DNA of 33,629 bases from a virus (IMGVR_UViG_3300047316_000272:1-33629), one strand, 5' to 3'. Positions 1 through 33,629 are shown, numbered from the stretch's first letter. The notes: generated from the letters alone by a model not told the origin. Program-made: numbers and translations.

Positions 1-1781
1 CCGACGGGCCAGCCGAACTGCTGCAAGGACTGTGCCTGCGCCCCCAACATCCCGAACAATTTATCCGCCGAACCAATCTGCATCGTGTCATTCAAGACAA
101 GCGTGCCGCCCGCAAAATCCATCGCTACGCTTGCAGGAATCGTCAGATAGCTGTTTACGACGAATCCATTTGTTGAACCCGGGATGTAAAGCAAACTTCC
201 ACCAGTCGTATGACTCGCGGCCGCTTGAATGGCCGGCGTGTTGTCGAAGAGAATCGTCGCGTTTGTCACTGATGTCGAGGCTGCGTTAGCGAGAGCTAGA
301 GTCGTCGTGCCTGCGCCAGAGACGATGGTTGTCACAAGAGGGTCAGCTTGTCCACTCACCGGAGGCGTTGTTGGGATGAAATAGGGAGCAACGAATCCGC
401 CCATCATAGTCGCGCCGAAGTCGTCCCAGGAGGCGTCGGCTATGGTTGTCTGAGGAGTCGTTACACCGAGGAGTGTAAGCGAGCCGCCCGTGCGGCCGTA
501 GATGTAGTAAGCGAAGGCTCCTGTAACTGGAGTCCACGTCAAGTGGTTGCAATTGAACCAGTGAGCAGTCCCGCCGCCTGCGCTGTTCGCAAGGGCACCG
601 TCGGCAATATCGTTTCCGGTCGCATAGGTGAAGTGAGTTGTATCAGGGACACTTGCCACGACGAACCAGCCACCAAAGTAGAGATTGTCGCTCGTGACCG
701 TTGAGGTGATATAGACCATCGCTCCAACAGAGAGTCCGTGTGGACTCGAAGTCGTCGCGGTGACGATGTTCGTTGCTCGTGTGAATCCTGAGATAGAGAC
801 AGACTGCGCGCCGAGGGACGCGGGGCCAGTTGTGGTGCTGCCGATGGAGCCAGCGGGGGTGAAGCCACCAGCGGCGTCTCGGGCGAGGACTTGATAGTTG
901 TATGTCGTTGCGCCAACAGGTGCGTTGACTACAAATCCAGTCCTCGTTCCTGCCGCAGCGATGCTGCCTGTGACAGTGGGTGCTCCGGGAGTGGAGATTG
1001 ATGTCGCAGGACCAGCTCCGAAGACAGCGACGGGGTCATTGTTGATAAAACTGCTCGCAGACGACAACATCGCAGAAGTCGATGACGAACTAATCGTCGC
1101 GGTCACGCCGGGAGCACAGGGAGCCACACTCGCCGCGCACGCCGACCTTGCGCCATAGGCTCGAATATCCACCCAAGGATTCGGCCCCTTACGAATCGTG
1201 TCGCCGTTGATGGTAGACGTACTCCCGATGGTCTGTGTGCCAGTGACGCTTGAATTCCCACTGACAGTCTGATTCCCAGTTACGCCGTGATTCTCATTGA
1301 CAGTGAAGGTTCCAGAGCCCTCAGTCGCGTTGCAATTCCGGAATCCACCAGCGCCATTGTTGCACTGGACGGAATCTGTAGGCGTCCCCGGAGAGCCCCC
1401 GCCTCCGCCACCAGTTCCAGTCCCGCCATTCTCAATCCACTTTGACTGACTTGCATCGAAGACGAAGGCGATGCCGGTGTTCGCGACGCAGGTGAAGTCT
1501 GCGCCTCCAGCGATCGAGATGTTCGCATTGTTCTGAATCGTCGTGTTCGAATCCCCGCAGAGGATTGCAATCTGTTGTGTATCGGTGCCGTTGAGAAAGT
1601 TCGTCACCGTCGTCGGACTGCCGTTATTCGTCTTGAAGACGTTCCCGTTCGCAACCGAGGGTGTCGCGCCCGAGACAACAATGATTGACTTATTGAGAAT
1701 CTGGTCGGACGAGATGCGACCGTGCTGCGTCTGAGCAGCGAGCGCGAGGGGGAGCAATAGGGATATAAGAAGTCTCTTCAT
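1..1781 (-). CDS. Signal-peptide-bearing beta-helix tailspike-like protein (3' end beyond window)
   Basis: The minus frame stays open from an ATG at 1781 to the window edge (593 codons), so the C-terminus is missing. The first 17 or so residues form a Sec signal peptide: MKRLL, a hydrophobic stretch, then ALAAQT. A Gly-rich linker (about residues 103-113) and a QCNNGAGGF motif of the kind seen in fibres follow. A DIRAYGA motif and, near residues 525-575, an FDNTPAIQAA stretch leading to GGSLLYIPG and LTIPASVAMDF match the first coils of the pectate-lyase-like right-handed beta-helix used by tailspikes and depolymerases. The likely role is binding or cleaving a surface polysaccharide. The catalytic part, if any, lies outside the window. 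The start overlaps the upstream fibre stop by one base (TGATG). At least seven cysteines are visible. A signal peptide is unexpected for a virion protein. The fold call is fairly sure; the enzymatic role is inference. Confidence 0.8.
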   Translation of the reverse strand, partial: MKRLLISLLLPLALAAQTQHGRISSDQILNKSIIVVSGATPSVANGNVFKTNNGSPTTVTNFLNGTDTQQIAILCGDSNTTIQNNANISIAGGADFTCVANTGIAFVFDASQSKWIENGGTGTGGGGGGSPGTPTDSVQCNNGAGGFRNCNATEGSGTFTVNENHGVTGNQTVSGNSSVTGTQTIGSTSTINGDTIRKGPNPWVDIRAYGARSACAASVAPCAPGVTATISSSSTSAMLSSASSFINNDPVAVFGAGPATSISTPGAPTVTGSIAAAGTRTGFVVNAPVGATTYNYQVLARDAAGGFTPAGSIGSTTTGPASLGAQSVSISGFTRATNIVTATTSSPHGLSVGAMVYITSTVTSDNLYFGGWFVVASVPDTTHFTYATGNDIADGALANSAGGGTAHWFNCNHLTWTPVTGAFAYYIYGRTGGSLTLLGVTTPQTTIADASWDDFGATMMGGFVAPYFIPTTPPVSGQADPLVTTIVSGAGTTTLALANAASTSVTNATILFDNTPAIQAAASHTTGGSLLYIPGSTNGFVVNSYLTIPASVAMDFAGGTLVLNDTMQIGSADKLFGMLGAQAQSLQQFGWPV

Positions 1782-3832
1782 CACGGATGCACTCCGATGC
1801 AGTCTATTTCACCGTAAGTGGATACGACGGCTTGTGAGCCTTGGCCGTTTGAAATTGTGACGACCACGCTGCCATTGGCCTTTGACGCCCCAGCGATGTA
1901 GGGAGCGCCAGTAATCGTCCCGGTTCCGGTGCAGGAGACGGAGTAGGCGGTATCGGCGAAGCTGGAGGGCCAGGTGACAGTGGTGTTGCATGTTGCTCCT
2001 GCCGTAGAAGCCGTGCTGCACACACTCGCGTTGACGGCGGCTTTTGTGATTAACGTCTCCACGCATCCGCTCGTTGTCGCCCCGCCGTTTGCGTCGGTAC
2101 AGAGAGGAGCAGCGGTGCCGCTTACTGTTCCGCTCGTCAATAGTTTTGTGTCTGTTCCTTGCAGTCCATTTCCTGTTGGAGTCCCATTGATAATCGGCGT
2201 TGTAATTGTGGGCGAAGAAATCGTAGGACTTGTTAAAGTCTTATTTGTAAGCGTCTGCGTTGCATTGTCTACAACAAGGTTACCCGTAATCGGGTTTGGT
2301 ATTGTGAGCGTCCCGCTAGAACCCGAGGACGGATTCTGCAATGCAAAAATCTCTGCTGCGCCAGCACTCGTGAAAAGACCAAAATTCAATGGGGATTGCG
2401 GTCCCATTGTAGTCGAACCGGATGTTCCAGTGGGATGCGACCAGATATAGTTCATAAATGGATTGGCACCAGTACCGCCAGAGATAGAAAACTGAAAATT
2501 ATCGGGAACAGAAGCCGAGCCATTCCAGATACGCGATTGCCATACACCGACGCCAGGAAATTGCGTTGTGGTGTTTGTAGCCGCGACGCCTGTGTTAAAA
2601 TTATACACAACCCCCCATTTTGCTGTGGAACCACCGAAGCCATCAGTTACGCCTAACGCTGCTTGACTACCAAGATTAGGCATCGTTCCGTTACCAGCCA
2701 AGACAACATTTAAGCCAGTAACATATGCAGGACTCCCAATAGGTACTATATCGAACTCTCCGGCAGTCAGATTCGCATTGCTGCCGCCGATTTCATCTTG
2801 CACAATCGGGTTGATGCCCCATACTGCCGATCCCGACGTACCACGCGCTACACCCGAAAAATAGCCGCCGACGCCATTACAAGTCGTTCTGGAAGAAGAG
2901 TTACAGGTGGAATCGACAAATCCTGACACCGCATCAATTTGATGCGATGCTGTTGCTCCACTGGGAATGGTTACGCACCCATAGAGTGTTTCAAGTGCAG
3001 GCTGTTGCTGCCCATCGCCGCTTGGCGAACAGTTATTCAAAATAGAACCCATATAATTATGCGTCGAGCCAGTAAAGTCCCCAACGTTATTTGTGGTGTT
3101 GAAACTATTGATGTTGAGTGCGCCATTCCAAGTGAGCGATTGAATCCCCGTCTGCGGACTCGTCGCATTGCTGATAATCGCATTCGGCTGATTCGTCGCG
3201 ATGCTGATGGAGCCACCGTGGCAGACAAGCGCGCGTCCGGACTGCGCCGCGACCCAGGTGATCGAGACATTGTTGACATCTGTGATTGTCACATGGTCTG
3301 GGAAGATGACGTTTCCGTTGAGGTCAGTCGTCGTGACGAAGACATTGAGGTCGTTTTCGTTGTGGTTGACCGCCCAGGTCGTCGCGGGTGAGGATTGCAG
3401 GAATGTGAAGCAGGACGTGATGATTTGATTCGGGCCGATGACCGGGGTCACGTTCAGCGGCGTCTCGGTGTCGAGATTGAAGGGGGTATGATTGATGAGA
3501 TAGTTTGCACTGGACTGTTGGATGCCCCCGATAAGAAAATCTATCCGCCAAAATGTTCCTGTCGGCGACAATAAATCATTCCGGACGAGACTGAAACTAA
3601 ATGAGCCGTCTGCGGCAGGAGCAATACAAAACTCAGTCTGACGTACAATAGTGCCTGTTCCGGTGACGCGAGGCAGATTTGGTTTATAATTCTGTAGCGT
3701 CATGCAGACATTGGCATTTGTGGCCGCGCCACCGGAAGGAAAAAGCATGTGTCCAGTCACATTTGCGGTTTGAGAAAAGGCTGGCAACGCCGACAAAAGT
3801 AATATCACTAAAATTAAGAGTTTACGCAGCAT
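1781..3832 (-). CDS. Signal-peptide-bearing tail fibre-like protein
   Basis: This 683-residue protein starts at ATG 3832, preceded by GAGAG at suitable spacing. An ATG at 3847 would add five residues and has a poorer ribosome site. MLRKLLIL, a leucine-rich core and SALPAFSQT form a textbook Sec signal peptide. The mature N-terminal 110 residues look like a beta-sandwich (VTGHMLFPSGG onward). The middle is Gly/Ser/Thr/Asn-rich with little charge. Near residues 530-560 is the TLTNKTLTSPTISSPTI repeat typical of phage fibres. The C-terminal 60 residues (WPSSFADTAYSVSCTG onward) form a compact beta-rich tip with cysteines. About 14 cysteines are present, which suits an oxidising compartment. The start lies inside the end of the HNH gene and the stop overlaps the spike start by one base. 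Base composition shifts along the gene: roughly 2140-3090 and 3500-3830 are AT-richer. A fibre role is likely; why it is exported is unknown. Confidence 0.75.
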   Translation of the reverse strand: MLRKLLILVILLLSALPAFSQTANVTGHMLFPSGGAATNANVCMTLQNYKPNLPRVTGTGTIVRQTEFCIAPAADGSFSFSLVRNDLLSPTGTFWRIDFLIGGIQQSSANYLINHTPFNLDTETPLNVTPVIGPNQIITSCFTFLQSSPATTWAVNHNENDLNVFVTTTDLNGNVIFPDHVTITDVNNVSITWVAAQSGRALVCHGGSISIATNQPNAIISNATSPQTGIQSLTWNGALNINSFNTTNNVGDFTGSTHNYMGSILNNCSPSGDGQQQPALETLYGCVTIPSGATASHQIDAVSGFVDSTCNSSSRTTCNGVGGYFSGVARGTSGSAVWGINPIVQDEIGGSNANLTAGEFDIVPIGSPAYVTGLNVVLAGNGTMPNLGSQAALGVTDGFGGSTAKWGVVYNFNTGVAATNTTTQFPGVGVWQSRIWNGSASVPDNFQFSISGGTGANPFMNYIWSHPTGTSGSTTMGPQSPLNFGLFTSAGAAEIFALQNPSSGSSGTLTIPNPITGNLVVDNATQTLTNKTLTSPTISSPTITTPIINGTPTGNGLQGTDTKLLTSGTVSGTAAPLCTDANGGATTSGCVETLITKAAVNASVCSTASTAGATCNTTVTWPSSFADTAYSVSCTGTGTITGAPYIAGASKANGSVVVTISNGQGSQAVVSTYGEIDCIGVHP

Positions 3833-4334
3833 GGTCTCTCGCATCATAATCAGAGCGACTTTCTAAATAAAAAGCAGCGCGACGAATACTTACTGGATTG
3901 TCCAAAAATAACCCAATTGCCATGTTGCATCGGTTGCAAAGAATTCCGCGAACCTTTTTGGTCTTGTGGTCATGATCGACGACAAACGGAGCAGACTTTC
4001 CTGTATTTTTTGGTGAACTGTCCCCACAAATTGCACATTTATTTCCTTGTACTTTCAGCATTTCCAAAAAGAATTCTTCTGTGATTCCGTGGTTGGCTTT
4101 GAGATACCAATCACGAAAAGTTTTTGATTTCGTCTTTGTCATCTTTCGCAGATACGTCTTATTCTTGTCGTATTTTGCATTCTGTCTACTATTCACTAAA
4201 TCTCGGTGCTCTCGTTGCCAAGAAGCTGACTTGCGACCCAAACAATTTTTGCATTGTGATTGCAAGCCGTCCTTTCTATTTCTGTGGCGACTAAACGTAC
4301 TTTCTTTTCCGCAAGCGTGACAAAACTTAATCAC
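3822..4334 (-). CDS. Endonuclease VII-type HNH endonuclease (copy 1)
   Basis: The 170-residue protein has two CxxC pairs at its N-terminus (C5/C8, C28/C31). The C-terminal half carries the recombination endonuclease VII signature: C100-x2-C103, the catalytic DHDH at 120-123, and C133-x2-C136 in LCNRCNMAIG. Known relatives are phage T4 endonuclease VII (a Holliday-junction resolvase) and many free-standing phage HNH nucleases that act as homing enzymes. Start is GTG at 4334, which overlaps the upstream stop as GTGA and has AAGGAG just upstream, so it is well coupled. The DNA is clearly AT-richer than the gene upstream, which suggests recent insertion. It sits between an ejection-protein gene and a fibre gene, far from replication or packaging genes. 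A homing role is therefore more likely than resolution, but sequence alone does not decide. Confidence 0.85.
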   Translation of the reverse strand: MIKFCHACGKESTFSRHRNRKDGLQSQCKNCLGRKSASWQREHRDLVNSRQNAKYDKNKTYLRKMTKTKSKTFRDWYLKANHGITEEFFLEMLKVQGNKCAICGDSSPKNTGKSAPFVVDHDHKTKKVRGILCNRCNMAIGLFLDNPVSIRRAAFYLESRSDYDARDHAA

Positions 4335-6502
4335 TGATTTCTCCTTTCCGGAGTCCCAGCGGGAGGTCCGGAATTCTGCTTCCTGCGGCCTTGGAGGAGT
4401 TCGCGCATCCGGATCTTGGCTGCGGCCTGCTCGGCGGGGGTGCCGCGTTCGATTTGAGTCTCAAGAGCTTGGAGTTCGCGAGGATGCTCTTGGAGGAAGA
4501 AACGGAGCGCGCTGGTCTCTTGGGGAGTGAGATTCGGAGCTGGCCCCGCATTTGATGTTACAGGAGGAGTCGGGGGAGGGGCAAGTTGGGATGTAACCTC
4601 AGTGCTATTTGGGGGAATGCCGCGGAACATACTTTCTTTGATAAAAGACGGGAGCATGTCCCAAAGCGGGCTAGGTATTTGCGTTGGCCCTTGAAAGTTT
4701 GAGCCGGGTCGTCCAGGAGTCGTCAGCCCCGGATTCGGATTCTGAGCCGCAGGGCCGCGAGTGGGAACGATGCCCGGACGTGCTTCGCCTGTCCACATCG
4801 GATTCGGCGTCTCGACGGGGAAGCCGGCAGGAGGTAGACCGCCGACTTGCGGCACTGGTGGCCCCGGAGGCGGCGGGACGAATGGCGCGGGTGGCCCGGG
4901 GAGGAGGCCAGCGTAGTTACCCTCGCCCGGGTGCTCAGTCGGGAGGACGTTGACGCGGAGGCCGGCGCGACCACGTCCGCCGAGTTGATTTGGAGCTTGA
5001 GGCTGTCCGGTTGCTTCGACTGCGCCGACGGCGTTCGGCGGTGGAACGTTCGTCGGGGGTGCGAGAGGAGGACCGATTGGCTGTGGGTAGCGCGTGGAGA
5101 CAAAGGAAGGTTTCTCGCCACCAGTCTGGAGTCCCTCGGCGATGCCGACATCCGTGGGCTTCCCGCTCCATAGCGGTCTCCCAGCGGCGATGTCCGATGC
5201 GGCCTCTGCAATCCCACCGGGGAGACCGAATAGCTTGAACGGATTGATTGAAAGATTGCTTGCAACCTTCCCAAATCCATAGCGCTGAGGCTTCTCAGAC
5301 AGCGTGTTCGTCCCGGAGACCTGACGTTCAATCCCTTTGACTCCGCCGAAGGCATTCCGGATGGCAGTGAAGTTAATTCCCTCACGGCTCATGCGGTCGT
5401 CGAGGAGGTTGCTGATATGGGCCTGTTCGTCAGCTAGATTCGCGGGATTCTTCCCCTGTTGGAGAATTGTCTGAAGGGTCGCGGGATCCTTGTCGCGGAT
5501 GCCTTGAAGCTGTGCGGAAATCTCACGCCTGCGAGCCTCAAGACCATTGTAGGTCGTTGGACCATCTGGGCCTTGGACGGGTTCGTCGCCGAAGCGGTTG
5601 AATCCCTGCTGCGCCGGCTGCCAGATTTCATCCTTCGCGCCGGGGATGGCGTTCTGGAGGTCTTCGACGGAGCTGATGCCTTGGCCGCCGAGATAGGGGC
5701 GCGCGGTGGCGAGGTCTTCTTGGAAGGCTTGACGCTTCCCCCAGCCGGGGTCAAGGACGGATTGGATGGCGGCGTTCTGCTCGGGGACGGGGGGACGTAG
5801 GAGCGCGCGGGATGCGGGGACGGCAGTCGCACCTCCAAGCATCTCACCTGCGCCTTGGAGTGCATTCCCGACGTTCTCGGGGGTCGCTCCAGAGGTCGCG
5901 AGTCCGTAGCCACCTTGGATGGTCTTCGCGCCGCCGTGGCCGATGCCGTAGGCTGCAGCGGCCGGGAGGACGACTTCAGGTGCGAGGGCGGTCGCGGCGG
6001 TTAATCCAACGCCTGCGGGTGTCGTCAGTCCAGCAGCGGTGCGGAGGCCAGCGGCGCCGAATTCACCCGCTACCTGTCCAGCAGACATCCCCGGATCGGG
6101 CTGCCCCGAAGCGAGCGCGGCGCGGCGGTTGTAGTCAGCGGCGTCACTTTGGGCTTCGAGCCCGCGCGCACCCTTGCGTAGTTCGTCGCCGATCGCAAGT
6201 GGAAGGATAGCCTTCCGCGCGATTCCCTTGATCGATCCCGGTGCGGGAAGGTCGCTGTCTTCTGGCAGGTTGCCAGTGCGGGCGTTGTAGATGGGGGAGC
6301 CCTTGTGAGTCTGGAAGGCACCGGGTTGGGCGGCGGGGCTTGTATTCGTAGGCGCGGGAGTACCCGACTTCGCCAGCATCCCATCGATAATCTGGTTCCG
6401 CTGGTCAGCAGGCATCGTCTTGGGGAAGCCCAAGTGACCCAACTGTGGATGGTCAATGAAATCCAACTGAGTCGGGTCAAGTTGTTGTGGAGAGGTAGCC
6501 AT
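4331..6502 (-). CDS. Large Gly/Ala/Pro-rich putative internal virion (ejection) protein
   Basis: I do not recognise a named family for this 723-residue protein. The N-terminus (MATSPQQLDPTQLDFIDHP) is soluble. About residues 130-200 form an Ala/Gly-rich hydrophobic segment that could insert in or cross a membrane. Residues 220-400 look helical and charged. A Pro-rich, Gly-rich low-complexity stretch fills about 470-640. The last 60 residues form a charged helix (LTPQETSALRFFLQEHP, then AAAKIRMREL). Its place after the connector genes and before the fibres, together with two other Ala/Gln-rich proteins, fits the ejection proteins of podoviruses, which form the trans-envelope channel. That role is inferred from position and composition. 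The stop overlaps the HNH start by four bases. Confidence 0.6.
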   Translation of the reverse strand: MATSPQQLDPTQLDFIDHPQLGHLGFPKTMPADQRNQIIDGMLAKSGTPAPTNTSPAAQPGAFQTHKGSPIYNARTGNLPEDSDLPAPGSIKGIARKAILPLAIGDELRKGARGLEAQSDAADYNRRAALASGQPDPGMSAGQVAGEFGAAGLRTAAGLTTPAGVGLTAATALAPEVVLPAAAAYGIGHGGAKTIQGGYGLATSGATPENVGNALQGAGEMLGGATAVPASRALLRPPVPEQNAAIQSVLDPGWGKRQAFQEDLATARPYLGGQGISSVEDLQNAIPGAKDEIWQPAQQGFNRFGDEPVQGPDGPTTYNGLEARRREISAQLQGIRDKDPATLQTILQQGKNPANLADEQAHISNLLDDRMSREGINFTAIRNAFGGVKGIERQVSGTNTLSEKPQRYGFGKVASNLSINPFKLFGLPGGIAEAASDIAAGRPLWSGKPTDVGIAEGLQTGGEKPSFVSTRYPQPIGPPLAPPTNVPPPNAVGAVEATGQPQAPNQLGGRGRAGLRVNVLPTEHPGEGNYAGLLPGPPAPFVPPPPGPPVPQVGGLPPAGFPVETPNPMWTGEARPGIVPTRGPAAQNPNPGLTTPGRPGSNFQGPTQIPSPLWDMLPSFIKESMFRGIPPNSTEVTSQLAPPPTPPVTSNAGPAPNLTPQETSALRFFLQEHPRELQALETQIERGTPAEQAAAKIRMRELLQGRRKQNSGPPAGTPERRNQ

Positions 6503-6507
6503 TTGGT

Positions 6508-7971
6508 CTATTCAAAACGGAGAGTCTTGGGGTTCCACTTGCCGCCTGCGTTCGCGTTCGCTTTTGTAGGAGGCTTCAGGCCAGAGCGGGCTGGATTGGT
6601 ACTACCGCGACCCGTGAACAACTGCGGATAGCTCGAAACGATGTCATTGTAGATGGATTCAAAAGAGCTGAGTTTGTTTGAAAGCTGCGTCGAGTTCCCC
6701 GCGGCGAAGTCTTGTTCATTTGGCATCTCGGCTTCGAGGAGGTTGATGCGGTAGTCGGAGCCAACGCCCCCTGAAGTTAGCACATTGCGAAGCGAGAGGA
6801 CTCCTTGGCGAAGGTTGCGGTCGGTGTCTACAAGCGCGCGCGCCGGGGCGGATAGATGAGAGAGCGCGATGCCTTCGAGTCCGCGACCGATGGCTGTCTT
6901 CCCGGGAGTGAGGCTCGCGACGATGGCCGCGCGGTCTACGGTGGAGAGATTGTCTACGGCTGGGATTGCGGCGCGGAAGTTCTGGAGGTTCTGGTCGAGT
7001 TCGGCAAAGGTGCCGCGTTTTTGGGCGACGGAGGCGGCGCCGGATTGGTTGCCGGCGAGGGCGGGTTGGCCGCCGGGTAGGACTGCGGGGCCGCGAGCGA
7101 TGGTTCCGTAGACTTCTGTGCCATCCGGGCCGAGCATCGGCAGTGGGCGATTCTCGCCATACGCTCGACCGCGCTCCGCAGCCAGCGCGACAGCATTCTG
7201 CTGCTTCTTCGCCGCAGCCTCCGCGAGCCAGTTTTGGTAGTCGGTGCGGAATTGAGGATCACGGGTGCCTTGTGGATAGCTTGCTGGATTTGGAAGTGGC
7301 TTCCCAGCCGCGCCGACATCCATTGCACTGACGGTTCCGGTGCCGGGGAGAAGCGGGACATTTGGCTTCGGAGGCCCGGGTTGGGTGCCGATGGGAGCGC
7401 CATTTTTGCCGTATTCATAGACGAGTCCGGTGACGGGGTCTTGGACGTGGAAGCCGATGGATTGCGGCATCATCGCCGCGCGCTGGGTTGTCGGAGGCGC
7501 AGCGGGAGGGAGGGTCGCGGGAAGCGCACCGTTGTTCTGTTCGAAATTCTTGAAAACGTCCTGTTGCGCGGCATAGGCTGGATTCGGAAGAGTGACCATC
7601 CGTGGAGATGTGACGCCCTTTAGGTCTGTGTCGGCGATGCCGATTTGGCCGTTGTCAGCGGGGTATGTAGTCGGCTTCTCAGCGCGTGAGAGAGCAAGTG
7701 CCTGCTCAGCCTTCGCTTCAGGCGTCTGATAATTCTCAAGATTCTTCTGCTCCAATTGGCGCTGGAGGTCTTGAGACTGAAGTTGCGATTGTTCAAGCGC
7801 CTGTCTACCTTCCAACGCCTGCTGCTGCAATCCAAGCTGCGCGCGCTGTTGCTGAAGCTCCGCTGGGCCATAATTCCCACCGACCGCAGCGAGTTGCGCG
7901 GCGATCCCAGGCGCGGCGGCGAGTAGCTGCCGCCAGATGGACGGATTCTGTGTTGGAGATGCGGGTGTCAT
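6508..7971 (-). CDS. Putative internal virion protein with N-terminal coiled coil
   Basis: The 487-residue protein begins with a short Ala-rich segment (LLAAAPGIAAQLAAVGG). A strongly Gln/Leu/Glu-rich coiled coil follows (about residues 37-95), then a Pro-rich middle (about 120-250). The C-terminal domain is helical (about 310-465), with ALVDTDRNLRQGVLSLRNVL and a GSDYRINLLEAEMPN motif. The tail SSYPQLFTGRG is a pattern I associate with phage internal virion proteins. Only five bases separate its stop from the next start, and three bases of upstream sequence include the neighbour's stop. With the flanking genes it forms a three-gene set of likely ejection proteins. Function is inferred from position and composition, not from a catalytic motif. 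Confidence 0.6.
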   Translation of the reverse strand: MTPASPTQNPSIWRQLLAAAPGIAAQLAAVGGNYGPAELQQQRAQLGLQQQALEGRQALEQSQLQSQDLQRQLEQKNLENYQTPEAKAEQALALSRAEKPTTYPADNGQIGIADTDLKGVTSPRMVTLPNPAYAAQQDVFKNFEQNNGALPATLPPAAPPTTQRAAMMPQSIGFHVQDPVTGLVYEYGKNGAPIGTQPGPPKPNVPLLPGTGTVSAMDVGAAGKPLPNPASYPQGTRDPQFRTDYQNWLAEAAAKKQQNAVALAAERGRAYGENRPLPMLGPDGTEVYGTIARGPAVLPGGQPALAGNQSGAASVAQKRGTFAELDQNLQNFRAAIPAVDNLSTVDRAAIVASLTPGKTAIGRGLEGIALSHLSAPARALVDTDRNLRQGVLSLRNVLTSGGVGSDYRINLLEAEMPNEQDFAAGNSTQLSNKLSSFESIYNDIVSSYPQLFTGRGSTNPARSGLKPPTKANANAGGKWNPKTLRFE

Positions 7972-7972
7972 G

Positions 7973-8746
7973 TTAACCCTTGTACGTCATGCCAGCATCG
8001 GAGACGTTATAGTTATAGTTACTGGGGCCATAGGTGCCGAGTTTGGCGAAGGGATTTGAGAGGCCAGTCTTCGGGAGGCCATAGGCTGCAAGACTCGCGC
8101 CTCCGGTGAAGGGTGCGGCTGCAAGAGGAGCAATCGCTGCGACGCCACCTGCGATGTCACCCAGCGTCGATCCCATCTTATTCATTGCCTGCGCGCCCTG
8201 GAGTCCAGTCCCGGCTGCGGCCGTCTGACCACTCATATCCTGACCAGAGAGGCCCATTCGAGCATTGAGTGCCTTGTCCTCAAGATTCTGCGTATTCACC
8301 TGCGCGTTGCGGAAGGCTCCAGTGCCAGCTTGTGCCTGCCCCTGGTTGATTGCATTCTGCTCCGCGAGGCCGAAGCCGGAAGGTGCGTTGCCAAATCCGC
8401 GCGCTCCCATCGTGGCGAATGCGGTCTGACGCATCCCGTTGTAAGTGCGGTTGATATTGTCGTTGTCGGCGGCGAGTTGAGCAGCAGCGGCAGGACTGAG
8501 TTGCCCCGGCTGCCCCTGTGTCTCAAAAGTCCCGATTGTCTTATCTGCGGCGGCCTGCTCCGCAGCCTGTTTCGCGGCGAGAGCCTTCTCTTGAGCAATC
8601 TCATCATTCGTCAGCGTCTTCGCCTGCTCACGCCCCTTCTTACACTCCCAGAGCGGCCCCTCGTAGACGCACCATCTTGTCTCGACGAGCATCAGTCCGT
8701 CATCTGTCATCTGGTACGTTGGATTGGTGTAAATAAAGGTTGACAT
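7973..8746 (-). CDS. Ala/Gln-rich putative internal virion protein
   Basis: The 257-residue protein has a short beta-like N-terminus (MSTFIYTNPTYQMTDDGLML) containing a Cys pair, W-C-V-Y-E-G-P-L-W-E-C. A long Ala/Gln helix spans about residues 40-110. A Gly-rich, amphipathic to hydrophobic segment at about 165-225 (GGVAAIAPLAAAPFTGG) could associate with membrane. The end is Asn/Tyr-rich. It is the first of three consecutive proteins with this kind of composition between the connector and the fibres, which is where podoviruses such as P22 place ejection proteins. GAGAGAC lies just upstream of the ATG. I see no motif that assigns a more precise role. Confidence 0.6.
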   Translation of the reverse strand: MSTFIYTNPTYQMTDDGLMLVETRWCVYEGPLWECKKGREQAKTLTNDEIAQEKALAAKQAAEQAAADKTIGTFETQGQPGQLSPAAAAQLAADNDNINRTYNGMRQTAFATMGARGFGNAPSGFGLAEQNAINQGQAQAGTGAFRNAQVNTQNLEDKALNARMGLSGQDMSGQTAAAGTGLQGAQAMNKMGSTLGDIAGGVAAIAPLAAAPFTGGASLAAYGLPKTGLSNPFAKLGTYGPSNYNYNVSDAGMTYKG

Positions 8747-8777
8747 TAGAGTCTCTCTATGTTACCGCTGTCTTCAC

Positions 8778-9200
8778 TCAGCGTGCAATTCGACGGCGGT
8801 AGATTCTACAGGTCTGCGCGGTCTCTTCGAAGCCGCATTTCTCAACGATGAGCTTCTGGTACTCAGGCAGTAAATTTGGGATTGCGACGTAGGCGTCGAT
8901 GGCACCGTTCAGGGACGCTTGATACTCCATTGAGTCACAGAGCGAGTAGAGAGAAGCGAGCGACTCAAGCCGCCCCGCCTCTGGATTCTTGAGATACGGG
9001 TCGAGCGAGACAGCGAGAATCATCGTCCCGGTCAGGCTGCCAAGCAGCCGTCCATCCTTTGCGATCGAGACTGCTGTTGCGACGCCGGGGCCTGCATATC
9101 CATTCGGCATCTCAAGGTCGGCCTCCGGGAACGCCTTCCGCCACGACTCCAGAATCGGCTCGTCTTCAGCGATCATCGTCTTCACTTGTGAATCAAACAT
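8778..9200 (-). CDS. Small acetyltransferase-like (GNAT-like) protein
   Basis: The start is placed at ATG 9200 because AGGAGG lies a few bases upstream and the longer open frame (to 9389) would run deep into the neighbouring gene. This gives 140 residues. DGRLLGSLTGTMILAVSLDPYL resembles the central strands of the GNAT fold. The final PEYQKLIVEKCGFEETAQT resembles the motif-B helix and its YxKxGFxE turn in GNAT enzymes. The usual acetyl-CoA loop (Q/RxxGxG/A) is not evident, so it may be a degenerate, non-catalytic member. Phages often carry GNAT-like genes near structural genes, with unknown targets. It lies eight bases after the FN3-like gene and 31 bases before the first ejection-like gene. 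Family assignment is tentative. Confidence 0.6.
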   Translation of the reverse strand: MFDSQVKTMIAEDEPILESWRKAFPEADLEMPNGYAGPGVATAVSIAKDGRLLGSLTGTMILAVSLDPYLKNPEAGRLESLASLYSLCDSMEYQASLNGAIDAYVAIPNLLPEYQKLIVEKCGFEETAQTCRIYRRRIAR

Positions 9201-9208
9201 ACTTCCTC

Positions 9209-9694
9209 CTAGAACACACTTCTCCCACTCTTGAGCGGCTTGTTCCATCCATCGCCGCCTGTAGTTCCACTCGTGCCGTCGTATGTCGTCGAGCCGCTGC
9301 CGGTCGTTGCGTTGATTGGCGCGGAGGTGTTGCCTTCGACGCTCTGAGGCTGCGATGCCGTCCCGGAGGTCGTCTGGATGCGATACCAACGCTTGACACT
9401 CGCGGTGCCGATGTTGTCAAAGTAGGAAGTCTGGGTACCGCTGTGGATTGCGACGAGAGTGTTCGCACCGCTGAAGTCGCCTGTACTGCTGAATTCGATG
9501 ATGTAGCCATCGGCACCGGGGACGGGCTCCCATTGGAGTTGAATGCCAACTGTCCCAACGGGGCTGGAGGCACGAAAGTTGAACGGGGAGCGCAGCTTCG
9601 GCGGCGAGGACACCACCGGATTGAGCTGCTGGCGCCAGATTTGAAGGTACTGAAGCATCTGCGCCTGATTCGTGATTGTAGGAAGGGAACTCAT
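9209..9694 (-). CDS. Fibronectin III/Ig-like beta-sandwich virion protein
   Basis: The 161-residue protein has a helical N-terminus (residues 1-35). An FN3-like sandwich follows: LQWEPVPGADGYIIEFS is the typical FN3 B and C strand pattern (W and Y core residues), and KRWYRIQTTSG matches the YxxR strand. The C-terminus is a Ser/Thr/Gly linker. Such domains decorate phage tails and bind host carbohydrates weakly. The start overlaps the hub stop by four bases (ATGA), so it is likely co-translated with the hub and could be a hub- or fibre-associated adhesion subunit. The fold is supported by pattern; the binding role is inference. Confidence 0.65.
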   Translation of the reverse strand: MSSLPTITNQAQMLQYLQIWRQQLNPVVSSPPKLRSPFNFRASSPVGTVGIQLQWEPVPGADGYIIEFSSTGDFSGANTLVAIHSGTQTSYFDNIGTASVKRWYRIQTTSGTASQPQSVEGNTSAPINATTGSGSTTYDGTSGTTGGDGWNKPLKSGRSVF

Positions 9695-11850
9695 AGCGCC
9701 GGATCCTCAATCTCATCTGCATCAATCTTCACGCCGCGGAGGACGCCGTTGACAGGGCCGGCTGCGACGGCGAATTCAACGAGAACACGCTGGCAAGTGC
9801 CACCAGTGTCGGATTTCAACGTCCCGCTGAAGCGATTCGATTTCGTCGCGGGGCCGGGGACGGACTTTGCGCCGATGACTCGCTGAGTCATTGGGATTAC
9901 AATGCCGGTTCCGGGATTATCTGGGTCGGCGGGGTCGAGCCAAACGGTCACGTCAATCTCCATGCTCGGGTCGGACTTCTCGTACTGGACGCCCTTGACG
10001 ACGAAGATGCTATCAGGCTTCTGGAAGTCGGTGTAGACTCGATAGATGCCAAGAGGGTAGGTTGCATCCGCTGGGACTGGGAATGTATTCGTGAGGTCAT
10101 CGATGACTTGAAGCGTCAGAGTCGTCCCTGAGACTGTGGCACCAAAAAGAACGCGCTCACCGGGGGAGACTTCGAAGACGCCGATTGCCGTATACCCCTG
10201 TTGAAGCTCAAACCATCCCTTCGTCTCGAAATCGAAGACCCAGGTTGCATATGTCGCGTCTTGTCTCTTATAAGTTACAACGAGCCAGTTGCGGCGACCG
10301 TAGTTGTAGAAGACAGTCTGGACATTCGCGAAGTCCGCGCCAGAAATTTGCTCAAACTCCTTGCGCTTCGGGCGAGAGAGTTCGACGAGGGCGGTTGTCT
10401 GTTCGCCGCCGTACTGTGTCGCGAAGTAGGCGGTCTGAGAGGGGTACATGTACAGCTTCTTGTCGTAACTAAGGAAGATGAGACCAAAGGGAGTTGAGAT
10501 GGCTGCGCGGCGTCCGGCCATCCCGACGCTGAAGGCGTTGACTTGAGAGAACTGGAAGGTCTCAAGCGAGGTGCCGAAGAATGGGATTGTGTTGATCTCG
10601 GTGCCAAAGTAGACGGCGTCGCCGTGAGCCTTGATGCAAGTGATGTGCGCCGACTGGTCGGGCATGGAGGTTTCGTTCACTTGAGCTGGGGAGACAGTGT
10701 TTGGGTCCGCGCCGGGGACGGATTCATAGGGCGAGCCGGCTTGCTCCGCGAGAATCTCCTCGAAGCCGCTGTAGCTGAAGAAATTTGGAAATCCTTCGAC
10801 GCGGCTGAATGCGCGCCGCTGGTAGACATCCGCCACGCGAGTAGGATTTGGGGGATCGTTTAGGAGTGGGGTCGTGACGCTGGAGAAGAGAGAACCCGTC
10901 GCGCCAATCATCGGCGAGGTGTCGGTGTAGGAGGTTGTGCTCTTGTCAACTGTCGCGAGGAAGTTGCAGACAGAATCCGTCTCGCTGGAGGAAGCGTAGA
11001 CGTTCCAGCCAGTCGCCCGGAAAGGAAGAATATTGTATTCAATGTTTGTGTTAGTAATCGAAGGCGCGCTGTCAATCGTGCAGTGCGTGGCGTCGGCGAC
11101 TGCGGTGATGGTAGCAAAGCCAGCAGAATCAAGAGGGCCGATTTTCATGCCTACGTGGCGTTGGTTGAAAGCAGTCCCGATGCCGACGATTTGATTGCTG
11201 GAGAGAGCGCGGGAGATTGTACCTGGTTCTTGGCGTACCTTGACGCTGCCGGAGGCGTTGATGGGTCCGGATTGGGCGCTCAGGGGACTCGATGAGGATT
11301 GATGTGCCTCCCCTGAACCAAAACCATCATCATCATACGTGATTCGATAGAGCCGGTAGACGAGGACGAGAGCGGGCGTTCCGGCTCCGGCAGTCGCAGT
11401 GATATTGGGTGGATTCACAGGAATCGGCAGTCCCGCAATCGTGTAGTTGATTCCGTTGAAAATCCAGCTCGTCGTCCCATCGCTAATGTGCATGACGTTC
11501 GCGATGTTCCAGAAGACGGGGACATCGGAGAGCGTCAAGTCCTTCGTCCACGGCCCCGACACAGCATTCGTCGTGTGATAGAGCGCGGACTTCGTTGCGA
11601 TGAAGTAGTGAATCGTCAAGGTGCCGAGGCTGTTGCGCTTGAATTGCCAGAAGGCGACAACAGGGTCAGATGAGCCTGCGCCGATGGTCGCTGTGACGAC
11701 TACGGGGCGCTCGCGGCCCATCTCGCCGGAGATGGAAGGAATGAGCGATTGCAGCTTCCGCGCGTCCTGCGGATTCGGAGCGCCCGGAGAGGTAAAGTCA
11801 TTCTCGCCAGTGACGAGGTTGTACTTTGTGAATTCGACCGGGTCATTCAT
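9691..11850 (-). CDS. Tail hub / stabilisation-like protein (podovirus type)
   Basis: The 719-residue, strand-rich protein lies directly after the head-tail adaptor block. It has features of the large propeller-like hub or nozzle proteins of podoviruses (P22 gp10, T7 gp12 class). These include a first-person-sized N-terminal strand region with QFKRNSLGTLTIHYFIAT, a VYRLYRITYDDDGFGSG stretch, a fibronectin-like ATGWNVYASSS repeat and RVADVYQRRAFSRVEG. The later part shows repeated blade-like strands: SYDKKLYMYPSQT, YGRRNWLVVTY and ATWVFDFETKGWF. It would close the short tail and hold the spike proteins. The start overlaps the histidine phosphatase stop by one base and the stop overlaps the FN3-like start by four. 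Assignment rests on size, order and strand pattern, not on a clear signature. Confidence 0.65.
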   Translation of the reverse strand: MNDPVEFTKYNLVTGENDFTSPGAPNPQDARKLQSLIPSISGEMGRERPVVVTATIGAGSSDPVVAFWQFKRNSLGTLTIHYFIATKSALYHTTNAVSGPWTKDLTLSDVPVFWNIANVMHISDGTTSWIFNGINYTIAGLPIPVNPPNITATAGAGTPALVLVYRLYRITYDDDGFGSGEAHQSSSSPLSAQSGPINASGSVKVRQEPGTISRALSSNQIVGIGTAFNQRHVGMKIGPLDSAGFATITAVADATHCTIDSAPSITNTNIEYNILPFRATGWNVYASSSETDSVCNFLATVDKSTTSYTDTSPMIGATGSLFSSVTTPLLNDPPNPTRVADVYQRRAFSRVEGFPNFFSYSGFEEILAEQAGSPYESVPGADPNTVSPAQVNETSMPDQSAHITCIKAHGDAVYFGTEINTIPFFGTSLETFQFSQVNAFSVGMAGRRAAISTPFGLIFLSYDKKLYMYPSQTAYFATQYGGEQTTALVELSRPKRKEFEQISGADFANVQTVFYNYGRRNWLVVTYKRQDATYATWVFDFETKGWFELQQGYTAIGVFEVSPGERVLFGATVSGTTLTLQVIDDLTNTFPVPADATYPLGIYRVYTDFQKPDSIFVVKGVQYEKSDPSMEIDVTVWLDPADPDNPGTGIVIPMTQRVIGAKSVPGPATKSNRFSGTLKSDTGGTCQRVLVEFAVAAGPVNGVLRGVKIDADEIEDPAL

Positions 11851-12578
11851 CAGCTGCCGCCGACATGAGAAAATGGCTTTGCGGATGGAACATCCGATTC
11901 CTTGATAGCCGGTCCTTCTCGTAATACGTCAAATGTGACTCCGTCTTTGGAAATCGTCATCTTTGCCACGCCGCTTGGGTGAACCTTAACTTTTTTACCG
12001 TAAGTGTCTGAAGTCACTTTGAATCCGTTGGAGTGGCAACAGACTAAACTGGGCATGTCATGCGGCGTGTTTGCGATGACGTATGCAAGGAATGAAAGCC
12101 AGCGGCGTCTGGATTCATTGAGCGTCTCCGCATCCTCACCCTTCGGTAATTCATCGGGATTCTCAATATAGTATTGCTTCTCCTTCAGATTCTCGTCATT
12201 CTTAGGCTTCCCCGAGAGCTTCGAGCCAATACCCCATGTGCGAGCGCCATTGTTAACGATGATGTCATCCTTAGTTTGACTCAAATGATGCACTAGCTTC
12301 GCGGTGTGCATCGTGCGCGTCAGGTCATCACTGAAGATTCTGCCGAATTTTATCTTTGATAGCGTGGTATCAACGGCAGAATGCACATCAGCGACTCCTT
12401 TTGGGGTCAAATCCTCGTTATTCCACCCGCAGAAGCGATTCTCTCGGTCTGATGGAGTCTGACCATGACGAAAGAAATAGATGACAGTCGTCTCTTTTGG
12501 ACTCAAGGATGAACGTTGTTTTGGCTTCTCCGCGCTATGCGCTCCCCCTAGAGAATTAAATAGGCGATGCTTTGCCAT
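11850..12578 (-). CDS. Histidine phosphatase (phosphoglycerate mutase-like superfamily)
   Basis: The 242-residue protein carries the complete catalytic set of the histidine phosphatase superfamily. R37-H38-G39 holds the phosphorylated histidine. GWNNEDLTPKG follows. The second arginine is R88 in FSDDLTRTMHTA, and the second histidine is H182 in LVCCHSNG. Relatives include cofactor-dependent phosphoglycerate mutases, SixA-type protein phosphatases and small-molecule phosphatases. The substrate cannot be read from the sequence. The first 30 residues are a charged, low-complexity extension not typical of the family. It fits exactly between adaptor and hub genes: the ATG directly follows the adaptor TAG, with AAGGGG upstream, and its stop overlaps the hub start by one base. 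Its DNA is AT-richer than both neighbours, which suggests later acquisition. A metabolic phosphatase in a connector operon is unusual. Confidence 0.88.
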   Translation of the reverse strand: MAKHRLFNSLGGAHSAEKPKQRSSLSPKETTVIYFFRHGQTPSDRENRFCGWNNEDLTPKGVADVHSAVDTTLSKIKFGRIFSDDLTRTMHTAKLVHHLSQTKDDIIVNNGARTWGIGSKLSGKPKNDENLKEKQYYIENPDELPKGEDAETLNESRRRWLSFLAYVIANTPHDMPSLVCCHSNGFKVTSDTYGKKVKVHPSGVAKMTISKDGVTFDVLREGPAIKESDVPSAKPFSHVGGS

Positions 12579-13283
12579 CTAAACCCCTTCGTAGTCGTCT
12601 ATGAAGATTGGTCCGGTGCTGGAGCGCGGGCCGGCGCTTTCACCGAGAGTCGTGACGGATTGACGCCACTGCTTCGCCCATTCTTCAGTCATTTCAAGCT
12701 GCCTCGCAGAGACCATCGCTTTCTGAACCGCGTAGTCCACAATCTTCCCGCTGAAAGGGTAGAGGATGTCATCGAGAGTCGTATCGACCGTGAGGACGTT
12801 GAGACTCTTGATGTACCAGAGGCGGACGTTGAGAACCGCCTCGGGAAACTCCGCGAGCATAAATTTATTCCCGAAGACGCAGTAGTGGTAGAAGCCACCA
12901 GCGCGATTCGTGCCGGATTGCGTGGACGCGCGGCGCCAGCGTTGGAAGTCAGGGCTCTCGAAGCGAGTCAGGTGGAATTTGACGAACTCGAAATTCGCGG
13001 TGAGGCACTCAATGGCGCGAATTTCGCGGCATCCGGGGGGTAGAGGGTATTCTCTTGCGGCGGGGGTGAGGTCGGCGAAGAAGGTGTCGGTGGTAGTCGA
13101 GTCGGAGTCTTGGGAACTATCGCCAAAGTAGTCGTCGCCGAAGGATTTAAGAACCGCCCAGACTTCCTGGGTGCCATCCTCGGCGAATGAGAGAAGCTGC
13201 TCGACAGTGAAGGCGTTTGCAAGGCCGCCGAGACGGACTTGGATGCGATCAAGTATATCCTGGCCGCTCAAAACTGTGGACAA
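12579..13283 (-). CDS. Head-tail adaptor (connector) protein, gp4/gp6-like
   Basis: The 234-residue protein has a helical N-terminus (GQDILDRIQVRLGG, then VEQLLSFAEDGTQEVWAVL) as in adaptors that dock under the portal. The middle is strand-rich, with LPPGCREIRAIECL and NVRLWYIKSL. The C-terminal helix DILYPFSGKIVDYAVQKAMVSARQLEMTEEW, with two aspartates followed by an aromatic-rich loop, is typical of podovirus adaptor proteins. It would form the ring that closes the portal and connects to the hub. It sits after the capsid block and immediately before the phosphatase and hub genes, as expected for a connector. The family call rests on these patterns and on position. Confidence 0.7.
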   Translation of the reverse strand: MSTVLSGQDILDRIQVRLGGLANAFTVEQLLSFAEDGTQEVWAVLKSFGDDYFGDSSQDSDSTTTDTFFADLTPAAREYPLPPGCREIRAIECLTANFEFVKFHLTRFESPDFQRWRRASTQSGTNRAGGFYHYCVFGNKFMLAEFPEAVLNVRLWYIKSLNVLTVDTTLDDILYPFSGKIVDYAVQKAMVSARQLEMTEEWAKQWRQSVTTLGESAGPRSSTGPIFIDDYEGV

Positions 13284-13291
13284 GGTGGCCT

Positions 13292-13873
13292 CTATCTGAC
13301 AGGTCTGCTATAAGCATCCAGCAACGGCTTCGGCGGCAGACTGTATGGCTGATTTTTGAAGTACGGACGCTTGAAGGCGTCCGAAATCACGCCAATCGCC
13401 TTCCCTCCTTCAACTTCGGCGCTCTTTTTCTCACGTGCCCACCAGACGACTTCATCCACCTCACGAGCGGTCTCTGAATACTCCTCGTGGCGCTTTTTTT
13501 CCGCAGCTTTCTGCTTGCGATCCAGAGCGTAGTCGAGAATATCGACTCCGTGGCGCTGGAGGTCGTTCATCCAGAGAGCATCGAAGACGCGATTGTCGAG
13601 ATTGTTCGTCCAGATGATAATCCGGCGGCCTTTGACGGCGCTGATGCCCTCTTCGGCCTCCTTTTCGAGAATATCGCGGCGCTTCTTGGGGATTGAGGCG
13701 TTCGCGAGGAGTCCCCGGGCGCGCTTCCCGCGTCTCTGGAGCGTCATTCGGAGGTCTTTTTCGATGCTGCATTCGCGTTCGACAATCCAGCACTTAGTAA
13801 TGCCTCCCCAACGAAGACGAAGTTGGGCATCGAACTGCCGCAGCGTGCTTTCGAATGTATTTGGCTCGCTCAT
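13292..13873 (-). CDS. Conserved-looking phage protein, unknown function
   Basis: The 193-residue, strongly charged protein has an unassigned N-terminus (TFESTLRQFDAQLRLRWGG) followed by an RRGKRARGLLA basic stretch. The core runs KGRRIIIWTNNLDNRVFDALWMNDLQRHG. A lysine/glutamate-rich helix follows at about residues 120-140, and the tail is YSLPPKPLLDAYSRP. Its place between the CxxC protein and the adaptor, and its four-base overlap (ATGA) with the former, tie it to head completion. I do not recognise a family. The basic character would allow nucleic-acid or portal contact, but that is a guess. Confidence 0.6.
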   Translation of the reverse strand: MSEPNTFESTLRQFDAQLRLRWGGITKCWIVERECSIEKDLRMTLQRRGKRARGLLANASIPKKRRDILEKEAEEGISAVKGRRIIIWTNNLDNRVFDALWMNDLQRHGVDILDYALDRKQKAAEKKRHEEYSETAREVDEVVWWAREKKSAEVEGGKAIGVISDAFKRPYFKNQPYSLPPKPLLDAYSRPVR

Positions 13874-14325
13874 TCGGCGACGGCGGCGATTTCGGGCTTG
13901 ACTGAGGCGGTTACTTGAGCCGGATCGACAAGCATCGGGTCGTATTCGCGGGTGATTTCAAAGATGGAGGCTTCCTCTGGGACGAGGATGACCTTCAGTC
14001 CCTTGCAGGTCGGGCACTTGCCCGCTGCGGTGCGGCCGAGGCTGCGTTTGGTCTTGCTGTCGTAGCACTCCTGGCACGGTTCATCGAGCGAAACGCGGCT
14101 GGAGCGGACAAAACTGTGCGCCATGTCGCTCGGGAATACGCGCTCGACGCCGAGATAGAAGGTGTAAATTTTTCCGTTGTATTGGGCTTCGAGATATTCG
14201 CGCCCCACGTCGTCTTTTCGAAGACGCTGGAGTAGCCCGCGTGACTTTTCGAACCGGCGCAGCTTCTCAAGAAGCTGTTCGTTCTCGTTGATCTTGATGT
14301 ACGCCTGACGAAGATTATCGGCCAT
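13870..14325 (-). CDS. Small zinc-ribbon-like protein next to the major capsid gene
   Basis: The start is ATG 14325 because AGGAGGAG lies just upstream; the longer open frame would enter the capsid gene. The 151-residue product has a helical basic first third (ENEQLLEKLRRFEKSRG, RLRKDD). Two CxxC knuckles follow 16 residues apart (C84/C87 and C104/C107, the second as CPTCKG). These would bind one zinc ion. The end is acidic and Pro/Ala-rich. Genes in this position in many phages encode head-completion or unknown proteins. Zinc binding is a reasonable inference; the role is unknown. Its stop overlaps the next start by four bases. Confidence 0.65.
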   Translation of the reverse strand: MADNLRQAYIKINENEQLLEKLRRFEKSRGLLQRLRKDDVGREYLEAQYNGKIYTFYLGVERVFPSDMAHSFVRSSRVSLDEPCQECYDSKTKRSLGRTAAGKCPTCKGLKVILVPEEASIFEITREYDPMLVDPAQVTASVKPEIAAVAE

Positions 14326-14350
14326 TTTTCTCCTCCTGAGAGAGCGGCTC

Positions 14351-14377
14351 GGGGCGACTGGAGTAGCCAATCGCCCC
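14351..14377 (-). terminator. GC-rich hairpin downstream of the major capsid gene
   Basis: GGGGCGA (14351-14357) and TCGCCCC (14371-14377) form a perfect 7-base stem with a 13-base loop, 22 bases past the capsid stop on the minus strand. No uridine tract follows, so it is not a classical intrinsic terminator. It could slow transcription or protect the 3' end of capsid mRNA, lowering expression of the connector genes beyond it. Confidence 0.45.
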
Positions 14378-14398
14378 TGCCGGAATGTTGTTGGACTA

Positions 14399-15682
14399 CT
14401 AGTCGGCGAAGACGCCCGAGGTGACTGTGGCGCTGATACCGTCCGAGCGGAAATGGCAATTCCCGCGGTCGGCATAGGCATTCAGCATCATGTACCACAC
14501 CGCCTCGTAGTCGGTCTTATCGGCTACAGGACGGAGGACGGTAGACGCGCCTCCTGCGGATGCCCAGTCTTCCCACTGGCCTTCGTTGAGGTAGATGACG
14601 AAGAGATGGTCCGAGACGACACCGATGAGGGTGCCATAGGGAGCATCCTTGTCAATCGCCCATTGGATCCCGCCGAAGGTCATCGTCTCGCCGAAGTCGG
14701 CACCGGCGTCCGGGTTGCGGAGGTCCGCACCCTGATAACGACGGTCGGCTTGGGAGAGTTTCAGGTATTCCCGGCGGATGGAGAAGTGAGAGAAGAAGGA
14801 ATCAACCCGTTCTCCAGAAATTTCTTCCTGGTTGTCCACGTAGCGATAGAGCAGGTCTTCAGAGAGACTGCCTGCGCTGGTGTAGACCGAGGAGAAATAG
14901 AAGGAGTTCGCGGTGTTGCTGCGATCGACGCCGAAGGGGCTGTTGACATAGGTCGTCTGGTCAACAATCCCGAGTAGCCCCATCATTTCCTTGTTGAAGC
15001 TGGAGCCGTTGGTGCTGCCGGAGACGGTGCCGATGGAGATGAGGTCGCCGGTGTTCGAGGTCAGCGTGGACGCGAGCGTGATGCTGTTGTTCGCGTTGTT
15101 GACCGAGGACACCTGTTGGACGCGGACGTTGGTGCCGTCCGTGGCCGTGAAGGCGACGTACATGTTGGGTTTGATGAAACGGGTCGGGTTGGTCGTGCCA
15201 GCGACGCCACCGGGACTGTTGACAGTCTGAGTGACGGAGCCAGTGCCGGAGGCCGCGAGGCCGAGGGTGCCTGCACCGAAACCGAAGAGTTGACGGTTCA
15301 GTTGGCGCTCGACATCCTTTCCGACGCCTTCCATTTCCCGAGTCATAGCCGGAGCCGCCGCGCCCTTCTCGGACTCGGAAGCGTTAATGACCTCGGCAGT
15401 GATGCCGAAGCGCGCTTTCAGGTCGCGGATGGGGATGGACAGCTTGGCGTATTGTTGGTTGCCAGCGACGCCGAGGAATCCGGATTCGCCGGTGGACTTG
15501 ACGCCGGAGTAGTTACGACCGGAGTGGAGGTGAACAACGACTTCGTTACCTTGCCACTGTACGTCGTCCTTGTGCTGCTTCCGGAATTTGGTGACAATGT
15601 TGGAATTGTTCACCTGCTCCCGGATTTTGGGCTCGTAGACGGAGCGCATGGCTGCCGAATAGAGCGAGGTTGTAAGGGACAT
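14399..15682 (-). CDS. Major capsid protein (HK97-like fold expected)
   Basis: The 427-residue protein follows the scaffold gene directly and has the character of a podovirus or siphovirus major capsid protein. The N-terminal arm is helical (TTSLYSAAMRSVYEPKIREQ). FRKQHKDDVQWQGNEVVVHL forms the E-loop-like strands. A long spine-like helix follows (NASESEKGAAAPAMTREMEG, then GKDVERQLNRQLFG), then strand-rich A- and P-domain parts. It has a single cysteine, unlike the exported proteins in this window. TCCTAGG-type spacing separates it from scaffold, with AGGAGA before the ATG. A scaffold upstream and a hairpin downstream are typical of the most highly expressed late gene. The fold is inferred from size, order and helix/strand pattern. 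Confidence 0.8.
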   Translation of the reverse strand: MSLTTSLYSAAMRSVYEPKIREQVNNSNIVTKFRKQHKDDVQWQGNEVVVHLHSGRNYSGVKSTGESGFLGVAGNQQYAKLSIPIRDLKARFGITAEVINASESEKGAAAPAMTREMEGVGKDVERQLNRQLFGFGAGTLGLAASGTGSVTQTVNSPGGVAGTTNPTRFIKPNMYVAFTATDGTNVRVQQVSSVNNANNSITLASTLTSNTGDLISIGTVSGSTNGSSFNKEMMGLLGIVDQTTYVNSPFGVDRSNTANSFYFSSVYTSAGSLSEDLLYRYVDNQEEISGERVDSFFSHFSIRREYLKLSQADRRYQGADLRNPDAGADFGETMTFGGIQWAIDKDAPYGTLIGVVSDHLFVIYLNEGQWEDWASAGGASTVLRPVADKTDYEAVWYMMLNAYADRGNCHFRSDGISATVTSGVFAD

Positions 15683-15697
15683 CTAGTTCTCCTAGGT

Positions 15698-16696
15698 TCA
15701 TCCGGCGCCGATGCGTCGCATCTCTTCCTGCATGGCTTCCCGGGCGCGGCGATTGAGGTCGCTGTGGTCCCATTTGTTTGGGCGCGCGGAGGGAGCCGGA
15801 GCAGTGGGAGCTGGGGCGCTACCCTGCGATAACGGACGAGGTGTGTTTGCCTGTGCAGATGTCTTCTGCGCGGCATAGTTGGCGTTTTTGACGGTAGCAA
15901 AGGTTTCGCCGAATTTCAGCCACTTCGCGAACTCTGATTTGATGATATCCCGACGAACGGCCTCTGAGCCTTTGACGAAACGGTCGATGACGGAGCCTTC
16001 GATGAGGTTCCCATGCGCGTCGTAGCTGGATTGGTTCATGGTGCCACCAATCGCTGCGCCGACGGAGGCGAGGAGGTCCTTGTCTTCAGGCATCCCGACT
16101 GACTTCATCTCTGCTTCGAGGAGGGAGGTGCCGTGGTCAACCGCTGCGGTGACTTTGGCTTCCTCTTCGGAGGCGTTGTGCTGGTCTATCTGCTCGAAAC
16201 GCTGCTCAAGTTGCTTGAGCTGGTCACGAGTGACAAAGCCAGCTTTCTCCTGGAGGGTTTTGATGTATTGCTGCCACTCCGGAGAGAGTTGATCCGCGCC
16301 TTGGGGCTGGGAGCCGCCGGCAGCCGTGGGAGTAGCCCCGGTTGCAGTGGAACCCTGCGCCTTCGAGCGCAGTTCGATGAGTTCATCAAGTAGAGTAGCT
16401 ACGTCTTCCGGGGATTTGAGATTGACGAAACCGAGACCACCCTTTTCGGGGGCGGAGTTGAGTTTCTCCCAGGTGGCGAGCTGTGCGATTCGTTTCTGAG
16501 CTTCTTCGTAACCTTTGATTGCGTCTTCGCGGCTTTGATAAACCGTTCTGTCATTAACCCGAAGGTATGGCTCCGAGGGAGTAGCTCCCGAAGTTGGCGA
16601 GGGGGTCGATGGCGCAGGCGACGCCGGTGCCTGCGCGGGGGCCGGAGCATCGTTCGCCGGAGTAGCCGGGGAGATGCCTGTGCTTTCTGTGTTCAT
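15698..16696 (-). CDS. Capsid scaffolding protein
   Basis: The 332-residue protein has no cysteine and is mostly helix-forming. The N-terminal 40 residues are Ala/Pro/Ser-rich. A YLRVNDRTVYQSREDAIKGYEEAQ motif follows, with Gln/Glu/Lys-rich coiled-coil character at about residues 150-200. The C-terminus is short, basic and helical (HSDLNRRAREAMQEEMRRIG). Scaffolds commonly bind the coat protein through such a basic terminal helix. It lies 15 bases upstream of the major capsid gene on the same strand, the standard order. Assembly of the procapsid, followed by exit or cleavage of the scaffold, is known for the class; no protease domain is seen here. Confidence 0.8.
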   Translation of the reverse strand: MNTESTGISPATPANDAPAPAQAPASPAPSTPSPTSGATPSEPYLRVNDRTVYQSREDAIKGYEEAQKRIAQLATWEKLNSAPEKGGLGFVNLKSPEDVATLLDELIELRSKAQGSTATGATPTAAGGSQPQGADQLSPEWQQYIKTLQEKAGFVTRDQLKQLEQRFEQIDQHNASEEEAKVTAAVDHGTSLLEAEMKSVGMPEDKDLLASVGAAIGGTMNQSSYDAHGNLIEGSVIDRFVKGSEAVRRDIIKSEFAKWLKFGETFATVKNANYAAQKTSAQANTPRPLSQGSAPAPTAPAPSARPNKWDHSDLNRRAREAMQEEMRRIGAG

Positions 16697-16712
16697 CTAT
16701 CACCTAGTCCGT

Positions 16713-16731
16713 CAACGAAAGTAGTTCGTTG
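16713..16731 (-). promoter_or_regulatory. Small hairpin in the gap before the scaffold gene
   Basis: CAACGAA (16713-16719) and TTCGTTG (16725-16731) form a 7-base stem with a 5-base loop in the 80-base gap between the decoration-like gene and scaffold. It ends 17 bases before the scaffold ATG on the minus strand, so it could influence scaffold translation or mRNA processing. No terminator-like T-run follows. Confidence 0.35.
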
Positions 16732-16776
16732 GCGTTGATTTGACTGCATCGCTGCCAGTAGGGCAACGAAACTTGA

Positions 16777-17232
16777 TTACGACTCCAAAGCGCCGGTGAT
16801 AATCGCCGACGGGATTCCGCCGCCGCGTGCGCGCTGGATGCGAAGGGACGCGCAAAGATTAAGAGGCTGCGTCGGAGAGGTGCCGTTGAGAATCTGGGTG
16901 CATTGAAGACTGAGAACATCGCCTTTTGAGACTGCAATGGGGGCAAGGCCGACGAGAGTGCCGTAGCTGTTAGGGGTCACAGCAAGGGCCGTGTGAGTGA
17001 AGGTGATCTTGGTGGCTCCGACGATCGAGGTGCCGTTCTGCTTGATGTCAATTCGAACGTCCTGAGTAGGAGAACCTGTGCCATCCACGCCTACTACGCC
17101 GCATTGGACAAGAACAGCGGTGATAAAGCCGTCGAGAGTAATAGGCTGCGCGTCGAGGTTGTCCGCGGCGGTGAGGGCACCCTTCGCGGAGAGAGTAAGG
17201 ATGTCATCCTTCAGTTCTTTGAGAGAAATCAT
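16777..17232 (-). CDS. Beta-sandwich decoration-like head protein
   Basis: The start is ATG 17232, with AAGGA upstream; a GTG at 17250 is in frame but has no ribosome site of its own. The 151 residues begin with a helix (ISLKELKDDILTLSA). A run of beta strands follows: ITLDGFITAVLVQCGV, DVRIDIKQNGTSIV, KITFTHTALAV, VSKGDVLSLQCTQI and SLRIQRA. This is a jelly-roll or Ig-like layout seen in head decoration and spike-base proteins. It precedes scaffold and capsid, where decoration genes commonly sit. No family signature is visible, so this is a structural guess from strand pattern and gene order. Confidence 0.6.
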   Translation of the reverse strand: MISLKELKDDILTLSAKGALTAADNLDAQPITLDGFITAVLVQCGVVGVDGTGSPTQDVRIDIKQNGTSIVGATKITFTHTALAVTPNSYGTLVGLAPIAVSKGDVLSLQCTQILNGTSPTQPLNLCASLRIQRARGGGIPSAIITGALES

Positions 17233-17274
17233 TGCTTTTCCTTCCGCCACTTGTTAGCATCGAAGCGGGGTGTG

Positions 17275-17322
17275 CGCGGATGCTCCGCGGTATCTGTGGC
17301 AATCCTCTCAGATTGGAGGATT
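17275..17322 (-). promoter_or_regulatory. Two tandem hairpins between HNH copy 2 and the head block
   Basis: Read on the plus strand, CGCGGA-TGC-TCCGCG (17275-17289) is a 6-base stem with a 3-base loop. AATCCTC-8-GAGGATT (17301-17322) is a perfect 7-base stem. Both lie in the roughly 100-base gap between the stop of the HNH gene and the decoration-like gene. Tandem stems in a late operon gap can mark RNase processing or partial termination, separating the accessory genes from the head block. No clear promoter could be found in the gap. Confidence 0.4.
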
Positions 17323-17332
17323 CGGGCGCAAG

Positions 17333-17704
17333 TCAGGCGACTTTGTGTCTGTGCTTAGTCAAATAACGGATTGCGGAGTACAGCATTCCTACATCATCCT
17401 TAAACATACCTAGACCACTATTGCAGTTAATACAAAGAATATCCCTAAATTGACCCGTTGCGTGGTCGTGGTCGATAGCGAATCGCGCATTTTCCTCTGG
17501 CGTTCGCTGACAGATAGCACACGGTTTCGTTTTACGAAGAACTAGAATCTTCTCAGCTTCGGCGCGAGAAAATCCATAGCTCTCAATGTGCTTAACTGGG
17601 TCGGCGTCCTTTCGTAATTTGCTTCTACACTTTCGACACCAACGTTTGTGGCCGCGATACTCAGCCATCGGCTTTTCAATTTTGCATTTTGAGCAGCGTC
17701 TCAT
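17333..17704 (-). CDS. Endonuclease VII-type HNH endonuclease (copy 2)
   Basis: The 123-residue protein has the same architecture as the copy at the left end but is shorter and diverged. Two N-terminal zinc knuckles (C4/C7, C23/C26) are followed by a short helical linker. The nuclease core is C62-x2-C65, then D78-H79-D80-H81 in IDHDHATG, then C91-x2-C94 in CINCNSGLG. It is linked to the glycosyltransferase by a four-base ATGA overlap and is followed by two hairpins. It lies in an AT-rich patch that continues into the 3' part of the glycosyltransferase gene. A homing or junction-cleaving activity is expected from the family; the target is unknown. Confidence 0.85.
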   Translation of the reverse strand: MRRCSKCKIEKPMAEYRGHKRWCRKCRSKLRKDADPVKHIESYGFSRAEAEKILVLRKTKPCAICQRTPEENARFAIDHDHATGQFRDILCINCNSGLGMFKDDVGMLYSAIRYLTKHRHKVA

Positions 17705-18654
17705 CTTGCAATCACAAGCCTTCTTGGAGTTTCGTACTCGACATCCATCATGGGAAACATATGAGCAAGTAACTTTGCGTACCGTGCTGTAAGAACCTTT
17801 TTGGATTCTTCGTCTGGAACATCGACAAATATCTTACCGTCTTCTTGTCGAGAGAACCGCGTCGGCTGAAACCACTTCACATATTCGGTGCTGACCAATT
17901 TACCTTCGGGAACAGCCCGCATCTTCAAAAGCTGCATGGCTGCATCCCAAGGACTTGGATCTGGGTTCCAGTCTCGAAGTAAAATCTCTTCAACGGCAAT
18001 GTGTTTTTGTTCTCGCGTAAGTAAATGAGAATGAAAAAAATACGTGTTAAGTGCCTCCGCCTCGCGCTTGACTGCCTTTAACAAATCGACAAATGTGAAC
18101 AACTTGAGTCCGTAGCGGGCGATGTTGCGGCTGAGAGTGTAGTCGTCGATGAGATGGGAAGGCTTGATGCCATTCCGCTGCTCGTGGACAGTGGGGTAGA
18201 TATTCTCGCAGGCTTGCTCCAGCGTCAGGTCTTCGAGCGGATGCCAGAGATCGAGGCACCAGTTAGAGGCGACGGTGAACCAGTTCCCGCTACCGATGTG
18301 GCGCGCGTCGCGGCGGAAGTACTCGTCGTAGCGCCAGCGGTTGCCGGCCATGTCGGAGCCCCAGTGGAGGACTTCGTTCTTTGAGAGATGGTCAGTGGGG
18401 TCGAACATCTCGATATGGTTGACAATTGCGTCTGCGTCGAGATAGAGGTTCCAATCGTAGTCGCGACCTAGCTGGTGGATTTGTAATTTTTCGTACACCG
18501 GTGGGAAATCCGGATACTTGCGCTTCGTGATAACCTTGAACTCCGCGCCAATCTTATGCGCCCACTTCTCCATCGCTGGAAAAGTCAACGCGGTGATTTC
18601 CGGCGCGTAGTTGTCTACACACAACGTCCAAAGTGCCTTCGTTTCCTGCTTCAT
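17701..18654 (-). CDS. Glycosyltransferase, GT-A fold
   Basis: The 317-residue protein starts with a strand-helix region of a nucleotide-sugar-binding fold (KALWTLCVDNYAPEITA, WAHKIGAEFKVITK). It reaches the metal- and nucleotide-sugar-binding DxD motif in LYLDADAIV (D73, D75). Later blocks GNWFTVASNWCLDLW and HLIDDYTLSRNIARYGLKL with an HSH motif near 210 fit the acceptor half of GT8- or DUF-type phage glycosyltransferases. No membrane segment is seen, so it works in the cytoplasm. Possible acceptors are a virion protein, phage DNA or a host envelope precursor. Its neighbour upstream in the operon is a secreted SGNH hydrolase module. The 5' part is GC-rich, but from about 18060 to the stop the gene becomes AT-rich, suggesting a recombination joint. 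Confidence 0.8.
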   Translation of the reverse strand: MKQETKALWTLCVDNYAPEITALTFPAMEKWAHKIGAEFKVITKRKYPDFPPVYEKLQIHQLGRDYDWNLYLDADAIVNHIEMFDPTDHLSKNEVLHWGSDMAGNRWRYDEYFRRDARHIGSGNWFTVASNWCLDLWHPLEDLTLEQACENIYPTVHEQRNGIKPSHLIDDYTLSRNIARYGLKLFTFVDLLKAVKREAEALNTYFFHSHLLTREQKHIAVEEILLRDWNPDPSPWDAAMQLLKMRAVPEGKLVSTEYVKWFQPTRFSRQEDGKIFVDVPDEESKKVLTARYAKLLAHMFPMMDVEYETPRRLVIAR

Positions 18655-18669
18655 TCCTCCGCCTCCAAA

Positions 18670-18882
18670 CTAGTATTTTTCACTCCCGAGATTCGCGAAT
18701 CCGCCTCCGCCTCCCTGGTTGCTCTTTTGGAACGCTTCGTGTCGCTTCTCATCCTTGTAGAGCCGATAGCCGCGGGATAGGTTGCGGCGATTCTTGAACG
18801 CAGCTTGCTCGTCCTGCTGGTTCTGAGAGTTCGCGCCGAGATTGCCGCGTGGATTGAAGGGTTGGACGGTGAGGGAGCCCAT
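18670..18882 (-). CDS. Small basic Gly/Asn-rich protein, unknown
   Basis: The 70-residue product is hydrophilic, with many Asn, Gln, Lys and Arg and a run of five glycines near the C-terminus (QGGGGGFANLG). The start overlaps the stop of the preceding small gene by one base (TGATG), and GGGAAAAG lies just upstream. There is no recognisable family. Its tight fit in the operon supports a real gene. Confidence 0.55.
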   Translation of the reverse strand: MGSLTVQPFNPRGNLGANSQNQQDEQAAFKNRRNLSRGYRLYKDEKRHEAFQKSNQGGGGGFANLGSEKY

Positions 18883-19097
18883 CAGCTTTTCCCGATGTCC
18901 GGAAATTTCTTATGCACCTTCGAACGCACTTCAGACTTCTCTTCAGACGAACCAAACTGCGAGACGCGGGAGAGCGCGTTGCGCGCGTGACTCTTGTCGG
19001 GAATCGGATACCCACCTTTTCCCCCTTCGCGCTTCGACGGCAGGGCGAATTCCTTCCTGTTGAGACTCTTTCGTGCTTGGTAGCTTAGACGCGCCAT
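18882..19097 (-). CDS. Small conserved protein resembling the DUF6582 family
   Basis: The 71-residue product has MARLSYQARKSLNRKEFALP, then YPIPDKSHARNALSRVSQFG, EEKSEVRSKVHKKFPDI. This layout (a short N-terminal helix, an ALP turn, YPIPD-HARNAL-RV-Q-G, and a K-V-x-K-FP-I end) is a pattern common to small proteins in many phages and some bacterial genomes, here named from memory as DUF6582. Its function is unknown. It sits one base after the Cys-rich gene and one base before the Gly-rich gene, so all three are probably co-translated. Confidence 0.65.
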   Translation of the reverse strand: MARLSYQARKSLNRKEFALPSKREGGKGGYPIPDKSHARNALSRVSQFGSSEEKSEVRSKVHKKFPDIGKS

Positions 19098-19098
19098 T

Positions 19099-19350
19099 TC
19101 ACTTTCTCCCTAGTTTTGAGAATTCATCCGAGGATGCAGGCTGCTTCTTCGCGGGTTCATAGTAGTCGCTGCAATACTCGTCGATTGGGCCCGGGATTAC
19201 ATTCGAGCCGTGGTTCCAGGCGATGAAGTATTCGCTGCCGCAGATGCGCTTGTCAGCATCCTTCAGATACTTGCAATTCTTACACATCGACCCGCCGCGC
19301 GGGACGCGCATTCCGGCTTGATGATCTGGAGGATAGGTCGCTTTAGACAT
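19099..19350 (-). CDS. Small four-cysteine protein, possible zinc or Fe-S site
   Basis: The 83-residue product carries C23-x2-C26 (CKNCKYL), C37 (RICGSEYF) and C59 (EYCSDYYEP), spaced like a small metal-binding knuckle or a high-potential iron-sulfur protein. Phages with DUF6582-like proteins often encode a partner of this kind; I recall this but cannot verify it here. The C-terminus is polar. Co-translation with the two following small genes is likely because only one base separates the stop from the next start. Confidence 0.6.
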   Translation of the reverse strand: MSKATYPPDHQAGMRVPRGGSMCKNCKYLKDADKRICGSEYFIAWNHGSNVIPGPIDEYCSDYYEPAKKQPASSDEFSKLGRK

Positions 19351-19371
19351 GGGCGAGAAGGAGAGGGCGTT

Positions 19372-21381
19372 TCATTGGATTACTTTCCAAGTACATCCCC
19401 CCGCCGCCTGACTCACTAATTGAGATTCCAGTATTCGGACTTGGTTTTGTGCTATTGCTAGGGTTGCGGCACCATCAAATGTCTCGGCGCTCCAGGGGGT
19501 ATTGGAGCCAGTCTGCGCGGGAAATGCGACCAGCGTAGAACCGACAGTATTGATGTTCTTTATGAAGATTTGCTGACCCGTGTATCCTTGGCATGTTTGC
19601 AGCGTGAAGTTGCCTGCTCCAAAGTTGAGGATAACGTGCTGGTCCGCGTCCTGCTGTTCTGGGGATGAGCAAGAACCCGCTATAGTTTGCGCCCCTAGCC
19701 CCGTTGTGAGGTTGTAACCTATTAACGTTGTGGCGTTGGAACCGCTTAGGGCGAAGTAGGTCTGGTTGTATCCCGTTGGGGTAATCCCCGTGCAGGTACA
19801 AAGCGTTCCCGGCAGACAGGTATTGCTGCCCGCGAAGGTGATTGTCACCGTATTGGTCGCTTCGGTGGCTCCCGTGGTGGCGATGGCAGCTGCAGCGGCG
19901 GAAGAATAGGTCTTCGCAGTTGTAAAATCGCGGTTTCCATAAAAGCGATTGTAAGCAAGCTGTTCGATAGGCGTGATTACGTTATCCACGGCATTCTGTG
20001 TCGGATGGATAGCATCAACCTGGAAGAACGTCGTATTCGCGCTTGCGCTGTCAGCGCCAAGCTGCGTAGTCCCGCCCATGTCGATAAAGAAATCGGCGGA
20101 CGTGTTCCAGGTGGTTCGCAGGAGGGGATTCAGGTTGTCTTTATTGGTGTCCTGCCCCGTTCGGCTAATCATCGAGGTAAGGGCGCACTTGAAACCCGCC
20201 GTTCGCGCGTTCTTACACGCTTGGAAATTCAGGGAAGCAGTCAGAGCTGCCGTGGATCCACCAGCAACGTCGTTCGTGCCAGCCCATTCAAGCAAAGTAT
20301 TTCTTGCGGCCGTCGGCTGCAGATATTCATAAGCACGGGCAAAACTCCCGCTCACAATACCCGCCATTGTGCGGCTACCGGAGCTTGAGTTGATGGACGT
20401 TAATCCGTTTGTGTTGCTAAGTTGTACGAGAGAAGTCCAACAGGTTGAGACGCCCTTGCAGGAGGTGATTGAGTCGCCGTCGAAAACCACGGAGTCGTTG
20501 GTTGATGCCGCAACTCGAAGTAGCGGAGGTACCTGCCGTGAAGCCATCACGCTCGCCATATAATTGTGATCGGCCAGTAATTCGGCGGCGCTCAGGATTC
20601 TGTTGTAGAAAACAGCGTAATAGATTTGGCCTGTGAAGTACGACTGCACCCCGAACCCTTCGTTCACGGCACCGCCGCCGAGCAGGTAAAATCCTTGTGT
20701 CTGAAGGCCGCATTTATTCCCCGTGCTTGCGTCTACGTCAGTAGACACTACTCCATTGAATACAACCTGGTCGGAGCCTCCGGAGTTGCAGATAAATCCA
20801 ACAGAGCCGATGCCGTTCATCCCTCCAGCACTGCATCGACCGATAACGCCGTTCCCAATGAGGAAGGTTCCCTCTACTCCTGGGACGGACATGGTGCAAG
20901 ATGAGGCTCCTCCCGTGCTGAGAGCCGAAAAGATGCCGAATGAATGAGTAGAGGTACCTCCTCCATTGCCTTGTAAATAGGCTTCGAAGGCATTGAACGG
21001 CGGGTGGGCATTGACGTACATCAGGACGGTCACTGCGCTGTTAAGAGCCGCTGGAAGTTGAATTGCGCCGTTCCCCGTGAAGTTACACCCGCCAGAACCA
21101 GAGATGATGGTTGGGGCCGTTCCCTCAGTTGCGGTGGCGTTGTTTCCACTGCCTGAATAATCAACCAATGCCCCACAGGTCTCAGTCGGAAGCATTCGAT
21201 ATTCAGCTATGAGGCCATTGGAAACTGGAATGGCGGTCAATCCCGGCGTGCCCGGTGTGGATGAGAATGTAGTCCCCCCGCCTGAGCCGCCAACCGTCGG
21301 ACCATACCCTCCCGGCGGCGTCTGCGCGAACGCAAGGGTGCCGATGAGAGACAGCAATACTGCCAGAAGAATTCTCTTCAT
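19372..21381 (-). CDS. Signal-peptide-bearing LamG plus SGNH/GDSL hydrolase
   Basis: Start is ATG 21381; a GTG three codons earlier overlaps the upstream gene. MKRILLAVLLSLIGTLAFAQT is a Sec signal peptide. In residue numbers from the GTG, about 58-280 form a LamG/concanavalin-like domain: GLIAEYRM, DYSGSGNNATATEGT, then FYNRILSAAEL near its end. Residues about 300-485 form an SGNH/GDSL domain with block I GDS (S307 nucleophile), block III GTND (N373) and block V DAIHP (D459, H462). This is a full set for an esterase or deacetylase acting on sugars. The C-terminal 180 residues are a beta-rich fibre-like domain. About 16 cysteines suggest an oxidising environment. It is likely an exported or virion-bound esterase that removes acetyl groups from a surface polysaccharide. 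It sits between portal and capsid genes, not with the fibres. Confidence 0.82.
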   Translation of the reverse strand: MKRILLAVLLSLIGTLAFAQTPPGGYGPTVGGSGGGTTFSSTPGTPGLTAIPVSNGLIAEYRMLPTETCGALVDYSGSGNNATATEGTAPTIISGSGGCNFTGNGAIQLPAALNSAVTVLMYVNAHPPFNAFEAYLQGNGGGTSTHSFGIFSALSTGGASSCTMSVPGVEGTFLIGNGVIGRCSAGGMNGIGSVGFICNSGGSDQVVFNGVVSTDVDASTGNKCGLQTQGFYLLGGGAVNEGFGVQSYFTGQIYYAVFYNRILSAAELLADHNYMASVMASRQVPPLLRVAASTNDSVVFDGDSITSCKGVSTCWTSLVQLSNTNGLTSINSSSGSRTMAGIVSGSFARAYEYLQPTAARNTLLEWAGTNDVAGGSTAALTASLNFQACKNARTAGFKCALTSMISRTGQDTNKDNLNPLLRTTWNTSADFFIDMGGTTQLGADSASANTTFFQVDAIHPTQNAVDNVITPIEQLAYNRFYGNRDFTTAKTYSSAAAAAIATTGATEATNTVTITFAGSNTCLPGTLCTCTGITPTGYNQTYFALSGSNATTLIGYNLTTGLGAQTIAGSCSSPEQQDADQHVILNFGAGNFTLQTCQGYTGQQIFIKNINTVGSTLVAFPAQTGSNTPWSAETFDGAATLAIAQNQVRILESQLVSQAAGGCTWKVIQ

Positions 21382-21382
21382 T

Positions 21383-21778
21383 CTACCCACCTGTAATATA
21401 AGCGGTGATTGAGACGCTGTTGGTGCGAGTTCGCATCAGGAGCCGGACGAAGTTGGCGTTGACAAATGTGGCGTCGAAGTGGAAGCCGTTGTTGGTGGAG
21501 TCTACGGTCGTAATGTTGCCGTTTGAGACGGTTTGATAGTTCGCATCGGAGTCAACTGCGGCGACTTGAACGTCCACTTCGAATGCACCAGGAGCGCCGC
21601 TGAATTTCGCATCGACGCTAAATGGAGTCGCGGCGACATTTGGCGTGTGCGGCAGCGCGAGTTGCTGCGACGCGGCAGTTGTGCCTGTGCCAGGAGTCGG
21701 CGTCTCGGCGTTCCAGACCTGGAAGGCGACGCCTTTTGCGGAAGATTGAGTGGGAACTACGGCTGCGTATGCTGGCAT
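21383..21778 (-). CDS. Beta-rich virion-associated protein
   Basis: The 131-residue, Ala/Thr/Val-rich protein reads as alternating strands: VDAKFSGAPGAFEVDVQVAAVD, then NGFHFDATFVNANFVRLLMRTR and SVSITAYITGG. This is a jelly-roll-like pattern that resembles phage decoration or fibre-base subunits. It has no signal peptide. The TAG stop is one base before the ATG of the SGNH protein, so the two are coupled and may act together, for instance as a docking subunit. The function is not established from sequence. Confidence 0.55.
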   Translation of the reverse strand: MPAYAAVVPTQSSAKGVAFQVWNAETPTPGTGTTAASQQLALPHTPNVAATPFSVDAKFSGAPGAFEVDVQVAAVDSDANYQTVSNGNITTVDSTNNGFHFDATFVNANFVRLLMRTRTNSVSITAYITGG

Positions 21779-21949
21779 CTATTTGCTCCCGAGCTTGCTG
21801 AACTTTTTATCGTGCTTGCGCTGGGCGGCGGCACCAGCAGCGGTCTCTTGATTCCCATGCATGTAGCCGAGCTTGTTCATCGTCGCGTACACGCGAGGAT
21901 TCTTCTTGCCATACTCAGCTTCCAGTTTCTTTTCGAGGAACGCGGGCAT
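21779..21949 (-). CDS. Small basic phage protein of 56 residues
   Basis: The gene lies in the gap between portal and the beta-rich protein. It reads MPAFLEKKLEAEYGKKN, then a central TMNKLGYMHGNQET stretch and a lysine-rich end (KHDKKFSKLGSK). Its TAG directly precedes the next ATG. The upstream Shine-Dalgarno sequence is weak. Very small proteins with a MPA-LEKKL start and KLG-type middle are frequent next to portal genes in phages, but I cannot name a function. It is too short to be caught by length-based gene finding. Confidence 0.6.
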   Translation of the reverse strand: MPAFLEKKLEAEYGKKNPRVYATMNKLGYMHGNQETAAGAAAQRKHDKKFSKLGSK

Positions 21950-21989
21950 ATTCGTCTAAGTGTATTCAATCATTCGTCTAGGGCGCAAC

Positions 21990-24356
21990 TCATCCGATGG
22001 GTGCGGCGGTTGGAGATGGCGCGCCGGGACCGCCTGCGGCAGCTTCGCCTTTGCGGATTGGAGCTGGAGGCCCGCCGAGGTTGCCTGCGGCGGGGCCGCT
22101 CTGAGAGCCGTGTTGAGAGCCCGCTACCTTCGAGCCCGCGTGACCGCCTGGGGCAGTTGGAGATGGGGGGCCACCGGGAAGGAGCGGCATCGACGCGGCC
22201 ATGAGGTCTTGAGCGGTCGCCTGTATATGAGCGATCCAAAGGTCGGCTTGCTCTTTATTCGTTCGCAGCAGGTTCTCAAATTCTTGGGACTGAGCGTCGA
22301 TTTTGTGTTGGAGCAAGTGGATTGCAGAATCCTGCACAATTGGCAGCAGAATCGGCTGCTGATTCTGATTGATGAAAAGGTCCCACTCTCGCATCGCCTG
22401 CTGCCTCGCGCGGTCCATCGACTGCCGTAAATCGGTCGCGCCGAATTTCTCCAGCACCGCGTAGTCCTGCTCCGGGTCGCCACCGGGCATGATGGCGCCG
22501 ATCTGCGCGAGGGCGACGATATTCGCGCGCTCTGTTGCCTGCGACTTCGGGAACATCGCGTCGTAGTTGATGCGGTAGCGGACGGCACCTTTGAGATCCG
22601 CGGCCTTGAATTTCAGGAATTGCCATTCTTTGTTGGGACCGAGGAAGGCGAGGATGCGCTGGTCGGTCCAGTGTTGACGTGCGAGTTCGATGCCGATGCC
22701 GTAGCCTTGGCGCCAGCCTTCGACCCAGATTTCTTTTATGGGTGCGATGGACTGGTTGGCTTTCTCGCCGAGGAAGGCGAGGGCGGATGCGGCGGTGACG
22801 CCGGATGGCACGTCTGCGCCGGTGACGAAGTGGGTGCCTGCAATCGTCTCCATCTCAGAGTCGCAGCGTTGGATGGCGAGGTCAGAGGCTTGGACGCTGC
22901 CGAGAGCAGCTTCAAGGTACTCAGGCTTCGCGACGCTTGTGCCGCCGAAGGTGATGGGCTTGTAGTTGAGGATCTGGCCGGACTCGCCAGTGACGCTCTT
23001 GATGCCGCTGCCGATGGGGTTGAGCAGCTTCGGACTCCCGGTGCGTTGGAAGGTCTTCTGCATGTTGGAAGCGATGATGTTCCGGCGGGCTTGGATGGAG
23101 GCAAGGTCATTTGCACGCGGCTTGCCCCAGGCTCCGCCGCTGGCTTCCATGTAGAAGTGGGTCAAGGGCAGGTACTTCTGGCCTGCGGACTGACCGGCGC
23201 CGTATTCATTCGGAAGAGGGCCGAGTTCGAGGATTTCATTCCCCATCTGCACCGCGCGGATGCCTTCTGGGTAGTCGTCACAGGGGAGTTCCTGGTAGAC
23301 CCAGGCGGTGAGTTGGTCGCGACCGTCACTTGTGACATCACCGATGCCGGTGAGACCAGTGAGGTAGCTGCCTGCGTAGGCGATTGCGACGAGATAGTTC
23401 CGAGTCATCTTCATCGGCTCGGGCATCGAGTCGCTGATTTTAGCTGCGAAGTCAGGCCAGTGAGCTTTGGCTTCCTCGGCGCTGTAGCGATGGGGGCGCA
23501 TGTACCAGCGGTGTCTGCCGATGCCAAGGCGGACTGTGTTGTCCCAGTAGATTTCATAGGGACTCAGGACATCCGCACAGAGCTTGCCGATGGGGAGTTG
23601 AGTCGTGCCTGCGGGGGCGAATGGCGGCTGCGCGGGTGGAGGCGGAATTGGCACGCCGGTTGCATCAAGCTGCGGCGGCGGGGGCGCGGGTGGGCCGCCA
23701 CAAGCTGCACAAGGCTTCGTGTTATTGACAGTCAGGTCGCCGCATTGAGTGCACTGAAATTGAGGAATCTCCTTCGACCCATGCTTCGGGTCGTAGTCGT
23801 AATACCAGTCGAGAAAGGTGTTCCCGGTGAGCGTCAGCCAGAAGCCGAGGTCGCGCTTCAGCGAGCGAGTGCAGATTTCTTCGTCGATGACCTCCCGGAT
23901 GCGCTCGGCGACTTCAGCTGTTCCGACATCGACAGCGGCATCCGTCTCCGGCATCGGACTCAAGGGGATTTCCCCTTGGATGATGCTGGACATCAGGTCA
24001 CTATTAACTTTCGCAAATGTATTCGTGATCGACCGCGGCCAGTCGGCCGGCAGCATCAGGTTACGAATCTCCTTCGAGCGCCAGTCAATCCTGACCCACT
24101 GGATGCCAAGGAAGAAGAAGATGTTTCTGAGCCACAGTAGCTCGTATGAATAGCGACGATTATTCGCCTTCTTGAAATTCTTGCTGATGCGACCCTTGAT
24201 TTTTTCGACAGCCTTCGGGTCGGCGATGTCGTAGGGATTCGGAGGGGCGTCTTTCTGGGGATTCAGCGGCGGCTGTTGAGCGGACGGAGACGCATCATCC
24301 TGCTGCTGGACGCCAGTCTGTGCTGTCGAACCAAGTCCGGAGAAGAGAGTAGACAT
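21990..24356 (-). CDS. Portal protein with zinc-ribbon/proline insertion
   Basis: The 788-residue protein is of P22-type portal size and lies two genes after TerL. WPRSITNTFAKVNSDLMSSIIQGEIPLSPMPE, IREVIDEEICTRS and FWLTLTGNTFLDWYYDYDP match the portal core. The second half has RANDLASIQARRNIIASNMQKTFQRT and the WVEGWRQGYGIGIELARQHW region, then a Gln-rich crown-like tail ending in Gly/Pro/Ala repeats. An insertion at residues 200-250 holds two CxxC knuckles (C202/C205 and C216/C219) followed by a Pro-rich run. The dodecameric ring forms the DNA entry pore and binds the terminase and adaptor. Its start overlaps the preceding small gene by one base. Confidence 0.88.
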   Translation of the reverse strand: MSTLFSGLGSTAQTGVQQQDDASPSAQQPPLNPQKDAPPNPYDIADPKAVEKIKGRISKNFKKANNRRYSYELLWLRNIFFFLGIQWVRIDWRSKEIRNLMLPADWPRSITNTFAKVNSDLMSSIIQGEIPLSPMPETDAAVDVGTAEVAERIREVIDEEICTRSLKRDLGFWLTLTGNTFLDWYYDYDPKHGSKEIPQFQCTQCGDLTVNNTKPCAACGGPPAPPPPQLDATGVPIPPPPAQPPFAPAGTTQLPIGKLCADVLSPYEIYWDNTVRLGIGRHRWYMRPHRYSAEEAKAHWPDFAAKISDSMPEPMKMTRNYLVAIAYAGSYLTGLTGIGDVTSDGRDQLTAWVYQELPCDDYPEGIRAVQMGNEILELGPLPNEYGAGQSAGQKYLPLTHFYMEASGGAWGKPRANDLASIQARRNIIASNMQKTFQRTGSPKLLNPIGSGIKSVTGESGQILNYKPITFGGTSVAKPEYLEAALGSVQASDLAIQRCDSEMETIAGTHFVTGADVPSGVTAASALAFLGEKANQSIAPIKEIWVEGWRQGYGIGIELARQHWTDQRILAFLGPNKEWQFLKFKAADLKGAVRYRINYDAMFPKSQATERANIVALAQIGAIMPGGDPEQDYAVLEKFGATDLRQSMDRARQQAMREWDLFINQNQQPILLPIVQDSAIHLLQHKIDAQSQEFENLLRTNKEQADLWIAHIQATAQDLMAASMPLLPGGPPSPTAPGGHAGSKVAGSQHGSQSGPAAGNLGGPPAPIRKGEAAAGGPGAPSPTAAPIG

Positions 24357-24640
24357 CAGTTAGCTTTCTGAGGTTCGCCTTCGACGGCCTTTGCAATTTC
24401 TTCAATCATGCCGGAGGCTTCGGGGTCTTCAAATTGCTCGACGAGGTAACGTTCGATTTCCTTGGATGCGAGGACTTCAGCGCGGACGCTGGGAGTAGAG
24501 GGTTCGAAGCCGCGAGAGGCTGCGAGTTGGTCGAGAGCGATGTCCGCGCGCCGCTGCTGCTCGTCGCGCTCGGCGATGACGCGCTTCAGCGTCTCTTCAA
24601 GAAACTCGGCGTAGCGGCGGGAGACGAAGGGGAGTCGCAT
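24356..24640 (-). CDS. Small helical protein between terminase and portal
   Basis: The 94-residue product is helical and charged: YAEFLEETLKRVIAERDEQQRRADIALDQLAASRGF forms a likely coiled coil. An EVLASKEIERYLVEQF segment and an acidic end follow. One-base overlaps link it to both TerL and portal. Small proteins in this position are common in phages and may bridge packaging proteins; no family is recognised. Confidence 0.65.
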   Translation of the reverse strand: MRLPFVSRRYAEFLEETLKRVIAERDEQQRRADIALDQLAASRGFEPSTPSVRAEVLASKEIERYLVEQFEDPEASGMIEEIAKAVEGEPQKAN

Positions 24641-26247
24641 TAGCAGTAGTCCCTTATGAATTCACGTTCTTCATAACTGGAGGTGCCTCCATCCATCGGG
24701 TCGGCGTGCCTTACCTCATCATAATGCTCTTTATTGCGAAGGCGCTGCAACTCACGCGCGACCTTGTCGGCGTGTTCGGCAGAGGTGGGGTCGGAGCGGC
24801 GGAAGACGAGGAAGGGGTCTTCGACGGCAGGAATCGCGGGCTGGGGACTGGAGACCATGAAGTAGCGCGTCTCGTCGCAGTAGTGGTCGGATTGATTGTT
24901 CTTCGGCTCGTTGGGGCGCGCGGGATCCCACATGTAGTTGTCGTACTCTTTTGCAGAGCCCTTGCAGGTGTTGAAGACGTAGAAAGACGGCGCCCCCTTG
25001 TCCTTGAAGCGTTCGTATCGCGTCCGAGGCTGCGTGCGTTCGTACCAGACAGGCAGCAATCGCTCCGGATTGACAAAGAACTCAGACTTCGCGCGCATGA
25101 GTCCCGCGAAGACATCCTTCGAGGCCGGCTCGCAGTGGATGCCTTCATCCTGAAGCTGAATCATCACAGCTTTATTCTGATAGTCGATGAGGAAACGTGT
25201 CTCCTCAACTGGAAGATGGTCTTTAATCCACCGAATCGCCTTGTTGGGATTCAGGTTGAGCTGCTTATAAATCTCAGCGGCGTCGTCGGTCTTGATCTTA
25301 TTCCCCTCTTCGTCGATGCGATAGACGCCGATGCCCCACGGGGATGAGCCGCCGGGGTCGATCGAGCAGTACCAAGGCCAGTGGGAAGGGATTGGAAAGG
25401 GTTCGATGTTGTGGACGGAGTCGATGTTGTAGTCGCTGTATATCTTGCCGCTGAAGTCATCGAAGCTGCCGTCGAGGTAGCGCGCGACCCACTCGGGAGG
25501 CATGGACTTCCGGAGCTGGTCGAAGTATTCATCCGGGACGAAGCCGCCGTTGGACATCCGGTTCTCTTCGGAGCGAACGATGACGCCGAGGCGATGGCCG
25601 CGATGGATTGCTTTGTAGAATACCTTTGGCTCTCGAAGGAGGTCGAACTTGTAGTCGCCGCCTTGGAAGAAGTCCTCGAAGAACTGGTCGTGTCCCATCT
25701 GGTTCCCGACGCCGAGGGCGTGTGTCTTGACGGCAAGGACTTTCTTTTTCTCGGGATGGAAGTAGGTGCGAGAGAGGCGCCCGAGTAGCTTGTGCCACGC
25801 GGCGCGGTTGATTTCCTCGACTTGGTCAACAAGGAAGCCGCCCCAGTTGCCGCCCGCAAGGTGACTCCGATTCGTCTGCTTGTCCATGATGTAGTCGAAG
25901 TACACCTTGGACGTGTGGCCTTCATACTTTGTGCGGAGGACGACTTCGAGTCCCTGCTGGCCGATTTTCTTCGGCTTGCCGACAATCATCTCGGATGGAC
26001 AGACTTCGTCGAAGAAGGTTTGGATGGTTGTTGAGTGGAGGTCTTTGCCCGAGGCGCGGCCGATGAACCAGAGATTGTTGGGAATGAGATAGCTACAGAG
26101 AAGTGTGGTGAGGCACCCGATGCGCGTCTTACCCGCGCGCCAGCCACCCATCAGGACGCGCTCGGTCTCAGGCGCGGTCATCCAGTACTTTTGGGATGGA
26201 AGAAGGCGCTCGATGCGTTCTTGGACGAGGTCGTCGTGACGCGGCAT
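24640..26247 (-). CDS. terL: Terminase large subunit
   Basis: The 535-residue protein shows both terminase domains. The ATPase has Walker A GGWRAGKT (34-41) and Walker B FLVDQVEE (138-145), followed by a QFFEDFF coupling-type segment. The RNase H-like nuclease has D297 in SIDPGG, D355 in FLIDYQNK and D454/D458 in SDHYCDETRYF, preceded by YLDGSFDDFSGKIY. Together they power DNA packaging and cut concatemers at the portal. The length is slightly above the usual 450-500. The upstream small gene overlaps by one base (TAATG). Confidence 0.95.
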   Translation of the reverse strand: MPRHDDLVQERIERLLPSQKYWMTAPETERVLMGGWRAGKTRIGCLTTLLCSYLIPNNLWFIGRASGKDLHSTTIQTFFDEVCPSEMIVGKPKKIGQQGLEVVLRTKYEGHTSKVYFDYIMDKQTNRSHLAGGNWGGFLVDQVEEINRAAWHKLLGRLSRTYFHPEKKKVLAVKTHALGVGNQMGHDQFFEDFFQGGDYKFDLLREPKVFYKAIHRGHRLGVIVRSEENRMSNGGFVPDEYFDQLRKSMPPEWVARYLDGSFDDFSGKIYSDYNIDSVHNIEPFPIPSHWPWYCSIDPGGSSPWGIGVYRIDEEGNKIKTDDAAEIYKQLNLNPNKAIRWIKDHLPVEETRFLIDYQNKAVMIQLQDEGIHCEPASKDVFAGLMRAKSEFFVNPERLLPVWYERTQPRTRYERFKDKGAPSFYVFNTCKGSAKEYDNYMWDPARPNEPKNNQSDHYCDETRYFMVSSPQPAIPAVEDPFLVFRRSDPTSAEHADKVARELQRLRNKEHYDEVRHADPMDGGTSSYEEREFIRDYC

Positions 26248-26453
26248 TAGAAGAGGGATGGACGACGGAAGAGGCCGCCGCCAGCAGACGGTAGACCGAG
26301 TTGACTGAATGGGCGAGGCGAGAAAGGTGTCTCAGTCAACGGTTGCATCGCGGTCATCTGACTGACGGGGCGTGCGCCGTCGGGGCCAATCATAGAGCGT
26401 GGAGATGAAAGCGGCGGGATTCCAAGATTGCCGCGGCCTAGTGGAGAAATCAT
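26247..26453 (-). CDS. Small proline-rich protein, unknown
   Basis: The 68-residue product is rich in Pro, Ser and Gly (LGIPPLSSPRSMIGPDG, FSPRPFSQLGLPSAGGG) and probably disordered. It links the KTSC gene and TerL through a four-base ATGA overlap at its start and a one-base overlap at its end. I see no domain. The fit in the operon is the main evidence that it is a gene. Confidence 0.5.
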   Translation of the reverse strand: MISPLGRGNLGIPPLSSPRSMIGPDGARPVSQMTAMQPLTETPFSPRPFSQLGLPSAGGGLFRRPSLF

Positions 26454-26656
26454 GGCTTCCTCGATGGACGGAATGAGAAGTTATTGTAGAAATGAGAGCC
26501 GATGGACTTCGCGCCGAGAAGCTGGCGGAATTCATCGTTGGTGACATTTGGATATTGAAGGATGGAGCCTTTGTGGAATTCGACTTCGAGGGTATTGGAC
26601 TTCGGATCGAAGCCGATGGTGCGAATGTTGGACGACTTGACGGACATTCGATTCAT
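26450..26656 (-). CDS. KTSC-domain protein
   Basis: The 68-residue product has SSNIRTIGFDPKSNTLEVEFHKGSIL, then YPNVTNDEFRQLLGAKSIGSHFYNNF. This is the KTSC domain layout (I-x-x-I-G-x-D, L-x-V-x-F-x-x-G-x-x-Y, then SxGxxxN), here ending in Asn-Asn-Phe. The domain is found alone in phages and bacteria and in larger nucleic-acid proteins; its function is undefined. GGAGAAGG sits six bases before the ATG. The start overlaps the preceding terminase-small-like gene by four bases. Confidence 0.75.
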   Translation of the reverse strand: MNRMSVKSSNIRTIGFDPKSNTLEVEFHKGSILQYPNVTNDEFRQLLGAKSIGSHFYNNFSFRPSRKP

Positions 26657-27132
26657 TGAACCTTCTCCGGCTTGGTTTCAACGAGAGTGGAGATGTCCCC
26701 AAGTCCGTCGATACGCATTGGCTTCTCGGGGGCGTCGGACTTCTTCTCGCTCACATACCCCTTTGCAAGAATTCGATTCGCATTCAGTCCTGCGTCAAGA
26801 AGCTCCCGTTCAGGCTTCCCGCCGGACATCACCGTCTCATGCAGCTTCTCGAAAAGTTCCCAGTTCATCTTGAGGAACTTCTCTGCATTACGGTCAGTGC
26901 GATTCATAATTCTCTCCAGTTGGTAGCGGACAGCAGGCTCGTCCATTAGTTTCGAGAAGAAGACGTTGTAGCTTGCGTGACCCGGGCGGAGTTCAGCGAC
27001 GGTGCGCTTGGGGTCGAAGCCATTTCGCAATATCGACTGCGCCGCGATGCGTGCTTGGAAGGTATCCGAAAGTGGAATGCGCGGATTCAGCTTCACTCGA
27101 CAAGCGTACAACTTTTCGGAGCGGGGGCGCAA
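26653..27132 (-). CDS. Putative terminase small subunit
   Basis: The up-to-159-residue product precedes TerL by two genes. A helix-rich core (FQARIAAQSILRNGFDPKRTVAELRPGHASYNVFFSKLMDE, then PAVRYQLERIMNR) looks like the DNA-binding N-terminal part of a small terminase. DRNAEKFLKMNWELFEKL is an oligomerisation-type helix, followed by a polar tail. The open frame begins at a TTG with no convincing ribosome site. GTG at 27096 or the TTG at 27114 are alternatives, so the first 12 residues are uncertain. The role is inferred from position and fold pattern. This is the first gene of the late block. Confidence 0.65.
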   Translation of the reverse strand: MRPRSEKLYACRVKLNPRIPLSDTFQARIAAQSILRNGFDPKRTVAELRPGHASYNVFFSKLMDEPAVRYQLERIMNRTDRNAEKFLKMNWELFEKLHETVMSGGKPERELLDAGLNANRILAKGYVSEKKSDAPEKPMRIDGLGDISTLVETKPEKVQ

Positions 27133-27178
27133 TCCGCTGTGAGTTGCGAGCCACTCAACTCAAGTGTAAATTAAATCC

Positions 27179-27391
27179 ATGACTCCCGGCGACCGCCTCC
27201 CAGCCTTCATCTGGTGCGCCGGACTCGGAATCCTCCTCGGCTATGACATCATCGCTTACTACCTTCACAACCCAATCGTCCCGACCCTCACCGCCTTCGC
27301 CGTGCGTCGGATCCCCGCCCCCATCCCGATCACCTTCTTCGTCTGGTGCCTGGTCCACTTCATCCACAGGTACTACCGCGCGTGGCATTAA
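27179..27391 (+). CDS. Small two-helix membrane protein
   Basis: The 70-residue product is the first gene of the plus-strand side. Two hydrophobic segments (about residues 9-30, FIWCAGLGILLGYDII, and 48-62, ITFFVWCLVHFIHRYY) are linked by a short Pro-rich stretch. Codons are GC-ending as in the late genes, and the opposite-strand frame is a shadow. There is no ribosome site before the ATG. It has the size of a phage holin or a small unknown membrane protein; there is no lysis gene beside it, so holin is only a possibility. Confidence 0.5.
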   Translation: MTPGDRLPAFIWCAGLGILLGYDIIAYYLHNPIVPTLTAFAVRRIPAPIPITFFVWCLVHFIHRYYRAWH

Positions 27392-27436
27392 GAATGGTAC
27401 CCTCAAACGCACCAACTTTACCTGATGCCAGCCAAA

Positions 27437-27453
27437 GTGACAAAAAATGTCAC
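27437..27453. promoter_or_regulatory. Operator-like palindrome, site 1
   Basis: GTGACAAAAAATGTCAC: perfect GTGAC/GTCAC arms around an A/T core. Two related sites follow in the same gap, centred 53 and 387 bases away. The first spacing is close to five helical turns, which fits dimers of one regulator binding one face of DNA. Confidence 0.6.
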
Positions 27454-27489
27454 CTCCATCTCACACAATACATTCGACTTAACTCAGAT

Positions 27490-27506
27490 GTGACACATTT
27501 TGTCTA
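27490..27506. promoter_or_regulatory. Operator-like palindrome, site 2
   Basis: GTGACACATTTTGTCTA: the left arm and core match the other sites and the right arm is imperfect at its last two bases (TA for AC). It may be the weaker site of the set. Confidence 0.5.
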
Positions 27507-27823
27507 CTGTTTGCCTCCCGCCAGAGAAAATGCCTAAATTGTTGAAAAAATTGTGGATGGAGACTGATCCGGGATCACCCCCGGTGGGCGTCATACCTAC
27601 CCCTTGCTTCCTGCCGAGGGGAAGGGTGAGGGGCGATGGATACGAGCTAGGCGAAAGTGCGGCGAAACGTACGCGTCCGATAAGGGATATTATGTTAACT
27701 TGGATTCGCTGCATCTATTAGACTTAGTGGAGGATGCGGCCGCCGGCGTCAGGTGCGGCCGATGCGCGTCGAACTCGCCTGATATTCAATCAACCGTCAA
27801 AGAATGTTAAGGGAAATGTGAAT

Positions 27824-27840
27824 GTGACACTTTTTGTCAC
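27824..27840. promoter_or_regulatory. Operator-like palindrome, site 3
   Basis: GTGACACTTTTTGTCAC: perfect arms with the same CxTTTT core as site 2. It lies 104 bases before the -35 of the plus-strand promoter, so it is a possible remote operator for the early block. Confidence 0.6.
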
Positions 27841-27847
27841 TCCGACC

Positions 27848-27879
27848 GCTAACCTGTGTGAGTCTTCAGACTAGTTAGC
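27848..27879. repeat. Nested inverted repeat
   Basis: Outer arms GCTAAC (27848-27853) and GTTAGC (27874-27879) enclose inner arms AGTCT (27861-27865) and AGACT (27868-27872). It can form a cruciform or hairpin or serve as a protein site between operator 3 and the promoter. Confidence 0.45.
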
Positions 27880-27943
27880 GCCGGCACTTGCACGTTGGGT
27901 GCCAAACTCGAATAGATATTTTTAGTGTCAGGGAAGATTTTCC

Positions 27944-27972
27944 TTGACAAGCTCTGGCGATTATGCGAGACT
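27944..27972 (+). promoter_or_regulatory. Sigma-70-like promoter of the first plus-strand gene
   Basis: TTGACA (27944-27949), a 17-base spacer, then GAGACT (27967-27972; three of six -10 matches). The TTTTCC just before the -35 is shared with the second promoter. It lies 52 bases before the ATG at 28025. The -10 is weak, so an activator may be needed. Confidence 0.55.
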
Positions 27973-28024
27973 GCGAGTGTAGGCAGTACACATCGGCACG
28001 CTACCGTCACAGCGGGAGGATATC

Positions 28025-28471
28025 ATGGGAAATTGGACACCTACTCCGAAGCATCTATATCAAGAAATTGCAAGCGCGGTACAGGCGAGACTTGGGTGTT
28101 TGTCTGAACACGCAAATGAGTCTCAGAAAGAGTACGCGCCTGTCTGGACAGAGAGAATCAACAGAATGGTGCAGGAGTTTATGCCGTCTGGTAATGGATG
28201 GGATTGCGGCACGAAAATTGATTTGTCTGAGTCTCACGCAGAAAAACTGGTATTCTTCGGCTCCTATCATCATATGAATGATGGTGGATTCTATGATGGA
28301 TGGACAGAGCATACGATTGTGGTCACGCCGTCTTTCAATGGCCTAAATATCCGAGTATCTGGACGCAATCGAAACGACATTAAGGATTATCTTTGGGAGA
28401 CGTTTGAGTGTGCCTTGACGCAATTAGTTGTCTGGAATGTTGAGAAAGCGGATTATGTCATGGTATCTTGA
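28025..28471 (+). CDS. Hypothetical phage protein, early block
   Basis: The 148-residue product has a helical N-terminus (PTPKHLYQEIASAVQARLG), a central GNGWDCGTKIDL stretch and a KLVFFGSYHHMNDGGFYDGWTEHT block with two His and several aromatic residues. It ends with NIRVSGRNRNDIKDYLWETF. I have the impression of a small protein found in many phage genomes but cannot name a family. GGAGGA lies seven bases before the ATG. The promoter is 52 bases upstream. It is the most strongly transcribed candidate on this strand, so an early takeover function is possible. Confidence 0.7.
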   Translation: MGNWTPTPKHLYQEIASAVQARLGCLSEHANESQKEYAPVWTERINRMVQEFMPSGNGWDCGTKIDLSESHAEKLVFFGSYHHMNDGGFYDGWTEHTIVVTPSFNGLNIRVSGRNRNDIKDYLWETFECALTQLVVWNVEKADYVMVS

Positions 28472-28481
28472 TTAATTTTCC

Positions 28482-28510
28482 TTGACAGACACAAGGGGTT
28501 TTGATAGGAT
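28482..28510 (+). promoter_or_regulatory. Sigma-70-like promoter with extended -10
   Basis: TTGACA (28482-28487), a 17-base spacer, then TAGGAT (28505-28510; four of six) preceded by TGA, an extended -10. It shares TTTTCCTTGACA with the first promoter and lies 56 bases before the ATG at 28567. AGTCCG-CT-CGGACT (28527-28540), just past the likely start of transcription, is a perfect palindrome and may be an operator or hairpin. Confidence 0.65.
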
Positions 28511-28566
28511 TCGATTGTTGATAGATAGTCCGCTCGGACTCAGAGCGTAATAAACGGGAGGATGTA

Positions 28567-29010
28567 ATGAAACGGAACTGGTACGGTGGCATTGGTTCAA
28601 TCAGTACGGGAACACTTCGTAGTGAAGATCTGCTCGAATCGTTCCTATGGGAAGCAAAACACTTGCGTCTGACTAAAGACGAACGCAAGACGGTTTCTCT
28701 CATTTCCAAGATGGATTATCAAGGCGAGTTTGACACTCCGATTGAAGAGGATGTGGAGGAATTGCGGACCATCCTTGACAATCATTCCCTGCCTTATTTC
28801 TACTTCGGCGCGCATCCTGGCGATGGTGCGGATTTTGGATGGTGGCTGTCTGAGACCATTACTGAGGATTTCGATGGTCTCAAGGTAAATGACACGTCCG
28901 AAGTACCGCGAGGCTACACTGGCGAAGTACTCCACGTCAATGACCACGGTAATCTAACGTTGTACTCCGCGTCGCGCGGCCGATTGCATGAAGTGTGGGC
29001 AGTTGTATGA
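28567..29010 (+). CDS. Hypothetical phage protein with its own promoter
   Basis: The 147-residue product has LRSEDLLESFLWEAKHLRL, then DVEELRTILDNHSLPYFYFGAHPGDGADFGWWLSE. The C-terminus contains GYTGEVLHVNDHGNLTLY, with a plausible beta hairpin. The aromatic-rich FGAHPGDGADFGWW stretch resembles that of many phage-encoded proteins of unknown function. GGAGGA precedes the ATG. The stop overlaps the next tiny gene by four bases. I cannot assign a role. Confidence 0.7.
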   Translation: MKRNWYGGIGSISTGTLRSEDLLESFLWEAKHLRLTKDERKTVSLISKMDYQGEFDTPIEEDVEELRTILDNHSLPYFYFGAHPGDGADFGWWLSETITEDFDGLKVNDTSEVPRGYTGEVLHVNDHGNLTLYSASRGRLHEVWAVV

Positions 29011-29090
29011 CCCACACTCAACGATTATCGGCGCAACGTGCAGCAAGAGAACGTGCGGCTGCGATTAGGGCGGCACGGTTGCGAGGGTGA
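29007..29090 (+). CDS. Tiny basic peptide (27 residues)
   Basis: ATGA overlap with the previous gene. MTHTQRLSAQRAARERAAAI leads into more Arg/Ala residues and the frame ends at TGA 29088. A 27-residue Arg-rich helix could bind nucleic acid. Only the coupling and the continuous frame support it, so it may be spurious. Confidence 0.4.
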   Translation: MTHTQRLSAQRAARERAAAIRAARLRG

Positions 29091-29095
29091 ACGAT

Positions 29096-29299
29096 ATGGA
29101 TAACCTAGCGATATTGACGGTTGAGCAAGACGCGCGGTACGGGCAGTTGTTTGAGCTGGCCGCGAATGAGCTGGACGAGGATGCGCTAGGCGAGGACAAG
29201 GTAAACGAGCTGGCCGATGCGGATGCTTGGCAAGGATTATGCGAAGAATGGCCGGAGTTGGCGAAGTTTGACGGCGCGAGAGCAGGATATGCCGAATAG
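29096..29299 (+). CDS. Small acidic protein, unknown
   Basis: The ATG at 29096 follows GAGGGTGA at fair spacing; a GTG at 29087 with a GTGA overlap is an alternative start. The 67-residue product has a strongly acidic helix (QLFELAANELDEDALGEDKVNEL) and a Trp-containing end. DNA mimicry or inhibition of a host protein is conceivable from the charge alone. No family is recognised. Its end overlaps the Dam gene start by 11 bases. Confidence 0.55.
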   Translation: MDNLAILTVEQDARYGQLFELAANELDEDALGEDKVNELADADAWQGLCEEWPELAKFDGARAGYAE

Positions 29300-29729
29300 C
29301 GGATTCAACGCCGCGACGCGGCAATCGGATGAGTGGGAGACGCCGGCTTGGTTGTTTGACGCGCTGGACCATGAGTTTGCGTTTACGCTTGACGGCGCGG
29401 CAACTAGTGGGAATGCGTTGTGCAAGAAGTTCAATGCGGCCGATGCGCCGGTAGCGTGGAATGGAGAACGTGTGTTCTGCAATCCGCCGTACAGTGATAT
29501 TGAGACTTTTGTAAGACGCGCGTTCGTTGCGGAGTTGTGCGTTCTATTGCTGCCTGTGCGGACGGATTCTGACTGGTTTAGATTGCTAGTGGAACGCGAC
29601 GCGACGATTCGATGGATGAGAAAGCGCGTGAGGTTTTTGGAAAATGGAGTTGTGCAATCGAGTCCTAGGTTTGCGAGTTTGGTAGCGATTGTACGTGATG
29701 GGGCCGCGAGAAAGGACGGTGCAAGGTGA
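29289..29729 (+). CDS. dam: Phage Dam-type DNA N6-adenine methyltransferase
   Basis: Start ATG 29289 gives 146 residues and is chosen because FNAATRQSDEWETPAWLFDALD is the normal N-terminus of the phage Dam family; the longer open frame is a shadow of the preceding gene. The motif W-x-T-P-x-x-LF near residue 16 and the catalytic NPPY at 65-68 in VFCNPPYSD are clear. C-terminal parts match LLLPVRTDSDWF. The family methylates adenine and protects phage DNA from host restriction or marks it for regulation. The target sequence is not predictable from the sequence. Confidence 0.85.
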   Translation: MPNSGFNAATRQSDEWETPAWLFDALDHEFAFTLDGAATSGNALCKKFNAADAPVAWNGERVFCNPPYSDIETFVRRAFVAELCVLLLPVRTDSDWFRLLVERDATIRWMRKRVRFLENGVVQSSPRFASLVAIVRDGAARKDGAR

Positions 29730-29929
29730 ATCGCTTCGATTTGTATGGCGCATTGTATCTGTTGTGTTCACGGTGGCATTCCGGCCAGTGTTCGCGCGGA
29801 TATCGCATTCTGTCTAGGTTAGCGATTGCCGGATATCGGCCGGGATTGTCCATTCAATCGAATAGGTTTGAGTCTGAGGAACAACGGGCAGTCTACAAGC
29901 GATTGTTGCGGTATCGGCATTCGCTGTAA
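29726..29929 (+). CDS. Small basic protein, unknown
   Basis: GTG start with a four-base overlap of the Dam stop. The 67-residue product is Arg/Tyr/Leu-rich (RFDLYGALYLLCSRW, ALYLLCSRWHSGQCS) with a short polar tail. It has no clear domain. The overlap is the main evidence for a gene. Confidence 0.45.
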   Translation: MNRFDLYGALYLLCSRWHSGQCSRGYRILSRLAIAGYRPGLSIQSNRFESEEQRAVYKRLLRYRHSL

Positions 29930-29953
29930 GGACGCGAGAAAGGAGAAGTGAAG

Positions 29954-30184
29954 ATGGACAAGGTACGCATCACGGCACAAGTGTTGAATAGCGCTACTGG
30001 TGAGGTCCGCGAAGTAGTGGCGCATGTTGCGGCGAATGATGAGCAAGAGGCGGTTAACAAACTGTTTGCTCGGGCACGGCGCGACGATTATTACTACCGA
30101 TTCATGGGACAGGATGGCGTACTTGCGCCGAGCGAGTTTTCAGGGAGTCTCAACTATCAAGGGCAAGTGTACTGGGCACGGTAA
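29954..30184 (+). CDS. Small hypothetical phage protein
   Basis: ATG 29954 follows AGGAGAAG at good spacing. The 76-residue product has an alternating strand start (KVRITAQVLNSATGEVREVVAHVAAND), a helical middle (EQEAVNKLFARARR) and a YQGQVYWAR end. It resembles small phage proteins of unknown role. Standing alone with its own ribosome site and a 33-base gap to the next gene, it looks real. Confidence 0.55.
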   Translation: MDKVRITAQVLNSATGEVREVVAHVAANDEQEAVNKLFARARRDDYYYRFMGQDGVLAPSEFSGSLNYQGQVYWAR

Positions 30185-30217
30185 CGCGCAACCGGGAATT
30201 GCGCGGGAGGAGGAGAC

Positions 30218-30514
30218 ATGGGCAGTACGCAAGTTATCTCGAAACGGGAGCTGAAAACTCTGTTTTATGTAGGCCGCAAACTGGAACTAATCGGCTGTTA
30301 CGTACCAATGGCGGCGCCACAAGCGCGTGTAGTCAAGACGCATCGGAGTTATGGGTATGACATGGAAAAGCCGGACGGCAAAGTGTCGCGCCTTGACTTT
30401 AATCCTGGACAGATTGTCGAAGCGTATTCCCCGGCGGGGAATGGGTATACCGAAGTAATTATCTCGGATCCAGGACCGTTGCACACGGTTGCGGCGCATT
30501 ATCGGTTGCTGTGA
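30218..30514 (+). CDS. Hypothetical phage protein
   Basis: ATG follows GGAGGAGGAGAC, an excellent ribosome site. The 98-residue product has KRELKTLFYVGRKLELIGCYVPM and a KVSRLDFNPGQIVEAYSPAGNGYTEV strand-rich centre. The DNA of the centre (30300-30480) is balanced in composition. The function is not recognisable. Confidence 0.6.
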   Translation: MGSTQVISKRELKTLFYVGRKLELIGCYVPMAAPQARVVKTHRSYGYDMEKPDGKVSRLDFNPGQIVEAYSPAGNGYTEVIISDPGPLHTVAAHYRLL

Positions 30515-30602
30515 GCGTAACGTCAACGTTGTGTGGGAGGGGCGCAGCTATCCGCGCGGAAGGGTGGCGCCGTCCAGTCAGGACGTTAAACACGGAGGAG
30601 TT

Positions 30603-31040
30603 ATGCGAAAAGTAGGACGAGAAATGCACAACGGAATGGATATAATTGACAGCCGAGATGTAATCGCGCGGATTGCAGAGTTGGAAAGCCTACGCGATGA
30701 CGCTCAAGAGGCACAGGACGGCAACAAGGAAACAATGGAAGACGGGACGGAGATTTATACGTCCGTTGACTTCCAGGAGGATGAATACACGGAACTGAAA
30801 CAGTTGACCTCGCTTGCTGAGGATGCGAGCGGCTCGCCTGACTGGAAGTACGGCGAGGCTCTCATTCGAGACAGTTACTTCCAAGATTACGCACAGCAAC
30901 TGGCCGAGGACTGCGGCATGATTCAGAAGTCTGACCAGTGGCCGAATCGTTGTATCGACTGGGAAAAGGCCGCGGACGAACTAAAACAGGACTATGTGTC
31001 CGTTGAGTTTGGCGATGAAACGTATTGGATAAGGGCGTGA
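30603..31040 (+). CDS. Acidic phage protein, possibly antirestriction-like
   Basis: Start ATG 30603 with GGAGGAG upstream gives 145 residues; spacing is short, so M8 or M12 are alternatives. IDSRDVIARIAELESLRDDAQE is a coiled segment. Then WKYGEALIRDSYFQDYAQQLAEDCGMI and a C-terminal CIDWEKAADELKQDYVSVEFGDETYW follow. This last block (I/C-D-W/Y-E-x-x-A-x-E-L, then D-Y-V) is similar in layout to the end of ArdA antirestriction proteins, as recalled from memory. The negative charge suits a DNA mimic. Antirestriction is a hypothesis. Confidence 0.55.
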   Translation: MRKVGREMHNGMDIIDSRDVIARIAELESLRDDAQEAQDGNKETMEDGTEIYTSVDFQEDEYTELKQLTSLAEDASGSPDWKYGEALIRDSYFQDYAQQLAEDCGMIQKSDQWPNRCIDWEKAADELKQDYVSVEFGDETYWIRA

Positions 31041-31043
31041 GCC

Positions 31044-31421
31044 ATGAGCCGCAAAGAACGCCATGGGTTTATAGCGATTCTCTATGAGCACTCGCCGCAC
31101 AAGTGGCAGGCAGGCGATCCGCCGATGTTTATCCAGCGTCAAGCTGAGTTGCTCATGCGATACAGCGCGACGCTGCATCGGCTCGCGGAGGAACTGTGCA
31201 ACGGGTACCAGACTTTTAACGGTGAATGGGACGAGAAGCGTACCGAGTGGGCTGAGAAGAAACAGGCGCGGATTGAAGCACGGGCCGCGGAAGTGGCCGA
31301 GGCTATCGGGGGTAAGGTCATTACCGGCGGAGATCCGCGCGGATGCGTGCTCAAGATTGTGTTTCCTGGCGGTTACGCAAACGACTGGGGAAGAGAGGGA
31401 ATATGCGTACCAACAAGTTAG
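31044..31421 (+). CDS. Hypothetical phage protein with GDPRGCVLKI motif
   Basis: The ATG lies three bases after the previous stop. The 125-residue product is helical (RQAELLMRYSATLHRLAEELCNG, RTEWAEKKQARIEARAAEVAEAIG), with a C-terminal block GGDPRGCVLKIVFPGGYANDWGREGICVP. The last block is a pattern I know from many phage small proteins of unknown function, all ending in a WGxEG-type sequence. The stop lies inside the next open frame. Confidence 0.6.
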   Translation: MSRKERHGFIAILYEHSPHKWQAGDPPMFIQRQAELLMRYSATLHRLAEELCNGYQTFNGEWDEKRTEWAEKKQARIEARAAEVAEAIGGKVITGGDPRGCVLKIVFPGGYANDWGREGICVPTS

Positions 31422-31789
31422 ATGGTGAGGGTGATGCCGTGACCACGAAACAAGGGATGCAGGCACGCACCATTGACTATACCAATGCTTATGTAGGCGC
31501 AAGCGGCTCACGTTGGATTGTAGCGAGCAATCCAGCGCACTACAGCGGCATTCCTGAAGTGTTGGAGATTCACCCGGACGAAACAGTTACGCTTTGGCAG
31601 TATTGCGGGCGGGTGTCGCCGTGCATCGGCACGTCTGGGCCGCTGTCGGGGATGAAGCCAGGCACTACGTTGAAGCATGTCACTAATGCTAAAGAGCGCG
31701 AGTTAGTCGCGCACAAAGAACGATGCATTGCAAAGGGTGTCGAGATGTCACAGTTGCAGTACGACAGGATGAAGGGAGTACGACCATGA
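31403..31789 (+). CDS. Hypothetical phage protein sharing a start block with the last gene
   Basis: ATG 31403 with GAGGGAAT upstream gives 128 residues; an internal GTG at 31439 opens the segment VTTKQGMQARTID. That segment's DNA start repeats exactly near 33514. The protein has ASNPAHYSGIPEVLEIHPDETVTLWQY and a strand-rich middle, then a KERELVAHKERCIAKGVEMSQLQYD helix. The stop overlaps the HNH start by four bases (ATGA). Function is unknown. Confidence 0.55.
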   Translation: MRTNKLDGEGDAVTTKQGMQARTIDYTNAYVGASGSRWIVASNPAHYSGIPEVLEIHPDETVTLWQYCGRVSPCIGTSGPLSGMKPGTTLKHVTNAKERELVAHKERCIAKGVEMSQLQYDRMKGVRP

Positions 31790-32265
31790 CGCACGTACGC
31801 GCGGAGCACACGCCGGAGTGTGGGCCCAGCAGACATACGGAAACGTGTGATCTAACTTGCTCTTGTTGGTGTCACTGTTTGCCCATTCCATTTGCGCCAC
31901 ACTACGAAGCCATGAACGATGGACGGATATTCTCCCGCTATAATTGGCGCGGTTACGGTCGCAGGCAGGTTACTCCAATCCTGAATGATGATGGCTATCC
32001 GTCCGTGCGCCTTAGCGTAGCCGGAAAGCGCCGTCACTTTGCTGTTTACAAAATTGTAGCGTGCTTATTTCTACAAACGCGGAGGCCGTCACCGCAGCAC
32101 GAAATCAGGCACATAGACGGCAACAAGGAAAACAACCATTGGTGGAATCTGGAATGGGGAACACGTCAAGACAATGCAGACGACCGGGAACGTCACGGTC
32201 GAACTTCGAGAGGAGAACGTCATGCAAACGCAATCAAAGCAGGACTCAGAGCACACGGTAGGTAA
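31786..32265 (+). CDS. HNH_3-type homing endonuclease with Cys-rich N-terminus
   Basis: Start ATG 31786 overlaps the previous stop (ATGA) and has GGGAG upstream. The 159-residue product begins with a Cys/His cluster (C12, C21, C25, C27, C29, H30, C31). An NUMOD4-like stretch follows, with SVAGKRRHFAVYKIVACLF, and the nuclease motif EIRHIDGNKENNHWWNLEWGTRQDNADD (H109, D111, N113, N121). The family is that of phage group I-intron or free-standing homing endonucleases. Typical members continue with a DNA-binding repeat after RGERHANA; here the protein stops soon after, so it is short. The gene overlaps the next gene by 44 bases. It may be a recent insertion. Confidence 0.85.
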   Translation: MTHVRAEHTPECGPSRHTETCDLTCSCWCHCLPIPFAPHYEAMNDGRIFSRYNWRGYGRRQVTPILNDDGYPSVRLSVAGKRRHFAVYKIVACLFLQTRRPSPQHEIRHIDGNKENNHWWNLEWGTRQDNADDRERHGRTSRGERHANAIKAGLRAHGR

Positions 32266-32701
32266 GCCGACGCCGGGGCCGTGGAAGTTGCAAGACGACG
32301 AAACGCCGTGGACGTGTGGAGATGCCCGCACGGCAATCGAAGAGGGCGAAGAATTGGGCCACACAGAAATACTATCCTCATTGCTTGCGGGAGATGAAGG
32401 CGACGATTGGCCCATTGCTTACCTTGTGTGGGAACCTCTGGCAAGCAAGGAGCGATGCGACGAGCTGAGGGCTAACGCCCGCCTCATCGCGGCGGCGCCG
32501 GAGCTTTTGGAGGCGCTGTTGTCGCTACAGAAGGAAATCCGCAACGCCGTGAAGTTTGATGTCAAGAAACACTATTCGCTTATGCTCGCGGACGCGGTGG
32601 CGAGTAAGGTGATCGCCAAAGCCACGGGAGAGGTGACGCAGCACTCGACTGTCGCACAAGAGCACGGCGCCGGCAGTCCAATCTCTGAGGATTTGAGGTG
32701 A
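32222..32701 (+). CDS. Phage protein with NARLIAAAPELL motif
   Basis: Start ATG 32222 follows GAGGAGAA; the 44-base overlap with the HNH frame is a product of the neighbour, not of this start. The 159-residue product has the familiar TPGPWKLQDDE start and a CDELRANARLIAAAPELLEALLSL helix. Both are signatures of a very common phage protein family of unknown role. The tail (KKHYSLMLADAVASKVI) is helical. It is probably a regular member of the early block. Confidence 0.75.
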   Translation: MQTQSKQDSEHTVGKPTPGPWKLQDDETPWTCGDARTAIEEGEELGHTEILSSLLAGDEGDDWPIAYLVWEPLASKERCDELRANARLIAAAPELLEALLSLQKEIRNAVKFDVKKHYSLMLADAVASKVIAKATGEVTQHSTVAQEHGAGSPISEDLR

Positions 32702-32705
32702 CTCC

Positions 32706-32807
32706 ATGATCCACATGAGCATTCTGGACTGGTATCGGGTGTTGAGGCAGCAGCATCATTGGACGGTGTTTCAAGCGGTGAGATTTGCACTCTGGCTCTG
32801 GAGGTAG
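32706..32807 (+). CDS. Small 33-residue phage protein
   Basis: ATG five bases after the previous stop. The product has SILDWYRVLRQQHHW, then TVFQAVRFALWLWR. Phages frequently encode a 30-40 residue protein with the layout YRVLR-x-W-x-xFQA-x-R-x-ALWL, which I recognise from many genomes though it has no named function. It is below normal length cut-offs. Confidence 0.6.
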   Translation: MIHMSILDWYRVLRQQHHWTVFQAVRFALWLWR

Positions 32808-32857
32808 ACGAGCATGACTCAACGTGAGTGGGCGACGAAATCGAAAGGAGGCCGATT

Positions 32858-33526
32858 GTGCTCTATAAAGTGCTGAACGAGGATGGGAGTCCGTTTTGGG
32901 GTGGGAAGGGGAGTTGGCATCTGCCAAAGGGGGGTAGGCCGGGGAAGTGGATGCCGAGGATTAAGGACATTAGCCCGTGTGCGCGCGGGTATCATGTGCT
33001 CAAGCCGGAGATGCTTGTGGAATGGCTAGGGCCGGCGATCTTCGAAGTCGAGGTGCGGGGGCTGAAAGTTTGGCAGGATGACAAGGGTGTGGTAGAGCAG
33101 GCGCGATTAGTGCGGCGGGTTGAGGGTTGGAACGAACAGACGGCACGGTTGTTTGCGTGTGATTGTGCGGAGGCGGTTGGACACTTAGCGAAGAATGAAC
33201 GCAGCGTTAAAGCTATTCTCGTTTCAAGGCGATTTGCGTTTGGGCTGGCGTCGAAGGATGAGTTGAACGCCGCATGGGACGCCGCACGGGCTGCCGCACG
33301 GGACGCCGCACGGGCTGCCGCACGGGACGCCGCATGGTACGCCGCACGGGCCGCCACATGGGACGCCGCACGGGCCGCCGCATGGGACGCCGCACGGGCT
33401 GCCGCACGGGACGCCGCACGGGCCGCCGCATGGGACGCCGCACGGGACGCCCAAACTAAACGCCTCTTTGAATATCTCAATGGCAAAGTGGATTTGGATG
33501 CGATAAAGGCAAAGGTGATGCCGTGA
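32858..33526 (+). CDS. Phage protein with DUF7666-like N-terminus and AARD/AARA repeat tail
   Basis: GTG 32858 is chosen because AAGGAGG lies six bases upstream; the frame is open 10 codons further up but without a site. The 222-residue product has an N-terminal part with SPCARGYHVLKPEMLVEWLG and VEGWNEQTARLFACDCAEAVG. This layout is like proteins that I would place near DUF7666, in which this domain is followed by Ala-rich repeats. Fifteen copies of a four-residue unit (AARD, AARA, AAWD) follow, then KRLFEYLNGKVDLDAIKAKVM. The repeat would form a long amphipathic helix. The function is unknown. Confidence 0.65.
   Translation: MLYKVLNEDGSPFWGGKGSWHLPKGGRPGKWMPRIKDISPCARGYHVLKPEMLVEWLGPAIFEVEVRGLKVWQDDKGVVEQARLVRRVEGWNEQTARLFACDCAEAVGHLAKNERSVKAILVSRRFAFGLASKDELNAAWDAARAAARDAARAAARDAAWYAARAATWDAARAAAWDAARAAARDAARAAAWDAARDAQTKRLFEYLNGKVDLDAIKAKVMP
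33269..33448 (+). repeat. Fifteen tandem copies of a 12-base unit
   Basis: Units of GCCGCACGGGAC or GCCGCACGGGCT (and GCCGCATGGGAC) run in frame without gaps, mostly alternating AARA with AARD or AAWD. Differences are mainly at the wobble and Arg/Trp positions (CGG to TGG), which points to copy-number change by slippage with selection for the helix. Confidence 0.95.
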
Positions 33527-33629
33527 CCACGAACGCACGGATGCACACACGCATGGTCAGGTTTGGGAATGGCTGTGGATGTGACGCAGCGCCGGCGGGG
33601 AATGGCGAGCTGGTGAGAATCGGACAGGA
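33523..33629 (+). CDS. Start of a further early gene (truncated by window)
   Basis: GTG at 33523 overlaps the preceding stop (GTGA). Thirty-five codons are visible, beginning VTTNARMHTRMVRFGNG and then CGCDAAPAGNG. Its first 20 bases and the following block repeat the internal GTG region at 31430-31449, so it may be a diverged paralogue of that gene's N-terminus. The rest lies outside the window. Confidence 0.5.
   Translation, partial: MTTNARMHTRMVRFGNGCGCDAAPAGNGELVRIGQ

Follow-up and report, generated by a model that had tools for sequence, protein, structure and literature searches.

The stretch analyzed here (the window) is the IMG/VR virus record IMGVR_UViG_3300047316_000272:1-33629, 33,629 bases long with a GC content of 0.56. 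Its minus strand carries the podovirus-like late operon of a tailed phage, with genes for terminase (24640-26247), portal (21990-24356), an SGNH/GDSL-like protein (19372..21381), scaffold, major capsid protein (14399..15682), tail proteins, ejection-like proteins, fibre and spike, in this order. The major capsid protein has no signal peptide; it served as late-operon marker and as query for finding relatives. Three cysteine-poor proteins without a signal are encoded at 4331..8746 (minus strand), directly upstream of an endonuclease-VII-like (EndoVII) gene, the fibre and the spike, and we infer from their position and composition that they are ejection proteins. The fibre gene (1781..3832, minus strand) encodes 683 aa, with a predicted signal peptide at the N-terminus and a C-terminal tip that is common to signal-less tail proteins. 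The pectate-lyase-type spike gene (3..1781, minus strand) runs past the contig edge at its 3' end. The SGNH-like gene lies between portal and scaffold. Two endonuclease-VII-like genes, possibly homing endonucleases, are inserted among the structural genes (3822-4334 and 17333-17704), the former also with a weak Lar-like N-terminus. A histidine-phosphatase gene (phosphoglycerate-mutase-like, RHGQT motif, PHROG 12933 match) lies among the tail genes at 11850-12578, and 17701-18654 in the late operon reads as glycosyltransferase-like, its sole Pfam match being a weak one to DnaA_N.

The fibre, spike and SGNH-like proteins each begin with Lys/Arg, followed by a leucine-rich core and an A/S-terminated cleavage site. 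In the fibre, the predicted signal peptide MLRKLLILVILLLSALPAFS (3773..3832, minus strand, ATG at 3832) would be cut before QTANV (MLRKLLILVILLLSALPAFS^QTANVTG). In the spike, MKRLLISLLLPLALAA (1734..1781, minus strand, ATG at 1781) would be cut before QTQHG (MKRLLISLLLPLALAA^QTQHGRI) or one residue earlier, and in the SGNH-like protein MKRILLAVLLSLIGTLAFA (21325..21381, minus strand, ATG at 21381) would be cut before a conserved QTPPGGYGP (MKRILLAVLLSLIGTLAFA^QTPPGG). GAGAG lies upstream of the fibre ATG, the spike ATG overlaps the fibre stop in TGATG, and AGGTGGG precedes the SGNH ATG. We scored N-termini with a signal-peptide caller built on our own criteria (n-region charge, a 9-residue hydrophobic core, small residues at -1 and -3, and no acidic residue). 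Among 42 annotated E. coli CDS, sorted by us into Sec and non-Sec proteins, the caller found 9 of 12 Sec proteins and flagged 0 of the 30 others. Within the window it flagged 3 of 30 non-overlapping genes, exactly the fibre, spike and SGNH genes, for which the first-pass annotation had claimed signal-type N-termini; that claim is confirmed, and the open reading frames lie where it had placed them. Across 27 phage loci, 33 of 317 genes were flagged (chance expectation by residue shuffling: 1.09 for the 33 flagged genes and 5 over all 317), and 26 of these 33 are fibre or spike genes or lie inside fibre clusters; the other 7 comprise a start inside the terminase gene and ORFs that are small or unrelated. 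By this caller, the Sec/signal peptidase I (SPase I) pattern (positive n-region, hydrophobic core, small -1/-3 residues) is present in all three of these window proteins and in 26 cluster proteins.

Signals of this kind and the same gene order, which the earlier annotation had suggested looking for in related phages, both occur in the nearest relative, G001 (IMGVR_UViG_3300020129_000255), whose major capsid protein is 84% identical to that of the window. G001 has the identical order of ejection-type proteins, EndoVII, fibre and spike, and carries four signal-bearing genes, one being the counterpart by position of the window's SGNH gene and the others encoding the fibre, a spike of 1527 residues and a further protein of 662 residues. 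Signal-bearing fibre clusters were found elsewhere as well. Specifically, the 41.8 kb contig G013 has six adjacent signal-bearing genes directly after a 1597-residue Cys-free protein, locus L024 has three, L020 and L027 have two each, and L008, L009, L011 and L023 have one each. The complete circular podovirus genome MW202554.1 (capsid protein 35% identical to the window's) carries a run of four, located between portal and scaffold. A fifth protein of this genome matches tail-collar proteins (best PHROG E-value 3e-35); preceded by AGGAGGG, it begins MIVLVLLFLLLSISSADAG^T, a signal-like start but with an n-region without Lys or Arg. The fibre clusters sit in the late operon either directly after the ejection proteins or between portal and scaffold. 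We saw no signal-less fibre candidate in the window, G001, G013 or the relatives read almost whole, where contigs may be incomplete and MW202554.1 is complete. The fibre-type genes of a prophage-like relative in G170:C8 carry no signal, and INPHARED gave no isolate relative with a known host, its matches being short shared domains or uncultured records. The three genes had originally been viewed as one system in one operon; they do lie together in the window's late operon, but predicted signal-bearing fibre genes are a recurring feature of several phage lineages and are not confined to it. Beside these clusters, two of the signal-fibre phages, G001 (L013:11804-13170) and G010 (L070:3212-5773), have a lipoprotein-like small gene and a papain-family (C1) cysteine protease after the fibre cluster, in G010 followed by a cell-wall hydrolase. 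Two small signal-bearing ORFs of G013 (L071:204-1228) lie just upstream of the scaffold gene, which is the position of the SGNH gene in the window.

The modules of these proteins, encoded in the late operon, are those of tailed-phage fibre and tailspike proteins. The fibre contains a WAVNHN-type beta domain common to many phage proteins and an LTNKTLTSPTI repeat. A model of its N-terminal part (mean pLDDT 73) predicts a helix at residues 2-13 followed by beta strands. Among the viral structures that match this model are collagen-repeat, Stf-repeat, tropism-determinant and tail-fibre proteins; PDB entries match it weakly. The spike carries the motif KGPNPWVDIRAYGA, which we take to be a pectate-lyase-type entry motif; its model is weak (mean pLDDT 64.7), with marginal matches to phage endosialidases and poor PDB matches. 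The SGNH label of 19372-21381 rests on a sub-threshold Pfam match to Lipase_GDSL_2 (18.6 bits against a curated cut-off of 32.9, E 0.0029). In its G001 counterpart the signal and QTPPGGYGP are kept and the body is different, and a search for the QTPPGGYGP motif returned G001 only. Both the fibre and the SGNH gene combine, relative to G001, a constant N-terminal part with a variable body. Such exchange of bodies behind a constant N-terminus is the pattern of virion-bound receptor-binding proteins, whose N-termini stay constant because their binding partner does; a linker retained through common ancestry could give a similar picture. Enzyme-type folds also occur among the signal-bearing proteins, namely GH28/pectate lyase in MW202554.1, SGNH (sub-threshold) in the window and a beta-helix in L024. 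Pfam and PHROG scans of the fibre, spike and SGNH proteins returned no peptidoglycan-lytic domain. The earlier cysteine counts were right (14 in the fibre, 7 in the visible part of the spike, 0 in the scaffold and 1 in the major capsid protein), and the SGNH protein has 17. Their reading as a sign of export into an oxidising compartment did not hold up: cysteines of the fibre tip are largely retained in signal-less homologues, and in spike-type ORFs Cys makes up about 1 to 1.6% of residues whether or not a signal is present. Because signal-less homologues are rich in cysteine too, we rejected the cysteines as evidence of oxidising folding.

To assess cleavage, we compared the window proteins with their homologues. 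Between the window and G001, the three signal segments are identical at 4/20, 6/21 and 9/23 positions, whereas the first 12 residues past the predicted cut are identical at 9/12, 7/12 and 10/12; conservation between these orthologues therefore begins at the predicted cut. Homologous spike bodies occur without a signal in L007, L010, L017, L021 and L022, and the C-terminus of the fibre occurs without a signal, behind another N-terminal domain, in L021 and L026. In one matched pair, the signal-less L021 protein, M-ADIYFANVSAGANDG, begins where the G001 protein, ..AIPAVAS^DIYVAQSSAGGNTG, would be cut. Small residues before the predicted cut and Gln after it are repeated across lineages, and some cleavage sites are suboptimal, such as that of the SGNH counterpart in G001. 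The signal-less bodies, one of them starting at the predicted cut, and the divergence of the signals next to conserved post-cut residues point to real, cleaved Sec signals. Since signal-less homologous spike bodies exist in related phages, export is not needed for the fold. Among the late proteins of T7, P22, crAss001, B40-8 and phi38:1 that we examined, no fibre or spike has a signal-type start; the caller flagged two proteins in all from these five phages, the P22 spanin and a lysis-type protein of crAss001.

Evidence on the host comes from metagenome-assembled genomes (MAGs). The only genome_contigs match was a signal-bearing spike in an Acidobacteria (gp2) MAG. On this contig (QHYO01000331.1, L069:11119-15789), the phage-type spike with its signal stands beside host-like genes and has an N gap inside the spike gene; it could be a prophage remnant, a captured gene or a chimeric scaffold. 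In a second Acidobacteriota genome, G034, one phage-type contig has, following its tail proteins, a gene whose product begins MKRLVILLALLCLPLYA^ATTYVTV. Other phage regions in Acidobacteriota bins, one of them with a capsid relative, have no signals; host phylum by itself does not explain the trait. An alignment of the fibre against 386 Acidobacteriota genomes gave an empty result, uninformative about the host. Gln at +1 was common in both sets of an acidobacterial cleavage-site comparison that covered this one phylum for Gln, and is only suggestive of an acidobacterial style of cleavage site. Acidobacteriota are plausible hosts on the MAG evidence alone, though not established ones.

We propose, with a probability of roughly 0.5, that the receptor-binding fibres and spikes of these phages are exported, cleaved and folded in the periplasm and join the virions at or after lysis. 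The fibres and spikes would be synthesised as precursors bearing Sec signal peptides, the host Sec channel would translocate each chain, and signal peptidase I would cut after A-x-A/S, usually before Gln. The mature proteins would then fold and assemble in the periplasm, with head and tail assembly remaining cytoplasmic as usual. Once lysis mixes the two compartments, or later, the fibres would dock onto heads or tails via their constant mature N-terminal parts; before that, they would have no access to targets in the cytoplasm and could also act on the envelope of the cell that made them. The parts of this proposal differ in strength. Sec export together with cleavage by SPase I is very probable from the N-termini. 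Homology, gene order and modular N-termini, along with the lack of any alternative fibre candidate, somewhat favour membership of the exported fibres in the virion. The timing we infer: if export and virion membership both hold and heads and tails are cytoplasmic, attachment would have to occur at or after lysis. P22 tailspikes reportedly join finished heads in vitro, a precedent for late attachment. Against the proposal, homologous spike bodies in related phages do without a signal, as do the capsid relative in the Acidobacteriota bin and the prophage-like relative; the collar fibre of MW202554.1 has its uncharged n-region; and docking after lysis would be unusual for a whole fibre set. A broader form of the proposal, more tentative and somewhat doubtful, would extend it to several tailed-phage lineages, with hosts possibly among Acidobacteriota and other soil and water diderms: these would export all their fibres and spikes via Sec and finish their virions at lysis, outside the cytoplasm.

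The main rival to virion fibres is that the proteins are exported and never enter virions, acting instead as periplasmic or released polysaccharide lyases, esterases or adhesins derived from fibre modules, which would loosen the matrix, release progeny or exclude superinfection by masking receptors. Enzymes of the polysaccharide lyase and esterase type are commonly secreted by bacteria, and both the signal peptides and the enzyme-type folds described above would suit such a role. We nevertheless regard it as rather unlikely. The bodies and tips are common to signal-less tail proteins in the same gene order, and the window, G001 and G013 would be left without a virion fibre candidate, within the limits of incomplete contigs. 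Moreover, a constant N-terminus with a swapped body points to a constant partner, and the tail-collar fibre of MW202554.1 also has a signal-like start. Of the initial reading of the window, the Sec-type signals on three late genes stand and export is likely, and a role confined to the surface or the secreted fraction is less likely than thought.

Other explanations concern the fate of the signal itself. An uncleaved signal anchor, which would tether the fibres to the periplasmic side of the inner membrane or direct their synthesis to the membrane as the site of virion completion, would fit the strong hydrophobic cores and the suboptimal cleavage sites, but is improbable given the recurrent small -1/-3 residues, the frequent Gln that follows, the conservation from the predicted cut onward and the matched L021 protein that starts at the predicted cut residue. 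Partial export, in which inefficient signals let a cytoplasmic share join virions normally while an exported share acts on the host envelope, would explain why signals and virion modules occur in one protein, and nothing in the sequences favours it directly. It is quite improbable: strong cores combined with clean cleavage sites suggest that export is efficient, and an uncleaved signal would occupy the docking end of the fibre. Least probable is that the N-termini are not signals and reflect starts that are hydrophobic by chance, misassigned start codons or a hydrophobic helix that serves virion docking. Here, the evidence for signals is wholly computational, and homologues without these N-termini are ordinary fibre-type proteins. 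We rejected chance starts on a flag frequency far above the shuffling expectation and on the clean E. coli negative set, misplaced start codons are unlikely given Shine-Dalgarno-like sequences or stop-start overlaps at several starts, and the signal grammar is kept despite divergence. Export, cleavage and virion membership together remain our preferred reading.

In textbook phage assembly, particles are built in the cytoplasm and fibres are not exported. T7 gp17, P22 gp9 and crAss001 gp22-gp26 resemble the window fibres in late-operon position, fibre or beta-helix modules and a constant N-terminus with a variable body, but lack a signal-type N-terminus, and the fibres and tailspikes of these three phages are taken to be incorporated into virions while still in the cytoplasm. 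Virion proteins with Sec signal peptides that are added outside the cytoplasm are familiar from M13 (pIII and pVIII), and assembly of filamentous phages takes place at the membrane, with extrusion of the particles; in contrast, the window phage is tailed, with terminase, portal, scaffold and capsid. Some carbohydrate-active auxiliary metabolic gene products of soil viruses are presumably secreted and have polysaccharide-active folds in common with the proteins described here; unlike those genes, the signal-bearing genes sit in late-operon fibre clusters, with bodies common to signal-less tail proteins. For Sec export of a late protein in a tailed phage, the closest precedent documented is Lys44, the secreted endolysin of Oenococcus phage fOg44, together with SAR endolysins; these proteins use host Sec export without a holin (PMC6116005). 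These are lysis enzymes acting on peptidoglycan, whereas the window proteins have fibre and spike modules and no detected lytic domain. A literature search of open-licence papers found no description of signal peptides on tail fibres, in line with the first-pass remark that no described system of this kind was known to it, and two-compartment virion assembly appears not to have been described for tailed phages, as far as we found. Host range is set by receptor-binding proteins, which are taken to be assembled in the cytoplasm. If whole fibre sets are exported, assembly timing, the folding compartment, the control of self-adsorption and superinfection exclusion would need another model, and the phages affected would be those of abundant, poorly cultured bacteria. 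Caution may also be due before carbohydrate enzymes with a signal are labelled auxiliary metabolic genes on viral contigs, as some may be receptor-binding proteins.

Elsewhere in the window, the plus strand encodes a DNA methyltransferase (PHROG 111) at 29217-29729 and an anti-restriction-like protein (PHROGs 25535 and 2059) at 30489-31040, and a protein with a long WDAARAAARDAA-type repeat at 32828-33526 matches PHROG 18326 (function unknown).
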